Positions 1 to 64,000 of a stretch of 64,000 nucleotides of DNA are shown piece after piece. A program made the position numbers and the translations under genes. The notes beneath the pieces were generated by a model. That model did no database searches. It saw nothing but the letters and a program-made list of their open reading frames with translations, and was not told the DNA's origin. This DNA comes from Neptunicoccus cionae (GTDB lineage: Bacteria > Pseudomonadota > Alphaproteobacteria > Rhodobacterales > Rhodobacteraceae). The first letter of the stretch is position 1. Every line of letters starts with the position of its first letter. The stretch spans positions 868,001 through 932,000 of the forward strand of contig NZ_PKOJ01000001.1 of NCBI RefSeq assembly GCF_002860325.1. Direction: 5' to 3'.

Positions 1-890
1 GAAGCTTCAGTACCCTCTTTCAACGGGTATTCCCCGTTCACTTGGGCGTAGATTTCCTGTGCTGTGTCAGAAGAAAGCCATTCCATCAGCTTGATTGCTT
101 CTTCCTTGTTCGGAGCTGCTTTGGTCAGCGCGACACCGGACAGGTTCACGTGAGTACCACCGTCTTCAAATTTCGGGAAAACGATGCGCACGGATTCGGC
201 CCATGCTTTTTGCTCGGGCTCTTCCAGCATCTTCTGCATGTAATAGGTGTTGCCGAGCGAAATATCACATTCACCGGCGTGGATCGCTTTTACCTGACCG
301 CGGTCATTGCCCGAAGGTTTGCGCGCCAGATTGGATTTGATGCCTTCCAGCCATGTTTTGGTCTCTTCTTCACCGTGATGGGCAATCATCGCAGAGATCA
401 GCGCAAGGTTATAGGCGTTGGTGCCGGAGCGGATACAGATTCGGCCTTCCCATTTGTCGGAGGCCAGATCTTCGTAAGTGGTGATTTCACCGTCTTTTAC
501 CCGATCCTTGGAGGCATAGACGATCCGCGCACGGGATGTCAGGCCGAACCATTCGCCGTTCGCGTGGCGGAATTCTGCAGGGATGTTCGCATCCAGCGTG
601 TCCGAGTGGACCGGCTGTGTCACGCCTGCATCTACCAGCGCTTGCAGACGAGAAATATCAACAGTCATCACCAGATCTGCAGGAGAGCGGTCGCCCTCAG
701 CTTGCAGTTTTTCGATCATACCTTTGTTCAGGAACACGAGGTTCGTCTCAACACCGGTTTCCTTGGTGAACGCGTCCAGCAGAGGCGAAACCAGTTCAGG
801 CTGGCGATAAGAATAGACGGTAACGTCGGCGAATGCGGGGGCGCTTGTCAAAGTGGCAGCGGCGGCTGCGATGGCGCTGATAAATCTCAT
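1..890 (-). CDS. Fe(3+) ABC transporter substrate-binding protein (partial, C-terminus off window)
   Basis: Periplasmic binding protein that captures ferric iron for an ABC importer (FbpA/FutA/AfuA family). Reading the minus strand from the ATG at 888-890 gives an open frame to the window edge with no stop, so about 296 codons are present and the C-terminus is missing. It begins with a signal peptide (MRFISAIAAAAATLTSAPAFA), followed at once by the family's usual mature start DVTVYSYRQPE. Further in, it carries DLVMTVDISRL, an RSGTNAYNLALISAMIAHHG stretch and a GNTYYMQKM segment typical of tyrosine-rich iron ligands. An AGGATTCG ribosome site precedes the start. A palindrome at 933-947 suggests iron/Fe-S control. 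The permease and ATPase genes are presumably beyond the left edge. Family call is strong; the exact metal is inferred from family and operator. Confidence 0.93.
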   Translation of the reverse strand, partial: MRFISAIAAAAATLTSAPAFADVTVYSYRQPELVSPLLDAFTKETGVETNLVFLNKGMIEKLQAEGDRSPADLVMTVDISRLQALVDAGVTQPVHSDTLDANIPAEFRHANGEWFGLTSRARIVYASKDRVKDGEITTYEDLASDKWEGRICIRSGTNAYNLALISAMIAHHGEEETKTWLEGIKSNLARKPSGNDRGQVKAIHAGECDISLGNTYYMQKMLEEPEQKAWAESVRIVFPKFEDGGTHVNLSGVALTKAAPNKEEAIKLMEWLSSDTAQEIYAQVNGEYPLKEGTEA

Positions 891-932
891 AGGTGCGAAT
901 CCTGTGTAAGTTTCGGTCGCCCTCTCTTAATA

Positions 933-947
933 CGACTAAAATAGTCG
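933..947 (-). promoter_or_regulatory. IscR / Iron-Rhodo-box-like palindrome
   Basis: A perfect inverted repeat CGACTA-AAA-TAGTCG lies 43 bp upstream of the iron-binding protein start. It matches the core of the type 1 IscR motif (GACTRWWWYAGTC with GG following) and the Iron-Rhodo box attributed to IscR in Rhodobacter. Its position fits an operator overlapping the promoter, so iron-limitation derepression is the likely role. Binding itself is inferred. Confidence 0.7.
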
Positions 948-1054
948 GGTCAATGGGTGACTGAATTGGTCAGAATTTATTTGCCGCACCTGTACTGCAC
1001 AATTTTGAGGCAATTTTTGTGGTGCGCTGCCTGATTTGGGGCTAAGCATGCGCC

Positions 1055-1801
1055 ATGACTGATTATATCCTCCTTATCATTGCAGCCTTCGGGGCTGGCG
1101 TCCTGAACACCATAGCCGGTGGTGGCACATTTCTGACGTTTCCGGCACTGGCCTTTACCGGCGTTCCTCCTGTTGTTGCCAATGCAACTTCAGCGGTGGC
1201 GGTGTTTCCGGGGTATCTGGCAGGTGCAGTTGGCTTCAAGGATGAGTTAAAGGCATTTAACCGGCGTCAGATGGTACGGTTGACGGTGATCACACTGGCT
1301 GGTGGCTTGGTCGGGGCGCTGCTGCTGGTGGTTTCCTCAAACGAGGCTTTCGCCGTTGTTGTGCCCTTCCTGCTGCTTGTTGCGACGCTGGCTTTCTGGT
1401 TCGGGGATGCCATCCGCGACTGGGCCGCCCGCAAGGCCCGCGCGGTGACACCTTTCGGTGCGGCAGGACTGTTTCTGGTCAGCATCTATGGCGGATATTT
1501 CAACGGCGGTCTGGGGATTGTGCTGCTGGCGTTATTCTCGCTTTGGGGGATGACCAACATTCACGAGATGAACGGGCTGAAAAACGGACTGTCTTTTGCA
1601 CTTTCCGCAATCTCGGTGGCTGCCTTTGCGATCAGCGGGCTGGTAGAGTGGCCCCAAGCCATTGTGATGATGGTGGCGGCGACTATCGGGGGATATGCCG
1701 GTGCGCCGGTCGCGCGAATCCTGCCCAAAGCCGTGGTGCGCGCCATTGTCATTCTTGTCGGCCTCAGCATGAGCGCGGTGTTCTTTGCGCGGCTGTTCTA
1801 A
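1055..1801 (+). CDS. TauE/SafE family sulfite exporter-like membrane protein
   Basis: Inner-membrane protein of 248 aa with about eight hydrophobic segments, of the TauE/SafE (DUF81) family of anion or organosulfur permeases. The N-terminal half carries the family's glycine-rich AFGAGVLNTIAGGGTFLTFPAL and the second half repeats it as GGYFNGGLGIVLLALFSLWG, the internal duplication typical of the family. It is preceded by the divergent iron-transport gene and converges on mazG, sharing four bases at the 3' ends. The substrate (sulfite, sulfoacetate or similar) cannot be read from the sequence. Confidence 0.9.
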   Translation: MTDYILLIIAAFGAGVLNTIAGGGTFLTFPALAFTGVPPVVANATSAVAVFPGYLAGAVGFKDELKAFNRRQMVRLTVITLAGGLVGALLLVVSSNEAFAVVVPFLLLVATLAFWFGDAIRDWAARKARAVTPFGAAGLFLVSIYGGYFNGGLGIVLLALFSLWGMTNIHEMNGLKNGLSFALSAISVAAFAISGLVEWPQAIVMMVAATIGGYAGAPVARILPKAVVRAIVILVGLSMSAVFFARLF

Positions 1802-2640
1802 GTTCCTGCGCGCTCTGCTGCCTTGGCCGCATTCCACAGTCCGTCCATTTCATCCAGATCAGAGTCCTGTGGCGTCTTGCCTGCGTCTTCCAGCGCGTCC
1901 TCGATATATTCGAACCGGCGGGTGAACTTGCGGTTGGCGCTGCGCAGCGCCTCTTCGGGATCAATTTGCAGGTGCCGCGCCAGATTGGCCATGACGAACA
2001 TTAAATCCCCGAATTCTTCGACCTGTTTGTCGCGGGGAAGGGTGTCCACCGCTTCGACCAGTTCGCGCGCTTCTTCGGTAATTTTGTCGAGCACCTGAGT
2101 CGTCTCCGGCCAGTCAAACCCCACACGCGCGGCACGTTTTTGCAGCTTTACCGCACGGGTCAGCGCCGGCAGATTGCCTGCGATCCCGTCCAGCGTGCGG
2201 GTCTTGGTCTGTCCTTTGTCCGCCCGTTCCGCCGCTTTGATCTTTTCCCAGTCGGCGGTTTGCTGCGCTGCGGATTTGTCACGGCTTTCATCGCCGAACA
2301 CATGGGGGTGCCGGTGGATCATCTTGTCGGCAATCTTTTTGGTGACGGATTCAAAGGTAAAATGCCCGTCCTCCGCCCCCATCTGGGTATAATAGACCAC
2401 CTGCAACAGCAGATCGCCCAGCTCCCCCTCCAGCTCTGTCATATCCCCGAGCGCGATGGCGTCAGCAACTTCATAGGCTTCTTCGATGGTATAGGGCGCG
2501 ATAGAGCCATAATCCTGTTCGATGTCCCAAGGGCACCCCGTTTCAGGGTCACGCAGACGGGCCATGATTTCCAGCAGACGCGGAAGGCCGCCGTTCGGAT
2601 CAAGACAAAGGGATTGGGAGGCGGATTGGTCTTTACTCAT
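1798..2640 (-). CDS. mazG: Nucleoside triphosphate pyrophosphohydrolase MazG
   Basis: House-cleaning NTP pyrophosphohydrolase of 280 aa, which cleaves (d)NTPs to monophosphates and pyrophosphate in the cytoplasm. It has the tandem MazG arrangement: the first domain shows CPWDIEQDYGSIAPYTIEEAYE and ELEGELGDLLLQVVYY, the second EEARELVEAV and EEFGDLMFVMANLARHL. These E-E-x-x-E and E-x-x-D sets bind magnesium. Length and layout match other proteobacterial two-domain MazG proteins. It is divergent from the M20 peptidase gene, with only 44 bases between starts, so the two probably share a promoter region. Confidence 0.96.
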   Translation of the reverse strand: MSKDQSASQSLCLDPNGGLPRLLEIMARLRDPETGCPWDIEQDYGSIAPYTIEEAYEVADAIALGDMTELEGELGDLLLQVVYYTQMGAEDGHFTFESVTKKIADKMIHRHPHVFGDESRDKSAAQQTADWEKIKAAERADKGQTKTRTLDGIAGNLPALTRAVKLQKRAARVGFDWPETTQVLDKITEEARELVEAVDTLPRDKQVEEFGDLMFVMANLARHLQIDPEEALRSANRKFTRRFEYIEDALEDAGKTPQDSDLDEMDGLWNAAKAAERAGT

Positions 2641-2684
2641 GCTTCGGGGTTCCTGATAGTCCGCCCAAAAGGAGACCAGAATCC

Positions 2685-3854
2685 ATGGCCGTGATCAACC
2701 GCATTGCAGAATATTTTGAAGACATGAAGGAATGGCGCCAGCATCTGCATGCCCATCCCGAACTGGACATGGACTGTCACCAGACCGCCGCGTTTGTTGC
2801 AGAAAAGCTGCGCGCCTTTGGCGTCGATGAAATCCATGAAAAAATCGGCGTCAGTGGCGTTGTCGGAATCATCAACGGGCAGGGCGACGGGCCGACCATC
2901 GGGCTGCGGGCGGATATGGACGCGCTGCCCATGCCAGAGGAAACCGGACTGCCCTATGCCAGCACGGTTGAGGGCATGATGCACGCCTGTGGTCATGACG
3001 GGCACACCACTATGCTGCTTGGCGCAGCCCGTTATCTGGCTGAAACCCGCAAGTTTTCGGGGCGCGTGGCGCTTATCTTCCAACCCGGCGAAGAAGGCTC
3101 CGGTGGTGCGCGGTTCATGGTGGAAGACGGTCTGATAGACCGGTTCAATATTTCACAGGTCTACGGGCAGCATTCCCTGCCCAAATCCCCGATCGGCAAC
3201 ATAGAAACCTGCACCGGACCCTTGCTTGCAGCCGCAGATGACTTTGAAATCCATATCACCGGCGCGGGCGGCCATGCGGCAAGCCCCCATGAATCTGTCG
3301 ATCCGGTGATGATCGCAGTGAATATGTACCAGAACCTGCAGTCCATCGTGACCCGCAACGTTGATCCGATCAAAACAGTGGTGCTGTCCCTGACGCAGAT
3401 CCATTCCGGAACCACCCATAACGTTGTGCCCGAAACAGCCATGCTGGCCGGTACTGTGCGCACATTCGACAAGGATGTGCAGGCGCTGGTGGTGGAACGG
3501 ATGAAAGCGATAATACACAGCACTGCAGAGATGATGGGCGGAACGGCAAGGCTTGATTACAACTACGGCTATCCGGCCACCATCAACGGTCCGGAAAAGA
3601 CCAACTTTGCCTGCGATGTCGCTGCCGAAGTTGTCGGGGAAACCCGTGTTGCACGTGCCATCGCCCCGACAATGGGCGCAGAGGATTTTTCTTATATGCT
3701 GGAAGAGGTACCCGGAGCCTACTTCTATATAGGGAACGGCGACAGCGCCTATCTGCATCACACGAAATACGATTTCAACGACGAGGCCAGCCCGACGGGC
3801 GCTTCGGTTCTCGCCCGAATTGTGGAACGCGCCCAGCCCCTCGCCGCAGGGTAA
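2685..3854 (+). CDS. M20 family amidohydrolase (hippurate hydrolase-like)
   Basis: Cytoplasmic metal-dependent amidohydrolase of 389 aa, M20D subfamily (HipO, indole-acetyl-amino-acid and N-acyl-amino-acid hydrolases). Visible signatures are RQHLHAHPEL near the N-terminus, LRADMDALPMPEETG, the metal site HACGHDGHTTMLLG, and FQPGEEGSGGARFMVEDG containing the catalytic glutamate. The dimerisation domain lies in the middle (FEIHITGAGGHAASPHESVDP) and the C-terminal metal ligand is in APTMGAEDFSYMLE. The natural substrate is not determinable; genomes usually carry several paralogues. Confidence 0.93.
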   Translation: MAVINRIAEYFEDMKEWRQHLHAHPELDMDCHQTAAFVAEKLRAFGVDEIHEKIGVSGVVGIINGQGDGPTIGLRADMDALPMPEETGLPYASTVEGMMHACGHDGHTTMLLGAARYLAETRKFSGRVALIFQPGEEGSGGARFMVEDGLIDRFNISQVYGQHSLPKSPIGNIETCTGPLLAAADDFEIHITGAGGHAASPHESVDPVMIAVNMYQNLQSIVTRNVDPIKTVVLSLTQIHSGTTHNVVPETAMLAGTVRTFDKDVQALVVERMKAIIHSTAEMMGGTARLDYNYGYPATINGPEKTNFACDVAAEVVGETRVARAIAPTMGAEDFSYMLEEVPGAYFYIGNGDSAYLHHTKYDFNDEASPTGASVLARIVERAQPLAAG

Positions 3855-3949
3855 TTTGTTCACAAAACCTTGCACTGCGGAATTGGGCTTTGCTCTCCTC
3901 CAAGGGTCACACTAGGTTCAGCGCCAACATGAAATTGAAGGAAGTGACT

Positions 3950-4825
3950 ATGTCTGAAGAATATGTACCGCCAAAAGTCTGGGAATGGGATTCCGAAAGC
4001 GGCGGCAAGTTTGCCAATATCAACCGCCCGATCGCAGGGCCAACCCATGACAAGGAACTGCAAGTCGGGAAACATCCCCTGCAGCTCTACTCTCTGGCGA
4101 CACCCAATGGGGTAAAAGTTACGGTCATGCTGGAAGAACTGCTCGCAGCCGGCCACACTGGTGCGGAATATGATGCGTGGCTGATCAATATCGGCGATGG
4201 CGACCAGTTCGGCAGTGGTTTTGTCGATGTGAACCCGAATTCCAAAATTCCGGCGCTGATGGATCATTCCACTGAAACACCCACGCGCGTGTTCGAAAGC
4301 GGTGCGATCCTGCTGTATCTGGCCGAAAAATTCGGGGCGTTCCTGCCAACCGATCCGGCAGCGCGGACCGAAACTCTGTCATGGCTGTTCTGGCAGATGG
4401 GCTCTGCGCCTTATCTCGGTGGCGGTTTTGGCCATTTCTATGCTTATGCACCTGAAAAATTCGAATACCCGATCAACCGCTTCGCAATGGAAGTGAAGCG
4501 GCAGCTGGATGTTCTGGATCGTCGTCTGGGCGAGTCCGAGTATCTGGGCGGCGCCGAGTATTCCATCGCGGATATGGCAAACTGGGCGTGGTACGGTGTG
4601 CTGGCGCAGGGCAAGATTTACGAAGCGGGCGAATTCCTGCAGGTAGACAGCTATAAAAACGTCCAGCGCTGGCAAAAGGCTATTGCCGCCCGTCCGGCCG
4701 TTCAGCGGGGGCGCATGGTGAACCGGGCTTTTGGTCCACTGGAAGAACAATTGCGCGAACGCCACGATGCGTCGGACTTTGAAACCCGCACACAGGACAA
4801 GCTGGAACCGGCCGAAAACGCCTGA
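3950..4825 (+). CDS. yghU: Glutathione-dependent disulfide-bond oxidoreductase, YghU type
   Basis: Glutathione S-transferase fold protein of 291 aa, close in length to E. coli YghU (288 aa), which acts as a disulfide-bond reductase using two bound glutathiones. The thioredoxin-like N-terminal domain carries LYSLATPNGVKVTVMLEELL and the family stretch WLINIGDGDQFGSGFVDVNPNSKIPAL; SGAILLYLAEKFG ends that domain, and the all-helical C-terminal domain follows with QMGSAPYLGGGFGHF. The ATG at 3950 is chosen over an upstream in-frame start because GAAGGAAGTG precedes it and the protein then starts like YghU (SEEYVPPKVWEW). Confidence 0.93.
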   Translation: MSEEYVPPKVWEWDSESGGKFANINRPIAGPTHDKELQVGKHPLQLYSLATPNGVKVTVMLEELLAAGHTGAEYDAWLINIGDGDQFGSGFVDVNPNSKIPALMDHSTETPTRVFESGAILLYLAEKFGAFLPTDPAARTETLSWLFWQMGSAPYLGGGFGHFYAYAPEKFEYPINRFAMEVKRQLDVLDRRLGESEYLGGAEYSIADMANWAWYGVLAQGKIYEAGEFLQVDSYKNVQRWQKAIAARPAVQRGRMVNRAFGPLEEQLRERHDASDFETRTQDKLEPAENA

Positions 4826-4840
4826 GCATTATCACGGGGC

Positions 4841-4871
4841 TGTGCAGGCGGCTGGAATTTCCGCCTGCACA
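4841..4871 (+). terminator. Strong stem-loop between yghU and msrA
   Basis: A perfect 11-bp stem, TGTGCAGGCGG paired with CCGCCTGCACA, closes a 9-nt loop 15 bases after the yghU stop. There is no T-run, so it may be a transcript-stabilising hairpin or a weak terminator rather than a classical intrinsic terminator. Confidence 0.55.
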
Positions 4872-4907
4872 CAACTATCTTGGCTATAACCCATGAGGAG
4901 ATTTGCC

Positions 4908-5555
4908 ATGCTGTTTTCATCTAAACCTACTACGATTCCTGCCCCTGCCGATTGCCTGCCGGGCCGTGCGAATGAACTGCCGACTGCGGAAATGCACTTT
5001 GTAAACGGTCGTCCGCTGAAAGGGCCGATCCCCGACGGGTTCGAGGAAGCAATCTTTGGCATGGGTTGTTTCTGGGGTGTGGAGCGCCTGTTCTGGAAGC
5101 TTGATGGAGTCTGGTCCACAATGGTGGGTTATGCAGGGGGATCGACCCCGAACGCCACTTACGAAGAAGTATGCACCGGTCAGACCGGCCACAATGAAGT
5201 TGTGCGCGTGATCTATGATCCTTCGGTGATCAGCTACGAACAACTGCTGACAGTATTCTGGGAAGGGCACGACCCGACACAGGGCATGGCGCAGGGGAAC
5301 GATCGGGGCACCCAGTATCGCAGCGGCATCTATACGTTCTCGGAGGAACAGCAGGCATTGGCCGAGGCTTCCCGCGAGGCGTTCCAGCCAAGATTGCGGG
5401 AAAAGGGCTTCGGGATGATCACAACCGAAATCCTGCCCGCGCCGACATTCTATTATGCCGAGGATTACCACCAGCAGTATCTGGCAAAAAATCCGGCGGG
5501 CTATTGCGGGATCGGTGGAACAGGTGTGACCTGTCCGATTGGCGTCGGTGCCTGA
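4908..5555 (+). CDS. msrA: Peptide-methionine (S)-S-oxide reductase MsrA
   Basis: Repairs oxidised methionine by reducing the S-epimer of methionine sulfoxide, with recycling by thioredoxin. The 215-aa product has the catalytic GCFWG motif with Cys at about residue 54, then the family stretches [30 protein letters not shown] and [12 protein letters not shown]. The tail [15 protein letters not shown] supplies resolving cysteines, as in three-cysteine MsrA proteins. The ATG at 4908 is preferred because GAGGAG sits seven bases upstream; a start at 4893 would put the ribosome site inside the gene. A terminator follows directly. Confidence 0.97.
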
Positions 5556-5584
5556 CCACCGAGACTATATTAACTGGAAATGAT

Positions 5585-5619
5585 AAAGACCGGATGCAGT
5601 AAACTGTGTCCGGTCTTTT
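5585..5619 (+). terminator. Intrinsic terminator after msrA
   Basis: AAAGACCGGA pairs with TCCGGTCTTTT across a short loop, giving a G+C stem flanked by A-run and T-run about 30 bases after the msrA stop. Confidence 0.85.
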
Positions 5620-5720
5620 CTGTTCAGGCGGAAGTGCCTGATTTGCAGGCCATTCGGGCATGACGCTTGACGATGCGCCTGCACTTACCTAATCGGAACA
5701 CAACGATTGGAGCCTGCAAA

Positions 5721-6593
5721 ATGCCGACATTTACCGCCCTGACCACACTCAGAGACAAATCCCGCGCCGAAGCTCTCGCCGAGGCATGTGAAGATCTGAT
5801 CCCCGAACCTACCGGCGTTGGCGTCTTCGAAGTGGAAGACGGCTCCGGCACATGGGAAGTCGGCGCCTATTTCATCGAACAACCTGACGATATTGCCCTG
5901 TCCCTGCTTGCTGCGGCCCATGATGCGAAACCCTTTGCTATTTCCGAACTGCCGGAAACCGATTGGGTTGCCCATGTGCGCCGCGAACTGGCCCCGATCC
6001 GTGCAGGACGGTTTTTCCTTTACGGCAGCCACGACGCCGATCAGGTGCCGCAGGATTGTGTGCCCTTGCTGATTGAGGCGGCAATGGCCTTTGGTACCGG
6101 CCACCACGGTACAACGCAGGGGTGCTTGCAGGCGCTTCATGATCTCGACACCAAAGGGTTTCGGGGCAAAAATGTGGTGGATGTGGGATGCGGCACCGCT
6201 GTTCTGGCGATGGCGGCTGCCAAAATATGGCAGGGAATCGTGCTGGCGAGCGACATCGACGAAGTCGCTACAGACACGGCGGCAGCCAACGTAGCCTGTA
6301 ACGATCTGGACGGTCGTGTGGAAATTGTCACATGCGCCGGCTTTGATCACGCACGTCTGCGGGAAAAGGCTCCTTATGATCTAATATTTGCTAACATATT
6401 GAAAGGGCCGCTAATTGCCTTGGCCCCGGACATGGGGGAAAGCTGTGAGGCAGACGGATATGTGATCCTCTCCGGTATCCTGAACGAACAGGCCGAAGAT
6501 GTAAAAGCGGCCTATAACGCTCAGGGTTTTGATCTGGTGGACCATCTTACTGTTGGGGAATGGTCAACGCTCTGTTTACAAAAGCGGCCTTAA
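5721..6593 (+). CDS. prmA: Ribosomal protein L11 methyltransferase PrmA
   Basis: SAM-dependent methyltransferase of 290 aa that trimethylates several positions of ribosomal protein L11. The PrmA signature AMAFGTGHHGTT is at about residues 121-132 and the SAM-binding loop DVGCGTAVLA at about 154-163; the catalytic-region NILKGPLIALAPD follows. The N-terminal substrate-recognition part (residues 1-75) is shorter and more diverged than in E. coli, as is usual in alphaproteobacteria. The ATG at 5721 fits this length; an in-frame start at 5667 would add 18 unlikely residues. Confidence 0.94.
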   Translation: MPTFTALTTLRDKSRAEALAEACEDLIPEPTGVGVFEVEDGSGTWEVGAYFIEQPDDIALSLLAAAHDAKPFAISELPETDWVAHVRRELAPIRAGRFFLYGSHDADQVPQDCVPLLIEAAMAFGTGHHGTTQGCLQALHDLDTKGFRGKNVVDVGCGTAVLAMAAAKIWQGIVLASDIDEVATDTAAANVACNDLDGRVEIVTCAGFDHARLREKAPYDLIFANILKGPLIALAPDMGESCEADGYVILSGILNEQAEDVKAAYNAQGFDLVDHLTVGEWSTLCLQKRP

Positions 6594-6819
6594 TCTGCCC
6601 AGATTTTGCCCCAATTCACGCCTAGTTTTGTCTAAGCAGTTTGCATCGCCGCGGATGAGGCAAAACAGTCTCGGATTTCCCGTCGATTAAAGTATTTGGT
6701 TCGTGTGTATTTGCGAATGTGTAAGGGCACGGGGTGCAGACTGCACGACACTCAGCCAGTGTATTTTGGACTGTGTGTTTTGTAACCTGTAGCTGGCCTG
6801 TATTTGGGGTAAGAGTATC

Positions 6820-7134
6820 ATGACCGAGGATCTAAAAACCTTTCAAAAGCGCATTGCCCGCGTTGATCCGGACTTCAATCCAACAATCTGGCGCAAGTGG
6901 CAGCGGCGCCCCCGCCGCAAGATTCACATTCCTCTGGCAAGAACGGCCCTGTGTATGGTGCTGCTTTATGGCACTGTCACTGTCACCAAGGTCGTGATGA
7001 TAAAGGAACTTGGCCCGCAGGGATATGAAGCCAAAGTCGCACAGCTTGCCTCTGGTACCGACGGATCCAGGATTGCAGCGAAACTGCTTCGCCGCGATCC
7101 GATAATCAACTATGTGGAAGGCAACTTTCTTTAA
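6820..7134 (+). CDS. Small single-pass membrane protein of unknown function
   Basis: A 104-aa protein with a basic N-terminal half (WRKWQRRPRRKIHIPLAR), one predicted membrane helix at about residues 45-63 (ALCMVLLYGTVTVTKVVMI), and a short soluble tail. The ATG at 6820 has a GGGGTAAGAG ribosome site. I do not recognise a family; the arrangement (positively charged cytoplasmic side, then a helix) suggests an inner-membrane protein with N-in topology. It is flanked by 226 bases of upstream non-coding DNA and its own terminator, so it is probably a single-gene unit. Confidence 0.75.
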   Translation: MTEDLKTFQKRIARVDPDFNPTIWRKWQRRPRRKIHIPLARTALCMVLLYGTVTVTKVVMIKELGPQGYEAKVAQLASGTDGSRIAAKLLRRDPIINYVEGNFL

Positions 7135-7158
7135 GCCGGTTCACACATGACCTGTTAG

Positions 7159-7193
7159 AAGGGCGGCCCAGTATCGGGTGCGCCCTTTTTTTG
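7159..7193 (+). terminator. Intrinsic terminator after the 104-aa gene
   Basis: AAGGGCG pairs with CGCCCTT around a 15-nt loop and runs into a T7 tract, 25 bases after the stop. Confidence 0.75.
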
Positions 7194-7212
7194 TTGCCAG
7201 CACCCCCCCGGA

Positions 7213-7313
7213 CGCAAAAAAGACCGCTGAGGGAGGGCAGCGGTCTTTTTCAGTTACGGCATCTAAGCCGCTGGAAGGCAGCGCACAACAGGGAGGAAAT
7301 TGCGCTGCCTTGT
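7213..7313 (-). ncRNA. CcsR-like RNA: two hairpins with CCTCCC loops downstream of DUF1127
   Basis: On the minus strand, right after the DUF1127 stop, there are two strong hairpins. The first (7275-7311) has a perfect 11-bp stem AAGGCAGCGCA/TGCGCTGCCTT and a 15-nt loop ATTTCCTCCCTGTTG. The second (7216-7250) has stem AGACCGCTG/CAGCGGTCT, loop CCCTCCCT, and a T-run, so it doubles as the terminator. Both loops display an anti-Shine-Dalgarno sequence. In Rhodobacter sphaeroides the CcsR1-4 stress RNAs have exactly this design (two hairpins, CCUCCUCCC loops) and are processed from the transcript of an upstream DUF1127 gene (ccaF1). Homology of the locus is inferred from layout and motif; here there is one two-hairpin unit rather than four. 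Confidence 0.72.
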
Positions 7314-7321
7314 TCCTACGC

Positions 7322-7531
7322 TCAGAAGCGTGTCGGGATGTTGTCAAGATCGCCACGGATCAGGCCGATGTCGTTCAGTTCACGATCGGACAGCTGGGAC
7401 AGGATTTTGACGGTTTTGCGCTTTGTGTTCCACTCTACGAATGCAGAAAATGCTGCTTCGAGACGTGCAACCACAGTGTGTGTTGCAATGGCACCAAAAG
7501 GAGCCACGTATGTGTTGGGAGCCAGGGCCAT
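7322..7531 (-). CDS. DUF1127 domain protein (CcaF1-like small RNA-binding protein)
   Basis: A 69-aa protein whose C-terminal half (FVEWNTKRKTVKILSQLSDRELNDIGLIRGDLDNIP) is the DUF1127 arginine/leucine-rich motif, here with the typical L-S-x-D/R-E-L-x-D-I-G-L core. In Rhodobacter the homologous CcaF1 binds RNA and affects maturation of the CcsR RNAs. The ATG at 7529-7531 is selected because AAGGAAAG lies just upstream; a longer frame would begin at 7648 without a ribosome site. Two CCTCCC-loop hairpins follow on the same strand, and a heat-shock-type promoter candidate precedes it. Confidence 0.88.
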   Translation of the reverse strand: MALAPNTYVAPFGAIATHTVVARLEAAFSAFVEWNTKRKTVKILSQLSDRELNDIGLIRGDLDNIPTRF

Positions 7532-8001
7532 GATAACTTTCCTTATGAGTGAATGACGCAGCGCGTCGGTTCGTTTGAGCCCCAGATAGGTTGGGTTTTC
7601 TGCGCATTCAAATGTCAAAATCGCATAGCTGAACTGCCTGTTTTGCATAGCTGAATCGCGATGTCGCTTTTGAATTACGAAGGCCGGAATCGGGCTGGTT
7701 TTTGCGGGAAAATGTCGTTTTTAGAACAGGTGGAAACGCCCCCCGTTTTGTAACAGTTCTGCTATGTTTTTCGGTTCGCATCGCAGGGCCCGATTTCGTG
7801 GCTTTCCGGCAACAGGTCGCTTTTCAGGGCGGTGTTCAAAACCGACTTTTCATCACCCGAAAGCGCACAGCGGGTTCTGCGCGGGCAAAGTGGAGGCGAA
7901 TCATCTCTCCGGTGTCCCGCGTATTCTGCTTGGCGGATGTTCTCGTTTCGTGCTACGACTGGCGAAAATAACAACAAGAGCAGCGACAAGGCAGGGCAGC
8001 T
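7532..8001. other. 470-bp intergenic region between DUF1127 and ruvC
   Basis: Holds the promoter of the DUF1127 unit near 7584-7611, a direct repeat of GCATAGCTGAA at 7623-7633 and 7645-7655 (22-base period, two helical turns), and presumably the ruvC promoter toward the right end. Possible reading frames here lack ribosome sites and family features. Confidence 0.6.
7584..7611 (-). promoter_or_regulatory. Putative RpoH-type promoter of DUF1127/CcsR-like unit
   Basis: On the minus strand TTGAAT, 15 bases, then CCTATCT resembles the heat-shock sigma consensus (CTTGAAA - 11 to 15 - CCCCATNT). It would give a leader of about 45 bases before the DUF1127 start. The R. sphaeroides counterpart is RpoHI/RpoHII-dependent, which supports the reading. 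A TTGACA-like hexamer immediately upstream (plus-strand 7613-7618) is an alternative -35. Confidence 0.5.
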
Positions 8002-8526
8002 ATGCGCGTTATCGGGATTGATCCGGGCTTACGCAATCTGGGTTGGGGGATCGTGGATGTGGCAGGGACACGGGTGTCCCATGTGGCCAACGGTATCTGC
8101 AAGTCCACCACAGGCGGACCACTGGCACAGCGGTTGCTGAGCCTGCACAGCCAGCTTGAGGATGTGATCCGGCGCCACCAGCCGACGACCTCGGCTGTTG
8201 AAAATACATTCGTGAACAAGGACGGTGCCGGAACACTGAAGCTGGGTCAGGCGCGGGGGATCTGTTTGCTGGTTCCCGCGCAATTCGGGCTGGAGGTGGC
8301 AGAATATGCGCCCAATGCAGTGAAGAAGGTCGTGGTCGGTGTCGGCCATGCGGATAAGAAGCAGGTACTTCATATGGTGAAGATGCAGCTTGGCGGGGTA
8401 GATCCGGTCGGGCCGGATGCGGCGGATGCGCTGGCTATTGCCCTGTGCCACGCCCATCACGCACAGTTTTCAGGGCGGCTCGACGCGGCACTGGCCAAAG
8501 CGGAGACGCGAAAGGGGGCCGCATGA
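8002..8526 (+). CDS. ruvC: Crossover junction endodeoxyribonuclease RuvC
   Basis: Holliday-junction resolvase, a dimeric nuclease of 174 aa that nicks four-way junctions after RuvAB branch migration. Acidic catalytic residues are visible: Asp7 in [12 protein letters not shown], Glu67 in AVENTFVN, and the Asp pair in [17 protein letters not shown] near residue 140. A glycine/threonine-rich start [10 protein letters not shown] is canonical. Its TGA overlaps the ruvA ATG (ATGA), implying translational coupling. First gene of the long ruv-tol block. Confidence 0.98.
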
Positions 8527-9209
8527 TCGGCAAGATTACAGGTCGGGTAGACTATAAGGCAGCAGATCACATTCTGGTGGATGTTCAGGGGGTCGGTTAT
8601 CTGGTCTATTGTTCAGAACGCACCCTGACGGCGGTACCTCCCAAGGGCGGTGTCGTGGCTCTTTATACAGACCTTCTGGTGCGCGAGGACAATCTGCAAC
8701 TTTTCGGCTTTCTGACGCTGGCGGAAAAGGAGTGGCACCGGTTGTTAACCAGTGTGCAGGGGGTTGGGGCCAAAGTAGGACTGGCAATCGCCGGAACGCT
8801 GGGGGTAGAGGGCGTCAGCCGCGCGATCACCCTTGGAGATGTGGCCGCAGTCAAGGCAGCGCCCGGTGTCGGGCCGAAGCTGGCACAGCGCATTGTCGTG
8901 GAACTGAAGGACAAGGCGGCCAGTGTGATCGCCATGGGCGCGCAAGGGTCCGAGCAGGTGCAGGCTGATGATTCCGTGGTGATTGAAGCCCCAGTGGCGA
9001 AAAACGCACCCGCTGCACCAGTTGCGGCCGTCTCTGCAGGCGCAGCCTCTGCTGGCGCGCAGGCGGATGCGCTCTCGGCGTTGGTTAACCTTGGTTACGG
9101 CCACGGGGATGCCGCAATGGCAGTCGCGCAGGCGGGCGGTGATGCCCCCGAAGCGGACAGCGGTGCGTTGATAAAGGCAGCCTTGCGGTTGCTGGCACCG
9201 AAAGCCTAA
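8523..9209 (+). CDS. ruvA: Holliday junction branch migration protein RuvA
   Basis: Tetrameric junction-binding subunit of the RuvAB motor, 228 aa. The N-terminal OB domain starts [30 protein letters not shown]; two helix-hairpin-helix motifs follow ([16 protein letters not shown] and [19 protein letters not shown]). An Ala/Val-rich linker (residues about 150-180) leads to the C-terminal three-helix RuvB-binding domain ([22 protein letters not shown]). The linker is longer than in E. coli. Start overlaps the ruvC stop by four bases. Confidence 0.97.
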
Positions 9210-9253
9210 GTCGCGTGTTACGCAGGCCGGTTGGAAAAGAGTGCCTCCGGCGG

Positions 9254-9274
9254 GAGTATTTGGGGAACATTGAA
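9254..9274 (+). repeat. Intercistronic repeat, copy 1 (ruvA-ruvB)
   Basis: GAGTATTTGGGGAACATT followed by GAA, directly after the small GC inverted repeat CCTCCGGCGGGAG. The same 21 bases recur at 16046 and, with one change, at 10355, each time between genes of this operon and in the same orientation. Confidence 0.8.
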
Positions 9275-9303
9275 ATGATGTCTGTATTTGATTGGTGGAT
9301 TTT

Positions 9304-10332
9304 GTGAGCGAGCCTGATCCAACCCTGCGCCCTGATGCGCGTCCCGAAGATATGGACCGCGCGTTGCGGCCCCAAACGCTTGACGAGTTTACGGGGCAGG
9401 CGGAAGCGCGGGCCAACCTGAAGGTCTTTATCGAAAGCGCCAAGATGCGCGGGCAGGCGATGGATCATACATTGTTTTATGGTCCGCCCGGATTGGGCAA
9501 GACCACGCTTGCCCAGATTGTCAGCCGCGAGTTGGGCGTGAACTTTCGCATGACCAGCGGGCCGGTTCTGGCAAAAGCGGGCGATCTGGCGGCGATTCTG
9601 ACCAATTTGGATGCGCGGGATGTGTTGTTCATTGACGAGATCCACCGGCTGAATCCCGTGGTGGAGGAAGTGCTCTATCCTGCACTGGAAGATTTTGAAC
9701 TGGATCTGGTGATCGGGGAAGGTCCGGCAGCGCGAACTGTTCGGATTGATTTACAACCCTTTACGCTGGTGGGGGCGACGACGCGACTTGGTCTTCTGAC
9801 AACGCCCCTGCGGGACAGGTTCGGCATTCCGACACGGCTGGAATTTTATACCGTGCCGGAACTGTGTTCCATTGTGGAGCGCGGCGCACGGCTGATGGGA
9901 GCGAAATCCACGCCGGACGGGGCGATGGAAATTGCCCGCCGCGCCCGAGGCACGCCGCGCATCGCAGGGCGGTTGTTGCGCCGCGTGGTGGATTTTGCGG
10001 TTGTGGAGAGTGACGGAACGGTGACGCAGCAACTGGCGGACCGGTCGTTGACGCGGCTCGGAGTGGATCATCTGGGGCTTGATAATGCGGACCGGCGCTA
10101 TTTGCGGATGATTGCCGAGAATTTTGCCGGCGGGCCGGTCGGGGTGGAAACCATGTGCGCCGCGCTGAGCGAGGCGCGGGATGCCATTGAAGAGGTGATT
10201 GAACCTTATCTGTTGCAGCAGGGTCTGATCCAGCGCACGCCTCGTGGCCGGATGCTGGCGGCTAAAGCATGGGCTCATCTGGGGCTGGACGCGCCCAAGC
10301 GCGGACCCCAGGGCGAGCTGTTCGACGGCTAG
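9304..10332 (+). CDS. ruvB: Holliday junction branch migration ATPase RuvB
   Basis: Hexameric AAA+ motor that drives branch migration with RuvA; 342 aa. Walker A GPPGLGKT is at about residues 60-67, Walker [10 protein letters not shown] near 108-116, sensor 1 in [18 protein letters not shown], and a winged-helix DNA-binding domain at the C-terminus ([20 protein letters not shown]). The GTG at 9304 is chosen because it yields the family's start ([10 protein letters not shown]) and has GGTGGA just upstream; TTG 9292 and GTG 9295 are in-frame alternatives. Confidence 0.97.
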
Positions 10333-10354
10333 GGCCGGCGCGGATTTCGGGGGT

Positions 10355-10375
10355 GAGTATTTGGCGAACATTGAA
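10355..10375 (+). repeat. Intercistronic repeat, copy 2 (ruvB - 218-aa gene)
   Basis: GAGTATTTGGCGAACATT then GAA: 20 of 21 bases identical to the copies at 9254 and 16046. It follows the ruvB stop by 22 bases. Confidence 0.8.
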
Positions 10376-10413
10376 GGGTGCAGCCGGATTTCGAATCCGC
10401 TAGAAGGGCTGGC

Positions 10414-11070
10414 ATGAGCACGATCACGCAAAACCCCGCCCCTTTGTTTACCGCCGCTGATACCACCTATCGCTTTGCCCGCTGGGGCAGGCCGCTGGCG
10501 CCTGTCGTCTTTGGTGTGGGTGACGAGAGTTTGCCCCATCTGAAAGAGGCGATCGCCCAGACGGTAGGGATCACCGGCGGTGTGTTGGCGGAAACCGATC
10601 CCGAACTTGGCGCGAACTTTATGTGGTTCTTTTGCCGGAGCTGGTCCGAACTGGCCGCAGTGCCCAATCTGGACAAGCTGTTGCCGAATTTCGACCGGCT
10701 GATGGCCTCGCTTGAGGAGCAGGGGGCGAGCCGCTACCGGTCTTTCGGATTTGACAGGGACGGGGCTGTGCAGCTTTGCATTGTGCTTATCCGTGTGGAT
10801 GCGGCGACCGAAGCGATGTCGCTGCAAACCCTTGGCACCAGCGAGACGTTTCAGTCCCTGCTGACATGGGGAGAGGGGGCCTTTGCAGAGGAATCGCCCA
10901 TCGCTATTATTAAAAGCAACAATATGTGCATCGTAAAACCGGAGTATGCCGCCATCGTCCGTGCGGCCTATGATCCGATGATGCCCGCTGCTACAGAAGA
11001 CCCGAGCCACGCGCTGCGCCTGTCGGCCCGTGCAACGAAACTAGTGCAGGATATCGAAGATGGTGCATGA
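10414..11070 (+). CDS. Conserved hypothetical protein between ruvB and ybgC
   Basis: A 218-aa, apparently soluble protein without signal peptide. It contains motifs such as ARWGRPLAPVVFGVGDES, LGANFMWFFCRSWSEL and RYRSFGFDRDGAVQLCIVLIRVD that I recognise only as a conserved unknown at this location. The ATG at 10414 has AGAAGGGCTGGC upstream. It overlaps ybgC by 11 bases, so it is translated with the Tol genes, suggesting a role in envelope or recombination housekeeping, but no function can be assigned. Confidence 0.8.
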   Translation: MSTITQNPAPLFTAADTTYRFARWGRPLAPVVFGVGDESLPHLKEAIAQTVGITGGVLAETDPELGANFMWFFCRSWSELAAVPNLDKLLPNFDRLMASLEEQGASRYRSFGFDRDGAVQLCIVLIRVDAATEAMSLQTLGTSETFQSLLTWGEGAFAEESPIAIIKSNNMCIVKPEYAAIVRAAYDPMMPAATEDPSHALRLSARATKLVQDIEDGA

Positions 11071-11452
11071 GTTTCCGGTCCGCGTGTATTACGAGGACAC
11101 GGATCTGGCCGGCATTGTCTATTATGCCAATTATCTCAAGTTTATCGAGCGAGCGCGCTCTACCATGGTGCGCGAGGCGGGGCTTGACCAGATGGCCCTG
11201 AAAGAGGGGGAAGGGCTGGTCTTTGCCGTGCGACACGTGGATGCGACCTATCTGCGGCCTGCCAAACTGGATGATGCCCTGACCATTGCTACAAAACTGC
11301 AACAATTGTCCGGCGCCAAGCTGCTGTTCGAGCAGGATGTCATGCGGGGCGAGGAGAAGCTGTTTTCCTCAAAAATTACAGTGATTTGCATGAATGCTGC
11401 GGGCCGCGTTGTGCGTTTGCCGGCAGAAATTCGCGCAAAACTGGGACTGTAA
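11060..11452 (+). CDS. ybgC: Tol-Pal system-associated acyl-CoA thioesterase YbgC
   Basis: Hotdog-fold thioesterase of 130 aa that hydrolyses acyl-CoA or acyl-ACP thioesters and is linked to phospholipid metabolism at the Tol-Pal site. The signature YEDTDLAGIVYYANYLKFIERARS contains the catalytic aspartate of the 4-hydroxybenzoyl-CoA thioesterase class. Starts 11 bases inside the preceding gene and is followed by a 141-base gap before tolQ. Confidence 0.96.
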   Translation: MVHEFPVRVYYEDTDLAGIVYYANYLKFIERARSTMVREAGLDQMALKEGEGLVFAVRHVDATYLRPAKLDDALTIATKLQQLSGAKLLFEQDVMRGEEKLFSSKITVICMNAAGRVVRLPAEIRAKLGL

Positions 11453-11593
11453 CGTACATTTCACTGCCGACCCTGCAATGAAATATGGTTTTTTCCGTGC
11501 CGCCTGATTATGTTTACTGCAACAATCACGCCGTTGGCAAACAGCGGCATCAGGCAGTCTTGGATGTAAGACGTAACATAGTCGGGCGGACAC

Positions 11594-12289
11594 ATGGAAA
11601 CTGAAACACTCGCCGCAGTGCAGGAGGTCGACTTCTCGATGCTTGCGCTGTTCCTTCGCGCAACTCTCACGGTGAAGCTTGTGATGCTGATCCTGATCTT
11701 TGCCAGCATCTGGAGCTGGGGGATCATTATCCAGAAGTTCATCAACTACCGGATTGCCCGTCGGGAATCGGAAAAATTCGATCGGGCCTTCTGGTCGGGT
11801 GATCCGCTGGACGAGTTGTTTGACCGGCTCGGGCCGGAGCCTTCCGGCGCAGCTGAACGGATTTTTGCGGCCGGTATGGTGGAGTGGCGGCGCTCCCACC
11901 GCAGTGACGGCAATCTGATTGCCGGTGCACAGGCACGGATTGATCGCAGTATGGATGTGGCCATCAACCGTGAGAGCGAGAAACTGAACAACGGGCTGAC
12001 CTTTCTGGCAACCGTGGGCGCGATTGCCCCGTTTGTGGGTTTGTTCGGTACGGTTTGGGGGATCAAGAACGCCTTTGAGGAAATCGCGATCCAGCAGAAC
12101 ACCAACCTCGCCGTTGTGGCGCCCGGTATTGCAGAGGCGCTGGTGGCAACTGCGCTCGGCCTGTTGGCTGCGATTCCAGCTGTTATCTTTTACAACAAGC
12201 TGAGCACGGATTCCGACCGGATCATCAGCGGTTTCGACAGCTTCGCCGATGAGTTCGCTACAATCCTGTCCCGTCAGTTGGATAGCTGA
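11594..12289 (+). CDS. tolQ: Tol-Pal system protein TolQ
   Basis: Inner-membrane proton-channel subunit of the Tol motor (MotA/TolQ/ExbB family), 231 aa with three transmembrane helices: about residues 17-40 (ALFLRATLTVKLVMLILIFA), 135-158 (LATVGAIAPFVGLFGTVWGI) and 170-195 (VAPGIAEALVATALGLLAAIPAV). The helix 2-3 sequences are the conserved proton-path regions. Two bases separate its stop from tolR. Confidence 0.97.
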   Translation: METETLAAVQEVDFSMLALFLRATLTVKLVMLILIFASIWSWGIIIQKFINYRIARRESEKFDRAFWSGDPLDELFDRLGPEPSGAAERIFAAGMVEWRRSHRSDGNLIAGAQARIDRSMDVAINRESEKLNNGLTFLATVGAIAPFVGLFGTVWGIKNAFEEIAIQQNTNLAVVAPGIAEALVATALGLLAAIPAVIFYNKLSTDSDRIISGFDSFADEFATILSRQLDS

Positions 12290-12291
12290 TC

Positions 12292-12780
12292 ATGGGGGCC
12301 GGTGTTGTAGACAGAGGTGGCGGAGGCGGTCGCAAGGGCCGTCGCAGCCACGGAAAAAGCAAGCCGATGGCGGAAATCAACGTGACACCCTTTGTGGATG
12401 TGATGCTGGTACTGCTGATCATTTTCATGGTGGCTGCCCCGTTGCTGACCGTTGGCGTGCCGATCGAATTGCCCAAGACTGCGGCACAACCCCTGCCGAC
12501 CGAGGAGGAAGAGCCTCTGGCGCTGGCGATTGCGGCGGATGGAACGCTGATGCTGCAAAACACTGAAATCAATCGCGCCGATCTGGTGGCCAAGATGCGG
12601 GCTATTGCAGCGGAGCGTCAGGACGACAAAGTGTTCCTGCGCGCGGACGGGGCGGTGCCCTATGCCAGCGTTATGGAAATCATGGGCGCGCTGAATGCAG
12701 GCGGGTTCCGCAATATCGGGCTGGTCACGGATGCGGGTGGTCCGCGTCTGGACGGGACCGACGCCCCGGCGGAGCAGTAG
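12292..12780 (+). CDS. tolR: Tol-Pal system protein TolR
   Basis: ExbD/TolR-family stator subunit, 162 aa, anchored by one N-terminal helix with the essential aspartate in INVTPFVDVMLVLLIIFMV. The periplasmic domain has PIELPKTAAQPLPTEEEEPLALAIAADG and the closing VMEIMGALNAGGFRNIGLVT. A glycine/arginine-rich leader (RGGGGGRKGRRSHGKSKP) precedes the helix on the cytoplasmic side. Confidence 0.97.
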   Translation: MGAGVVDRGGGGGRKGRRSHGKSKPMAEINVTPFVDVMLVLLIIFMVAAPLLTVGVPIELPKTAAQPLPTEEEEPLALAIAADGTLMLQNTEINRADLVAKMRAIAAERQDDKVFLRADGAVPYASVMEIMGALNAGGFRNIGLVTDAGGPRLDGTDAPAEQ

Positions 12781-12789
12781 GGGCGTTCC

Positions 12790-14058
12790 GTGGAGACCGG
12801 CACCAAAATATCAATCGGAATGCATGGCATCCTGTTGGGGCTGGCCGCCTTTGGTGGCCCGCTGTTTGACAGTGACGAAAGCAAGGCAATCCAGATTTCC
12901 GAAGTGTCGATCATCACGAGCGCGGAATTCGACGGTCTGATGTCCAGCGCGCCGTCCCCGCAGCTGGACGAACCTTCACAGTCCCTGCCTTCGCCACAGG
13001 AAGAACCGTCGCAAACAGTGGACGCGCCGCAAGTGGAAACACCGGTCGAAGAGCCGCCGGTTCAGGACAACCAGACACCGCCAGAGACCGATACACCGCC
13101 TGAAGCTCCTGATCTTGCAGAGGCGGCAGAGCCGGACACGCCCCCAGAGCCGGTAGTGGAAACTCCACCGGAGCCAGCAGTGGAAAGCACCGAGACCGCA
13201 GAGCAAGCGCAGGAGGCAACCGGCAACACAGTCGTTACGCCGGACGCTCAGGTTTCCGATACAGACACAAGCGGTCAGGTTTCGCCGGACCGTCTGGCGT
13301 TGCTGCGGCCGAAACCCCGCCCGGCACCGCGAATCGACAATAAGGTCTCGCCCGAGCCGCCAACAGATGCACAAACCGGCGCGGAAGCTGTGGAGTCCAC
13401 CACACCAAGCGAAGAAGCGGCCGAGCCCGAAGAGACAAAAGAAGAAGTTGCACCAAAGGAAAGCACGACCGAGATCGTGACCGAAGCAGAGCAGGACCCG
13501 AATTCGGCTGCTCCGGTGAAATCCGCACGGCCCAAAGGCCGGCCCTCGGATATTGTCGCCCGTGCGCAGGCTGCCAAGGATGCAGCCCGCAAGGCAGCAG
13601 AGCAGGAACAGGCCAGACAGGCGGCAACCGATAAGGCAGCAGCAGACAAGGCAGCTAAGGAAGCACAAGCCCGTGCCATTGAAGAGGCGGTCAAAGCCGC
13701 CGCTGCCGAAGCCGCAGCAGAGGCCGCAGCCAAGCCGAGCGGACCGCCCCTGACAGGGCGTGAAAAAGGGGCTTTGGTGCTGGCCGTGCAGCAATGCTGG
13801 GCGCCGCCGGTTGGTGTGCAGGGTGCTGCAGATCTGGTTGTGACCCTGTCGGTTGAGCTGTCGCAAGATGGTAAACTGGTAGGAAATCCGAAATTGATTG
13901 AACCATCCGGCACTCCGCAGGGTTTGGTTCAGCAGGCCTATGAGGCAGGACGGCGGGCCCTGATCCGTTGTGCGCCTTACAGCCTGCCCCAAGACAAATA
14001 CGAACAATGGCGGCAAATCGAAGTCGTCTTTAACCCCCAAAACATGGCGGTGAGATAA
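12790..14058 (+). CDS. tolA: Tol-Pal system protein TolA
   Basis: Periplasm-spanning link between the TolQR motor and TolB/Pal, 422 aa from a GTG start. Residues about 6-20 ([15 protein letters not shown]) form the membrane anchor. A long Pro/Glu/Thr-rich segment follows, then an Ala/Lys/Glu helix ([17 protein letters not shown] and on, about 245-315), and a compact C-terminal TolA domain ([29 protein letters not shown]). The composition of the middle differs from enteric TolA, being more acidic. Overlaps the tolB ATG by one base. Confidence 0.94.
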
Positions 14059-15383
14059 TGAAACAGTTTTTGAAGCTCTGTATACTGGCAGCAGCGGTAA
14101 TAGCTCCGCTTCAGGGGCAGGCCCAAAGTGACGGGCCGCTGCGGATCGAGATTACCGAAGGTGTGATCGAACCGATGCCGATTGCGATCCCCACCTTTGT
14201 GGCAGAAAACGCCGGCGCGCAGTCCTTTGCCCAGCAACTGACGGATGTTGTAACCGCCGATCTGGTGAATACGGGTTTGTTCCGTGCCATTCCGGCCAGC
14301 GCCCATATCGGCACCATCTCCAATTTCAACGCACCGGCCCAATTCTCAGACTGGAAGGCGATCAATGCGCAGGCTCTGGTGACAGGGGCGGTAAGCCTGA
14401 CCGAAAACAACCAGATGGTTGTTAAATTCCGTCTGTTTGATGTCTTCGGGCAAGAGCAACTGGAAGGCGTGCAATTTGCGGCCAGCAGCCAGAGCTGGCG
14501 CCGGATGAGCCATAAGGTCGCTGATGTGATCTACAGCCGCCTGACCGGTGAAGACCCCTATTTTGACAGTCGCGTGGCCTATATTGCTGAAGAAGGCCCC
14601 AAGAACGACCGTAAAAAGCGGGTTGCTGTTATGGATTATGACGGGGCCAATGTGCGTTATCTGACCGGAAGCGAGGATATTGTTCTCGCGCCGCGTTTTT
14701 CACCAAATGCGCGGGAAATTATCTATACCACCTATGAAACCGGTGTGCCGCAGGTCTTCCTGATGAATGTGGATACATTGTCCCGGCGCGCCCTTGACGC
14801 TGCCGGTCAGGACATGACCTTTGCGCCCCGTTTCAGCCCTGATGGTCGCAAGGTCATTATGTCGCTCAGCAACGGGGGCAACTCGGATATTTACACGTTT
14901 GATATTGCCACCGGACAGAAAACCCAGCTGACAAATTCTCCTGCCATTGAAACCGCGCCAAGCTTTAGTCCTGACGGCAGCCAGATCGTGTTTGAAAGCG
15001 ATCGGGGCGGCGGGCAGCAAATCTATGTTATGCCCGCCAACGGCGGTGAGGCGAAGCGGATCAGTTTCGGGCCCGGACGATACGGCACGCCGGTCTGGTC
15101 TCCGCGCGGTGATCTGATCGCCTTCACCAATATCAGCGGCGGCCGCTTTCACATTGGTGTGATGCGCACAGATGGCAGCCAGGAAAAACTGCTGACCGGA
15201 TCGTTCCTTGATGAGGGGCCGACATGGTCTCCGAACGGGCGTGTCATTATGTTTTTTCGCGAAACCCAAGGGGAAAGCGGTGCCCCTGCGCTCTACTCTA
15301 TGGATGTGACGGGCCAGAACCTGCGTAAGATTACAACACCCACCTTTGCCTCCGATCCGGCCTGGTCCGGACTGCTGGAGTAG
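14058..15383 (+). CDS. tolB: Tol-Pal system beta-propeller protein TolB
   Basis: Periplasmic protein of 441 aa that binds Pal and the C-terminus of TolA. A signal peptide ([22 protein letters not shown]) is followed by the N-terminal alpha/beta domain and a six-bladed propeller. Blade repeats are visible as [71 protein letters not shown] and [16 protein letters not shown], each of the x-P-x-F/W-S-P-D/N-G type. Confidence 0.97.
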
Positions 15384-15485
15384 GTGACACGGCATTTCCC
15401 ATAAGGTAGAAGAACTGCTATAGATGCAGTGAATTTAACGCAGTTCCAAAGCGCCCGAGACGCTGATGAACGAAAGGATGAGCAG

Positions 15486-15995
15486 ATGAAAATGACAAAA
15501 ATCGGCCTGATGCTGGCCTGTGTGACCGCGCTTGCAGCCTGTGACATGCGCCCCAAGACCGGCGATGACACCGGATACAGCGGCGCGAATGCGAACGGAG
15601 CCGGTGTGGGTGGGGTGAATGATCCCTCTTCGGTGGCTTACTTCAACCAGACCATCGGGGATCGGGTGCTGTTTCTGGTAGACCAGCATACCCTGACGCC
15701 AGTGGCGATGCAGACACTGGATGGGCAGGCAAACTGGCTACAGCAAAACAGCACTTACTCGGTAACGATCGAGGGCCATGCGGATGAGACCGGTACACGG
15801 GAATACAACCTTGCGCTGGGCGCCCGTCGGGCAAACTCTGTCCGGGATTATCTTGTCAGCCGCGGTGTTGCTGAAAGCCGGATCGACACGGTGACCTACG
15901 GCAAGGAACGGCCGCTGGCGATCTGCTCGAACGAAGAATGCTGGTCCAAAAACCGTCGCGCGGTGACACTGGTGGCGACCGGACTGACCAGCTAG
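15486..15995 (+). CDS. pal: Peptidoglycan-associated lipoprotein Pal
   Basis: Outer-membrane lipoprotein of 169 aa that binds peptidoglycan and TolB. The lipobox is LAAC in MKMTKIGLMLACVTALAACD (Cys19 region). The OmpA-like domain carries TIEGHADETGTREYNLALGARRANSVRDYLVSRGV with the diaminopimelate-binding Asp and Arg. Start at ATG 15486 is supported by AAAGGATGAGCAG. A strong hairpin at 16011-16039 follows. Confidence 0.97.
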   Translation: MKMTKIGLMLACVTALAACDMRPKTGDDTGYSGANANGAGVGGVNDPSSVAYFNQTIGDRVLFLVDQHTLTPVAMQTLDGQANWLQQNSTYSVTIEGHADETGTREYNLALGARRANSVRDYLVSRGVAESRIDTVTYGKERPLAICSNEECWSKNRRAVTLVATGLTS

Positions 15996-16010
15996 GTCAA
16001 AGAGGAACCT

Positions 16011-16039
16011 GCGCCGTTTGCGGGCCCCGCAGGCGGCGC
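16011..16039 (+). terminator. Stem-loop between pal and cpoB
   Basis: GCGCCG pairs with CGGCGC, with an inner stem TGCGGG/CCCGCA. No T-run follows; instead the 21-base intercistronic repeat begins seven bases later. Likely an mRNA-stabilising or attenuating hairpin within the tol operon. Confidence 0.55.
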
Positions 16040-16045
16040 GTTCAA

Positions 16046-16066
16046 GAGTATTTGGGGAACATTGAA
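16046..16066 (+). repeat. Intercistronic repeat, copy 3 (pal-cpoB)
   Basis: Identical 21 bases to the copy at 9254 (GAGTATTTGGGGAACATT then GAA); it ends one base before the cpoB ATG and may supply its ribosome site (GGGGAA). Confidence 0.8.
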
Positions 16067-16067
16067 G

Positions 16068-16898
16068 ATGCGGATTTTGCGGGCAATCTTGGTAGCGGCG
16101 GTTCTGACGCCTCTGGGCGCGCAAGCGCAGGATGGCGAAACGCTGGCGGATATCCGGCAGGAACTGGAGTTTCTCTACGCCGATATTGTTTCCATGAAGC
16201 GGGAACTCTCTACCACCGGAGCCGCAACCCAAAGCAGCAGCAATGCTCCGGCCCTTCAACGGATTGATGCACTGGAAGCCGAAATGCGGCGACTGACCGG
16301 CGCAATCGAGGAAAAGCAGTTCTGGATCGAAAGTATCGTCAGTGACGGTACAAACCGGATCGGTGATCTTGAATTCCGTTTGTGCGAGATGGAGGCAAAC
16401 TGCGATGTTTCCTCGCTGGACCGGACCGCTCCTTTGGGCGGCAAGGTGTCGACCCGTCCGCGTGCGCCGGTTCCAACCGGTGGCGGTGTTCAGACGGGCG
16501 GGACAAGCGGGACCACAAGTACCGAACAGAATACGTTCCAGCGTGCCATGGCTGCTTATGAAGCGCAGGACTATGCCAGTGCAGCCGCACAATTTGATAC
16601 GTTGATTTCCAACTTTCCCGGAGGGCCGCTGACCGGCGAAGCCTATTACTGGAAAGGTGCGGCTCTGGCTGCGCAAAACAACTGGGACGGCGCAGCGCGC
16701 AGTTTTCTGGAGAGTTTCAGCGGCGCGCCTCAAGGCACCAAAGCACCGGAAGCGCTTTACCGGTTGGGTCTGAGCCTCAAGGAACTGGGCCAGCAAGAAG
16801 AGGCTTGTCTGATGCTGGCAGAGGTGCCGATCCGCTATCCGGCCGCTTCTATTCTCGGGGAAGCGCAGGCCAGTCGCAGCGCCATAGGGTGTTCCTGA
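16068..16898 (+). CDS. cpoB: Tol-Pal accessory protein CpoB (YbgF)
   Basis: Periplasmic coordinator of Tol-Pal with peptidoglycan synthesis, 276 aa. It has a signal peptide (MRILRAILVAAVLTPLGAQAQ), an N-terminal coiled coil (about residues 25-90: DIRQELEFLYADIVSMKREL, LEAEMRRLTGAIEEKQFW), a Gly/Thr-rich linker, and C-terminal TPR repeats from TFQRAMAAYEAQDYASAAAQF to the end. An upstream TTG at 16062 is an alternative start. The TilS gene starts 16 bases downstream. Confidence 0.94.
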   Translation: MRILRAILVAAVLTPLGAQAQDGETLADIRQELEFLYADIVSMKRELSTTGAATQSSSNAPALQRIDALEAEMRRLTGAIEEKQFWIESIVSDGTNRIGDLEFRLCEMEANCDVSSLDRTAPLGGKVSTRPRAPVPTGGGVQTGGTSGTTSTEQNTFQRAMAAYEAQDYASAAAQFDTLISNFPGGPLTGEAYYWKGAALAAQNNWDGAARSFLESFSGAPQGTKAPEALYRLGLSLKELGQQEEACLMLAEVPIRYPAASILGEAQASRSAIGCS

Positions 16899-16914
16899 CC
16901 CGTCGGCGCAAGCT

Positions 16915-18141
16915 ATGACGCCTGCGTTTTATCAATACATGGAAACCGTGCCGGAAGGGCCGCTTGGGGTGGCTGTTTCGGGTGGTGGCGATTCGCTTGC
17001 CCTGCTTGTTCTGATGGTGGATTGGGCAGATCAGACAGGCCGACACATTTCTGCGGTGACAGTGGACCACGGCTTGCGGAATGGCTCTGATGCGGAAGCC
17101 CGGTCTGTGGCGCAATTGTGCGCAGACCTCGGCGTTCCCCATAAAACGCTCTTGTGGCAGGACCATCCCGAACGGGGCAACTTGCAGGACAATGCGCGAC
17201 AGGCGCGGCAGCGATTGATTGCAGATTGGGCGCGGCAACAGGGGATCACAGCTGTCGCTACAGGACATACAAAAGACGATCAGGCAGAGACCCTGTTGTT
17301 GCGGCTGAAGCGGGGCAGTGGTGTGGACGGATTGTCGGGCATCCTGCCGCAAAGGATGAAAGACGGAGCCTTGTGGGTGCGGCCGGTGCTTGAGGTGCGC
17401 CGCGAGGCCTTGCGCAATGTCCTGCGGGAACGGCAGTTAGAGTGGGTGGAAGATCCGAGCAACGAGGATACCCGTTTTGATCGGGTGAGAATGCGTAAGG
17501 CTCTCACATTGCTGGAAGAACTGGGGTTGGGCGTCGAGGTTCTGGCCGATACTGCGACCCGTCTGCAACCGGCCCGCACTGCATTGGAAACGGCAAGCAA
17601 AGCTGCCCTGCTGCGTATCGCGACCCCCCGTGCAATTGGCTCGGTCCGGCTTGATGCCGAAGCCCTTTCGAATGAGCCTGAAGAAATCCGATTACGCATC
17701 CTTGCCCACTGTCTGCGCTGGGTCTCTGGCGCGCCGTACCGCCCACGCTTCAAAGCGTTGAAACGGGCTTTGACAGCCTGTCTGGAACGCCGGTCGCACA
17801 GCCTGTCGGGCTGCCTTATCGCGCCGTTCGGAGCCGGTGGGAGCGAAATCACGCGGGAGGTTGCTGCGGTGCCTGCAAGCCATGGGGAAACCTGTGCGTT
17901 TGACGGGCGCTTTAAGTGTGAACCAGCCAGCGGAGTGTGGCGTCCTTTGGGGAAAGACGGGATAATCCAGCGGCCGGAATGGCGTGAAACTGCCGAAAGC
18001 AGAAATGCTATCCTCGCCTCTCCGTCTTTATGGTATAATAACGAATTGAAGTCGGCGCCCTTTGTCGATAATAACCCTGACTGCAAGTGTTGGCTGCGGA
18101 ATGGAACAGAAAGTTTTTATGCAACCATTGTGACGCATTGA
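16915..18141 (+). CDS. tilS: tRNA(Ile)-lysidine synthase TilS
   Basis: Converts cytidine-34 of the CAU-anticodon isoleucine tRNA to lysidine using ATP and lysine. The PP-loop motif SGGGDSLALLVLM is at about residues 20-32; TVDHGLRNGSDAEA and GHTKDDQAETLLLRLKRGSG follow in family order. The 408-aa length includes the C-terminal tRNA-binding part, which is diverged from the E. coli form, as is typical of alphaproteobacteria. Its last codons overlap the likely -35 of the ftsH promoter. Confidence 0.96.
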   Translation: MTPAFYQYMETVPEGPLGVAVSGGGDSLALLVLMVDWADQTGRHISAVTVDHGLRNGSDAEARSVAQLCADLGVPHKTLLWQDHPERGNLQDNARQARQRLIADWARQQGITAVATGHTKDDQAETLLLRLKRGSGVDGLSGILPQRMKDGALWVRPVLEVRREALRNVLRERQLEWVEDPSNEDTRFDRVRMRKALTLLEELGLGVEVLADTATRLQPARTALETASKAALLRIATPRAIGSVRLDAEALSNEPEEIRLRILAHCLRWVSGAPYRPRFKALKRALTACLERRSHSLSGCLIAPFGAGGSEITREVAAVPASHGETCAFDGRFKCEPASGVWRPLGKDGIIQRPEWRETAESRNAILASPSLWYNNELKSAPFVDNNPDCKCWLRNGTESFYATIVTH

Positions 18142-18164
18142 AACTACCCCGCGGAAACCTATGT
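18138..18164 (+). promoter_or_regulatory. Putative RpoH (heat-shock) promoter of ftsH
   Basis: TTGAAA, 14 bases, CCTATGT fits the sigma-32 consensus closely and lies 57 bases before the ftsH start, overlapping the tilS stop. ftsH is a classical RpoH target, which supports the call. The candidate promoter at 7584-7611 has the same form. Confidence 0.65.
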
Positions 18165-18190
18165 TTCACGTAACACTTTATTAAATACTC

Positions 18191-18205
18191 GGCACGTAAA
18201 GTGCC
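18191..18205 (+). promoter_or_regulatory. Leader hairpin just before the ftsH ribosome site
   Basis: GGCAC-GTAAA-GTGCC is a perfect 5-bp hairpin ending three bases before the AAGGAG ribosome site. It could modulate translation start; no regulator is known to me. Confidence 0.4.
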
Positions 18206-18220
18206 TTAAGGAGAACCGCC

Positions 18221-20152
18221 TTGGGAAATACCAAAAATCTGGCTTTTTGGGTCGTGCTGTTTCTGCTGATCGTTGCCCTCTTCAACATGTTCAGCAACGG
18301 ACAAAGCGCTGGCAACGAGAATCAGATCACTTATTCCGAATTTATCCAGTCCGTTGAAAAGGGGAATGTGTCCGAAGTTCAGATGGATGGTGAATTGATC
18401 ACTATCGTGAACAAGGATGGTTCCCGCTTCCAGACGATCCAGCCCCGCGCGGCGATGGAATCCGACAAGCTGACCGATCAGATGATCGACGCGGGCGTGA
18501 ATGTGAACGTCAAGGCGCAGGAACAATCCGGTTTCCTTTCTGCGATGTCCTTGTGGCTGCCGTTCTTGGTGCTGATCGGGGTCTGGATTTTCTTTATGAA
18601 CCGGATGCAGGGCGGCGGACGTGGCGGCGCAATGGGTTTCGGGAAGTCCAAGGCTAAACTGTTGAATGAACGTCACGGGCGGATCACTTTTGATGATGTG
18701 GCCGGTATCGACGAAGCCAAAGACGAACTGGAAGAGATTGTCGAATTCCTGCGTGACCCGCAAAAATTCAGCCGCCTTGGTGGTAAAATTCCCAAAGGGG
18801 CGCTGCTTGTCGGTCCTCCCGGTACTGGTAAAACCCTTTTGGCCCGTGCCATCGCGGGGGAGGCTGGCGTACCTTTCTTCACCATCTCCGGTTCCGATTT
18901 TGTGGAAATGTTTGTGGGTGTGGGTGCATCCCGCGTCCGCGACATGTTCGAACAGGCAAAGAAAAACGCGCCTTGCATTGTCTTCATCGATGAAATCGAT
19001 GCGGTCGGCCGCCACCGTGGCGCCGGTTACGGCGGTGGCAATGACGAGCGCGAGCAAACACTGAACCAGTTGCTGGTTGAAATGGACGGTTTTGAAGCCA
19101 ACGAAGGTGTGATCCTTCTGGCGGCAACCAACCGACCAGACGTTCTGGACCCTGCGCTGCTGCGTCCGGGCCGGTTTGACCGTCAGGTTCAGGTGCCAAA
19201 CCCCGACATCAATGGCCGCAAGAAGATTCTTGAGGTACATGCCCGCAAGACTCCGCTCGGGCCGGATGTGGATCTGCGCATCATCGCCCGTGGTACTCCC
19301 GGATTTTCAGGTGCGGATCTGGCGAACCTCGTGAACGAATCCGCCTTGATGGCTGCACGGACCGGCAAACGCTATCTGACGATGGAAGATTTCGAAAACG
19401 CCAAAGACAAGGTCATGATGGGTGCTGAGCGCCGTTCTATGGTGATGTCCGAGGATGAGAAAAAGCTGACCGCCTATCACGAAGCAGGACACGCTATTGT
19501 CGGTCTGAATGTGCCCCAGCACGATCCGATCCACAAAGCGACAATCATTCCGCGCGGCCGTGCGCTGGGTCTGGTATTGTCCCTGCCGGAACGGGATCAG
19601 TTGTCTGTGACCAAGACCAAATATAAGTCGCAGATTGCGATGGCGATGGGTGGTAAGGTTGCGGAAGAACTGATCTTTGGCGAAGAGAATGTGACCTCCG
19701 GTGCATCTTCTGATATCCAGCAGGTCACGCGAATTGCGCGGGCGATGGTTACGCAGTTCGGCATGTCTGACAAGCTTGGCAATATCGACTATGCGAACCG
19801 TCAGGACACTTACCTCGGTCCGCAGGGCGGCGGTGTAAACGCTGGCCCTGACACACAGGAAATCATCGACGCAGAAGTGCGCAAGCTGGTGGACGAAGGC
19901 TATGAACGGGCCAAGCAGATTCTGACAGAACATGCGGACCAGTTGGAAAACATGGCGCAAGGTCTCTTGGAATACGAAACCCTCACCGGGGCTGAAATCA
20001 AGAAAGTCATCGCTGGCGAACCGTTGAACCGTGGTTCGGATGATGACGATGACACAGACACCGGTGGAAACTCCCCCAGTGTGGCTGCTGTTCCGAAAAC
20101 GAAGAAGCCGAAGAACACACCCAAAGGGGATATGGAACCCGATCCTGTGTAA
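18221..20152 (+). CDS. ftsH: ATP-dependent zinc metalloprotease FtsH
   Basis: Membrane-bound AAA protease of 643 aa that degrades misfolded membrane proteins and regulators such as RpoH and LpxC. It begins with TTG behind a strong AAGGAG. Transmembrane helices lie at about residues 6-24 and 108-126; Walker A GPPGTGKT at 198-205, Walker B in [12 protein letters not shown] near 252-263, second region of homology around 300-325, and the zinc site HEAGH at 420-424. The acidic/Lys tail after residue 610 is variable. Downstream terminator at 20192. Confidence 0.98.
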
Positions 20153-20191
20153 CGATCCGTTCGTTTCAGTAATCACCGATATTGATCCTGT

Positions 20192-20225
20192 AAAAGGCCC
20201 GCGCCCCGCGCGGGTCTTTTCTTTT
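20192..20225 (+). terminator. Intrinsic terminator after ftsH
   Basis: AAAAGGCCCGCG pairs with CGCGGGTCTTTT around a short loop, about 40 bases after the ftsH stop, ending in T-rich sequence. Confidence 0.85.
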
Positions 20226-20304
20226 GGTCCGGTCTGGGGTCTAACTTGCCACGAACCACGCCAGAGGGTGTGGACCCGTAACAAACTGTTAAGGAAGAAG
20301 CCCC

Positions 20305-20892
20305 ATGCCGGCATTGAAACCCACGACCTACAGCTGCGAGATCGTCTACCTTGGCGTGGTGCCGGACCGTGAAGCGGCTCTGGCCTCGGATTCCCACAGC
20401 GAAGTATTTGCCAGTTTCGCAGGTGTAGAAGGCGAATGCCACGCGGGCCTCACCCGTCCGTCTTGCTCTCGCGTTTTATCCCAGCATCCAAGAGGCACGG
20501 AAATCCGCAATGCACGCCAGTTTTCCATCGTCAGTGCCGAAGAACTTGATCTGATTGCTGCAGAAATCGGACTGGATAGCATTGATCCGGCATGGCTTGG
20601 GGCCAGCATCATGGTGCGCGGCCTTCCGGATTTCACCTTCATCCCTCCTTCTTCGCGTTTGCAAACCGAAGAGGGCACAACTCTTGTTGTGGATATGGAA
20701 AACCGTCCCTGCATTTTTCCCGGAAAAGAAGAACTGGAACCGCGCCATCCGGGAAAAGGCAAGCTGTTCAAGACTGCGGCCACAAACAGGCGCGGCGTGA
20801 CCGCCTGGGTGGAGCGGGAAGGGGTACTGCGGGTTGGGGACCGCTTTACCCTGCACATTCCTGACCAGCGTCAATGGGCTCCGGAGGCCTGA
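20305..20892 (+). CDS. MOSC domain-containing protein
   Basis: A 195-aa stand-alone MOSC protein (molybdenum cofactor sulfurase C-terminal domain), a fold that carries sulfur or molybdenum ligands. Evidence is the ordered motifs GVEGECHAGLTRPS, RNARQFSIVSAEELDLIAAEIGL, DPAWLGASIMVRGL and the conserved cysteine in DMENRPC, then RGVTAWVEREGVLRVGDRF. The ATG at 20305 lies behind AAGGAAGAAG. It sits alone between ftsH and fhs; substrate unknown, though thiol detoxification of the YiiM type is possible. Confidence 0.88.
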   Translation: MPALKPTTYSCEIVYLGVVPDREAALASDSHSEVFASFAGVEGECHAGLTRPSCSRVLSQHPRGTEIRNARQFSIVSAEELDLIAAEIGLDSIDPAWLGASIMVRGLPDFTFIPPSSRLQTEEGTTLVVDMENRPCIFPGKEELEPRHPGKGKLFKTAATNRRGVTAWVEREGVLRVGDRFTLHIPDQRQWAPEA

Positions 20893-21057
20893 CACAGCGT
20901 GGAAGGCATTAAAACTGCCCTTGGGTCAGCGTGAATCAACACAGGCGGCGATTACGGGTGGGATTGTGTCGTATTTGCTCTGGGTTAGAGGGCGTGTTTT
21001 TCGGCATTAATTACCGATGTGACACTGCAAGACCACCAGACACAGGGAAGAGTGAAA

Positions 21058-22734
21058 ATGGCTTACAAGACCGACATCGAAATCGCGCGGGAGGCGTCGA
21101 AACTACCGATCCAGGAGATCGGCGCGAAATTGGGCATCGGCACGGATGACTTGCTTCCGTTCGGCCATGACAAAGCCAAGGTCAGCCAGTCCTTTATCGA
21201 TTCCGTGCAAGACCGCAAGAACGGCAAGCTGGTGCTGGTAACGGCCATCAACCCGACCCCGGCGGGCGAAGGCAAAACCACAACTACCGTCGGGTTGGGC
21301 GACGGGCTGAACCGGATTGGCAAGAACGCCTGCGTTTGTATCCGTGAGGCGTCCCTCGGCCCGAACTTCGGGATGAAAGGTGGCGCGGCGGGCGGCGGGT
21401 ATGCCCAAATCGTGCCCATGGAAGACATGAACCTGCACTTTACAGGGGACTTCCATGCGATCACCTCTGCCCATTCCCTGCTGTCCGCTATGATCGACAA
21501 CCATATCTATTGGGGCAACGATCTTGAAATCGATGTGCGCCGCGTGGTCTGGCGCCGCGTTGTGGATATGAACGACCGTGCCCTGCGGCAGATCACGGCT
21601 TCTTTGGGCGGTGTTGCGAACGGTTTCCCGCGTGAAGCAGGATTTGACATCACGGTCGCCTCCGAAGTGATGGCGATCCTGTGTCTGGCGCGCAATCTGA
21701 CGGATCTGCAAGAACGGCTGGGCAATATGATCGTTGCCTACCGTCGCGACCGCACCCCTGTTTACTGCCGCGATATCAAGGCGGACGGTGCGATGACTGT
21801 ACTGTTGAAAGACGCGATGCAGCCCAATCTGGTGCAGACACTGGAAAACAATCCGGCCTTCGTGCATGGCGGACCTTTTGCAAATATCGCCCATGGCTGT
21901 AATTCCGTTATGGCCACGACAACAGCGCTGAAACTTGCGGATTTCGTGGTGACGGAAGCAGGCTTCGGGGCGGATCTCGGGGCTGAGAAATTCCTCAACA
22001 TCAAATGCCGTAAGGCTGGTCTGGCACCGGATTGCGTTGTGCTGGTGGCCACGGTACGCGCAATGAAGATGAACGGCGGCATCGCCAAGGCCGACCTTGG
22101 GGCAGAGAATGTGGATGCGGTAAAGGCCGGCTGTCCGAACCTTGGCCGTCATATCAGTAACCTCAAAGGTTTTGGTGTGCCTGTTGTTGTGGCCATTAAC
22201 CATTTTGTCACCGACACGGATGCCGAGGTGCAGGCGGTGAAGGATTATGTGGCTGCGCAGGGTTCCGAGGCGATTGTGTCCCAGCATTGGGAATTCGGCT
22301 CCAAAGGCTCCGAAGCGCTGGCAACCCGCGTGGCACAGATCGCCGAAAGCGGCGCTTCCCAGTTCGCCCCGCTTTATCCCGACGAAATGCCCCTGTTCGA
22401 AAAGATCGAAACTATCGCCAAGCGGATCTACCGTGCGGATGAGGTCCTTGCGGATAAGAAAATCCGTGATCAGCTGCGGCTGTGGGAGGAACAGGGCTAT
22501 GGCGACTTGCCGGTCTGTATGGCGAAAACGCAATATTCCTTCTCGACCGACCCGAACCTGCGCGGTGCACCAACCGGACATTCGGTTCCTGTGCGTGAGG
22601 TGCGGCTAAGCGCGGGCGCGGGTTTTGTTGTTGTCGTCTGCGGTGAAATCATGACGATGCCGGGCCTCCCCCGTGTCCCCAGTGCGGAGAACATCCACCT
22701 GAACGAAGCAGGCCAGATCGAAGGACTGTTCTGA
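21058..22734 (+). CDS. fhs: Formate--tetrahydrofolate ligase
   Basis: ATP-dependent ligase that makes 10-formyl-THF from formate and THF; 558 aa, the normal family length. Diagnostic stretches are [22 protein letters not shown] (ATP site), [37 protein letters not shown], and [20 protein letters not shown]. Start ATG 21058 follows GGGAAGAG. With folD 97 bases downstream it forms a formate-assimilation/one-carbon pair, common in marine Rhodobacterales. Confidence 0.98.
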
Positions 22735-22831
22735 TCAGGACCTGCCTGTTATAGCGATGGCATAATCACCATGTCCGGCCGGGGGCTTTGCCTCCGGTCA
22801 GGCTATTCGAGAGACAGAGAAAGGTCATAAA

Positions 22832-23731
22832 GTGACTGGGAAAATTATTGACGGCAAAGAGTTCGCAGCCTCCGTGCGGGCCAAAGTGGCTGAACATGTG
22901 ACGCGGTTGAAGACTGATCACAATGTCACGCCGGGCCTTGCTGTGGTGCTGGTTGGCGAAGATCCGGCCTCTGAGGTTTATGTGCGCAACAAAGGCAAAT
23001 CTACGCTGGAAGTGGGCATGAACTCTTACGAACACAAGTTGCCTGCAGACACATCCGAGGAAGATCTTCTGGCGCTTATTACCCAGTTGAACGAAGATCC
23101 GGCGGTCCACGGCATCCTGTGCCAGCTTCCTTTGCCTGACCACTTGGACGAGGAATTGGTGATCAACTCGATCGTGCCGGAAAAAGATGTGGACGGCTTT
23201 CATATTTCCAATGTCGGCCTACTGAGCACCGGACAGAAGTCCATGGTGCCCTGCACACCGCTTGGCTGTCTGATGATGTTGCGCGACCACCACGGCAGCC
23301 TGTCGGGGCTGAATGCCGTAGTTGTCGGCCGCTCCAACATCGTGGGTAAGCCGATGGCGAACCTGCTGTTGAAAGACAGCTGCACAGTCACAATCGCCCA
23401 TTCCCGCACCAAGAACATCGAAGCACTTTGCCGTACCGCTGACATCGTTGTGGCCGCTGTAGGGCGGCCCGAAATGGTGACCGGAGAGTGGATCAAAGAG
23501 GGGGCAACTGTGATCGACGTAGGCATCAACCGGATTCCCCATCCCGAAAAAGAAGGCAAGACAAAGCTTGTCGGTGATGTGGACTTTGCATCCGCCGCGG
23601 CAAAAGCCGGCGCGATCACACCTGTTCCCGGTGGTGTGGGTCCGATGACTATTGCCTGCCTGCTGGCCAATACGGTTACAGCCTGCTGTCGTGCCAACGG
23701 TCTGGACGAGCCGGAAGGGCTGACCGCCTGA
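22832..23731 (+). CDS. folD: Bifunctional methylene-THF dehydrogenase / methenyl-THF cyclohydrolase FolD
   Basis: Interconverts methylene-, methenyl- and 10-formyl-THF using NADP. The 299-aa product starts at GTG 22832 with AGAAAGG upstream. Family markers are [16 protein letters not shown] (with catalytic Lys), [48 protein letters not shown] (nucleotide site) and [19 protein letters not shown]. Works with the preceding fhs. A stem-loop follows. Confidence 0.98.
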
Positions 23732-23751
23732 CACGACAATTCAAAAGAAAA

Positions 23752-23783
23752 GCGCGGCGTCGTTCAACACCCCGACGCCGCGC
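23752..23783 (+). terminator. Stem-loop terminator between folD and pdeM
   Basis: GCGCGGCGTCG pairs perfectly with CGACGCCGCGC over a 10-nt loop, with A-rich sequence on the left. It lies between convergent genes and may serve either strand. Confidence 0.7.
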
Positions 23784-23921
23784 CCTTAGACAATTACTTT
23801 TCAGAACGGCTCGCGCGTATTTCGCGCACTGATACTCGATTACATTTACCCGGTTACAGTCCAGCCGTCCGACCGGCCCAATCGCACCGGTTCACGTCAG
23901 ATAGAGCGCGCTTTGTTCGCA

Positions 23922-24608
23922 TCAAGCCTCAAGTTGCGGTTCTCTGGCCTTTTCCATCGGGACCGGCAGTGCTTGTGATCCCGTCAAGACAGCCAGCGCC
24001 TTTCCAGACATCAAAGGCGCAAATACCGGATCGCAACAGCGCAGTCCGCCGGTATAAGCCCCGAAGGCAGGTAGGATAACGCGGCTTTGGTCAATCAGGA
24101 AACAGGGGCGCGACATGCGGCCTGCTTTGGACCTGAGGCTTGCCTTGGGGTGGTAGTGGCCGGAAATTTCGCCTTGCGCGCCGGATTGGGCGATATGGCG
24201 GAACACCAGCGGGCCGGTTTTGAACTCTGCCATATGGGTGCCCCCAAGCGCCACCGGCCCCGGATCGTGGTTGCCTTGAAGCCATATCCAGCGTCGTCCC
24301 GCCATCAGCGTGGTAAGCTGGGCGTGGTCTTCAGGCTCCAGTGCGTCCTGCCCTGCATCATCGTCAAAACTGTCGCCGAGGCAGATCACGCTGAGCGGAT
24401 CAAGCGCATCTATCGCTTGTGCCAGCCGGTTCAGGGTCTCGCGGTTTTCATAGGGAGGCAAAAGCGCGCCGCCCCGTCGGGCGATCCGGTCGGATTTGCC
24501 AAGGTGAAGATCGGATACACAAAGCAGGCGTCGCTCCTGCCACCAGAGCAGGCCGGAGGCGAGAGCTGTCAGGGTGATCCGGTCCAATGTGAATGAATAG
24601 CCGTGCAT
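23922..24608 (-). CDS. pdeM: Ligase-associated DNA damage response endonuclease PdeM
   Basis: Calcineurin-like metallophosphoesterase of 228 aa. All metal-binding motifs are present in order: SDLHLGKSDR, CLGDSFDDD, LQGNHDPG and ISGHYHPK. Proteins of this type occur with a DNA ligase, an exonuclease and an Lhr-type helicase in a predicted DNA-repair set. Here the helicase gene is immediately upstream on the same strand (41-base gap). The ligase and exonuclease are not in the window. Activity on DNA is inferred from the family. Confidence 0.88.
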   Translation of the reverse strand: MHGYSFTLDRITLTALASGLLWWQERRLLCVSDLHLGKSDRIARRGGALLPPYENRETLNRLAQAIDALDPLSVICLGDSFDDDAGQDALEPEDHAQLTTLMAGRRWIWLQGNHDPGPVALGGTHMAEFKTGPLVFRHIAQSGAQGEISGHYHPKASLRSKAGRMSRPCFLIDQSRVILPAFGAYTGGLRCCDPVFAPLMSGKALAVLTGSQALPVPMEKAREPQLEA

Positions 24609-24649
24609 CGCGGCGTCATGCTACTCCTTGCGCAGGAAATCAAGTCAAT

Positions 24650-27049
24650 TCACGCCAATCCGGCCTCTCGCATCAATTCTGCGGCTTCAATCGCCGCGGC
24701 ACGATCCATCGCTGCACCGTAAATCGGCACTTTTCCCACCTCCAGCAGCATCGGAGCGCTAAGGGGGGTGACATGCGGGGCTTTAACATGGTCGATCCGG
24801 CCCTGCACACGGGTCAGCATTTCTTCGATCCGGCCGAAATCCACCAATCCCCCCATCGCTTCTGCGCGGGTGATCTGCAATAACAGATGGTCCGGATCAT
24901 ATTTTAGCAATGTGTCGTAGAGAATATCCGAGGAAAACGTGGCCTGCCGGCCGGTTTTACGCTTGCCGGGCAGATTTTTTACAATAAGCCCCGCAATCGT
25001 TGCAACGTTGCGAAAACTGCGCTTCATCACCGCATTGTTGGCGAGCCATCCTTCCAGCCCGTCACGCAGGTCATCAGGTGAAAGCAGCGCAGCAGGATCT
25101 TCAACCGCATCCAGCCCCCAGATCAACAGGGCGTAATCGGTGGCCACAAATCCGATCGGATGCAAACCGGCCAGCTCCATCCGCTTCGTAACCAGAAGCC
25201 CCAGCGTTTGCAGCGCGTTACGTCCTGCGAACCCGTAAAAACAGGTATAGGCCCGAGTGTCACGCCAGTAGCTTTCAACCAACATCCGTCCGGGTTTGGG
25301 CAGCGATGAAACCTCTTGTTGCATCTCCAGCCAGCTTCGGGTGTGTTCCGGCAAGGCCGACCAGTCTGCGCTGTTCAACAGCGCAATCACGCGGGTAGAC
25401 AGCAACGTGGAGGTGGCAAACTTGGTGCCGGCAAAAGTCGCGATGCGGGGTTCCTTGCGTCCTTTGGTGACCTGCACGGTCATTTCGCGCAAGCCTTCAT
25501 ACCGCACCACCTGCCCGCCAATCAGAAAGGTATCGCCTTCGACCAGTGTAGCGGCGAAACCTTCTTCGATTTCGCCCAAAGGGGCACCGCCGCGTCCGCG
25601 CCAGCGCACGTTTAACGTTTCTGTGTCCACAATCGTGCCGACATTCATCCGTATGCTCTGTGCGCTGCGCGGATCACGCAATTGCCAAAGCCCTTCCGCG
25701 TTTTGCATCAGCCGTTGCCATCGATCATAAGCCCTGAGTGCATAGCCGCCGGTGGCGCAGAATTCCAGACAGTCTTCAAAATTGGTTCGGCTCAAGTCTG
25801 AATAGGGGCCTGCTTGTGTGATCTCTTGATAGAGCGCTTCAGCATCAAAGGGACCGGCGCAGGCCCGCAGAAGGATATGCTGACACACCACATCCCGAGG
25901 GCCCCTTGCACGGGGTTCCCCGTCCAGAGTGTTCTCGCGCACGGCTTCCAGAGCTGCTTGCGCTTCGAGGACCTCGAAGCGGTTGGCAGGTACAATCACC
26001 GCACGGGAGGGGGCGTTGTAACGGTGGTTTGACCGCCCGATCCGTTGAACCAGACGTTTTATATTCTTGGGTGCGCCCACCTGTATCACCAGATCCACAT
26101 CGCCCCAGTCGATCCCGAGATCAAGGGTGCCGGTACACACCACGGCCCGCAGGCTGCCTGCCACCATTGCCGCCTCGACTTTGTCGCGTGCTTCGCGTGC
26201 AAGTGATCCGTGGTGCAGGGCGATAGGAAGGGCGTTGTCATTGGCAGTCCAGAGCGCGCGGAAAAAGATTTCTGCCTGCGCACGGGTGTTGATAAAAATC
26301 AGCGTGGTATTGGCCCCTTCCACCAATTCAAGCACATCCTTCACTGCGTAAACCGCCCCCGCTCCGGCCCAAGGGGGCGGGGTATCGCTGCGCAGAATGG
26401 TGATATCGGGGGCAGGGCCGGGATCGGCGGTGATGATCTCGCAGGGGCGTGGGTAGGGGGCCAGAAATCTGCCAAGTGCAGGGGGATCTTCCACAGTTGC
26501 AGACAGACCAACCCGCCGCATGTCAGGGCAAAGGCTTTGCAAACGTGACAGGCACAACATCAACTGGTCGCCCCGCTTGCTTTCGGCCAGAGCGTGAATC
26601 TCATCCACCACAACCCGTTGTAAACCTGCAAAAATCTTCGGGGCATCCGGATAGGACAGTAAAATGGCGAGGGATTCCGGTGTGGTCAGCAGAATATGCG
26701 GCGGATCGGCCCGTTGCCGTTTTCGTTTGGTTTGTGACGTGTCGCCTGTGCGATCCTCTACTCTTATCGGCAGGTCAAGCGCATCGATCGGGGTTTGCAA
26801 GTTGCGCCGGATATCCGCAGCCAGCGCCTTGAGCGGCGAGACGTAAAGCGTATGCAGTCCGTCCTTCGGGTCGGTGGAAAGGTCGATCAGGCTCGGCAGG
26901 AAACCGGCCAGTGTCTTGCCGCCTCCGGTCGGGGCTATCAGCAGGGCTGCAGGTGCTCCGGCGCGATCCAGAAGCTGCTGCTGGTGGGGATGGATGTGCC
27001 AGCCACGGGTCGCAAACCAGTCCTGGAAGTTCGGCGGAAGGGTGTTCAT
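24650..27049 (-). CDS. Ligase-associated DNA damage response DEXH-box helicase (Lhr family)
   Basis: Superfamily-2 helicase of 799 aa. Motif I is APTGGGKTLAGFLPSL near residue 40, motif II VVDEIHAL (DEIH), motif III LSATVEDPP, and motif VI QRIGRSNHR. The Lhr core with its winged helix and the C-terminal domain of the Lhr-C type follow (SYWRDTRAYTCFYGFAGRNALQTLGLL). Lhr proteins unwind DNA and RNA:DNA hybrids 3' to 5'. The length and companion pdeM gene place it in the ligase-associated subgroup rather than the long 1500-aa Lhr. Confidence 0.93.
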   Translation of the reverse strand: MNTLPPNFQDWFATRGWHIHPHQQQLLDRAGAPAALLIAPTGGGKTLAGFLPSLIDLSTDPKDGLHTLYVSPLKALAADIRRNLQTPIDALDLPIRVEDRTGDTSQTKRKRQRADPPHILLTTPESLAILLSYPDAPKIFAGLQRVVVDEIHALAESKRGDQLMLCLSRLQSLCPDMRRVGLSATVEDPPALGRFLAPYPRPCEIITADPGPAPDITILRSDTPPPWAGAGAVYAVKDVLELVEGANTTLIFINTRAQAEIFFRALWTANDNALPIALHHGSLAREARDKVEAAMVAGSLRAVVCTGTLDLGIDWGDVDLVIQVGAPKNIKRLVQRIGRSNHRYNAPSRAVIVPANRFEVLEAQAALEAVRENTLDGEPRARGPRDVVCQHILLRACAGPFDAEALYQEITQAGPYSDLSRTNFEDCLEFCATGGYALRAYDRWQRLMQNAEGLWQLRDPRSAQSIRMNVGTIVDTETLNVRWRGRGGAPLGEIEEGFAATLVEGDTFLIGGQVVRYEGLREMTVQVTKGRKEPRIATFAGTKFATSTLLSTRVIALLNSADWSALPEHTRSWLEMQQEVSSLPKPGRMLVESYWRDTRAYTCFYGFAGRNALQTLGLLVTKRMELAGLHPIGFVATDYALLIWGLDAVEDPAALLSPDDLRDGLEGWLANNAVMKRSFRNVATIAGLIVKNLPGKRKTGRQATFSSDILYDTLLKYDPDHLLLQITRAEAMGGLVDFGRIEEMLTRVQGRIDHVKAPHVTPLSAPMLLEVGKVPIYGAAMDRAAAIEAAELMREAGLA

Positions 27050-27138
27050 TCACTAGAGGTAGCGCGGCCTTGCTGGGTTGGAAAGGGGGCTGGCTGCCCC
27101 CTGACCCCCGCGGATATTGCAGGCCAGAAGAAGTGCTG

Positions 27139-27972
27139 TCAGCGCGAGCGTGGTTTCAGCGCGCGAATGTGGCGGATCACGGTTTCGGGGAGCGTGGTGT
27201 CAGCACCGGGTGGAGCAGCATCCAGTGCGCTTTCCACATCCTTTTTCAGGATGCCGATAGTGTTGTCATCTGCAAAGCCGTCGCGGGCAAATTCGATTTC
27301 CTCAAACCCAGAAGCCAGCCAGTTCTGGCCCGACGATGTGTGGATCAGGTCGAGCAGTTTCTTTTCATCAATCTGTGCCGCATCTGCCCAGTCCAGCACC
27401 AGCCGCGTGGTGGCGGTGTTGGTCGCTGCGAGCAGGTTGTTTAATACTTTCGCTGCCATACCAGCGCCAGTATCGCCCATATGGTGGAAATGGGCGCCCA
27501 TCGCGGAAAACAAGGGCATGAGGTAGTCAATATCGCTGTCGCTACCGCCGAGCATGAAAGAAAGGCGGGCTTCTTGCGCGGCAATTGCGGCGCCCGACAT
27601 CGGGGCGTCGATAACCGTGCAGGAAATGCGGTCCTTTAGGGCGCTGATATAGCGTGGGGATAAGGTGGAAGAAATCACCACATGGGTCAGTTCAGGCAAG
27701 CGGTCCAGCAGGGACTGATCGGTGAAGAGAAGAGCCTCGGTTTGGGCTATGTCGCGCACGACGCTGATCAGGATTTTGGTATCGGAGGGCAATTTTTCCG
27801 GATCGTCCGTGATGGTCCGGTTGTCGGGCCCGTAGTGGGAGGGATCGCGCACATCAAAGCCGGTTGCATCAAAACCGGCGGCGCAAAGCGCGGCAAGCAT
27901 GGGTTCGCCCATGCGGCCACAGCCTGCGACGACGGTTTTCAAGTCTGCTGCTGTATGATCAGTGTTCGACAA
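27139..27972 (-). CDS. 3-hydroxyisobutyrate dehydrogenase-like NAD(P)-dependent oxidoreductase
   Basis: Beta-hydroxyacid dehydrogenase family protein, about 277 aa. The Rossmann motif VVAGCGRMGEPMLAAL opens the protein; VVISSTLSPRYISAL and the substrate-binding DAPMSGAAIAAQEARLSFMLGG follow, then the catalytic-lysine region GAGMAAKVLNNLLAATNTA. No ATG exists near the start. TTG at 27970-27972 (overlapping the AAA ATPase end by 14 bases) is the best choice; TTG at 27940-27942 is the alternative. Substrate unknown; glyoxylate/succinic semialdehyde or hydroxyisobutyrate are family options. Confidence 0.82.
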   Translation of the reverse strand: MSNTDHTAADLKTVVAGCGRMGEPMLAALCAAGFDATGFDVRDPSHYGPDNRTITDDPEKLPSDTKILISVVRDIAQTEALLFTDQSLLDRLPELTHVVISSTLSPRYISALKDRISCTVIDAPMSGAAIAAQEARLSFMLGGSDSDIDYLMPLFSAMGAHFHHMGDTGAGMAAKVLNNLLAATNTATTRLVLDWADAAQIDEKKLLDLIHTSSGQNWLASGFEEIEFARDGFADDNTIGILKKDVESALDAAPPGADTTLPETVIRHIRALKPRSR

Positions 27973-29257
27973 CGGATTCCGCCACGAACAGGTTGGCCCA
28001 TGCCCGTTCCACCAGATCAATCGCCATTTTATAGGGGCGACCTTCGTAATCACAGATGGATTTCATCTGTGTAAAAAGAAACGGTGCGTGATACGCCGCA
28101 TAGGTGTTGTCCACTTGCGGATACAGCTTGGAGAACAGGTGGATCAGCACCTGTTCATCCAGCGGCATTTTCATCGCCTTGCTGACCAGTGCATAAATCT
28201 GGATCATCTGGTCACGGGTCGGACGGTCCACCAGCACCTTGTAGTAAATCCGGCGCAGCGCCGCGCCGTCAAAGATTTCCGCAGGGTGGAAGTTGGTTGA
28301 GAAAATCACCAGCGTATCAAAAGGAACAAGGAATTTTTCGCCCGATTGCAGGGACAGGATATCCTCCCCGCCCTCCATGGGAACAATCCAGCGGTTGATC
28401 AGAGCCTGGGGCGGTTCCGCCTGACGGCCAAGGTCATCCACGATGAAAACGCCGCCCGTCGCCTTGAGCTGGAGCGGGGCCTGATAGGTCTTGGAATTGG
28501 AGTTGTAGTTCAGTTCCAACATGCTGAGCGTCAGTTCGCCGCCGGTAATGACCGAAGGCCGGTTGCATAGCACATAGCGGTTATCGAACTGCATACCCGT
28601 CCGCCGCAGCGAATTCGGATCAGCGGCGCTTTCTTGTGCATGACCGTGCACGATCGGATCGTAAACCGAGATCACCTGACCGGAATATTCCAGAACTTTG
28701 GGAACAAAAATCTTATCCCCCAATGCATCCCTTATCCCATTGGAAATAGAGGATTTCCCATTGCCGGGCGGTCCGTACATGAGGATAGATTTTCCGGAAT
28801 TTACCGCAGGGCCGAGTTGGGTGAGCAAACCGTCAGGAATGATCAGATGGCCCATAGAATTTTCAAGCGCTTCCTGAGTGATACCCACGTCCGCTACGGA
28901 TTGCAGTTTAACCTGTTCTCGGTAATCGTTAAGCGGGATTGGCAGGGCGCCGAAATATTCGGATTGGGCCAGCGCATCAAGCGCGCGCGATTTGCCGCTT
29001 TCGGACATCTGGTAGCGCAGCTCGGTCCCGGATTTACCCGTTACTTCAAGCATGTTCTGGCTGCGGGCCATTTCAATCAGCTCAAGTGCCACAGGAGTGG
29101 AGCAGCAGAGTGTCTTTTCCACGTCACCCGGGGTCGAGACGTTCTTGCGGAACATTGTCTTGATCAGAATGTCCCGCGCGAACACGGGATTAAGCCCCGT
29201 TGCCGCCACGGACATCGGAATTTTGGGCGGATGCAAAGTGCGCGCCTGCATGTTCAT
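27959..29257 (-). CDS. AAA family ATPase with N-terminal winged-helix-like region
   Basis: A 432-aa ATPase. Residues about 20-100 look like a winged-helix module (FARDILIKTMFRKNVSTPGDVEKTL, then RYQMSESGKSRALDAL); Walker A GPPGNGKS is at 162-169 and Walker B GGVFIVDDLG near 280. The sensor region FDTLVIFSTNFHPAEIFDGAALRRIYYK follows. I cannot tie it to a named family with a known role. Its nearness to the Tad locus makes a link with pilus assembly or another secreted structure possible, but that is inference. Confidence 0.8.
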   Translation of the reverse strand: MNMQARTLHPPKIPMSVAATGLNPVFARDILIKTMFRKNVSTPGDVEKTLCCSTPVALELIEMARSQNMLEVTGKSGTELRYQMSESGKSRALDALAQSEYFGALPIPLNDYREQVKLQSVADVGITQEALENSMGHLIIPDGLLTQLGPAVNSGKSILMYGPPGNGKSSISNGIRDALGDKIFVPKVLEYSGQVISVYDPIVHGHAQESAADPNSLRRTGMQFDNRYVLCNRPSVITGGELTLSMLELNYNSNSKTYQAPLQLKATGGVFIVDDLGRQAEPPQALINRWIVPMEGGEDILSLQSGEKFLVPFDTLVIFSTNFHPAEIFDGAALRRIYYKVLVDRPTRDQMIQIYALVSKAMKMPLDEQVLIHLFSKLYPQVDNTYAAYHAPFLFTQMKSICDYEGRPYKMAIDLVERAWANLFVAESVVEH

Positions 29258-29365
29258 ATCAACACCACTGCTTATGTTTTTTATGGGCCGAGCGTACCCT
29301 GTCTAGCCGGAACGGGTAAACAAAAACTGTATTTGATTTTGCGGATCGGTGCGGTTTGATTTAAC

Positions 29366-31000
29366 TTGTCTGAAACAGGCAACAGCCCGGGGGCAATGGT
29401 GCGAAATTTATTCTGGATTTGGTACGCCTTGTTCCTGATCGGACTGCTTGCAGTGTTTGCCATGCTACGGGTGAACGATGGCGCGGTTTTGATCCTCAGC
29501 TTTGATGGTGACGCGATCCATATGGCGCAAATCGTGTTGCGGATGCAGGACGGAGAGTTGCCCCATCAGGATTTTCTGACCCCGCTCGGCGTGACGGCGT
29601 TTTTACCGGTGGTCTGGTTGATGAATGCCGGGTCCGGTCTGGGCGCGGCCTTTGCCTATGCGCCCGTCCTGATCGGGCTGGTCTGTCTGCCGGCAGTCTA
29701 TTTTGTCGGGATTACAAGGTTTTCACCTGCGGGCGCGCTGGCCTTTGGCGGGGTGTTTTTGGTGCAGCTTCTGGCGATGGTGCATGGTGGTGTGGAACCC
29801 ACAGTTACCGTTTCCATGTATTACAATAACTGGTGTTGGGCGGTGTCAGCATTGCTGGTTGTTTTGGCGGTACTTCCTCCGCGCTCGTCGTCTGTAAAGG
29901 CGATTTGGGCCGAGGCGCTTGTCCTTGGGGGCGGGGTGGCTTTTCTCACTCTGACCAAAGCGCCTTTTGCGGTTTTTCTTCTGCCGGCCCTGATCGTTGC
30001 CTTACTGGTGCGGGGGCAATGGAAGACGCTGGTTTGGAGCGTAGTTTGGTCGTTGATCGTGATGGGGACTGTGACATTTCCCTACGGACTGGTGGCACAC
30101 TGGCAAGGGTATGTTGCGGATCTGCTCTATGTGGCAAAATCCGGAGCACGGGGCCAGCCGGGGGCCGCGCTGCCGTTGATGTTGCTCGCGCCCTCACAGG
30201 TTGTGGGTAATCTGGCCATTCTCGTTGCTGTTCTATTGCTGCGGCAAGCGCGAAAGTCGGGTGAGGCCTTGGTTCTGTTGGTACTGGCAGCGGGGTGGGT
30301 GTTGATCACCCACCAGAACTGGCAGAACGATCCGCACTGGCTGGTGCCTGCGGGGCTGGTCCTTATGGTGTTTGCCAAAGATATCACGCTTTACAACCGG
30401 TTCGGATGGCCGTTGCAACGGGCACTGCAAAGCGTCGCGGTGCTTTTGTTTGCGTTGGGTGCGCCGTTGCTGATGACCCAAGTGCAGTCCCTTTTGATTC
30501 ACAACAGCCTGAAGCCTGATCGGTTTGCCGCAGCAATGAAAGGCGCGGGGCAGGGTGACTTGCGGTTTCGCAGTGCCGCCGCCGCAGATGTGCGGGTAGA
30601 GCGCCCCTTTGACGGGCTGTCAGGAGAGACCACTGCGGCAACCCTGTTGAACGGTGAAACCCTGCCATCCTGTCAGAAAATTACGGGCCTTTTGTCCGAT
30701 CTGATTGAGACCGGGAAGCGACTGGACCGGCTTCCTCAAACCGGAGGGGCTCAAGTGCTTTATGCGGATTGGGTGAACGGGCTGTGGCTGTTTTCCGAAA
30801 TCGCACCATTGAAAGGGGGCGCACCTTGGTATTACGGAGGCGCGGCGGGCTTTGCGCAGGCAGAGTATCTGGTGGTGCCGCTCTGTCCTATGGGGCAGGG
30901 GGTGCGCCGGATGATCCTGAATGCAATTGCTCAGGATCCGGCTTTAAACTTCAAAGAAGTGGAGCGGAACGAACTGTTTATCTTACTGGAGCGGAATTGA
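29366..31000 (+). CDS. Polytopic membrane protein, GT-C glycosyltransferase-like
   Basis: A 544-aa protein with roughly ten hydrophobic segments in the first 390 residues and a soluble C-terminal domain. The first loop carries FDGDAIHMAQIVLRMQDGEL then PHQDFLTPLG, which resembles the acidic first loop of GT-C transferases that use polyprenyl-phosphate sugars (D-E/G-x... G-x-x-P-x-x-D-F). No database family is recalled with certainty. The start is uncertain: TTG 29366 or ATG 29396 (weak GGGGGC upstream). It is divergent from the AAA ATPase. Confidence 0.68.
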   Translation: MSETGNSPGAMVRNLFWIWYALFLIGLLAVFAMLRVNDGAVLILSFDGDAIHMAQIVLRMQDGELPHQDFLTPLGVTAFLPVVWLMNAGSGLGAAFAYAPVLIGLVCLPAVYFVGITRFSPAGALAFGGVFLVQLLAMVHGGVEPTVTVSMYYNNWCWAVSALLVVLAVLPPRSSSVKAIWAEALVLGGGVAFLTLTKAPFAVFLLPALIVALLVRGQWKTLVWSVVWSLIVMGTVTFPYGLVAHWQGYVADLLYVAKSGARGQPGAALPLMLLAPSQVVGNLAILVAVLLLRQARKSGEALVLLVLAAGWVLITHQNWQNDPHWLVPAGLVLMVFAKDITLYNRFGWPLQRALQSVAVLLFALGAPLLMTQVQSLLIHNSLKPDRFAAAMKGAGQGDLRFRSAAAADVRVERPFDGLSGETTAATLLNGETLPSCQKITGLLSDLIETGKRLDRLPQTGGAQVLYADWVNGLWLFSEIAPLKGGAPWYYGGAAGFAQAEYLVVPLCPMGQGVRRMILNAIAQDPALNFKEVERNELFILLERN

Positions 31001-31003
31001 GGG

Positions 31004-31501
31004 TCAGGAGACTATGCCAGCCTGCAAAATCAGGTAACAGGCGAGGGACGCGCTGAGTGTGACGCCGTAGGGAAATTTTCCGCCCACCTGCCAGGATTTC
31101 CAACCCGCAAGATAAGGTTTCAACGAACCGATTGCGCCGATCCCGCGATGCAATGCAACAGTCAGCAGTGACAAGGCGGCAAGCAGCATCAGGAACATTG
31201 TCGCGTCCCCGAGTGCGATGAACGGCGCCATTGCCGCGATAAACTTGCTGTCGCCTCCGCCCATATAGCCGAAAGCCGTTAACAAAAAGCCAACGGCCAG
31301 CATGAGCGCGGCCTGAGCAATGCGCAGGGCATATAGATCAAGCGGGAAGATCAGCAGGCCGACCACAGCAAAGGCCAGAAACAGCCCCAAGGTGGTCTTA
31401 TTATAGATTTTCATGTACCGCAGGTCGCTGATCGCGGCCCAAATGCAAAAGGGCAGGGCGATCAGCAGAAGAACCACTGTCGGGTCCAAAAGTTTTTCCA
31501 T
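31004..31501 (-). CDS. cpaA: A24 family prepilin peptidase (TadV/CpaA)
   Basis: Inner-membrane aspartyl peptidase of 165 aa that removes the leader of Flp-type prepilins and pseudopilins. The two catalytic aspartates are in AAISDLRYMKIYN and GYMGGGDSKFIAAM (the GxGDxK-type motif). About five hydrophobic segments. Short form lacking the methylase domain, as in Tad systems. Its start overlaps the upstream TPR gene stop by one base. Confidence 0.93.
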   Translation of the reverse strand: MEKLLDPTVVLLLIALPFCIWAAISDLRYMKIYNKTTLGLFLAFAVVGLLIFPLDLYALRIAQAALMLAVGFLLTAFGYMGGGDSKFIAAMAPFIALGDATMFLMLLAALSLLTVALHRGIGAIGSLKPYLAGWKSWQVGGKFPYGVTLSASLACYLILQAGIVS

Positions 31502-32358
31502 CAGCTTTTAATTGTGCGTGTCAGTGCTTCCAGACTGCGGACCGCCTCTTCAAAATGGCGGGGGTGCGTGTCGATTGCGTCTTCCAGAAGCCCGCGGCCA
31601 ATGTCTGTATCGCCCTGTTTTACCGCGGACAGGCCAGCAGTATAGAGCATCTGCGCCTTTTCAGTCTCGCTCATCGGGACGACGGGCAACGCATAGTTTT
31701 TCTGCGCAGCGCGGGCGAGCACCAGATTGTTCTTGGCGGTAAACAATTTGCGGTCATAGGTGATCGCTTGCACGAACAGCTTTTCCGCACCCTTGTAATC
31801 CCCGCGGGCCATTTTCGAATAGCCCCAGTTGTTCATTACGTTAGAGGGTTTTGTCGTCAGGCCAGTTGCAATTTCATAAAAGCTGTCCGCTTTCTTCCAT
31901 TTCTTCTGGCTGTCTGCGATCATCGCTTCCAGACGGTAACGCTTGTAGGTTTCTACCGTAGGGGGGACCTGATTTAACTGGGCTTCTGCGCCTTTCCAGT
32001 CGTTTGTCCGGATCAGTGCATCAGCCAGATCAATCCGGTCCTGATCGGTGCCATCTTCAGACTCCACCAGTTTTTCGAATACCGGTACCGCTTCTGCCGC
32101 GCGTTTGGCACGGATCAGGGACTGGGCCAGACCGCGCCGGAACTCTGTCCGCTCGGGATCTTTGGTCAGGGAACTGCGGAAATATTCGACGGCTTCGTTC
32201 GGATCGGCGACCGTCAGCATAATATCGTTCAGGTCGGTTGCATCTACGACGCTTGTAGGATCAAGATCTGCCGCTTTTGATGCGTCGCCATTGTCTGCAC
32301 ATGCGCCAAGTGCCAGCAAGCCGGCGATTGCGAGTGTGCCCATTAGTGGATTGCCCAT
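31501..32358 (-). CDS. TPR-repeat lipoprotein of the Tad locus
   Basis: A 285-aa protein with lipobox LGAC near residue 19 (MGTLAIAGLLALGACADNGD, counted from the second Met) and tetratricopeptide repeats from about residue 50 to 270, for example AEAVPVFEKLVESEDGTDQDRI, NWGYSKMARGDYKGAEKLFVQA and YTAGLSAVKQGDTDIGRGLLE. TadD-type proteins of this kind are outer-membrane pilotins or scaffolds for Tad secretion. Second TPR protein in the locus, next to tadD. Confidence 0.85.
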   Translation of the reverse strand: MGNPLMGTLAIAGLLALGACADNGDASKAADLDPTSVVDATDLNDIMLTVADPNEAVEYFRSSLTKDPERTEFRRGLAQSLIRAKRAAEAVPVFEKLVESEDGTDQDRIDLADALIRTNDWKGAEAQLNQVPPTVETYKRYRLEAMIADSQKKWKKADSFYEIATGLTTKPSNVMNNWGYSKMARGDYKGAEKLFVQAITYDRKLFTAKNNLVLARAAQKNYALPVVPMSETEKAQMLYTAGLSAVKQGDTDIGRGLLEDAIDTHPRHFEEAVRSLEALTRTIKS

Positions 32359-32382
32359 GGGTCTGTTCCTGTACTGCTCGTT

Positions 32383-32994
32383 TTAGCCCGAGTTTGATGT
32401 GGATAGCAGCAGGTATTTTCCGTTGCCCCGCCTCACCAACTCGAAGTCATTATTAGTATTAGGAGAAGAATACTCCGTGTTATCCATAATTGCGATAACT
32501 TTGGTCAAATTCTTGCGAATTTCTTCGGAACTGCCGTTATCAAGCCCATATGCGAGCTGAAAGACACGCTTTGCCTCGGCATATTCACCCTGAGACATCA
32601 AAACGACGCCCAGATTGTTCCATGCCGGAACGAAATCGGGGTCTTTTTTCACAGCGAGTTGCAAGAGTTCATTGGCGTGGTGCAAACGGCCCAGGTGCAT
32701 GTTGGCAGAGCCAAGGGCGCTCAGCACATCGGCATTCAGCCCCTTTTCAGCCGCTGCGCGCGTATAAGCTTTCAGTGCAAGTTCATATTCTTTTGAGGCC
32801 ATAAGACGGTGCCCGACAGTCAGCCCGTCCACTGCTTCGGTCACTTTTTCCGTTCCCGCCGGCGCCTTCAACCCTTCGTGCACCACTGCGAGCGAACGGG
32901 AGTTCACTGTCTGACTTCCAGAGCAGGCGCCAAGGGCAACAGTCGCGAATGCCGCTGCCAGCGCGGCCGGATTATTTTTGAACCATGTGAACAT
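32383..32994 (-). CDS. tadD: TPR lipoprotein TadD
   Basis: A 203-aa lipoprotein (ALAAAFATVALGACSGSQ) with TPRs (ELALKAYTRAAAEKGLNADVLSALGSANMHLGRLHHANELL, AWNNLGVVLMSQGEYAEAKRVF). TadD is needed for Flp pilus assembly. The ATG at 32994 is inside the end of tadC (23-base overlap), so translation is probably coupled; an upstream TTG at 33003 is less likely. Confidence 0.87.
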   Translation of the reverse strand: MFTWFKNNPAALAAAFATVALGACSGSQTVNSRSLAVVHEGLKAPAGTEKVTEAVDGLTVGHRLMASKEYELALKAYTRAAAEKGLNADVLSALGSANMHLGRLHHANELLQLAVKKDPDFVPAWNNLGVVLMSQGEYAEAKRVFQLAYGLDNGSSEEIRKNLTKVIAIMDNTEYSSPNTNNDFELVRRGNGKYLLLSTSNSG

Positions 32995-33955
32995 AGATAT
33001 CAAAGACCGAAGGTCCCACCATAATTACAAGAAGAGGAGGCACCGTGAACATCATGGTGCAGAGCGTCATTTTTGTTGGCAGCTTGTTGGCCTTTTCTTC
33101 GGCGCGGGTCACACGTTTGTCCCGCATTTCAGAGGCGTATACCCGCAAGGCTTCGCCAAGGGATGTGCCGAAGGTGGCCGATTGGATCATCACAGTCACA
33201 AAGGCGGAAATGTCCTGACAGTCACAACGTTCCGCCATGTCGCGCAGGACTACCGGGCGTTCCTTACCGGCGCGCATTTCGTTCGCTACGATGGTGAATT
33301 CTTCAGAAAGGGCAGGGGCCGACGGGGCGATTTCCTTGGCGACACGTTGCACCGCCTGATCAAGCGACTGGCCCGCCTCGATACAAACCAGCATGAGGTC
33401 GAGCGAATCGGGGAAGCCGTTCAGGATTTCTTCCTGACGGGTGCCGCGGCGCTTTTCGACCCAGTAAATCGGGGCGTAGTAACCGACAAAACCCGGACCA
33501 AGGGTCTGGATTGCAAGCCATTTCAGATCGGATGTGCCGCTTGTCAGCAGGAACGTGTAAATTGTGCCCAGCAGCAGCCCCGCCAACCCGAGCACAAGTT
33601 GCAGAAAGTGGAAGGTCCGCACAGCGCCTTTAGTCCGGTAACCGGCCTGGATCAGCTTGAGCCGCCGGTCCGAAAATTCCTGTTGGTCCTGCGGTTCGAG
33701 ATAAGCGGCAAACTTGTCGAGGTTCGGCCCCTTCTGTTTTTCCCGTAGTTCCAGCTTGGGTTGGTCCCCGGAGCCCCGTTTCGGGCTCGGGTTGCGCACC
33801 GCAGATCCGGCCAGCCGGTCAAACGGGTCCTCCTTTTTGGTCAGCAGGAAGGGCAATGTCATTACGATACAGAAAATGCCAAGCACGCCCATGGCGATGA
33901 AAGGGCCCGCTGGCCCCAAGATTTCTTCAAGGTATAAGTTGAACTGTTCAAGCAT
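32972..33955 (-). CDS. tadC: Tad inner-membrane platform protein TadC
   Basis: Type II secretion F-domain protein of 327 aa, partner of TadB in the inner-membrane assembly platform. Hydrophobic segments are at about residues 17-38, 110-140, and at the C-terminus (TLCTMMFTVPPLLVIMVGPSVFDIY). The T2SSF domain occupies about 170-310 (FPDSLDLMLVCIEAGQSLDQAVQRVAKE). Ten bases separate it from tadB. Confidence 0.95.
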   Translation of the reverse strand: MLEQFNLYLEEILGPAGPFIAMGVLGIFCIVMTLPFLLTKKEDPFDRLAGSAVRNPSPKRGSGDQPKLELREKQKGPNLDKFAAYLEPQDQQEFSDRRLKLIQAGYRTKGAVRTFHFLQLVLGLAGLLLGTIYTFLLTSGTSDLKWLAIQTLGPGFVGYYAPIYWVEKRRGTRQEEILNGFPDSLDLMLVCIEAGQSLDQAVQRVAKEIAPSAPALSEEFTIVANEMRAGKERPVVLRDMAERCDCQDISAFVTVMIQSATFGTSLGEALRVYASEMRDKRVTRAEEKANKLPTKMTLCTMMFTVPPLLVIMVGPSVFDIYVHMVQK

Positions 33956-33965
33956 CTGACGGCTC

Positions 33966-34928
33966 CTATACCTTAATGTTTACCATGTGACGCATAACCA
34001 AAACGTTAATGGCAAGCATGACAAACACGGCAATCGCTGCGGGCATGTAGTATTCAGTGGGCTTAACGGCATCATAATACGTGGGGTTCATCACGTTCAC
34101 ACCACCGAGCGCGGCAAGGGGGAAGCCGGAGAGGAACATGCCGGACCATTTTGCCTCGGCGGTGATGGCATTTACGCGACGGAACAGTTTGAACCGCGAA
34201 CGGATCACTTTGGACAGCCCGTCAAGAACTTCGGCCAGATTACCGCCCGCTTTGGCCTGAATAGCCACAGCAACGGTCAGAAAGCGCAGGTCGGGTACGT
34301 CAATCCGCTCTGCCATGTTGTTCAAGGCAGCGGCAATATCGGCGCCATAAGCAGTTTCATCAACGATCATGCCAAACTCGGATCCGATCGGATCGGGCAT
34401 TTCTGTAGCTACGATGTTGATTGCGTTGGAAAAGGGGTGGCCCACGCGCAGGGAGCGTACAATAAGGTCAACCGCATCCGGCAGTTGTTCTTCAAAGGCA
34501 GCCATGCGTTTTTTCGCCTTACCGCTAAGCCAGAAATAAACACCGCCGCCCCCGATCAGAACAGAGAGAATGCAGCGCAAAACCAGACCGGTTTCGGTGA
34601 AATAGGTGAGGCCGCCAAAGCTGAGCGCGGCAACCAGTATCATCACCATAATCAAGGCAGTCGGCGAAAAGGCTATGTTGGCCTGCTGCGCCTTGTGGCT
34701 GAGAATGGACATGATTGGCAGTTTCAGGCCGGAAAGATGCTGGTCGCGCTCCTTGCGCAGCGCCTCGAACACCTCTTCTTGTGCCTTGCCGGTTTCCATC
34801 AGCGCCAGTCGACGGTTCACGCGGCTGTTCAGTTTGATGGATTTTCCAAAGGTCACAAGGTAGATGCCCTCGACGATCAGAACAACGCCGACGAAGATCA
34901 GAAGATAGATAACTGCCTGTGTACCCAT
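33966..34928 (-). CDS. tadB: Tad inner-membrane platform protein TadB
   Basis: Type II secretion F-domain protein of 320 aa. Hydrophobic stretches near residues 5-25, 95-135 and 290-312. The T2SSF core reads QLPDAVDLIVRSLRVGHPFSNAINIVATEMPDPIGSEF, then LRFLTVAVAIQAKAGGNLAEVLDGLSKVIRSRF. TadB and TadC act together as the PilC-like platform above the TadA ATPase. Confidence 0.95.
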   Translation of the reverse strand: MGTQAVIYLLIFVGVVLIVEGIYLVTFGKSIKLNSRVNRRLALMETGKAQEEVFEALRKERDQHLSGLKLPIMSILSHKAQQANIAFSPTALIMVMILVAALSFGGLTYFTETGLVLRCILSVLIGGGGVYFWLSGKAKKRMAAFEEQLPDAVDLIVRSLRVGHPFSNAINIVATEMPDPIGSEFGMIVDETAYGADIAAALNNMAERIDVPDLRFLTVAVAIQAKAGGNLAEVLDGLSKVIRSRFKLFRRVNAITAEAKWSGMFLSGFPLAALGGVNVMNPTYYDAVKPTEYYMPAAIAVFVMLAINVLVMRHMVNIKV

Positions 34929-34940
34929 GGTTACGGTTCC

Positions 34941-36401
34941 TTATTGCGCGGCGGTCTGGCGGCGCGGAGAATAAATGCTGGAGGGCAGGTCATAGCCCCA
35001 CTGTTTGAAGCGGTCCGAATAGAGAGAGCGCAAGCCGGTCGGCGTGAAATCCCCGATCAGCTTGCCGTCTTTTCCGGTGCCTTCGATTTCGTATTTGAAG
35101 ATTTCCTGCAACGAGATCACATCGCCTTCCATACCGGCGACTTCCGTGATGGAAACCATCCGGCGGGAACCGTCCTGAAGACGTTTGGCCTGCACGATCA
35201 GGTTTACCGCCGAAGCGATCTGGGAGCGCATGGCACGCAGAGGCATTTCAACGCCGGTCATGGCGATCATGTTCTCGAGACGGGCAACCGCGTCCCGCGC
35301 AGAGTTGGCGTGGATTGTGGTCATGGAGCCGTCGTGACCGGTGTTCATCGCCTGAAGCATGTCGATCACCTCATCGCCGCGGGTCTCGCCCACGATGATC
35401 CGGTCCGGACGCATCCGCAGGGCGTTTTTCAGACAGGCGCGGGCGTCAACCTCACCTTTGCCCTCAACGTTTGGCGGGCGTGTTTCCATTCGCGCAAGGT
35501 GTTGTTGTTGCAACTGGAGTTCCGCCGTATCCTCGATCGTGGCAACACGTTCGTCATTGGCGATAAAGCTCGACAAAGCGTTCAGGGTTGTGGTTTTACC
35601 CGAACCTGTACCGCCTGAAACGATGATGTTCAGACGACAGGCCACAGCTGCTTGCAAATAGGCGGCCATTTCGTCGGTGAAGGCCCCGAATTTCACCAGA
35701 TCGTCGATGCCCAGCTTGTCCTTTTTGAACTTCCGGATGGAGACCAAGGCTCCGTCAATGGCGATTGGGGGGACCATGGCGTTAAAGCGGGAACCATCCT
35801 GCAAACGCGCATCAACATAAGGGTTGGATTCATCAACACGACGTCCCACAGCCGAAACGATCTTGTCGATCACCCGCAGCAGGTGTTTGTCGTCGCGGAA
35901 AACCACACGGGACAGGGACAGCTTACCCTTTTTCTCGATAAAGATCTGCTTCGGGCCGTTGATCAGGATATCGGCGATGTCATCGTCTTTCAGCAACGGT
36001 TCCAATGGCCCGAGCCCAGTGACCTCGTCGTACATTTCGTTATTGAGGTTGGTACGTTCCTCTTTTGATAAAACCAGCCCCATTTCCTGGAGGCCATCCG
36101 CGCAGATCGCTGCGATCTCGCGGCGCAGGTCCGCTTCAGAAGCGCTCTCGATCGCGCCGAGGTTCAGGTTCTCCAGCAGTCGGGTGTGCATGTCCAGACG
36201 CACGTCCATAAGTTTCTGGGCGCGGCGTTCTTCACGGGTAAGGTTGTCCGATTTTGCTTTGGTAGCAGGCACCGCCTTGGGCGGCGCTTTGGCTGCAACG
36301 GGCTCCGGAGCAGGCGCCTGTGGCGCAACAACCGCTTCGGGTGCTGCGCTCGGGGCTGTCGGTGCCGGTTTGGCGTCGGGCTTCTTGTATCTCTTGAACA
36401 T
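34941..36401 (-). CDS. tadA: Tad secretion ATPase TadA/CpaF
   Basis: Type II/IV secretion hexameric ATPase of 486 aa powering pilus extension and retraction. A Pro/Ala-rich N-terminal extension (1-50) precedes the N-domain; Walker A GGTGSGKT is at 263-270, the Asp box [20 protein letters not shown] follows, then the Walker B/His region [41 protein letters not shown]. Sits between tadZ and tadB in the usual order. Confidence 0.97.
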
Positions 36402-36414
36402 CTTGTACTCCCCG

Positions 36415-37647
36415 TTATTGGGTGTCGTCTCTTACGAGTTCGGATAATGTCTTGGCGATCTTGAATATTTCCTTACGGAGCGGATTTTTTGCGGCAATCT
36501 CTGCCAGCGGGACGCCTTCATCCCCTGCATTTGACACCGCCTTGCCTCCGTCGGGCAAGTGATACCGGAAATCGATTTCCAGACTCTCTCCCATGCGTTT
36601 AACCCGCTGTTTACCAGACATGTCGGTAAATTTCGGGGCGCGGTTCAGGGCGAACTGGACCTTTTCGAATGGCAGGTCTTCGGCCTTGAGTGTCCGGACA
36701 AAGCGCAGGGCATTCTGGGCGCAGCGCATGTCGAGTTCAAGCACAGCGAAATACAGTTGTGCCTCTTCCAGAACTGTTTCGGACCAGCTGACCAATGCTT
36801 GCGGAACATCTACGATAACAAAGTCATAGCTGGATTTTGCAAGTGTCAGAATATTCTGGATGCCGTCCGGCTCCACGAATTCCAGCGGCAAGGCGTCAAT
36901 TGGCGAGGACAGCACATCGAGCCGGTCCTTATAAGCCGCCATAGCCTGTTGCAGCCCTGTCGCGTCTGTTGCAGCAGCGTCTGAAAGAAACTCGAACACA
37001 GCTTCAGAGCGGGGCACGTCCAGATAGGTAGAGACTGCACCGTACTGGAAATCGAAATCGAGAATACAAACTTTTTTATTCTCTTTTTCACTAATTTTCT
37101 GAAGCTCCCAGGCCAGATTGGCTGCGAAAGTCGTCGCGCCGACACCGCCGCCAAGTCCGTAGACCGGCAAAACGATTCCGCTGCGCGTTGTGTCAGCCGG
37201 AGGCATAGCAGCGCCGGGGGCAGCGACAGGCTGCGGAGCGGGAACATTGGAAATGCGTTCTATTGCGTCGTGCAACGCCCCTTCGGGAAGCGGGTAGGGG
37301 GCGAAATCATCGCAGCCCATACGCATCAACTGGTGTAGTGCAACAGTGTTCAGCTCGTTGGGGATCAGGATGACCTTGATGCCCTTGTCGCTGGCAGCGC
37401 GGATCGCATTTGCAACGGGCGTAAGATCGTTTTCGTCTTCCTTGTCTACCGCGATGGTAACAAGTTTCAGATCCTTACCGATTTCGGAATTCAATGCTGC
37501 TTCGGCAGCCTCAAACGTCAGGGCGCCCCAATTCTCGTCGAATTCGGTCTCCATATCTTCAATCAGAAGATCGAACGCTTCAATGTCGCGTGCGATAGCG
37601 CAGGCGATCACTTTATCCGCATTCTTATGTTCTGTTTCGGCGCTCAT
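36415..37647 (-). CDS. cpaE: Tad pilus ATPase-like localisation protein CpaE/TadZ
   Basis: MinD/ParA-superfamily protein of 410 aa with an N-terminal receiver-like domain (about 10-130) and a C-terminal MinD-like domain. The P-loop GLGGGVGATT at 164-173 lacks the usual lysines of the deviant Walker A, as seen in other atypical TadZ proteins. TadZ positions the pilus machine at a cell pole. ATG 37647 has ACCGAGGT upstream and avoids the extra MGWTEV leader. Confidence 0.92.
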   Translation of the reverse strand: MSAETEHKNADKVIACAIARDIEAFDLLIEDMETEFDENWGALTFEAAEAALNSEIGKDLKLVTIAVDKEDENDLTPVANAIRAASDKGIKVILIPNELNTVALHQLMRMGCDDFAPYPLPEGALHDAIERISNVPAPQPVAAPGAAMPPADTTRSGIVLPVYGLGGGVGATTFAANLAWELQKISEKENKKVCILDFDFQYGAVSTYLDVPRSEAVFEFLSDAAATDATGLQQAMAAYKDRLDVLSSPIDALPLEFVEPDGIQNILTLAKSSYDFVIVDVPQALVSWSETVLEEAQLYFAVLELDMRCAQNALRFVRTLKAEDLPFEKVQFALNRAPKFTDMSGKQRVKRMGESLEIDFRYHLPDGGKAVSNAGDEGVPLAEIAAKNPLRKEIFKIAKTLSELVRDDTQ

Positions 37648-37758
37648 TACCTCGGTCCACCCCAATGCGGGATTTTTTCCCGCTTGTATTTAAAGCGCAT
37701 AATGCGCCCATTCTTCACATAGGAAATACTTTAAAATTGTGGTAATATTTTGTTTGAT

Positions 37759-37788
37759 GCGGGCAATTTTAATGAAAACGCTGCCCGC
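37759..37788 (-). other. Inverted repeat upstream of cpaE
   Basis: GCGGGCA and TGCCCGC arms 16 bases apart lie in the 160-base gap between the OmpA-like gene and cpaE. It could be an attenuator or operator for the downstream tad genes. Confidence 0.4.
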
Positions 37789-37808
37789 ACCTGAGTAGCT
37801 GAAAATTG

Positions 37809-38450
37809 TTATTCTGTAGTGTCTTCAGTCGTGTAAGTCGTCGAAATGTACTGATCGTAGACGTATTTAGCATATTTGCCATCCAGATCCGAAGCACGCC
37901 CTTTGCGGGCGAAGCCGTAGACCTCCGTCACAGTGCGACGGTTCGCGCGGCTGGGCCCTTCCGTGAGGACAACAGGCCGGGTTTCCCCGAAGGACGCAAC
38001 AGCCTGAACCTTGCGCCGGTCGACGCCTTGACTGACAAGATAGTTTACGGCTGCAACAGCGCGCTGTTTGCCTAGACGGCGGTTATAGGCATTTGAGCCA
38101 ACCTTGTCTGTGTGCCCGTAAACGCGGAACACGATTTGTGGGTGGGCTTTGATCCATTCGGCCTGACGACGCAGCTGGCTTTGGGCGGTTGCGTCCAAAG
38201 CAGCGGAGTTAAAGGAAAAATTGATCTGTGCCGGTGCTTCAGCAGCGAATTTGCGCGTCAGATTGGCCGCCATCGTGCCAAGTTGGCCCGACAGGATTGC
38301 AACGTTATGAGCCGTTGAAACGCCCAGATTGGCATCGTTGATCTCGGCCCCAGCTTCCGGCCCCAGATAGGCGAAAGAGTTGTCGCTGACCGAACAACCG
38401 GCGAGCAGGAGAGCCACAACGGCGGAGGAGGTGATTGATACAGTTTTCAT
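37809..38450 (-). CDS. OmpA-like lipoprotein in the Tad locus
   Basis: A 213-aa lipoprotein (SSAVVALLLAGCSVSDNS) with a C-terminal OmpA/MotB peptidoglycan-binding domain (NFSFNSAALDATAQSQLRRQAEWIKAHPQIVFRVYGHTDKVGSNAYNRRLGKQRAVAAVNYLVSQGV). It occupies the place where CpaD/RcpB is found in other Tad loci, between the secretin and TadZ, so a role in anchoring the secretin to the wall is likely. Five bases from cpaC. Confidence 0.88.
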   Translation of the reverse strand: MKTVSITSSAVVALLLAGCSVSDNSFAYLGPEAGAEINDANLGVSTAHNVAILSGQLGTMAANLTRKFAAEAPAQINFSFNSAALDATAQSQLRRQAEWIKAHPQIVFRVYGHTDKVGSNAYNRRLGKQRAVAAVNYLVSQGVDRRKVQAVASFGETRPVVLTEGPSRANRRTVTEVYGFARKGRASDLDGKYAKYVYDQYISTTYTTEDTTE

Positions 38451-38455
38451 CTGTC

Positions 38456-39865
38456 TTACTCCATCACATAGCCGTAAGAACCGGTGAAGTCCTGAGAGGA
38501 CACGGAACCTGTGGCGCGTTTCACGTTGTTACCTTTGCGGTTGCCAGTGACATTCCCCAAGAGGAACAGTTCGCTCTCGTTCGGGATCTTCACACGGTCG
38601 GTCGGCAGGCTGAGGCTGTCTCCGTCCACGGGCGTTACAAGGTGTGGCGTTACGATCACAACCAGCTCACTTTGGTCGCGGGAATAATTGGCACTGCGGA
38701 ACAGGGCGCCAAGGATCGGCACATCACCAAGCCACGGCACTTGAGACGCGGCGTCGGTAAAGTTGTCCTGCAGCAGGCCTGCGATGGACATGCTCTGACC
38801 GTCGCGCATCTCTACAACAGTGGTTGCCTCGCGTTTGGAAAACGCCGGAATGACAGAGCCGCTGACCGTAACGGATTGAGTCGGGTCCAGTTCGGAAACC
38901 GCGCTTTCAATCGTCAGGTTGATCAGGTCGCCGTCCACCACGATGGGCTTGAATTTCAGTTCAATACCAAAGGGTTTGTATTCGATTGTGATGCCGTCGC
39001 CGTCAGCAACGGGAACAGGGAATTCACCACCTGCAAGGAAGCTGGCTTCGTTGCCGGAAATGGCCACAAGGTTCGGTTCGGCCAGTGTGCGGACCAGACC
39101 CTTGGTTTCCAGTGCTTCCAGCATCAGGTTGATTGCCAGATCACCCGAGGAGAAGCCCAGAGAGAAGGCGCCCTGTTGACCTGTTGTGGCAACGCCAACC
39201 CCTGTGGTGGTCGGAGTTTGCAACAGCGAACCGGTGCCGATTTGGGCAACCGGGCTGCCACCTGTAATATCGACGCCGATACTGGCGGAAAGGTTTTTGG
39301 CAACACTGCGTTGCATTTCTGCAAAGCGGACTTTCAACATAACCTGTTGCGAGCCGCCGACTGTCATCAGGTTGGTGACGCGTTCAGGGGCATAGCGTTC
39401 TGCCAGATCCAGCGCCCGTGCCAGTCTCTGTTTGCCCGAAACGCGGCCCGAAAGGACGATACCGTCGTTGGCTGTGCGCACTTCGATCGGCTCACGGGGA
39501 AGAATTTCCCGAAGCCGCTCTTTAAATTCCGCCAGATCAGGGGAGACGTGCACATCTACGTTGGTAATCAGCTTGCCGTCTGCGGCCAGCAGGGTCAGAG
39601 TCGTTCGGCCAGGGGATTTCCCCAGAACATAAATGGTCCTATCCGACAGTGTCGCAATGTCTGCGATACCCGGATTGGCCACTGATAGTTCTGCGAAGGG
39701 CTGGTCGGATTCCATGACGATGGCACGGTTTACCGATACTTTAATACTACTTGTGGTCGCGCCACGCATGATTTTCAGCACGTTCTGCGCTGCTGCCGGT
39801 GGTGCGACGAAGCCGGTTGTGCATATGCCCAACAGGCCTGCTGTTAACAGGTTTTTAATACTCAT
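38456..39865 (-). CDS. cpaC: Tad pilus outer-membrane secretin CpaC/RcpA
   Basis: Secretin of 469 aa forming the pilus pore. It has a signal peptide (LLTAGLLGICTTGFVAPPAAAQ), an N-terminal pilus-secretin domain (SDQPFAELSVANPGIADIATLSDRTIYVLGKSPGRTTLTLLA), a BON-like segment (LREILPREPIEVRTANDGIVLSG), and the conserved secretin domain ending VPWLGDVPILGALFRSANYSRDQSELVVIVTPHLV. Preceded by a 223-base gap containing a terminator for cpaB. Confidence 0.97.
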   Translation of the reverse strand: MSIKNLLTAGLLGICTTGFVAPPAAAQNVLKIMRGATTSSIKVSVNRAIVMESDQPFAELSVANPGIADIATLSDRTIYVLGKSPGRTTLTLLAADGKLITNVDVHVSPDLAEFKERLREILPREPIEVRTANDGIVLSGRVSGKQRLARALDLAERYAPERVTNLMTVGGSQQVMLKVRFAEMQRSVAKNLSASIGVDITGGSPVAQIGTGSLLQTPTTTGVGVATTGQQGAFSLGFSSGDLAINLMLEALETKGLVRTLAEPNLVAISGNEASFLAGGEFPVPVADGDGITIEYKPFGIELKFKPIVVDGDLINLTIESAVSELDPTQSVTVSGSVIPAFSKREATTVVEMRDGQSMSIAGLLQDNFTDAASQVPWLGDVPILGALFRSANYSRDQSELVVIVTPHLVTPVDGDSLSLPTDRVKIPNESELFLLGNVTGNRKGNNVKRATGSVSSQDFTGSYGYVME

Positions 39866-40035
39866 GTGATCCTGCCTCTCTGAACCACTACTGCTTTGAT
39901 CCGGGTCTTTGCTGCCCGATTATTACCGAGCACACTGCGTCAAATGGGTTTTATTATCAAGATTCAATATTTTGTAAGGGCCAGTGTATGTTGAAACGGG
40001 GCAACAGTGTCACAGTTTTATCCTTGATCTCATAG

Positions 40036-40060
40036 CAAAACGGGCGCCGAAGCGCCCGTC
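40036..40060 (-). terminator. Intrinsic terminator between cpaB and cpaC (TTCG tetraloop)
   Basis: On the minus strand ACGGGCGC pairs with GCGCCCGT around TTCG, followed by TTTT. It lies 29 bases after the cpaB stop, so cpaB may be transcribed apart from cpaC and the rest. Stable UUCG loops are common in terminators. Confidence 0.8.
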
Positions 40061-40088
40061 TGTCTGTTGCAATCGAGTGTTTGCGGGA

Positions 40089-40931
40089 TCAGTTGGAGCA
40101 GGGGATCGGGATTTCGATCACTTCGGCACCACGGCGGGTTTTGATGGTGCAGACCTCTTTTTCGACCAACTTGATCTCTTCGCGGCCAAGTAGATCGTCC
40201 TTGGTGATCTCGATCTGCTCGGAGGTGGTTTCGTCATCGATGCCGCGCAGGGACAGCAGCAGCTTCCCGGTGGATTGGGCCTGAACCAGTGCCGCAATGG
40301 TTTTCACATTGGCGGCGACGGTCACTGTGCGTGCCACGGTCGGGCGGTTTCGGGTTGCATCGGCCTGCTGGTCGATTGCGATCAGTTCCAAGCCGTTCAG
40401 GATCAGTTTCGTCACGGTTTCTTTTTCCGTCGTACCGGTCCAGTAGACATCAACCTTGTCGCCGGGGCGCAGGAAGCCGGATACACCGGAGGCCACATCA
40501 ACGCGGATTGCAAAGGCGCGCATCCCCTTTTTCAGACGGGACGACACGCCCGCATCTTCGCCGAGGCGGGTCACTTTGGAAGCCAGAATAGCCTCGCCCG
40601 GAACCATTGCCTGTAGCACGGTACGGAATTCGCCGTCGTCTTCTCCGCTACCCATCAGAGCTTCCAGTTCGGAAAAGGAGTTTTCCGGAACGGCTGCCAC
40701 TGGAAATTCCACCGCTTTAACATCTTCTTCTGTCAGCGGTTTGCCGTATTCAAGTTCGTTCGCTGCGACATAGACTGTCTTCAGGTCGATCTTCTGGATT
40801 GTCGGCGTGTTCTTCTGTGCGAGAGCCGCTTCATATTGATTGAAACGCTCCATCGCCATGTAAACGGCGCCACCTGCTATGGCGACCCCCATAATTAGCA
40901 CTAATGCAAAAACCATACGCATTTTCTTCAC
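40089..40931 (-). CDS. cpaB: Tad pilus assembly protein CpaB/RcpC
   Basis: Periplasmic, membrane-anchored protein of 280 aa with an N-terminal helix (MVFALVLIMGVAIAGGAVYMAM) and a SAF domain (VYVAANELEYGKPLTEEDVKAVEFP, then GFLRPGDKVDVYWTG). CpaB/RcpC works with the secretin in pilus assembly. A cysteine pair closes the protein (CTIKTRRGAEVIEIPIPC). Flanked by the Flp pilin gene upstream and a terminator downstream. Confidence 0.95.
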   Translation of the reverse strand: MKKMRMVFALVLIMGVAIAGGAVYMAMERFNQYEAALAQKNTPTIQKIDLKTVYVAANELEYGKPLTEEDVKAVEFPVAAVPENSFSELEALMGSGEDDGEFRTVLQAMVPGEAILASKVTRLGEDAGVSSRLKKGMRAFAIRVDVASGVSGFLRPGDKVDVYWTGTTEKETVTKLILNGLELIAIDQQADATRNRPTVARTVTVAANVKTIAALVQAQSTGKLLLSLRGIDDETTSEQIEITKDDLLGREEIKLVEKEVCTIKTRRGAEVIEIPIPCSN

Positions 40932-40963
40932 CCGCTCTTCTTGTATCTGATTACTCGATTGAA

Positions 40964-40985
40964 CTCATTTAATCGGTTGAGTTGC
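40964..40985 (-). other. Inverted repeat upstream of cpaB
   Basis: AACTCA and TGAGTT separated by 10 A+T-rich bases, in the leader about 35 bases before the cpaB start. Possible operator; no matching regulator recognised. Confidence 0.35.
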
Positions 40986-41160
40986 GACCTGTGGCAGCGC
41001 GCGATTATGTGCAAGCGGCCTTTCAAGCTGTTGTTCAGGAGTATCGTTTGGCGCACTCCGTGAACATCTGAACTGTTCCACCAAAAAAAAGCGCGACCCG
41101 ATCAATGATCGTTCGCGGCATACAAATCTTTTTGTTTTGCTGCCGCCTGGCGCGGTGGAG

Positions 41161-41185
41161 AGCGAAGGGCCGCCGGCCCTTCGCT
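41161..41185 (-). terminator. Hairpin after the Flp pilin gene
   Basis: AGCGAAGGGC and GCCCTTCGCT form a perfect 10-bp stem around CGCCG, 15 bases after the pilin stop. There is no T-run, which suggests an mRNA-stabilising or partial terminator that lets the pilin exceed cpaB expression. Confidence 0.65.
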
Positions 41186-41200
41186 ACAGCATCAGTCAGC

Positions 41201-41374
41201 TTACGATACGGAAGTCGCGGACAGCTGAGTGTTGATGTCGGAGGCCAGATCTTCCATGCCGCCGCGGATCGCTGTCACAACAACGCCACCAACCAGAACC
41301 AGTGCAGCTGTCAGAACAACCCAGTCTACAGTTACAGCGCCGTCTTCGTCTTTTGCAAATTTAAACAGTTTCAT
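41201..41374 (-). CDS. flp: Flp-type (type IVb) pilin-like protein
   Basis: A 57-aa prepilin-like protein. The basic leader MKLFKFAKDEDG ends at the predicted peptidase site G12/A13, followed by AVTVDWVVLTAALVLVGGVVVTAI as the pilin helix and a short tail. Flp pilins have G-x4-E-Y here; this protein has Asp17-Trp18 at positions +5/+6. The ATG at 41374 sits behind TTGGAGGG; an in-frame upstream start would lose that site. Location upstream of cpaB supports a pilus role. It is either the major pilin or a minor variant. Confidence 0.85.
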   Translation of the reverse strand: MKLFKFAKDEDGAVTVDWVVLTAALVLVGGVVVTAIRGGMEDLASDINTQLSATSVS

Positions 41375-41726
41375 TTTTGAACCCTCCAAGGTCACATTTA
41401 AGTTTTTCTCTTAGACCCGGCTAATTGGGAGAGCGTTCTCGTCAATGCTCGGCCCGTCGTGTCTATGAAGCTATTTATACTGGGAAATGTGACCACAGTT
41501 TGGCGCATAAACTTCGAATTTATAGGATTTTCACTTTTTGTCGCAGTAAGTCGAAATTCCCTTATTTTACGATACTTTACTTGTGAAATTTTTTCTGGAA
41601 CCGGCGGTTTTTTGCAGGGTGGGAAGGACTTTTCGACAAAAAAGCCACAGTTAAAACACACAATCTTCTAGCTTTGCGGCTGCTTTTTTGCGATTCCTAG
41701 GAAAACAAAATCAAAAGAGCAGAGCA
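41375..41726. other. A+T-rich divergent intergenic region
   Basis: About 350 bases between the Flp pilin and the lytic transglycosylase, clearly richer in A+T than its surroundings. It should hold both promoters. I see no coding frame with a ribosome site or family feature and no strong hairpin. Confidence 0.6.
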
Positions 41727-42587
41727 GTGACAGGTATTCCCGCATTCAAAGCGGTGTGTTTGGCCGGAGCAATCAGTCTTGCCGGAGCACTCGCCCCGAC
41801 AGCAAGCGCACAAGGCATCACGTTCAAGAAGGTGGGCGTTCCCGGCAAGACCTCGGGCAAGCGCATTAACGTGCAGATCACGCCTGAAGAAGACTATTAT
41901 AAACGTCTCCACCGCGAAAAGATGGAAAACCAGAAGGCAGGGGCTGCCGCGGATAAAGCAGGCGTTGCGGTTGCAGCTGTAAAACCGACAGACCTGCAGG
42001 ATTGGTTCTGGGACGAAAATTCGCCACTGATTACAGCAGCGGCTTCCGGACGGCTGGAAAAAGCGCTGCAAAGCCTGAACAAGAATCCCGGACATTCCGC
42101 ACGCCTGTCGCCCAATATCGGGCACATGCAATCGCTGGCAGATAAATATGGTGGCAATATCCTGCTTGCGACTTTGGGCAAGAATGTATCGCCAGCATTC
42201 GTACTGGCTGTAATCGGTGTGGAATCAGCCGGACGTGCCGATGCGGTCAGCGGGGCAGGGGCTGTGGGGCTGATGCAGCTTATTCCTGACACCGCCGCAC
42301 GTTTCAATGTAACGGACAGCACCGATCCGGCCCAGAATATCAAGGGTGGCTCGGCCTATCTGGACTGGTTGTTGGACGAATTCGACCGTGACCCGCTTCT
42401 TGCGCTTGCAGGTTACAACGCCGGCGAAAATGCCGTGAAAAAGCATCTTGGCGTGCCACCCTATCCCGAAACCCGTGCCTATGTGCCCAAAGTGGTCGCA
42501 GCATGGCAAGTCGCCCGCAGCTTGTGTATGACGCCGCCCAAATATGTGACAGACGGATGCGTCTTCAAAACAAGAGCCAGTAAATGA
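41727..42587 (+). CDS. Lytic transglycosylase domain protein (SLT family)
   Basis: Periplasmic peptidoglycan lytic enzyme, 286 aa. Signal peptide MTGIPAFKAVCLAGAISLAG and on to ASA, then a low-complexity linker, and the SLT domain with the catalytic glutamate in VIGVESAGRADAVSGAGAVGLMQLIPDTAARF and the closing ALAGYNAGENAVKKHLG. GTG 41727 gives the cleanest signal peptide; TTG 41688 is the longer option. Its TGA overlaps the next gene's ATG (ATGA), tying it to the UbiA fusion gene. It could open the wall for the pilus or belong to the envelope-sugar cluster. Confidence 0.9.
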   Translation: MTGIPAFKAVCLAGAISLAGALAPTASAQGITFKKVGVPGKTSGKRINVQITPEEDYYKRLHREKMENQKAGAAADKAGVAVAAVKPTDLQDWFWDENSPLITAAASGRLEKALQSLNKNPGHSARLSPNIGHMQSLADKYGGNILLATLGKNVSPAFVLAVIGVESAGRADAVSGAGAVGLMQLIPDTAARFNVTDSTDPAQNIKGGSAYLDWLLDEFDRDPLLALAGYNAGENAVKKHLGVPPYPETRAYVPKVVAAWQVARSLCMTPPKYVTDGCVFKTRASK

Positions 42588-44005
42588 CCAATAAAAGACC
42601 GCTTGCCGTAGATATCGACGGCACCTTCCTGAAAACAGATATGCTGTTTGAGGGGTTCTGGCTTGCGATGGGCAAACAGCCCCTGAAAACAATAAAGACC
42701 GTTTTCCGCCACTTTAATGACCGTGCCCGTCTGAAGCGCGAGATTACCGAGCTTGCGGATGTGAACGTCGAGTTGTTGCCGGTCAATCCCGATATCAAGG
42801 CCTATATGGAAGAAGCCCGTGCCGACGGGCGGGAGGTGATTTTTGCTTCTGCCAGTGACGCGACCCTTGTGCAACGGCTTGCCGAACACCACGGGGTAGA
42901 AGGGGATCACATCGGTTCGGACGGAGAAGTGAACCTGAAAGGGGAAGCCAAGGCGGCCGCTCTGAATGCCCGTTTCGGCGAGGGGCAATACGCCTATGCC
43001 GGAGATCAGAAGCTCGACTTCAAAGTCTGGAAATCCGCTGGCGAAGCGATTGTTGTCGGGCGCCACCCATCAGTGGTGCGACAGTTGAAAGAGGACGGGG
43101 TGGACGTCGTGCAGGTCAGGAAGTCCTGGTCCCGCCGGTCCCTCGCTATGGGGTTGCGGCCCCATCAATGGGTCAAGAACGCGCTGCTGTTTCTGCCGCT
43201 GATAGCCGCCCATTCCCTTGATCCGCTGTCGATCATGCGGGTAATACTGGCGATCGCTGCTTTTTCGGCTGCTGCTTCTTCAATCTATATCGTAAATGAC
43301 CTGCTGGATCTGGAAGCAGACCGCCAGCACCCCAAAAAACAGTTCCGCCCGCTAGCCTCTGGTAATGCGCGCATTCCCGATGCCATGTTGATGAGCTTTG
43401 CGCTCGGAGTGTTTGCGCTTGGGGTCGGGTTTATCCTCGGCTGGGCGCTCCTGGGGGTGATTGCGCTCTATATGCTTTTGTCCCTGTCTTACTCTTTAAA
43501 GCTGAAGAAAATGCGCTGGGTCGATATTGCCACCCTTGCGGCCCTTTATACCCTGCGGGTGATCGCTGGCGGGCTTGCCGCGCAGGTTGCGGCCTCTGGT
43601 TGGCTGGTCGGTTTCATCTTCCCGACCTTCCTTGCCCTTGGGTGTGTGAAGCGCCTGACCGAACTGACCCTTGCGAAATCGGATGGCAAGGTGCCCGGAC
43701 GGGGCTATCGCAAATCGGACCGCGAGGATCTGGTGAATGTGGCAGGTCTTGGCGTGTTCTTCTCGCTTTTGGTGTTCCTGATGTACACATTTAGCGGAAC
43801 GGCAAAGATGCTGTATCAGGATATCTGGATGCTGCGCCTTGCGATCATTCCCCTTGCGTTGTGGCAGATCCGTATGGTGCTGCTCGGCTGGCAGGGGAAG
43901 CAGGATTATGACCCGATTGTTTTCGCCATGCGGGATAAATCCGGCATCGCAATCATCGCAGTAACGGTGCTGATCCTGTTCTACGCCGCTGGCGATTTCG
44001 CCTGA
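42584..44005 (+). CDS. HAD phosphatase - UbiA prenyltransferase fusion (DPPR synthase-like)
   Basis: Two-domain 473-aa protein. Residues 1 to about 185 are a HAD hydrolase: LAVDIDGTFLKTD (DxDGT), ASASDATLVQRLAE and YAGDQKLDFKVW. Residues about 190-473 are a polytopic UbiA-family transferase: LRPHQWVKNALLF, YIVNDLLDLEADRQHPKKQFRPLASG (the NDxxDxxxD site) and CVKRLTEL. This UbiA part resembles decaprenyl-phosphate phosphoribosyltransferase (mycobacterial Rv3806c). The fused HAD domain could remove the 5-phosphate from the product. With DprE1/DprE2-like genes nearby, the predicted pathway leads to polyprenyl-phosphoryl ribose then arabinose. Confidence 0.87.
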   Translation: MTNKRPLAVDIDGTFLKTDMLFEGFWLAMGKQPLKTIKTVFRHFNDRARLKREITELADVNVELLPVNPDIKAYMEEARADGREVIFASASDATLVQRLAEHHGVEGDHIGSDGEVNLKGEAKAAALNARFGEGQYAYAGDQKLDFKVWKSAGEAIVVGRHPSVVRQLKEDGVDVVQVRKSWSRRSLAMGLRPHQWVKNALLFLPLIAAHSLDPLSIMRVILAIAAFSAAASSIYIVNDLLDLEADRQHPKKQFRPLASGNARIPDAMLMSFALGVFALGVGFILGWALLGVIALYMLLSLSYSLKLKKMRWVDIATLAALYTLRVIAGGLAAQVAASGWLVGFIFPTFLALGCVKRLTELTLAKSDGKVPGRGYRKSDREDLVNVAGLGVFFSLLVFLMYTFSGTAKMLYQDIWMLRLAIIPLALWQIRMVLLGWQGKQDYDPIVFAMRDKSGIAIIAVTVLILFYAAGDFA

Positions 44006-44148
44006 GCACTCTCACAAGGAACCAGACGCTGAAGGCTCAAACCCGTTGCGAGGCTCCGTGTACCTGTCGCAGCCGGATGAAATTTCCGATCTGAAGCGGT
44101 TTTTGTGGTACACTTGCCCTCATAGAAACTGCAACGGGAGGGCTGGCT

Positions 44149-44640
44149 TTGAAATACGGATTAACTATGGTCTTCGGCTTGGTGCTTGGGATCGCGCCAC
44201 ATGCACAAGCGCAACAACTGGAGCTTTGGGGGACCGCTGGCGGCTGGGAAGTCCTGATCGATCCCTCGCTGGGGGACGGATGTCTGATTCAGGCAGAGTA
44301 CAATGACGGCTCTGTGGTGCGGATCGGATTCGACCGGCTCGAAGGCGGCGCATATGTGACCGTCTTTAACGACGCGTGGGGCGATATCGAGGAAGACGCT
44401 ATTTATCCGATCTCTTTTTCCCTCGACGGGCAGGTTTATGACGGCGAGGCGGTAGGTATCTATCTGGAAAATATTCCGGGCGCGGATATTGCCTTTACGA
44501 ATGCTGATTTCCTTTGGGATATTGCCAAGCGATATACAATGACACTCTATTCCGAAGAGGGTGAGGTTATGTCCATCGATCTGGACGGGAGCTATGTTGG
44601 GCTTGAGGCCGCGCTGGAATGTCAAGACGAAGTCGGCTAG
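44149..44640 (+). CDS. Secreted protein of unknown function
   Basis: A 163-aa protein with signal peptide (MKYGLTMVFGLVLGIAPHAQA) and an acidic mature part rich in Gly, Asp and aromatic residues (ELWGTAGGWEVLIDPSLGDG, GFDRLEGGAYVTVFNDAWGD). One cysteine near each end (GDGCLIQAE and ALECQDE) could form a disulfide. TTG 44149 has GGGAGG upstream; ATG 44167 is the fallback. Similar small periplasmic proteins are common in roseobacters, but I assign no function. It lies between the UbiA fusion and the convergent dprE2-like gene. Confidence 0.78.
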   Translation: MKYGLTMVFGLVLGIAPHAQAQQLELWGTAGGWEVLIDPSLGDGCLIQAEYNDGSVVRIGFDRLEGGAYVTVFNDAWGDIEEDAIYPISFSLDGQVYDGEAVGIYLENIPGADIAFTNADFLWDIAKRYTMTLYSEEGEVMSIDLDGSYVGLEAALECQDEVG

Positions 44641-44670
44641 CCAGCAAAGCTGCACAGATCCGGTACATTG

Positions 44671-45408
44671 TCAGACAGAAAGCTTTTTAAAAATCGGCTC
44701 GGGGATGGATTTGATAATCGCCATGATGTAGCGCCAGAAAAACGGCGTGTAGAGCGTATTCTTGCGCTTTTCATGGGCGGTCCAAAGATCCTTGGCAATT
44801 TCTTCGGGACTGGCCACTAGGAACATGCCTTCAATTCCCCATGTCATCGCAGTGTCCACAAACCCCGGTTTTACGGTGACAACATGCCCGCCGCTGCGGT
44901 TCAGACGGTTGCGCAGGCCGGACAGGTAGGTGTGAAAACCGGCCTTGGCCGCGCCGTAGGTGTAGTTGCCGATCCGGCCGCGATCCCCCGCAACCGACCC
45001 GATGCCAAGGACAGTACCGCCCTTTCGCTCTTCCATGATCGGGGCAAGCCCGTGCAGGAAGTTGACAGGGCCGGTGAAACTGTCCTGAATGGTCAGATCG
45101 CCCGTATTCGGGTCTGCGTCCACATCCCCTTGCGGCGCCATAGAGCCGACGAAAACAGCCGCGTTAATGATGCCGTCATTGGCTTTAGCGGCGTCATAGA
45201 TCGGTGCGAAACTTTCGGGTTTGCGCACGTCAAACAGGACAGATGCCGCCGAAGCCGCGCCCCTTGCAAGACAATCCGCAGCGGTGCGATCCAGATCATC
45301 CTGATCCCGCGCGGCAAGCACCAGATGCGCGCCTTCAGTGGCAACTTTGCGGGCGAAAGCGCGGCCCATAGCCGAACCGGCGCCGAGTATTATCCATGTC
45401 TGGCTCAT
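44671..45408 (-). CDS. SDR family oxidoreductase, DprE2-like (2'-keto reductase)
   Basis: Short-chain dehydrogenase of 245 aa. The cofactor motif is ILGAGSAMGRAFARKVA, the catalytic Ser-Tyr-Lys set is GIGSVAGDRGRIGNYTYGAAKAG, and the C-terminus FWRYIMAIIKSIPEPIFKKL closely parallels that of mycobacterial DprE2 ([20 protein letters not shown]). DprE2 reduces the keto intermediate made by DprE1 to give polyprenyl-phosphoryl arabinose. The start overlaps the dprE1-like stop by four bases. Confidence 0.87.
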   Translation of the reverse strand: MSQTWIILGAGSAMGRAFARKVATEGAHLVLAARDQDDLDRTAADCLARGAASAASVLFDVRKPESFAPIYDAAKANDGIINAAVFVGSMAPQGDVDADPNTGDLTIQDSFTGPVNFLHGLAPIMEERKGGTVLGIGSVAGDRGRIGNYTYGAAKAGFHTYLSGLRNRLNRSGGHVVTVKPGFVDTAMTWGIEGMFLVASPEEIAKDLWTAHEKRKNTLYTPFFWRYIMAIIKSIPEPIFKKLSV

Positions 45409-46727
45409 GCGGGGGTCCTCAATTTCAGGCGGCGGACAAGATCGGTTTGGAAAACGCCGTCCGGATCGGCTGCCTCAACGGTTTTCTGCCATTCTGCCAG
45501 TTCGGGATACATCTGACGGGCCTGCGCCGCGGTAGCCAGACTGTCTTTGGCGAAATAAATGCGGCCTCCGGCTTCTGCGGCCAGTGTGTTTAACTGGGCC
45601 ACCAGCGCACGGGATTTTTCGCTATTGGGAAAGTCCAGCGCCAGCGTGAATCCTTCCATCGGGAAGGAGAGCGAACCGGCCCGCCCCGGACCTGTGCGTT
45701 TCAGAACCGCCAGCGGCGAGGCAAGCCCCGCATCTGCGATCAGGCGCAGCATATCGCGCAGGGTGCGTTCGGCGATTTTATCGGGCAGAACGCATTGGAA
45801 CTGGTGGAAGCCGCGCTTGCCATAGAGCTTGTTCCAGTCGTGGATTTTGTCGAGCGGGAAGAAAAAATCCTTGAGGCTGCGCAACACGCCGCGCCCCTGT
45901 TTCGGGATGCGGTTGAAATACATGCGGTTGAACAGCCGTACTGTCGGTGGGGACAGCGCAAATTTCGGGGCATTGAACGGCACCTTGCGCGGCTTGCGCA
46001 GCTTCGGGGCCATGTTGGAACTGGTCAGTTCGGCCTCTTCCAGAATACCCCGTCCAAGGCTCTGGCCATTGGCGGTGCCGTCAATCCAGCCAACACAATA
46101 AGTCGCGTCCGAGGCTTTGAGCATCTCCATGAACTCTGCCAGATTTGCCGCGCGGCGTTCGTCTACCTGTATCAGACGGGACGAGCAGGGGATCATCCGG
46201 ATTTTGGCCGACAGGATCGCACCCGTTTGGCCCAGCCCGCCGATTGTCGCTTTAAACAGGGCGGGATCGCCTTCGGGTGTCACAGTTGTGGGGTTGCCAT
46301 CCGCTCCTGCCAGTTCGATTTCCAGAACATGCTGGCCGAAGGTGCCCACCTTGTGATGGTTCTTGCCGTGGACATCGTTGGCGATACAACCGCCGAGCGT
46401 GGCAAATCCGGTTCCCGGCATTACCGCGGGCATCCAGCCTTTGGGGGCGAATGTGTCGAGCATATCGGTAATGGAACAGCCCGCTTCGGCATGCAGGATA
46501 CCAGTGTCCCCATCAAAGCTGATAAAGCGGTCCAGCCGCGTCATGTCGACGGCGCGCCCGTCGCTGTTCACCGCCGCATCCCCGTAGGAGCGTTGCGCAC
46601 CGATGGCAGGGGCGGGCGTGTCTGCGAATATCCCCGACAGGGCGGCGGGTTTTTCTGGGCGGGCCAGTTCGGCCTTTCCGGATAAAACACGGCCCCAGCC
46701 GGTCAGTTCAACGGTTTTCCAGCGCAT
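45405..46727 (-). CDS. FAD-binding oxidase, DprE1-like (decaprenylphosphoryl-ribose 2'-oxidase)
   Basis: Flavoprotein of 440 aa with the VAO/PCMH FAD fold: QRSYGDAAVNSDGRAVDMTRL, MPGTGFATLGGCIANDVHGKNHH (residues about 103-125) and TIGGLGQTGAILSAKIRM. The C-terminal substrate domain matches DprE1 in FFFPLDKIHDWNKLYG, GSLSFPMEGFTLALDFP, YFAKDS and VRRLKL. Ala363 aligns with the mycobacterial Cys387 hit by benzothiazinones, while Lys394 keeps the spacing of Lys418. ATG 46727 follows CGGAGG. Overlaps both neighbours, so the three minus-strand genes form one operon. Confidence 0.89.
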   Translation of the reverse strand: MRWKTVELTGWGRVLSGKAELARPEKPAALSGIFADTPAPAIGAQRSYGDAAVNSDGRAVDMTRLDRFISFDGDTGILHAEAGCSITDMLDTFAPKGWMPAVMPGTGFATLGGCIANDVHGKNHHKVGTFGQHVLEIELAGADGNPTTVTPEGDPALFKATIGGLGQTGAILSAKIRMIPCSSRLIQVDERRAANLAEFMEMLKASDATYCVGWIDGTANGQSLGRGILEEAELTSSNMAPKLRKPRKVPFNAPKFALSPPTVRLFNRMYFNRIPKQGRGVLRSLKDFFFPLDKIHDWNKLYGKRGFHQFQCVLPDKIAERTLRDMLRLIADAGLASPLAVLKRTGPGRAGSLSFPMEGFTLALDFPNSEKSRALVAQLNTLAAEAGGRIYFAKDSLATAAQARQMYPELAEWQKTVEAADPDGVFQTDLVRRLKLRTPA

Positions 46728-47685
46728 GTGGCCTCCGTGCGGCAGCGGTTTCGGCAATCGGGAAGATCAGTACACCCAGCCCGATTGCAAACCAGAGCGT
46801 CGTGATGCGGATAATGGCAGTAGCAGGCAGGGCGATTTCCAGCGGAACCCCTTGCAAGGACAATAGCGCGAGCATGGCGGCTTCTGCACCGCCAACGCCG
46901 CCGGGCAATCCGGTGGCGCCGCCGGTCATCATGGCAAAGACAAAGATGCCGACACAGGTCCATACAGGCAGGCTTGCGCCCATCCAGTCAAGCAGAAGGT
47001 AAAAGGCATACCCTTCTGCGAACCAACCCAGAAAGCCCAGTGCGAAGGCGGGCAGCGCAATGGCGGGTTGGGAAAACGGTTTCAGCGAAAGCGCCGCGCG
47101 GCGGGCGCGGGCGAACAGACGCGGCTTGCGTCCGATCAGCTTGTATAATGTGGTTACGCACCAGCGGAACAGGGCAGGGCGCGTCGCAATTATGGCGGCG
47201 AGGATTGCGACAATGGCAACGGGGATGCCACCACTGATGCCACCGGCCATAACCAGCATCGCAGCCGCCAGCAGCAGGCCGGAGGAGGCGAGATCAGCCG
47301 CACGGTCAACCAGCACCAGAGGCGCAGTGCGTTCAACACTGGCGCCGGTTTCACGGTTGATCCAGCGCACCCGCACCAGTTCTCCCAGCCGTCCCGGCGT
47401 CATGGTGAGGGCAAAGCCGCCCAGATAATGCCGCAACACCTGTAAAACCCCGAGGTCCAGCCCGAGCGCGCGGCCGTAAAGAAACCAGCGAAAGGCGCGG
47501 AAGGTGTAGTTGATAAGGGAAAGGGCCAACAAGATACCGATTTGCGTCAGGGACAAGAGGGTGATCTGATGCCAGATGTCTTCTCCGGAGGCGGTGGCAA
47601 AGGCCAGCACACCGCACCCCAGGAAAATCGCCAGAACGATCAGGGTGGAGCGATATGGATGCGCGCCGTTCATTGCGGGTGTCAT
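46708..47685 (-). CDS. YbhN/UPF0104-type membrane protein (LPG synthase TM-domain family)
   Basis: Inner-membrane protein of 325 aa with eight or so helices, of the lysylphosphatidylglycerol-synthase transmembrane family. Motifs: YTFRAFRWFLYGRALGL, GGFALTMTPGRLGELVRV and TGLPGGVGGAEAAMLALL, which are the family's conserved loops. Such proteins are often found in cell-surface glycan loci and may move polyprenyl-linked sugars or lipids. It starts the operon with the DprE1/DprE2-like genes (20-base overlap with dprE1), so translocation of the arabinose carrier is a possible job. Confidence 0.85.
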   Translation of the reverse strand: MTPAMNGAHPYRSTLIVLAIFLGCGVLAFATASGEDIWHQITLLSLTQIGILLALSLINYTFRAFRWFLYGRALGLDLGVLQVLRHYLGGFALTMTPGRLGELVRVRWINRETGASVERTAPLVLVDRAADLASSGLLLAAAMLVMAGGISGGIPVAIVAILAAIIATRPALFRWCVTTLYKLIGRKPRLFARARRAALSLKPFSQPAIALPAFALGFLGWFAEGYAFYLLLDWMGASLPVWTCVGIFVFAMMTGGATGLPGGVGGAEAAMLALLSLQGVPLEIALPATAIIRITTLWFAIGLGVLIFPIAETAAARRPHALENR

Positions 47686-47811
47686 TGTCTCTGCCTCGGG
47701 CGGTCTGTCTTTGTGCCGCGTTGGCTATCAGATAGCGCCGGATTTGGGCCAGAGTGTGGCGCGCAAGGGTCACGACTGTTGCATATTTGTGGTGATTGCA
47801 GTGGCAAAGCA

Positions 47812-47840
47812 AAAGGCCCCGAACAGGGTCGGGGCCTTTA
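47812..47840 (-). terminator. Intrinsic terminator after scoB
   Basis: AAAGGCCCCGA and TCGGGGCCTTT form an 11-bp stem with a short loop, 25 bases after the scoB stop; T-rich sequence follows on the minus strand. Confidence 0.88.
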
Positions 47841-47864
47841 AAGAGTCTTTCGAAGATCTGTGGA

Positions 47865-48491
47865 TCAGTTGATCAGAGTAGCCTCGGTCAGAGAGTCGAT
47901 TTCCTCGCGGGTGACACCATCGGCCATCTCAACCAGTTTCAGGCCGCCTTCGACCACGTCAAACACTCCCAGATTGGTGATGATGCGATCCACAACGCCC
48001 TTGCCTGTTAGGGGCAGGGTACATTCCTTCAGCAGCTTGCTTTCGCCCTTCTTGTTGGCGTGATCCATAATGACGATCACTTTGCCAACACCGGCCACCA
48101 GATCCATCGCGCCGCCCATGCCTTTGACCAGCTTGCCCGGAATCATCCAGTTCGCAAGATCGCCGTTTTCGGCCACTTCCATCGCGCCAAGGATCGCCGC
48201 TGCGATTTTGCCGCCGCGGATCATGCCAAAGGATGTAGCGCTGTCAAAATAGGCGGTGCGCGACAATTCGGTGATTGTCTGCTTGCCTGCGTTGATCAGA
48301 TCGGGGTCTTCTTCGCCTTCAAACGGAAATGGGCCCATGCCCAGCATGCCGTTTTCAGATTGCAGCGTGATGTCCTTGTCACCCACATAGTTCGCCACGA
48401 GTGTCGGAATGCCGATACCGAGGTTCACATACCAGCCGTCTTGCAGTTCCTGTGCGGCCCGTTCGGCCATCTGGTTTCTGTCCCAAGCCAT
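47865..48491 (-). CDS. scoB: Succinyl-CoA:3-ketoacid CoA-transferase subunit B
   Basis: Catalytic beta subunit, 208 aa, of the SCOT-type CoA transferase that activates acetoacetate with succinyl-CoA. The family stretch NLGIGIPTLVANYVGDKD and the catalytic-glutamate motif LQSENGMLGMG are present; GMGGAMDLVAGVGKVIVIMDH follows. Three bases separate it from scoA. Confidence 0.96.
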   Translation of the reverse strand: MAWDRNQMAERAAQELQDGWYVNLGIGIPTLVANYVGDKDITLQSENGMLGMGPFPFEGEEDPDLINAGKQTITELSRTAYFDSATSFGMIRGGKIAAAILGAMEVAENGDLANWMIPGKLVKGMGGAMDLVAGVGKVIVIMDHANKKGESKLLKECTLPLTGKGVVDRIITNLGVFDVVEGGLKLVEMADGVTREEIDSLTEATLIN

Positions 48492-48494
48492 GGT

Positions 48495-49199
48495 TCAAGC
48501 CTCCTCGCGCTGGCGCACAGTGCGCTGTTCAATACGTTTTTCGTGCTCGCCCTGAATGATGCGATGCACATAGATGCCGGGCAGGTGGATGTGATCGGGA
48601 TCAATAGAGCCGCGCGGAACGATTTCTTCGACTTCTACTACACAGACCTTGCCGCACATGGCTGCCGGCGGGTTGAAGTTGCGCGCTGTCTTGCGGAACA
48701 CCAGATTGCCGGTGTCATCGGCTTTCCACGCCTTGACGATGGACAGGTCTGCAAAAATGCCTTCTTCGAGGATGTAATCCTGTCCGTTAAAGTTCTTCAC
48801 TTCCTTGCCCTCGGCGATGACGGTGCCCACGCCGGTTTTGGTGTAAAAGCCGGGGATGCCGCAGCCTGCAGCGCGCATACGCTCGGCAAGTGTGCCTTGG
48901 GGGTTGAATTCCAGTTCCAGCTCTCCGGAAAGATACTGGCGCATGAATTCGTCGTTTTCACCCACATAAGAGGAGATCATTTTTTTCACCTGACGGGTTT
49001 GCAACAGCACGCCAAGGCCGAAATTGTCGACGCCTGCGTTGTTGGAGGCGACGGTCAGGTCTTTGGTGCCAGCGTCTTTAATGGCGCTGATCAGGTTTTC
49101 AGGGATACCGCACAGGCCAAAGCCGCCTGCCGCGATGAGCATTCCGTCGAACAGAAGGCCGTCAAGCGCCTCTGCTGCGGAGTTGTATATCTTACCCAT
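48495..49199 (-). CDS. scoA: Succinyl-CoA:3-ketoacid CoA-transferase subunit A
   Basis: Alpha subunit of 234 aa. The CoA-binding [18 protein letters not shown] and the [25 protein letters not shown] stretch are diagnostic. With scoB it allows ketone-body/polyhydroxyalkanoate turnover. First gene of its operon; a 317-base non-coding region lies upstream. Confidence 0.96.
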
Positions 49200-49516
49200 T
49201 GGGGACTCCTCGTTGCAATTGAAACGTGTTTACGCTGCGTCGCAGCAGTATGCAAGAAGCGGCCAATTTCCGCAGCAGGGTTAACGTTATCAGGTTTTAC
49301 GCAGTCGTTGGGGAAATTCCTGTGCCGTAGAAATGAAGGAACGGAAAGGCCATTTGAAAACAAAGGCGAAACCCGGTTATGACCCTGCAAATATGAAGCT
49401 TCGTAAATGCAGGGTGTTCAGAACCGGACAAGCAGGCAAATCCAAGCAGGAAGCATGGTAAATTCTTCCGGTGTTGCCCGGGCAAGGAAGAATTGCTTCG
49501 CGCGGAACAGGGGCGT
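49200..49516. other. Intergenic region upstream of scoA with compound hairpin
   Basis: Contains the scoA promoter and, at 49461-49494, a stem AATTCTTCC/GGAAGAATT with an inner palindrome TTGCCCGGGCAA. The hairpin lies 22 bases after the stop of the 78-aa gene on the minus strand and is probably its terminator. No credible coding frame. Confidence 0.6.
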
Positions 49517-49753
49517 TTATTCTTTTTCGGCAAACCGGTAGCTGCCTTCCGGCAGGTCCAGCGCCGCCTGAAGATCGCGCAGCTGCGCCATTGACAGGGT
49601 AATCTTGTCAGTCCGGTCCGTATCCGGATTATACTGTTCTACTGTCACCACACTTGCGAAGGCGGCGATGGTGATGTCATCCTGCAACGGGCGTTCGCCG
49701 TCGTCGATCAGGGTAACGATGGTGGCGTCAAAATCGTGTTCAATGGTAAACAT
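49517..49753 (-). CDS. Small conserved hypothetical protein (78 aa)
   Basis: An acidic soluble protein starting MFTIEHDFDATIVTLIDDGE and ending DLPEGSYRFAEKE; it alternates beta-like stretches with short helices. I recognise no family. The ATG at 49753 leaves 34 bases to the divergent YigZ-like gene, whereas the longer frame (to 49930) would cover that gene's start. Likely a real small gene because its terminator-like hairpin follows. Confidence 0.7.
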   Translation of the reverse strand: MFTIEHDFDATIVTLIDDGERPLQDDITIAAFASVVTVEQYNPDTDRTDKITLSMAQLRDLQAALDLPEGSYRFAEKE

Positions 49754-49787
49754 GTTTTCAGCGTAACCTTCAGGAACCAAAGCGGCA

Positions 49788-50159
49788 ATGATACAAATCG
49801 AAAATGTGCTAACAGACCGCGGTTCCAAATATGCCGTGACCGGAGGCGTGGTCCAAGACCGCGACAGCGCGACCAAATTTGTTAAAACGCTCTGCCGGAA
49901 AAAAAAATTTGCGAAGGCTACCCATAACACATGGGCGGTGATTCTGCCGGATGGTACTCAGATCAAAAACGATGACGGCGAGAGCGGGGCCGGCATGGTA
50001 ATCCTGCGTATGCTGGAGCGCGACAACATAATCGGAGAGGTAATCGTCGTCACCCGATGGTACGGCGGTGTACATCTGGGCGGCGACCGGTTCCGTCATG
50101 TGCAAACCTGTGTGCGCGCTTATGTTGAAGCTCGCACAGGCGTCAGCGCTGCCGGATAG
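49788..50159 (+). CDS. YigZ/IMPACT family protein
   Basis: A 123-aa protein of the UPF0029 (YigZ N-terminal/Impact) fold. Markers: SKYAVTGGVVQDRDSATKFVKTL, KATHNTWAVIL, NDDGESGAGMVILRMLE and VIVVTRWYGGVHLGGDRFRHV. The usual C-terminal ferredoxin-like domain of YigZ is absent, giving a short form. The role in bacteria is unclear; ribosome or translation-stress links come from the eukaryotic relative. Converges with the next gene, overlapping 17 bases. Confidence 0.88.
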   Translation: MIQIENVLTDRGSKYAVTGGVVQDRDSATKFVKTLCRKKKFAKATHNTWAVILPDGTQIKNDDGESGAGMVILRMLERDNIIGEVIVVTRWYGGVHLGGDRFRHVQTCVRAYVEARTGVSAAG

Positions 50160-50769
50160 CGTCGACCGCGCGCGCAACCCCCCATCCCACAAAGACGAAG
50201 ACGATATTGGCGGCTGTCACGAAAGCATAGAACATCAGCCTGCCGCCCAATTCCAGGTCGTTGAGAAACGGATAGGGTAGTCCGGCTGTTACAGTCCCGA
50301 CAGGCGCGTCGTTCAGCGGATGTACAAAAAGTTCCAGCCAGAGCGGATAGACAACCCCGAGGACAAGGACGGCAACAAACACAGGGCGCAGCCGTGAAAA
50401 CACGCCCAGCAGGAAAAAGGCGTCGATCCACATTAATACGGCCCCGCCCAGATGCAGATAGTATTCCTTCCACCAGACCGGCCCGTCACCGGTTGTCACA
50501 TTGGCCGGATCAAGAAAGTAAAGCCGCCAGTATTGCACCAACACAGCCATGTTCATCACAACAACCAGAGAGACAAAACTCTCCCAACGGGCGGTGGTGC
50601 GCCCGAGACTCAGGCGCAGCATCTGACCGGCTACGATAAGGTTGGCTGTCAGGGTCCAGATGGTGAGAAAGCGGAATTGCCAGCCGAACGCGGCGGGATC
50701 GATATGGCGGAACAATTCCAGCCAGTAAAAGGCGGCCAGAAGAAATACGATAGTACGATACAACGTCAT
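50143..50769 (-). CDS. Polytopic membrane protein, possible FAR-17a/AIG1-like
   Basis: A 208-aa protein with about six hydrophobic segments (TIVFLLAAFYWLELF, TIWTLTANLIVAGQMLRL, FVSLVVVMNMAVLVQYW, LHLGGAVLMWIDAFFLLGVF, PVFVAVLVLGVVYPLWLELF, AFVTAANIVFVFVGWGVA). The pattern T-x-x-x-N in helix 2 and Y-Y-L-H-L...D in helix 4 recalls the AIG1 hydrolase family; this is a tentative likeness. No operon partner is evident. Confidence 0.7.
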   Translation of the reverse strand: MTLYRTIVFLLAAFYWLELFRHIDPAAFGWQFRFLTIWTLTANLIVAGQMLRLSLGRTTARWESFVSLVVVMNMAVLVQYWRLYFLDPANVTTGDGPVWWKEYYLHLGGAVLMWIDAFFLLGVFSRLRPVFVAVLVLGVVYPLWLELFVHPLNDAPVGTVTAGLPYPFLNDLELGGRLMFYAFVTAANIVFVFVGWGVARAVDAIRQR

Positions 50770-50834
50770 TCCCGCAGCCTAGCCGCCGCGGGGCTGTCGG
50801 GCAATGACGCTGTGAACCTTAAGACAGGTTAAAA

Positions 50835-51401
50835 TCAGATGACGCGGACCTGTGCACCAACCGGTGTGATCTCGAAAAGTTCCTCGATCATATAGTTGAA
50901 CAGGCCGATGCAGCCGGAAGAGGACTGGCGCCCGATCTTGCGGGTATCATGGGTGCCGTGGATCAGATAGGCAGGCCAGCTCAGATACATGGCATGTGTG
51001 CCCAGCGGGTTGCCTTCACCGGCTGGCATAAAGGCAGGCAGGCTCGGGTCCCGTTTGCGCATATTGGCGGTCGGCGTCCATGTGGGTCCGACTTTCTTGC
51101 GCACCACACTGGTATACCCGCGTTTGGTCAACTCGTTGCTTTGGGGAACGGATGTCGGGTAAATGCGGTAGTCATTGCCCACCGGATTCCAGTAGTGCAG
51201 GGAACGGGAATTGGTATCGCACAGAATGGAGACGCGGTCCAAAGCGCTGAAATGGTCCTGCCAATCCTGCGCCATGAAACCCGATACGTTCCGATGTACC
51301 AGAGGGTTCACAGCCGGGGAATTCTGCGCACGCAGCAAAGAAGGCGCGCTCAACGTGGCCAGTGCGGCCGTGATGAATGTGCGGCGGTTTTGTTGTGTCA
51401 T
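50835..51401 (-). CDS. L,D-transpeptidase (YkuD domain)
   Basis: Periplasmic peptidoglycan cross-linking enzyme of 188 aa. The N-terminus NRRTFITAALATLSAPSLLRAQ looks like a twin-arginine signal. The YkuD catalytic region is HGTHDTRKIGRQSSSGCIGLFNYMIEELFE with the nucleophilic cysteine. The middle section RIYPTSVPQSNELTKRGYTSVVRKKVGPTWTPT is typical of the ErfK/YbiS group. ATG 51401 is chosen (GAGAAGAG upstream); starts at 51428 and nearby would mask the Tat motif. Confidence 0.9.
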   Translation of the reverse strand: MTQQNRRTFITAALATLSAPSLLRAQNSPAVNPLVHRNVSGFMAQDWQDHFSALDRVSILCDTNSRSLHYWNPVGNDYRIYPTSVPQSNELTKRGYTSVVRKKVGPTWTPTANMRKRDPSLPAFMPAGEGNPLGTHAMYLSWPAYLIHGTHDTRKIGRQSSSGCIGLFNYMIEELFEITPVGAQVRVI

Positions 51402-51520
51402 AGCTCGAACTCTTCTCATTGGTTTCACGCTCTCCTAGCAGATAGGGCGGATTCGCAAAAGATTCGAGTCATTCACGTGTATGTGAGCCGTGAAATGCCG
51501 GTTCCGGGGTGTTATGCCGA

Positions 51521-51913
51521 CTAGTTCGCATCCTGCAAGCGGGTTTCTAGCTGTTCCAGTTTCTCCAGAGCACCGGCAAGTGTCTCTTTCAATTGCGCAA
51601 TTTCCCCCAGTGCATCATTGATTGCAACAGGACGGTCATAGCTGTCTTCGATATTGCTGGTTCCGTTACTTTCGCCGGTGATCAGCCAGATGATAGAGAC
51701 GTTCAGAAGTCCCGCGAGCATTGAAATGCGATTGGAACGGGGCGAATCCTCGTCACTTTCCCATTGTTCAATGGTCTCGGGCTGCACACCAAGCTTTTCG
51801 CTCAGTCCCTGAACGGTCAGTCCTTTGGCTTCGCGGGCGGCTTGCAGGCGTCCGCCAAAGCTGGCGGAGGTGGCTTCGAAGGTCTCTGCGAGGGCGGTCT
51901 CTGTCGGGGTCAA
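51521..51913 (-). CDS. XRE-family transcriptional regulator
   Basis: A 130-aa DNA-binding protein. The helix-turn-helix is GGRLQAAREAKGLTVQGLSEKLGVQPETIEQWESDEDSPRSNRISMLAGLLNV (about residues 18-70), followed by a linker and a C-terminal coiled coil (EIAQLKETLAGALEKLEQLETRL) for oligomerisation. The TTG at 51913 is preceded by CAGGA at good distance, and no ATG is available. Divergent from csbD, so it could regulate that gene or itself. Confidence 0.85.
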   Translation of the reverse strand: MTPTETALAETFEATSASFGGRLQAAREAKGLTVQGLSEKLGVQPETIEQWESDEDSPRSNRISMLAGLLNVSIIWLITGESNGTSNIEDSYDRPVAINDALGEIAQLKETLAGALEKLEQLETRLQDAN

Positions 51914-52113
51914 AACGAAAATCCTGTTTCTTGTGTGAAGTCTTGGCACAGTGTTGCACGGACAGCCGCCGGATGATGCAGTTTTTTGCGACTTTTTTCC
52001 GGCGTTTTGCGAAACCGCCGGAACTCTTTCCCGATCCGGCGCGTTCCATTGGCAGAGCAACCGATGTCTGCGCAATGATCTGGGCAGACACATTTACAAA
52101 GAAAGGAACCGTT

Positions 52114-52311
52114 ATGAATTGGGACCAAGTTAAAGGTAAGTGGAAAGAATATTCCGGTAAGATCCAGTCCGAATGGGGCGATCTGACCGACGATGAAGTT
52201 GCAGAGGTAAACGGCGACCGCCGCGCACTGGAAGGCAAGCTGCAAGCCAAATACGGCAAGACCAAAGAGCAAGCCGAGCGCGAAGTGGACGATTTTCTTG
52301 CCCGCCACTAA
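52114..52311 (+). CDS. CsbD family stress-response protein
   Basis: A 65-aa hydrophilic protein of the CsbD family, starting MNWDQVKGKWKEYSGKIQSEWGDLTDDE and continuing VNGDRRALEGKLQAKYGKTKEQAEREVDDFLARH, which matches the family over its length. CsbD proteins are induced by general stress; mechanism unknown. GAAAGGA precedes the ATG. A clear terminator follows. Confidence 0.93.
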   Translation: MNWDQVKGKWKEYSGKIQSEWGDLTDDEVAEVNGDRRALEGKLQAKYGKTKEQAEREVDDFLARH

Positions 52312-52350
52312 AGGCGCGTAGTGTTAAAGGTTAAAGAGTAACGAGTAGGA

Positions 52351-52378
52351 AAGGGGTGCCAAGGGGCGCCCCTTTTTT
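52351..52378 (+). terminator. Intrinsic terminator after csbD
   Basis: AAGGGGTGCC pairs with GGCGCCCCTT (one wobble) around AAGG and runs into T4-T6. Confidence 0.88.
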
Positions 52379-52422
52379 GTTTGGGGTAGAGCACTTTGCG
52401 AGAAGAGGGCGTCAGGAAGGAC

Positions 52423-52519
52423 GCCCCGCGCCCGACCTCCCCCTCGGGAGGGCGCTTTGCAACGGTCGTTCTTGAGGTGAGTAAAGTGGAACGCGCCCAC
52501 GCGAGGTCGGACGCGGGGC
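52423..52519. repeat. Long inverted repeat at the end of the GIY-YIG-like gene
   Basis: Arms GCCCCGCGCCCGACCTC (52423-52439) and GAGGTCGGACGCGGGGC (52503-52519) are complementary except for one base, with 63 bases between them that contain a smaller CCCTC/GAGGG hairpin. It lies between csbD and the A+T-richer gene at 52527. It may be a transcript-end structure or a remnant of an inserted element. Confidence 0.65.
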
Positions 52520-52526
52520 TCAATCT

Positions 52527-53390
52527 CTACCTCTCTAATCTTGCTCGAAAGGAGTTAGCTTCGGACATATGTCTAAAAATTTCGCTAACGGCATTATAAT
52601 TATGGTTTTTTGCAAAGAAGCTGCGAGTTCCCCTATCTTGCATCCGCAACAAGGCTTCGTACCAGTAAGCAATCAATGCTCGACGAAAGCCAGGCAATTC
52701 AAATAGCGTGCGTGCATGATCAAATGTGGATTGAAAAACTAATGTACTGGAATTGCCCCAGCTGGAAACATATTTCGTACTTTCGATGAAACCACCGCGC
52801 TCTTTGACCCAGTTTTTCAAACGCCAGTCTTTCAGGACCATGTGGTCAACAACAATTTCATGGTGAACGAGAGACGCTTCACTTGTGATTGGGCGGCTAA
52901 ATGCGACTTCGTGTTTATCGATGTTCAAGGTGAAAAACCTGCCGCCGTCGGTCTTTGGGAAGAGCGAGAACGTCCAACTCTCTTGAATGTCGCGAAAATT
53001 CTCAATACCGGAATTTTTGAAGAGTGCAATCAGATAGGCAACGAAATCGGGTTCCAGATTTAAATTTGTAATTGGCAAAGGTGCAAGGAGTTCGGAGGCT
53101 GGAATTTGAGAGAGCGCATCTCTTGCTTGTTTCGGCGAGATTTCAAAAAGTTCGGATGCTGTAGGAACGCCTTTGTGAGAAAATTGATTCAACTGCCTAT
53201 GTAAAGCTGTTTCAATGCCGCGGGTATCTTTGACTTGTCGTACATCAAGCTGTAACCAAGGGCCTAACGGGTCGTAATTTTTACTAGAATTTATTTCACT
53301 AATTCGTTTTGCGGGCGAAGTGGTCGTTAATCCTATTTTGATCAAAGGCGATTGATGTGAGTATAAAGCATAGACCCAACCGGATTTCAC
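52527..53390 (-). CDS. GIY-YIG / T5orf172-like nuclease-domain protein
   Basis: A 287-aa protein. The N-terminal part ([68 protein letters not shown]) matches the T5orf172 branch of the GIY-YIG fold, with the Tyr-Tyr equivalent in YALY, then KIG, Arg and Glu in positions expected for the active site. The remaining 190 residues are unfamiliar. The GTG start at 53390 overlaps the rimO stop (GTGA). Visibly richer in A+T than its neighbours and next to a 17-bp inverted repeat, so horizontal transfer is likely. Function unknown. Confidence 0.75.
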
Positions 53391-54775
53391 AAGATCTTCC
53401 CCCACAAGTCATACTCACTCGCTTCGTCCACTTCGACCGCCACGATATCACCCGCGCTTAGTCCCTCGAACCCTTCGTCGATGAACAGGTTGCCGTCGAT
53501 CTCGGGTGCATCGGCCATGGTGCGGCAGGTGGCGCCGTCGTCTTCCACGCTGTCCACGATGACTTGCATCGTTTTGCCGACTTTGGCTTCCAGCTTGGCC
53601 TCGGAGATTGCTTGGGATTTCTCCATGAAACGGTTCCAGCGGTCCTGTTTCACCTCATCCGGCACATGATCCGGCAGCGCATTGGACCGTGCGCCGTCCA
53701 CGTTTTCGTACTGGAAGCAGCCGACCCGATCCAGTTGCGCTTCGTCCAGCCAGTCCAGCAGGTGCTGGAACTCGGCCTCGGTTTCACCGGGGTAGCCGAC
53801 GATAAAGGTCGACCGAAGGGTGATGTCCGGGCAGGTGGCGCGCCACGCTGCAATTTCATCCAGCGTTTTTGCGCTCGCCGCAGGGCGGGCCATGCGTTTT
53901 AGCACATCAGGATGGGAATGCTGGAACGGAATGTCCAGATAGGGCAGCACGCCGTTGGCCGGATCTGCCATGATCGGGATCAGATCGCGTACGAACGGGT
54001 AGGGATAGACATAGTGCAGCCGCACCCATGCGCCGAGTTGCCCTAATTCGCGGGTCAGATCGGTGATATGGGACCGGACCTCGCCGTCTTTCCACGGGTT
54101 CATATCGTGGCGGCGGTCCAGCCCGTAGGCGGATGTATCCTGCGAGATCACCAGCAGTTCTTTCACGCCCGCATCCACCAGCTTTTCCGCTTCGCGCAGC
54201 ACCGCATGGGCCGGACGGGAGGCCAGCCGCCCCCGCATGTCCGGAATGATGCAGAACTTGCACTTGTGATTGCAGCCTTCGGAGATCTTCAGATAGCTGT
54301 AGTGGCGCGGCGTCAGTGACACATTTTGCGCAGGCAGCAGGTCGATAAACGGATCGGGCTGGGGCGGAACGGCGGTATGTACGGCGTCCAGCACCTGTTC
54401 GTACTGATGCGGGCCCGTCACGGCAAGCACGCTCGGGTGGGTGCCACGGATGTAGTCTTCCTCTGCACCCAGACAGCCGGTCACGATCACCTTGCCGTTC
54501 TCGTTCAAAGCCTCGCCGATGGCTTCAAGGCTCTCGGCTTTGGCAGAATCCAGAAAGCCGCAGGTGTTCACGATCACCGCTTCCGCACCGGCGTAATCCG
54601 GCGAAATGGCATAGCCTTCGGCCCGCAGCCTTGTCAGGATGCGTTCGGAATCCACCAGTGCTTTCGGGCACCCAAGGCTGACCATGCCGATTTTCGGCTG
54701 GCCGTCGCGCGGGGCATCAGAGAAACGGGCTTGCGGGGCAAGGTCGGGGCGGAGGCTGGGAGGGTTCTGGCTCAT
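53387..54775 (-). CDS. rimO: Ribosomal protein S12 methylthiotransferase RimO
   Basis: Radical-SAM enzyme of 462 aa that methylthiolates Asp88 (E. coli numbering) of ribosomal protein S12. The N-terminal MTTase domain holds Cys36, Cys72 and Cys101 ([27 protein letters not shown]); the radical-SAM cluster is CNHKCKFC at 168-175; a TRAM domain closes the protein. ATG 54775 begins [12 protein letters not shown]; the longer frame adds an unlikely leader. The next gene starts in its stop codon. Confidence 0.97.
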
Positions 54776-54877
54776 TTTTGCGGTATAGGGGTTTTTTATC
54801 CGCAAGGAAAAGGGTTTTGGCGGCGTCAGGATTGGATATTTGACCCAAAAAGAGCCGGTTTGCCGGATTTCCGGCGC

Positions 54878-55312
54878 TTATCCGCCCGATGCAACGGGGG
54901 CAGGGGGCTGGTTCGGGAAATATTTGCGCAGAACTTCATCAAAAGGGGAGTTGGGTTCAGCCAGAGAGGCAAACAGGGTCATGCAGGAACAAAGCTTCAG
55001 ATCATCAGGGGAGCCGAACACCTGATAGGCGGTTTTGTCCCCCGTGGTCAGCAGGATGCCGCTGCACTGGCGCAGACGTGCGCCGAGCGTTTCATGTGCG
55101 AGATAGGAACGGGCCTCGGCAATGTCTTTCAGTCCGAAGTAATCGGCTGTGGTGCTGCGGCCCAAGCCGCGCAACTGGGGGAAGATGAACCACATCCAGT
55201 GGGTTTTCTTGCGCCCTGCCCGCAATTCGGAGAGCACTGCGTCATAGACCGGTGCTTGCGCGGTTAAGAAACGCTCTAGGCTGTTGTGCAGGGTCGGATC
55301 TATCGGGGGCAT
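54878..55312 (-). CDS. DUF1810 family protein
   Basis: A 144-aa protein. The family core is LERFLTAQAPVYDAVLSELRAGRKKTHWMWFIFPQLRGLGRSTTADYFGLKDIAEARSYLAHETLGARLRQC, matching DUF1810 over its length. This group is a compact helical fold of unknown activity. ATG 55312 is chosen from family length. Standing alone between rimO and the maoC gene. Confidence 0.92.
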   Translation of the reverse strand: MPPIDPTLHNSLERFLTAQAPVYDAVLSELRAGRKKTHWMWFIFPQLRGLGRSTTADYFGLKDIAEARSYLAHETLGARLRQCSGILLTTGDKTAYQVFGSPDDLKLCSCMTLFASLAEPNSPFDEVLRKYFPNQPPAPVASGG

Positions 55313-55427
55313 TGGCGCGGCCTGTCTGAATACGCTTGCCCAACGGTAGGTAAGATCGCGCCTAAAGGCAAACGATACAGCTGCGCCACCGGCGGGGTTT
55401 GGCCGGTGGCGGTGTGTGTTACTGTGT

Positions 55428-55892
55428 TCAGGCTTCAAAAACCGCCATACCCAGCCATTGGGCGATGAGGGCGGGGGTGTCCTTGCCCTTGATTTCAATG
55501 GTCAGCGTGTTTTCCGACAGTAGCTGCGTCGGGGATTTCTGGGTCACGGATTTCAGCACAAACCGCCCGCGGATCTGGTCTCCGGCGCAGACTGGGTTGA
55601 GAAACCGCACCTTGTTCAGGCCATAGTTGATGCCCATCACCTGACCGGGCAGATCTTCTGCAGTGTCGATTGCAAATTTTGAGGCCATCGACAGCGTCAG
55701 GAATCCGTGTGCGATAGAGCCGCCGAAAGGGGTTTCTTTCGCTGCGCGTTCCGGATCAGTGTGAATCCACTGCGGGTCTTCCGTCACCTCGGCGAAGGTA
55801 TCAATCCGTTCCTGTTCGATTGTGACCCAGTCGGAAACGCCGGTTTCCGTGCCAATTTTCGACGTCTGGATTTCAAGTGCTTTTTCAATCAT
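55428..55892 (-). CDS. MaoC family dehydratase
   Basis: Hotdog-fold enoyl-CoA hydratase-like protein of 154 aa. The active-site stretch is FAEVTEDPQWIHTDPERA, with PFGGSIAHGFLTLSM supplying the conserved glycine/histidine loop. The C-terminal NKVRFLNPVCAGDQIRGRF is typical of the NodN/MaoC branch. Acts on acyl-CoA substrates; the specific one is unknown. Next gene (thioesterase) is divergent, 217 bases away. Confidence 0.92.
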   Translation of the reverse strand: MIEKALEIQTSKIGTETGVSDWVTIEQERIDTFAEVTEDPQWIHTDPERAAKETPFGGSIAHGFLTLSMASKFAIDTAEDLPGQVMGINYGLNKVRFLNPVCAGDQIRGRFVLKSVTQKSPTQLLSENTLTIEIKGKDTPALIAQWLGMAVFEA

Positions 55893-56109
55893 GTTTCCTC
55901 CGGGCGAGGCCCGCTCCCATTTAATTCGAACAGAGTGAACCCGCTTTGCAGGACGTTGTAAAGCCGCTGTGACGTAGTGTTCCGGCGGCTTTGGAGGCTT
56001 GCATGAGCAGCCCGTTGCAGGGACACTGACGGGAAATGCGCGTCCCGCCCTGCGGGAGAGTCCGTAACGGTCCGGCGCAGTAAACTGGTGTAAGGTAAAG
56101 GTCAGTCAG

Positions 56110-56547
56110 ATGGCGCGTATCCCCCCGAGCTTGCGGTCCGAATATTCCCTGTTCCGTCCGGTGCAGACCCGCTGGAATGACAATGACCTTTACGGCCATA
56201 TGAACAATGCGGTGCACTACCAGCTTTTTGATACAGCCGTGAATGGCTGGTTGATTGAGCAGGGGCTGCTGACATTTGGGACAGAGACTGCCTTTATCGT
56301 GGCGGAAACCGGGTGCCGTTATCATGGTGATCTGATGTTTCCGGAGACGATTCAGGCAGGACTGCGCATCGAACGTTTGGGCGGGTCGTCTGTGGTCTGG
56401 CAGATTGGACTGTTCCGTGACGGTGCGCAAGAAGCTGCGGCAGACGGGCGTTTCGTACACGTCCATGTGACTTCAGACGGGCACAAACCGACGCCGATGG
56501 AGGCAAGTCAGCGCGACAAGCTCCTGCCGCTGGTTATGGCGGGGTAA
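56110..56547 (+). CDS. Acyl-CoA thioesterase (4HBT hotdog family)
   Basis: A 145-aa thioesterase. The motif TRWNDNDLYGHMNNAVHYQLFDTAVNGWL is the 4-hydroxybenzoyl-CoA thioesterase signature with the catalytic aspartate; GCRYHGDLMFPETIQAGLRIERLG follows. Likely hydrolyses short or medium acyl-CoAs, possibly in aromatic or fatty-acid breakdown. Forms a plus-strand run with the next two genes. Confidence 0.92.
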   Translation: MARIPPSLRSEYSLFRPVQTRWNDNDLYGHMNNAVHYQLFDTAVNGWLIEQGLLTFGTETAFIVAETGCRYHGDLMFPETIQAGLRIERLGGSSVVWQIGLFRDGAQEAAADGRFVHVHVTSDGHKPTPMEASQRDKLLPLVMAG

Positions 56548-56647
56548 TTGTCCTGAATGACCCGAGCGCAGAAAAGCCGCGTAACCGCTCTGGACAGTCC
56601 GCATGACGCGGCGCAAACCTAGTGGCGATCCCAAGGAGCCGTTTCCC

Positions 56648-57448
56648 ATGCAACAAGCAGAAGATTTTCGCGCGGAAAGCGTGGCCCTCGCAGAGGTATT
56701 AACCCCTCTCCCCGAAGACGCGTATTTCAAGCCGACGCAGTTCAAAGGCTGGACGATAGATGATGTGCTTGGCCATTTGCACATGTTCAACCACGCAGCG
56801 GAACTGTCCTTGAAAGACGGGGATGCGTTTGATGCGTTTTTTGGAGAGATCGCGGCGCGGATGGCCAAGGGCGACACAATGGTAGAAGCGCAATATCCCT
56901 GGCTGGACGGGCTGAAAGGCAAGGCGTTGTTCGATGCCTGGCGCAAGGGTTGTGATGTTCTGGCAGATGCCTATGCAGGTGCCGACCCCAAGACCCGTGT
57001 CCGCTGGGCGGGTCCAAGCATGAGCGCGCGATCCAGTATCACGGCGCGGCAGATGGAGACATGGGCCCACGGGCATGAGGTTTTTGATCTTTTGGGGGTG
57101 GAGCGTCAGGAAACAGACCGCATCCGCAATATAGTGGTGCTTGGGGTGAACACCTTCGGTTGGAGCTTTACCGTTCGGGGCAAGCCGGTACCGGTTACAA
57201 TGCCCTGCCTGAAGCTCACCGCGCCAAGCGGGGAGGTTTGGACCTTTGGCGAGGATCTCTCGGATAATATTATCACGGGATCAGCACTCGGTTTTGCGCA
57301 GACGGTCACACAGACGCGCAACTGGAAGGACACGGACCTGCACGCACACGGCGACGTCGCAGCGGAATGGATGACCACCGCGCAATGTTTTGCCGGCGGT
57401 GTGTCAAAGCCACCGCGCAGGGGAACCCGCTTCCGTCAGGAGCGGTAA
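56648..57448 (+). CDS. TIGR03084 family protein (DinB/mycothiol-isomerase-like)
   Basis: A 266-aa protein of the TIGR03084 group, with an N-terminal DinB-like four-helix bundle (FKGWTIDDVLGHLHMFNHAAELSLKDGDAF, histidine ligands expected in DVLGHLHMFN and AHGHEVFD). The C-terminal domain ends VAAEWMTTAQCFAGG. DinB-fold members bind a divalent metal and act as thiol-dependent enzymes; no substrate is known here. ATG 56648 sits behind AAGGAG; the longer frame from 56603 is rejected. Confidence 0.88.
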   Translation: MQQAEDFRAESVALAEVLTPLPEDAYFKPTQFKGWTIDDVLGHLHMFNHAAELSLKDGDAFDAFFGEIAARMAKGDTMVEAQYPWLDGLKGKALFDAWRKGCDVLADAYAGADPKTRVRWAGPSMSARSSITARQMETWAHGHEVFDLLGVERQETDRIRNIVVLGVNTFGWSFTVRGKPVPVTMPCLKLTAPSGEVWTFGEDLSDNIITGSALGFAQTVTQTRNWKDTDLHAHGDVAAEWMTTAQCFAGGVSKPPRRGTRFRQER

Positions 57449-57474
57449 AAAGCGCGGCGACAGGGAGAGCGCGG

Positions 57475-58683
57475 ATGCAGGATCAGAAGTACAGCGGGGC
57501 GCAAGCGCTCTGGATTTTGGCGGGTCTCGCTTTTGGGGTCTGTATCACCAGTGGCTTTGCGCGGTTTGCATATGGCCTGATCCTGCCCTCGATGCAGGAC
57601 GATCTGGGATGGGGGTTTGCACAGGCGGGATGGATCAACACGGCCAATGCGCTGGGCTATCTTCTCAGCGCCGTTGTGTCCGTCGGGCTGTTTCGCCGCT
57701 TTGCACAGGAACGTCTGTTTGCATGGGGTGTGGTGCTGACCACCCTTACCCTTGTGGCCAGCGGGCTGACACGGGACTTCTGGGTGTTGTCCTTCTGGCG
57801 TTTTGCCAGTGGCGTATTTGCAGCTCCGGTCTTCATTGCCGCAGGGGCGTTGGCGTCCAATCTGTTTGGCGCGGACCAGCGCCGCAATGCGATGGCAATT
57901 GCCCTGACGTTCGGCGGGGGCGGGCTTGGCATGGTGCTTGCTGCGGTTACTTTTCCGCCGCTGTTTGCCTTTCAGGGGGCCGGTTCATGGCCGCTTGCGT
58001 GGTTGTCCATGGGGGTGGCCAGCGTTCTGATGACGCCTTTGTCTCTCTGGGCCGCGCGGCAATTGAATACACCTGTGCGCAGGGGCACTGATGCACCCGC
58101 GCCGCCACTGCGCAGTATGGGGTTCGAAATCGCGGGCTATTTTATGTTTGCTGTGGGGTATATCGTCTATCTGACCTTCCTGAGCGCATGGATGCGCAGT
58201 CTTGGCGCTGGGCCGTGGATGGTATCAGCCGTCTGGTCGATTGTGGGCGTTGGAACGCTTCTGTCGTCCTTTATCTGGCGCGGCGTAATCGGGCGGTTCC
58301 AGTCCGGAGTGCCGTTGGCGCTGACCAACGGCTGTGTCGCGGTGGCGATCCTGTTGCCGGTGGTGTTCCCGACGCTCGCAGGGCTGCTTGTGTCGTCGGC
58401 GCTGTTCGGATTGACGGTCTTTATGCCGCCCACGTCTGTGACGAGCTTTATCCGGCAGAACAATCCGCCCGACACCTGGGGCCGATTGATGAGTGTCTAT
58501 ACTGTTATGTTTGCGACAGGCCAGTGTATCGGCCCCTATGCGGCGGGGCTGATCGGGGATGCGTTTGACGATATCGGCTACGGGCTGGTGGCGGCCGCGG
58601 TTATTCTGGCAATCGGTGCGGTTTGCGGGGCGATGCAACGGGGACTTGTCGCACCGCCCGCAAAGGATGCCGTGTTACCTTAA
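57475..58683 (+). CDS. MFS transporter, YbfB/YjiJ family
   Basis: A 402-aa major-facilitator protein with 12 hydrophobic segments. The YbfB/YjiJ family start is visible: GVCITSGFARFAYGLILPSMQDDLGWGFAQAGWINTANALGYLL. ATG 57475 has CAGGGAGAG upstream. Substrates of this family are poorly known (amino acids or sugar acids are suggested for relatives). Its last nine bases overlap the convergent DUF1127 gene. Confidence 0.9.
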   Translation: MQDQKYSGAQALWILAGLAFGVCITSGFARFAYGLILPSMQDDLGWGFAQAGWINTANALGYLLSAVVSVGLFRRFAQERLFAWGVVLTTLTLVASGLTRDFWVLSFWRFASGVFAAPVFIAAGALASNLFGADQRRNAMAIALTFGGGGLGMVLAAVTFPPLFAFQGAGSWPLAWLSMGVASVLMTPLSLWAARQLNTPVRRGTDAPAPPLRSMGFEIAGYFMFAVGYIVYLTFLSAWMRSLGAGPWMVSAVWSIVGVGTLLSSFIWRGVIGRFQSGVPLALTNGCVAVAILLPVVFPTLAGLLVSSALFGLTVFMPPTSVTSFIRQNNPPDTWGRLMSVYTVMFATGQCIGPYAAGLIGDAFDDIGYGLVAAAVILAIGAVCGAMQRGLVAPPAKDAVLP

Positions 58684-58950
58684 ACGCAGGCTGTCGGAAT
58701 CATCCATCGTCGAAGTGAACGCGGTCGGGCGAAGTTGTGCTATATCACCGTCGTTCAAGCCGATATCCCGTAGCAGATGCTCTGGCATCTGGCGGAGACG
58801 GTGCAACCGGCGCGCTTCGGTTGCAGCAGCGCGAAAGCGCCGGACGACCGGTAGCACGTCGAGGATAGCCAGCTTGCCGCGCAGGGCATCCGGAGTGCTT
58901 TGCAGGGCTGCGCGGAGCTTGCGTGACGGGTGTGTTTCAATAAGGGCCAT
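58675..58950 (-). CDS. DUF1127 domain protein, second copy
   Basis: A 91-aa protein whose C-terminal half (VRRFRAAATEARRLHRLRQMPEHLLRDIGLNDGDIAQL) is a DUF1127 motif with the characteristic L-L-R-D-I-G-L. The longer N-terminus and higher arginine content differ from the copy at 7322. ATG 58950 follows GAAAGGGG. No CCTCCC hairpins follow it; its 3' end lies inside the MFS gene. Confidence 0.9.
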   Translation of the reverse strand: MALIETHPSRKLRAALQSTPDALRGKLAILDVLPVVRRFRAAATEARRLHRLRQMPEHLLRDIGLNDGDIAQLRPTAFTSTMDDSDSLRLR

Positions 58951-59063
58951 TTTCATCCCCTTTCGGGTCAATCGGTTGCGTTGGGTCTAATCTGGGGACT
59001 TTACGCCGCTCGCACAAACGGCTTTACTTGACAGGTACTGTGCAAAAAAGTCACGTGTCCGCT

Positions 59064-59954
59064 ATGGCTCGAACTCTTCCCCCTCTGAATGCCCTGCGTG
59101 CCTTTGAATCTGCGGCGCGGCTGAACAGTTTTACGCGCGCGGCGCAGGAACTGAACGTGTCCCATTCCGCCATCAGCCGCCATGTGCGCGGGCTTGAAAA
59201 GCGGCTCGATGTGGCGCTGTTCCGGGCGGTGGCTCGCGGGGTTGAACTGACCCCGAACGGCCAATGGTATCTGGAACGCATCGGGCCTGCGCTGGACACG
59301 ATTTCCGAGGCCACAGACGGATTGACCGATATACCGGCAGGGCAGGTGATCCTGAGTTGCGAACCTTCCATTGCGCAGAAATGGCTGATTCCGCGAATGG
59401 GACGGTTCGCTGCGCTGCACCCTGACGTGCGGATCACCCTGACCGTCACCGACCGGCTGGCCAATGTTGCCAACCACGATTGCGATATTGCGCTGCGCTA
59501 TGTCAGTGAGGGTGTGGATGTATCGGCCTATGATGAAATCAGCCGTGCGCCGGTTTACCCTTACGCCAAACCGGGTTTTGCCGATCTCGACCCGGATAAT
59601 CTGGATCTTGCGCTGCTGGCGCGTCAGCATCTGATACAGGAACATACCGGATTGCTCTGGCCGATGTGGTTCCGCGCGGCTGGCGTCGTGCCGGACAGGC
59701 CGCTGAACCTGTCCACGCCGCTGGATGCGGTGCTTGGGATCGAAGCGGCGATTTCAGGACTGGGGGCAATCCTGATGTCGGCGGAACTGACCTCGGTCGA
59801 GGTAGAAGCCGGAAGGCTGATCAAACTTTCGGATGTGGGGGTGCAATCGGGGGGGTATTATCTGCTGACGAACGCCACCGCCGCACGGCGCAGGGCCGTG
59901 AAAGTGTTTCGGGACTGGATGCTTTCAGAGAGCGAAGCCTGGCGTACCCGTTAG
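59064..59954 (+). CDS. LysR-family transcriptional regulator (GcvA-like)
   Basis: A 296-aa regulator. The N-terminal HTH reads LPPLNALRAFESAARLNSFTRAAQELNVSHSAISRHVRGLEKRLDVALF, typical of the GcvA subgroup. The C-terminal ligand-binding domain starts near residue 92 (GQVILSCEPSIAQKWLIPRMGRFAALHPDVRITLT). GcvA-like proteins control glycine cleavage or beta-lactamase; the target here is not evident because its nearest divergent neighbour is the DUF1127 gene. Confidence 0.92.
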   Translation: MARTLPPLNALRAFESAARLNSFTRAAQELNVSHSAISRHVRGLEKRLDVALFRAVARGVELTPNGQWYLERIGPALDTISEATDGLTDIPAGQVILSCEPSIAQKWLIPRMGRFAALHPDVRITLTVTDRLANVANHDCDIALRYVSEGVDVSAYDEISRAPVYPYAKPGFADLDPDNLDLALLARQHLIQEHTGLLWPMWFRAAGVVPDRPLNLSTPLDAVLGIEAAISGLGAILMSAELTSVEVEAGRLIKLSDVGVQSGGYYLLTNATAARRRAVKVFRDWMLSESEAWRTR

Positions 59955-59965
59955 GCCGTAATCTG

Positions 59966-59989
59966 TTATTCAACCAAAACGTTGAATAA
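59966..59989 (+). terminator. Inverted repeat after the LysR gene
   Basis: TTATTCAAC and GTTGAATAA, a 9-bp perfect pair around 6 bases, 11 bases after the stop codon. A+T-rich and without a T-run, so it is a weak terminator or an operator for the following atp operon. Confidence 0.45.
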
Positions 59990-60166
59990 GCGAAAAGGCG
60001 CTGAATCCGTTCTTTGTGTAACAGCCGCCCCTGCGACATCCTAGAAAACTGTTTCTGATCAATAGCTTGGTAAATGCTATTCCCGTTGACTCTGTGTGAA
60101 CCCCTGCTATTTTCCGCGCAACTGTCCAAAGCGGCGTTTTGACCATGGATGAAGGAGGCTCGGCGT

Positions 60167-60481
60167 ATGTCAGATAGCCCTGACCCCAACAGGTTGAACG
60201 CCCTTGAGGAGAAGCTTCAGGCAAAGAGGAAGGCAATCGAGCCTGCCCCCGCGCAAGAGCATCACCTGAGCCAGGCGCAAGCCGGATGGCGGATGGTTAC
60301 GGAGCTGGTAGTGGGTTTGCTGCTGGGTTTCGGGCTGGGATACGGATTGGATCGTGCGTTTGGCACCATGCCGGTATTTCTGGTCATATTTACGATGCTG
60401 GGTTTCGCCGGTGGGGTGCGTGCAATGATGCGATCCGCCGAAGAGATCACGAAAAAGAACGCGGAAACGCACGACAATTAA
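60167..60481 (+). CDS. atpI: ATP synthase assembly protein AtpI
   Basis: A 104-aa membrane protein of the AtpI/gene 1 family with two helices (VTELVVGLLLGFGLGYGLDRAF and MPVFLVIFTMLGFAGGVRAMM), which helps c-ring assembly or Mg supply. The ATG at 60167 is preceded by AAGGAGG, which itself lies inside the longer frame starting at 60149. First gene of the F0 operon. Confidence 0.93.
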   Translation: MSDSPDPNRLNALEEKLQAKRKAIEPAPAQEHHLSQAQAGWRMVTELVVGLLLGFGLGYGLDRAFGTMPVFLVIFTMLGFAGGVRAMMRSAEEITKKNAETHDN

Positions 60482-60524
60482 TTCGGGACCATAGGGTTCC
60501 CGCCCGAAAAGAGGACACGAGACC

Positions 60525-61292
60525 GTGGCAATTGAAAGTGATGCAGTCGAACAGGAGCTTGAGCTCGCCATTCATCCAATGGACCAGTTTCTGGTCAAGC
60601 CGCTGTTTGGCGGTGGCCACGGCGATATCGGCATGTTCACAATCACCAATGCCACCTTGTGGCTGGGGATTACGGTTCTTTGTGCCATCGCTCTGATGGT
60701 TCTGGGCACACGGGGCCGCGCGATTGTGCCAAGCCGCAGCCAGTCCATCGCCGAAGTGATCTATGTGTTCATCTACAAAATGGTTGAAGACATCACCGGC
60801 AAGGACGGTCTGAAGTATTTCCCGTATATCTTCTCGCTGTTCATTTTCATCCTTGTGGCAAACGTTGTCGGCCTGCTGCCGGCGTCCTTCACCACAACCA
60901 GCCACATCGCTGTGACTGCAACGCTGGCCTTGATCGTGTTTGTCGCTGTTACGGTTCTGGGTTTCGTGAAAAACGGCACAGCCTTTTTGTCCCTGTTCTG
61001 GGTTTCTGCCGCACCTCTGGCGCTGCGTCCCATCCTGGCACTGATCGAAGTGATCTCTTACTTCGTGCGTCCCGTCAGCCACTCCATTCGTCTGGCCGGG
61101 AACATGATGGCGGGACACGCTGTTATCAAAGTTTTTGCAGGGTTCGCTGTTGTGACCTTCATCTCCCCTGCTGCAATTGGCGCGATCGTTGCGATCTATG
61201 CGCTGGAAACGCTCGTGGTCTGTATTCAGGCTTACGTGTTCACCATTCTGACTTGTGTATACCTCAAAGATGCTCTGCATCCGTCGCACTAA
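60525..61292 (+). CDS. atpB: ATP synthase F0 subunit a
   Basis: Proton-channel subunit of 255 aa from GTG 60525. About six helices; the essential arginine lies in [14 protein letters not shown] and the C-terminal helix pair in [29 protein letters not shown]. The N-terminus [19 protein letters not shown] is typical of alphaproteobacterial subunit a. 46 bases precede atpE. Confidence 0.97.
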
Positions 61293-61338
61293 GTCCGAGT
61301 AAACTATCTACGTCATTAGAATCTTAAGGAGAAAAAAA

Positions 61339-61581
61339 ATGGCAATCGAAGGCGATCTGGCACAAATGGGTGCATTCCTTGGCGCAGGCTTGGCAAGTGT
61401 TGGCATGGGTGGCGCAGCCATCGGTGTGGGCAACGTTGTTGGCAACTACCTGTCCGGCGCTCTGCGTAACCCTGCTGCGGCTGCTGGCCAAACAGCGACC
61501 ATGTTCATTGGTATCGCGTTTGCCGAAGCTCTGGGGATCTTCTCGTTCCTCGTTGCGCTGCTGCTGATGTTTGCCGTTTAA
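61339..61581 (+). CDS. atpE: ATP synthase F0 subunit c
   Basis: Proteolipid subunit of the rotor ring, 80 aa. Two helices: [27 protein letters not shown] and [27 protein letters not shown], with the proton-carrying glutamate in FAEALG and the polar loop [13 protein letters not shown]. Its ribosome site AAGGAG followed by an A-run predicts very high translation, matching the many c copies per complex. A hairpin follows at 61603. Confidence 0.98.
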
Positions 61582-61602
61582 GCCAACCGAACCGAAGTAC
61601 GT

Positions 61603-61629
61603 AAGGGTTGGGCCATTCGGCCCGCCCTT
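61603..61629 (+). terminator. Stem-loop between atpE and atpF'
   Basis: AAGGG..GGGCC pairs with GGCCC.CCCTT around ATTC, with a small bulge. It may protect the atpE mRNA end or attenuate transcription so that c exceeds b and b'. Confidence 0.6.
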
Positions 61630-61656
61630 TGGTTCTTAAGCTGAACGGAGGTTGCC

Positions 61657-62187
61657 ATGGCAACTGAAACAAACGGAGCTGCAACCGAGCATGCCCAGGG
61701 TATGCCGCAGCTGGACTTCTCGACTTTTCCGAACCAGATTTTCTGGTTGCTGGTTACTCTGGTCGTTATCTATTTCGTTATGAGCCGCGTTGCGCTTCCG
61801 CGTATCGCTTCGGTTCTTGCGGAACGGCATGGCGCCATCCAGAGCGATCTGGACAAAGCCGAGCAAATGAAAGCCAAAGCTGTCGAGGCAGAGGCTGCGT
61901 ATAACAAAGCACTGGTGGATGCCCGTGCCGAAGCGCAGGCTATCGTCGAAGCGACCCGTGCCGAAATCCAGAAAGATGTGGATGTGGCAATGGCGAAAGC
62001 AGATGCGGAAATTGCTGCGAAATCAGCAGAGTCCGAAGCTGCGATCAAAGAGATCCGTGACTCCGCGATGAGCGCGATCGAAGAAGTTGCGAATGACACA
62101 GCCGAAGCCATCGTTGCCAAGGTTATGCCGGCAGCAGCGGATAAGGCAGCGGTCAAAGCAGCTGTTTCTGCACGGTTGAAAGGGTGA
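61657..62187 (+). CDS. atpG: ATP synthase F0 subunit b'
   Basis: Peripheral-stalk subunit b' of 176 aa, characteristic of alphaproteobacteria and chloroplasts. A single helix at about residues 28-48 ([21 protein letters not shown]) follows a 25-aa extension, then a long charged coiled coil ([33 protein letters not shown]). Pairs with subunit b to hold F1. Called atpG or atpF' in different genomes. Confidence 0.94.
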
Positions 62188-62192
62188 AGACT

Positions 62193-62753
62193 ATGAAAAT
62201 TCTCAACACTCTCGCAGCCCTCGCCCTGTCGTCCGCTCCGGCGTTTGCCGCCAGTGGTCCATTCTTCAGCATGGCCAACACCGACTTTGTGGTCACAATC
62301 GCATTTGTGATCTTCATTGCGGTTCTGGTTTATCTGAAGGTTCCTGCGAAGGTTGCCGGTCTGCTGGACAAGCGTGCGACTGACATCCAGTCTGAACTGG
62401 ACGAAGCCCGTGCCCTGCGTGAAGAAGCCCAGAGCATTCTGGCCACTTACGAGCGCAAGCAAAAGGAAGTGTCCGAACAGGCCGAGCACATCATCGAAAC
62501 TGCCAAAGCCGAAGCAAACCGCGCTGCCGAACAGGCGAAAGAAGACATCAAAGTCTCTATCGCACGTCGTCTGCAAGGCGCCGAGGACCAGATCGCATCG
62601 GCTCAGGCTGCCGCGATCAAGGACGTGCGGGATCGTGCTATCGCTGTAGCTGTAGCTGCAGCCAGCGACGTGATCGCGAAAGGCATGACTGCTAAAGACG
62701 CAGGCGCGCTGATCGACGCTTCCATCAAGGATGTGGGCGAAAAGCTGCACTAA
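62193..62753 (+). CDS. atpF: ATP synthase F0 subunit b
   Basis: Peripheral-stalk subunit of 186 aa. A signal-like N-terminus (LNTLAALALSSAPAFA) precedes the membrane helix FVVTIAFVIFIAVLVYLKVP and the stalk coiled coil. ATG 62193 is chosen with AAGGGTGA upstream, five bases after the b' stop. Last gene of the F0 operon; F1 genes are elsewhere, as in other Rhodobacterales. Terminator at 62806. Confidence 0.95.
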   Translation: MKILNTLAALALSSAPAFAASGPFFSMANTDFVVTIAFVIFIAVLVYLKVPAKVAGLLDKRATDIQSELDEARALREEAQSILATYERKQKEVSEQAEHIIETAKAEANRAAEQAKEDIKVSIARRLQGAEDQIASAQAAAIKDVRDRAIAVAVAAASDVIAKGMTAKDAGALIDASIKDVGEKLH

Positions 62754-62805
62754 TCTGACGGCGGGCGGAACGCATTTAGGGTTCTGCCTCTGGCACTAAG
62801 ACACG

Positions 62806-62837
62806 AAAAACCCCGCAGTGAAGGCTGCGGGGTTTTT
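62806..62837. terminator. Bidirectional intrinsic terminator between atpF and hom
   Basis: AAAAACCCCGCAG and CTGCGGGGTTTTT form a perfect 13-bp stem with a 6-nt loop and A/T runs on both sides, serving the convergent genes. Confidence 0.93.
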
Positions 62838-62895
62838 CTTTGGATATTTCCAGAAAATGGAAGCCGGAAGCTCAGGTTCCGGCTGCGCTGTTTTC

Positions 62896-64000
62896 TTAAA
62901 CTTCTACGATCTTGAGCGCGATCGGATCGCTTGTGGCATCGCCAGTGGCCTTTATACCCTCTATGGCGGCTGCCACGTCGGAAGGCTTGCAAGGGTGGGT
63001 GACGATCAGCACAGGCGCACTGTCCCCTTCGTGGTTCTGCTGGCGCAGCCGGTCGATAGAGACATTGGCATCTCCAAGCGCGCGGGCGATGTTGGCGAGC
63101 ACACCTGGCGCATCCCGCAGGCTGGTGCGGATGTAATAGGCCGACGGCGCTTGGGACTGGGCCGAAGGTGTGTCCACCAGTTGTGCCGCAGGAATGCCAA
63201 AGACAGGCAGGGTAAGGCCCCGCGCAATATCCATCACGTCGCCCATCACGGCGCTGGCGGTCGGGCCTTCGCCGGCACCGGCGCCGCGCAGCACGATCTG
63301 GCCGACGCTGTCGCCTTCGATCACGATCATGTTGGTGCCGCCCTCAAGCTGGCCCAGCGGCGAGTTGTAGGGCACAAGACAGGGCTGCATGGTTTGTTCC
63401 AGCCCGTGCTCTGTCATCTGGCTAAGACCCAGCAGTTTGATCCGGTACCCCATGTCGCTGGCGGCGCGGATATCGTCGATGGAAATCTCGCCGATGCCTT
63501 GCAGTTGTGCCGCTTTGAAATCGACCTGTGTGCCATAAGCGATTGAGGAGAGCAGCACGAGTTTATGCGCCGCATCAATCCCGCCTACATCAAGGTTCGG
63601 GTCCGCTTCCAGATAACCGAGTTGGTTGGCCTCTTCGAACACGTCCTCATAGGGCAGGCCGGCATTTTCCATCCGGGTCAGGATGTAATTACAGGTTCCG
63701 TTCATCACACCCATGATGCGGGTGATGTTGTTGCCGGCAAGGCCTTCGGTCAGGGCCTTAATCACCGGAATACCACCGGCAACAGCGGCTTCGAAGCGCA
63801 GGTTCAATCCGTTTTTCTCTGCCGCAGAGGCAAGAGCGTGGCCGTGATGGGCGAGAAGCGCCTTGTTGGCGGTGACGACGTGTTTGCCTGCCGCCAGAGC
63901 AGCTTCTACCGAAGCTTTGGCGGGGCCGTCTTCGCCGCCCATCAGTTCAACGTAGACATCCACATCGTCCCGTTGCGCCAGTTTGGTCGGATCGTCTTCC
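62896..64000 (-). CDS. hom: Homoserine dehydrogenase (partial, N-terminus off window)
   Basis: NAD(P)-dependent enzyme of the threonine/methionine branch. The frame is open through the right edge, so the N-terminal Rossmann start is missing. Visible are HVVTANKALLAHHG, RFEAAVAGGIPVIKAL, MGVMNGTCNYILTRM, ANQLGYLEADPNLDVGGIDAAHKL (catalytic Asp/Lys region) and a C-terminal ACT domain (RTSLRDAPGVLANIARALGDANVSIDRL) for threonine feedback. At least 368 codons are present. Confidence 0.97.
   Translation of the reverse strand, partial: EDDPTKLAQRDDVDVYVELMGGEDGPAKASVEAALAAGKHVVTANKALLAHHGHALASAAEKNGLNLRFEAAVAGGIPVIKALTEGLAGNNITRIMGVMNGTCNYILTRMENAGLPYEDVFEEANQLGYLEADPNLDVGGIDAAHKLVLLSSIAYGTQVDFKAAQLQGIGEISIDDIRAASDMGYRIKLLGLSQMTEHGLEQTMQPCLVPYNSPLGQLEGGTNMIVIEGDSVGQIVLRGAGAGEGPTASAVMGDVMDIARGLTLPVFGIPAAQLVDTPSAQSQAPSAYYIRTSLRDAPGVLANIARALGDANVSIDRLRQQNHEGDSAPVLIVTHPCKPSDVAAAIEGIKATGDATSDPIALKIVEV

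Follow-up and report, generated by a model that had tools for sequence, protein, structure and literature searches.

Gene content of the locus

The window (the whole stretch of 64,000 nucleotides from Neptunicoccus cionae analysed here) contains a genuine gene cluster that has the looks of a DPA-type (polyprenyl-phospho-D-arabinofuranose) pathway (Table 1). An earlier note had read four genes as a DPA-like route. All four are present, with matches far above chance, and the reading is supported by both the oxidase tree and the co-conservation described below. The four genes had also been assigned to one overlapping operon. This holds for the SDR, FAD oxidase and YbhN genes, which overlap on the minus strand, but the UbiA gene lies on the other strand, convergent with them. 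A secreted protein (ORF 44149-44640) had been placed inside the cluster, but it is absent from the cluster of relatives: tblastn at E 1e-6 gave no matches in 40 relative loci, including the same-genus locus L058, where the gap between UbiA and SDR is about 20 bases. This ORF is not a member of the pathway.

The Tad operon encodes a prepilin peptidase, TadD-like TPR proteins, TadC/TadB-type proteins, CpaF, CpaE, an OmpA-like protein, the secretin CpaC, and CpaB. At its 3' end, cpaA and the candidate transferase gene run towards each other; the donor genes of the window lie at the opposite end. For comparison we used 121 Rhodobacterales genomes, counted with kinship ignored: 24 with the DprE1 type of the window (clade A), 22 with a clade B DprE1, and 75 without DprE1. 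The SLT gene belongs to the family core (112 of the 121 genomes) and is probably merely an operon neighbour of the HAD-UbiA gene.

Table 1. Features of the window, with positions, strands and the evidence used to assign them.
Feature	Position	Strand	Evidence or remark
GT-C-fold membrane protein, 544 aa, candidate arabinosyltransferase	29366..31000	+	Co-occurrence, conserved residues, model and fold
Tad pilus operon, between transferase and donor genes	31004..40931	-	Pfam for four genes; other Cpa/Tad names by eye
Flp pilin gene, possible acceptor	41201..41374	-	ORF 41201-41395, second Met taken as start
Lytic transglycosylase (SLT) gene	41688..42587	+	End overlaps HAD-UbiA start by 4 bases
HAD-UbiA fusion, 473 aa	42584..44005	+	NF006088, M. 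tuberculosis DPPRS match, motif positions
DprE2-like short-chain reductase (SDR), 245 aa	44671..45408	-	DprE2 model under cut-off; best PDB match a DprE2 chain
DprE1-like FAD oxidase, 450 aa	45405..46757	-	M. tuberculosis DprE1 match, tree, active-site columns
YbhN/LPG_synthase_TM-type membrane protein, 325 aa, candidate lipid-linked-sugar flippase	46708..47685	-	Pfam, TIGR00374, gene content

Probable enzymes of donor synthesis

The HAD-UbiA protein matches the fusion model NF006088 over residues 3-469 (497 bits; cut-off, 351) and M. tuberculosis DPPRS with an E value of 1.7e-27. Its UbiA part (about residues 188-470) carries the NDxxDxxxD site at 238-246 (NDLLDLEAD), which bears out the earlier description of a UbiA transferase like DPPR synthase. 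The N-terminal, phosphatase-like HAD part, missing from that description, has DxDGT at 10-14 (DIDGT) and GDxxxD at 140 (GDQKLD); the Pfam HAD model alone stays under its cut-off on this protein. For the roles of the NDxxDxxxD and HAD nucleophile motifs we rely on statements in PMC11127046, which also reports that a Citrobacter HAD-UbiA fusion produces farnesyl-phospho-ribofuranose from PRPP. By its motifs and family matches, the window protein looks like a polyprenyl-phosphate phosphoribosyltransferase joined to a phosphatase. A UbiA match (E 1e-30) is found in 44 of the 46 DprE1-bearing genomes, compared with 6 of the 75 DprE1-less ones. The fusion is absent from two of the 24 clade A genomes (G052 and G055), and in G035 the UbiA match begins only at residue 177.

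M. tuberculosis DprE1 matches the FAD oxidase with an E value of 5e-75, and the HGKNHH motif is present in the sequence, as claimed for this DprE1-like flavoprotein. The score against the DprE1 model NF053785 (395 bits) is below the curated cut-off of 500, so we call the protein DprE1-like and do not file it as the mycobacterial equivalog. Rather than falling into an unrelated clade, the outcome that would have told against the earlier note, the oxidase forms one cluster with 43 alphaproteobacterial relatives and M. tuberculosis DprE1. A 100/100 split sets this cluster apart from six further FAD oxidases encoded by the same genome, which served as the contrast in a tree sample that held no characterised gulonolactone oxidase. 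The oxidase of the IRBG74 noe operon falls inside the same group, which fits the suggestion that related genes serve alphaproteobacterial nodulation factors, the strain being IRBG74 and not Azorhizobium. The alignment columns that we take to be M. tuberculosis DprE1 His132, Lys134, Lys418 and Tyr60 are identical in all 44 alphaproteobacterial rows; that of Cys387, presumably the benzothiazinone position, is Ala in all 44.

The best PDB match of the SDR is a DprE2 chain (E 2.9e-23), in agreement with its earlier assignment. Since it misses the cut-off of the DprE2 model NF053786 (151 bits against 250), we grade it as DprE2-like only; with NF005489 it also remains just under the cut-off (256 bits against 267). 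The SDR adjoins the DprE1 gene in 40/40 loci examined, one SDR being truncated; these loci were drawn from the 46 DprE1 genomes, excepting G007, G032, G069, G079, G119 and the window's own genome. Together with the UbiA counts, this supports the co-conservation of the three enzymes. Judged by homology, the enzyme steps leading to the donor are assigned with high confidence.

A YbhN-type protein in the place of GtrA

The polytopic protein had been described as YbhN-type, and this family membership is borne out by Pfam PF03706 (LPG_synthase_TM; 135 bits, cut-off 33.4) and TIGR00374 (66.3 bits, cut-off 43.2). A close YbhN is encoded in 23 of the 24 clade A genomes (the exception is G087) and in none of the 97 others. 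Among 64 DprE1 loci, 28 have YbhN, 23 have GtrA, 13 have neither and none has both; YbhN occupies the place of GtrA in DprE1 loci. Other families show YbhN as well: in 5 of 20 of their loci it sits between UbiA and DprE1. The window's own genome has no GtrA (PF04138) match; G087 has three PF04138 genes, and G052 has YbhN plus one. The window's operon contains this YbhN-type gene and no MATE-type flippase.

On gene content, the YbhN-type protein is the likeliest donor flippase, and we regard this role as fairly probable. It is unlikely that the protein instead moves or balances other lipids while an unrecognised protein flips the donor. Such a reading would agree with statements in PMC11980842 that the related transmembrane part of MprF is a promiscuous scramblase, and with the discussion there of E. 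coli YbhN together with cardiolipin genes; G087, which carries the other pathway genes without YbhN, and the 13 loci with neither candidate also speak for it. It is at odds with the restriction of close YbhN to genomes with the window's DprE1 type, with its mutually exclusive occurrence with GtrA in the 64 loci, with its recurrence at the same position in other families, and with the PF04138 counts in the window's own genome and in G087, though not with that in G052.

A candidate arabinosyltransferase of the GT-C fold

Leading the PDB matches of the structure model of the 544-residue protein (pLDDT 93) are the GT-C enzymes ArnT, ALG3, EmbC and AftA, with Foldseek TM-scores of 0.31-0.46. The window protein gave no Pfam match above cut-off, no NCBIfam match, and no PDB match by sequence. 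Across 22 members of the family there were zero NCBIfam matches and, in one member, a Pfam match to GT87 (E 0.0041). The first outer loop holds an acidic residue, Asp49, that is invariant in these 22 and in a set of 54 members. Relatives are encoded in 320 stretches of an 84,980-species collection; Maritimibacter alkaliphilus HTCC2654 and Litoreibacter albidus, both culturable, are among the carriers.

The gene is present in 24/24 clade A, 2/22 clade B and 0/75 DprE1-less genomes (raw counts, kinship ignored); besides the two genomes of the order, a third, G162, combines it with a clade B DprE1. Counted by genus, DprE1 occurs in 18/18 transferase-bearing versus 9/40 other genera (Fisher p 1e-8), and 47 of 50 genomes picked by the transferase carry DprE1. 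In G087, G072 and G106 the transferase lies apart from the DprE1 gene and both are retained.

Gene content and predicted fold make this protein a strong candidate for the arabinosyltransferase of the pathway, and we think it probably has that function. Quite improbable, in our view, is the alternative that it uses another donor and merely travels with the DprE1 of this lineage, the arabinosyltransferase being encoded elsewhere. The raw counts leave room for such hitchhiking, a fold by itself does not identify the donor, the TM-scores of the leading matches lie between 0.31 and 0.46, and 20 of the 22 clade B genomes lack the protein and must therefore use other transferases. Against this, the transferase occurs only with a DprE1 gene (26/26, the two clade B cases included, and again in G162), the association holds at genus level, and three genomes keep both genes though they are separated.

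The Tad pilus and the possible acceptor

The position of the transferase beside pilus genes points to pili, or some other surface structure, as the destination of the sugar. Of 80 named loci, 72 have the gene at the 3' end of Tad, as do 20 of the 22 genomes of the order examined (of 26 bearing the transferase; G015, G114, G047 and G045 were left aside). The gene keeps this position in G014 and G100, which carry donor genes of the other type on separate contigs, and is away from Tad in G011 and G049. Nearly every genome of the family has Tad, with CpaC present in 117/121.

The Ser/Thr fraction of the outer part of the Flp pilin differs with transferase status (0.303 versus 0.245, p 0.009; 38 and 39 loci), as does the pilin acidic content; the same comparison gave no Ser/Thr difference for pilin residues 1-25, CpaB or SLT. 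A pilin motif found in 12/22 versus 0/20 of a first set was seen in 5/17 versus 1/19 of a fresh set (p 0.08) and was not replicated at 0.05.

Location and these weak pilin statistics give the Tad pilus something just under an even chance of being the target. A serious alternative is that the same donor and transferase serve an envelope polysaccharide (LPS, capsule or exopolysaccharide) or another glycan, proximity to Tad being inherited and without meaning. The characterised relatives of the fusion enzyme described in PMC11127046 serve O-antigen side chains. Tad and SLT both belong to the family core, so that one old insertion would yield the same map; the place of the transferase may indeed reflect one inherited insertion or neighbourhood. 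The two genomes with the transferase away from Tad and the failed replication of the motif point the same way. The polysaccharide reading has to contend with the persistence of the Tad position, even in the two genomes whose donor genes are elsewhere, with the dependence of pilin Ser/Thr and acidic content on transferase status, and with the same layout for pilin arabinosylation in Pseudomonas (described in PMC12369383 and PMC11841053).

Proposed pathway and its significance

From the HAD-UbiA product, the DprE1-like oxidase and DprE2-like reductase would invert C2 to give polyprenyl-phospho-D-arabinofuranose, and the YbhN-type protein would carry the product across the inner membrane. There the GT-C protein would attach D-arabinofuranose to an acceptor in the periplasm or at the surface, of which the Flp pilin, or another Tad part encoded between the transferase and donor genes, is the likeliest single one. 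We lean slightly towards this pathway as a whole, from donor synthesis through YbhN flipping to GT-C transfer onto a surface acceptor, perhaps the Flp pilin. Counter-evidence comes from the genomes lacking HAD-UbiA or YbhN, from the missed DprE1 and DprE2 equivalog cut-offs, and from the loci without either flippase candidate.

The genes of this marine bacterium very probably make lipid-bound D-arabinose like that used for the tuberculosis cell wall. More tentatively, and at somewhat less than even odds, Tad (type IVc) pili may be arabinosylated by a system of the Rhodobacterales that uses a new GT-C family and a dedicated YbhN/MprF-type transporter in GtrA's place. Tad pili serve attachment. 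Should the pilus prove to be the target, sugar on Tad pili could be put to the test; the modification would parallel the Pseudomonas TfpW system and might serve phage avoidance or attachment. In Phaeobacter inhibens, Tad pili are a likely phage receptor, as stated in PMC7643831. For the lipid-linked-pentose flippase, PMC11127046 describes direct experimental evidence as lacking in mycobacteria and Citrobacter; with GtrA and YbhN naturally replacing each other next to DprE1, flippase function is open to experiment in marine bacteria that grow in culture. The family of the transferase, whose window member has no Pfam or NCBIfam assignment, provides a marker for the 320 stretches that encode it.

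Comparison with known systems

The mycobacterial DPA route comprises Rv3806c, Rv3807c, Rv3790, Rv3791, Rv3789 and the Emb/Aft enzymes. The window shares DPPRS-, DprE1- and DprE2-like enzymes with it, and AftA and EmbC are among the fold matches of its transferase. It has a YbhN where the mycobacterial route has a small-multidrug-resistance/GtrA-type protein, and the benzothiazinone Cys387 of mycobacterial DprE1 is replaced by Ala in its alphaproteobacterial group. The phosphatase is a fused HAD part and not Rv3807c-like; PMC11127046 is the source for the mycobacterial phosphatase.

DPA-type pathways are known outside mycobacteria, and the chemistry is thus not new in kind; DprE1/E2 homologues have been reported for Araf-containing glycans (PMC11127046). 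The noeCNHOP operon of strain IRBG74, which serves Nod factor arabinosylation (described in PMC5080398), likewise has a UbiA and DprE1-like and DprE2-like enzymes, but its UbiA has no Pfam HAD match, and GtrA stands in the flippase place. The profile of the window's transferase family does not pick up NoeP (401 aa, identified by gene order; E 0.063 among 8 proteins). The three-component pentofuranose glycosylation of Citrobacter youngae O1/O2, as described by Kelly et al. 2024 (PMC11127046), resembles the window in its HAD (PRP)-UbiA entry enzyme, epimerisation on the lipid and GT-C transferase. It differs in using a MATE flippase where the window has a YbhN-type protein, in having a GT136 transferase where the GT-C family of the window has no Pfam match above cut-off and no NCBIfam match, and in lying at an O-antigen locus instead of a Tad pilus locus.

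A comparable layout is found in a pilus system. The works cited for Pseudomonas pilin arabinosylation are reportedly Kus 2008 and Harvey 2011. In the TfpW system of Pseudomonas paraeruginosa, as presented in PMC11841053 and PMC12369383, DPA-type genes likewise stand together with a GT-C transferase by pilus genes. The pilin there is of type IVa, whereas that of the window is Tad/Flp (type IVc), and the likeness to the TfpW system described here is one of layout.

Identity of the predicted donor enzymes

The four genes that the earlier note had assigned to a decaprenyl-phosphoryl-arabinose (DPA)-like pathway are all present where it had placed them (see table). The minus-strand SDR, FAD and YbhN genes overlap one another. 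HAD-UbiA faces this group convergently, and its start shares 4 bases with its upstream neighbour, the lytic transglycosylase gene (SLT). The UbiA protein matches Pfam UbiA, with a Pfam HAD match below cut-off, and NCBIfam NF006088 over almost its entire length (497 bits, cut-off 351). The Pfam matches of the other three are short-chain dehydrogenase (SDR), FAD_binding_4 and weakly ALO (FAD), and LPG_synthase_TM (YbhN). The FAD and SDR proteins match the NCBIfam equivalog models for DprE1 and DprE2 strongly, yet below cut-off (395 bits against 500, and 151 against 250, respectively). The top PDB sequence matches of UbiA, FAD and SDR are M. tuberculosis DPPRS, M. tuberculosis DprE1 and a DprE2 chain.

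Features of the window and of related loci
Feature	Location	Strand	Remark
Candidate transferase	29366-31000	+	GT-C-fold membrane protein, 544 aa
Tad operon	31004-40931	-	
Flp pilin	41201-41374	-	one gene found; two to four in many relatives
SLT	41688-42587	+	
HAD-UbiA	42584-44005	+	
Small ORF	44149-44640		between UbiA and SDR; start resembles a signal peptide; no counterpart at same-genus locus L058; weak 29% match at L127:17146-17556, beyond a different Tad locus
SDR	44671-45408	-	
FAD (DprE1-like)	45405-46757	-	
YbhN	46708-47685	-	
ORF adjoining RimO-like gene	52527-53405		resembles GIY-YIG/T5orf172-type proteins, judged by eye
Second transferase copy, G052	contig C1 ~489166-490626 (L104, L123)		diverged (28% identity), away from Tad; clade A genome without HAD-UbiA gene
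Polytopic proteins without Pfam match	L055:4907-6478; L044:12249-13877; L268:4841-6004		located close to DPA clusters of clade B; the start is GT-C-like in some
Second noe gene (noeN by gene order)	L266:5582-6004		GtrA family, PF04138; Agrobacterium pusense IRBG74 plasmid NC_022536.1

In a maximum likelihood tree of 51 oxidases, 45 DprE1-group rows stand apart, at 100/100 support, from an outgroup of six further FAD oxidases encoded in the window's genome; the M. tuberculosis branch and those leading to the outgroup are long. The 45 comprise M. tuberculosis DprE1, 24 window-type oxidases (clade A, 100/100) and a group of 20 rows (99/95) made up of clade B, the IRBG74 noe oxidase and two copies from plasmids. 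The window's FAD protein groups with M. tuberculosis DprE1; placement in an unrelated clade is what the earlier note had named as speaking against its reading. Four alignment columns, which we take to be M. tuberculosis Tyr60, His132, Lys134 and Lys418, are invariant in 44/44 alphaproteobacterial rows and hold other residues in the outgroup. A fifth, at the position of Cys387, the benzothiazinone target, is Ala in 44/44 rows, so covalent benzothiazinone binding by these oxidases would not be expected.

Both parts of the fusion retain their motifs: NDxxDxxxD in the UbiA part, DxDGT and GDxxxD in the HAD part. Citrobacter youngae ORF15, the same kind of HAD-UbiA fusion, produces farnesyl-phospho-ribofuranose starting from PRPP, its HAD part taking off the phosphate, and DprE1/E2 homologues are reported for systems with Araf (passages of PMC11127046). 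Homology of the UbiA, DprE1-like and DprE2-like enzymes, together with this precedent, makes a route to lipid-linked D-arabinofuranose a well-supported prediction from sequence, as the earlier note had proposed; the chemistry is already known in kind and not new.

Distribution across Rhodobacterales

DprE1-like genes (E 1e-40) occur in 46 of 121 Rhodobacterales genomes, 24 at identities of at least 53% (clade A, counting the window's genome) and 22 at 40-45% (clade B). The suggested co-conservation is evident: UbiA (E 1e-30) is matched in 44 of these 46 genomes (without the HAD part in G035) versus 6 of the remaining 75, and SDR adjoins DprE1 in all 40 loci for which stretches of up to 20 kb were fetched (23 clade A, 17 clade B), truncated in G055. 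Among the 23 clade A loci, UbiA is convergent with SDR-DprE1 in 20, YbhN is present in 22 (the exception is G087), and Tad genes are visible in 16; no UbiA was found in G052 or G055, and that of G106 sits on a different contig. All 17 clade B loci run UbiA, small gene, DprE1, SDR in one direction. Among 289 genomes of the class, 35 have DprE1-like genes, and the transferase profile matched the window's genome and, weakly and partially, two genomes of one other family.

SLT is present in 112/121 Rhodobacterales genomes and CpaC in 117/121 (four with a distant copy only). In 20/20 transferase-less genomes the SLT-Tad locus is present, and the 18.5 kb read gave no match for UbiA, SDR, DprE1, YbhN or transferase; two of these genomes (G003, G013) carry clade B DprE1 elsewhere. 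What varies around the stable SLT/Tad locus is therefore the set of donor genes together with the transferase.

Candidate flippase

At 64 loci, every ORF lying up to 5 kb from DprE1 was scored with YbhN and GtrA profiles. YbhN was found in 28 loci (23/24 clade A, 5/20 of other alphaproteobacterial families) and GtrA in 23 (17/17 clade B, 3/3 plasmid-borne, 3/20 other families), positive counts that follow by construction from profiles made from the same loci; the lack of any locus with both (0/64) does not, and 13/64 have neither. The clade B small gene is GtrA (PF04138) in both of two proteins scanned, and a PF04138 gene occupies the same place in the IRBG74 noe operon. YbhN lies between UbiA and DprE1 in five loci outside Rhodobacterales, and none of the 97 Rhodobacterales genomes without clade A DprE1 has a YbhN match (E 1e-10). 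A search of five genomes for PF04138 found none in the window's genome, three in G087 (clade A without YbhN), two in G014, one in G100 and one in G052, which also has YbhN. MprF-type transmembrane parts move lipids (parts of PMC11980842), and the YbhN-family GpgF is a flippase by prediction only (parts of PMC12713373). For the role of donor flippase, the YbhN-type protein is the leading candidate.

For noeN, a phosphatase role is proposed in sections of PMC5080398. That its deletion has a mild phenotype would be in keeping with a helper of a flippase.

Candidate transferase and its acceptor

Transferase relatives are encoded in 320 stretches from 84,980 species genomes; the titles of the best 80 of the 320 name Rhodobacteraceae, Paracoccaceae, further genera that we take to be Rhodobacterales, or unresolved alphaproteobacteria. 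L146, from Neptunicoccus sediminis CY02 (a G064 contig), is of the window's genus. In 72 of the 80 named loci the gene faces cpaA, or else the TadD-like gene that follows it, in convergent orientation at a distance of no more than 1.5 kb; in L168 and L181 the stretch ends before this position can be judged, in L199 and L204 nearby Tad genes are arranged differently, and in L152, L184, L197 and L222 no Tad genes were seen near it. Within the order it is at the Tad position in 20 of 22 genomes examined (26 have it), the exceptions being G011 and G049. G014 and G100 have it there with the donor genes absent from the locus. In G055 the SDR match stops where a TadD-like match starts; with UbiA, SLT and the bulk of the Tad genes missing too, this looks like a single deletion. 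The polytopic proteins listed in the table are possibly transferases of the clade B type.

Pseudomonas paraeruginosa carries its DPA genes on a genomic island, and its GT-C gene, tfpW, adjoins the pilin gene (portions of PMC12369383 and PMC11841053). We compared Flp pilins at loci with and without the transferase in an exploratory way, the effects being modest and kinship not corrected for: a C-terminal motif spotted by eye occurs in 12/22 versus 0/20 loci, but in a fresh set in 5/17 versus 1/19 (p 0.08). Over all loci combined (38 with, 39 without), residues past position 25 have a Ser/Thr share of 0.303 versus 0.245 (p 0.009) and an acidic share of 0.079 versus 0.12 (p 0.003). Residues 1-25, pilin length, CpaB and SLT show no difference. 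These statistics fit a glycosylated Flp pilin and do not show one; a polysaccharide as acceptor instead is a serious rival.

The Tad loci of many relatives (L040, L060, L077 and others) have 2-4 tandem Flp pilin genes between cpaB and SLT, some identical.

Comparison with known systems

What is new here is the candidate transferase family, a candidate flippase that alternates naturally with GtrA, and the Tad pilus setting. Taken jointly, these place the window system among the known extracytoplasmic pentofuranose systems, as a variant of them.
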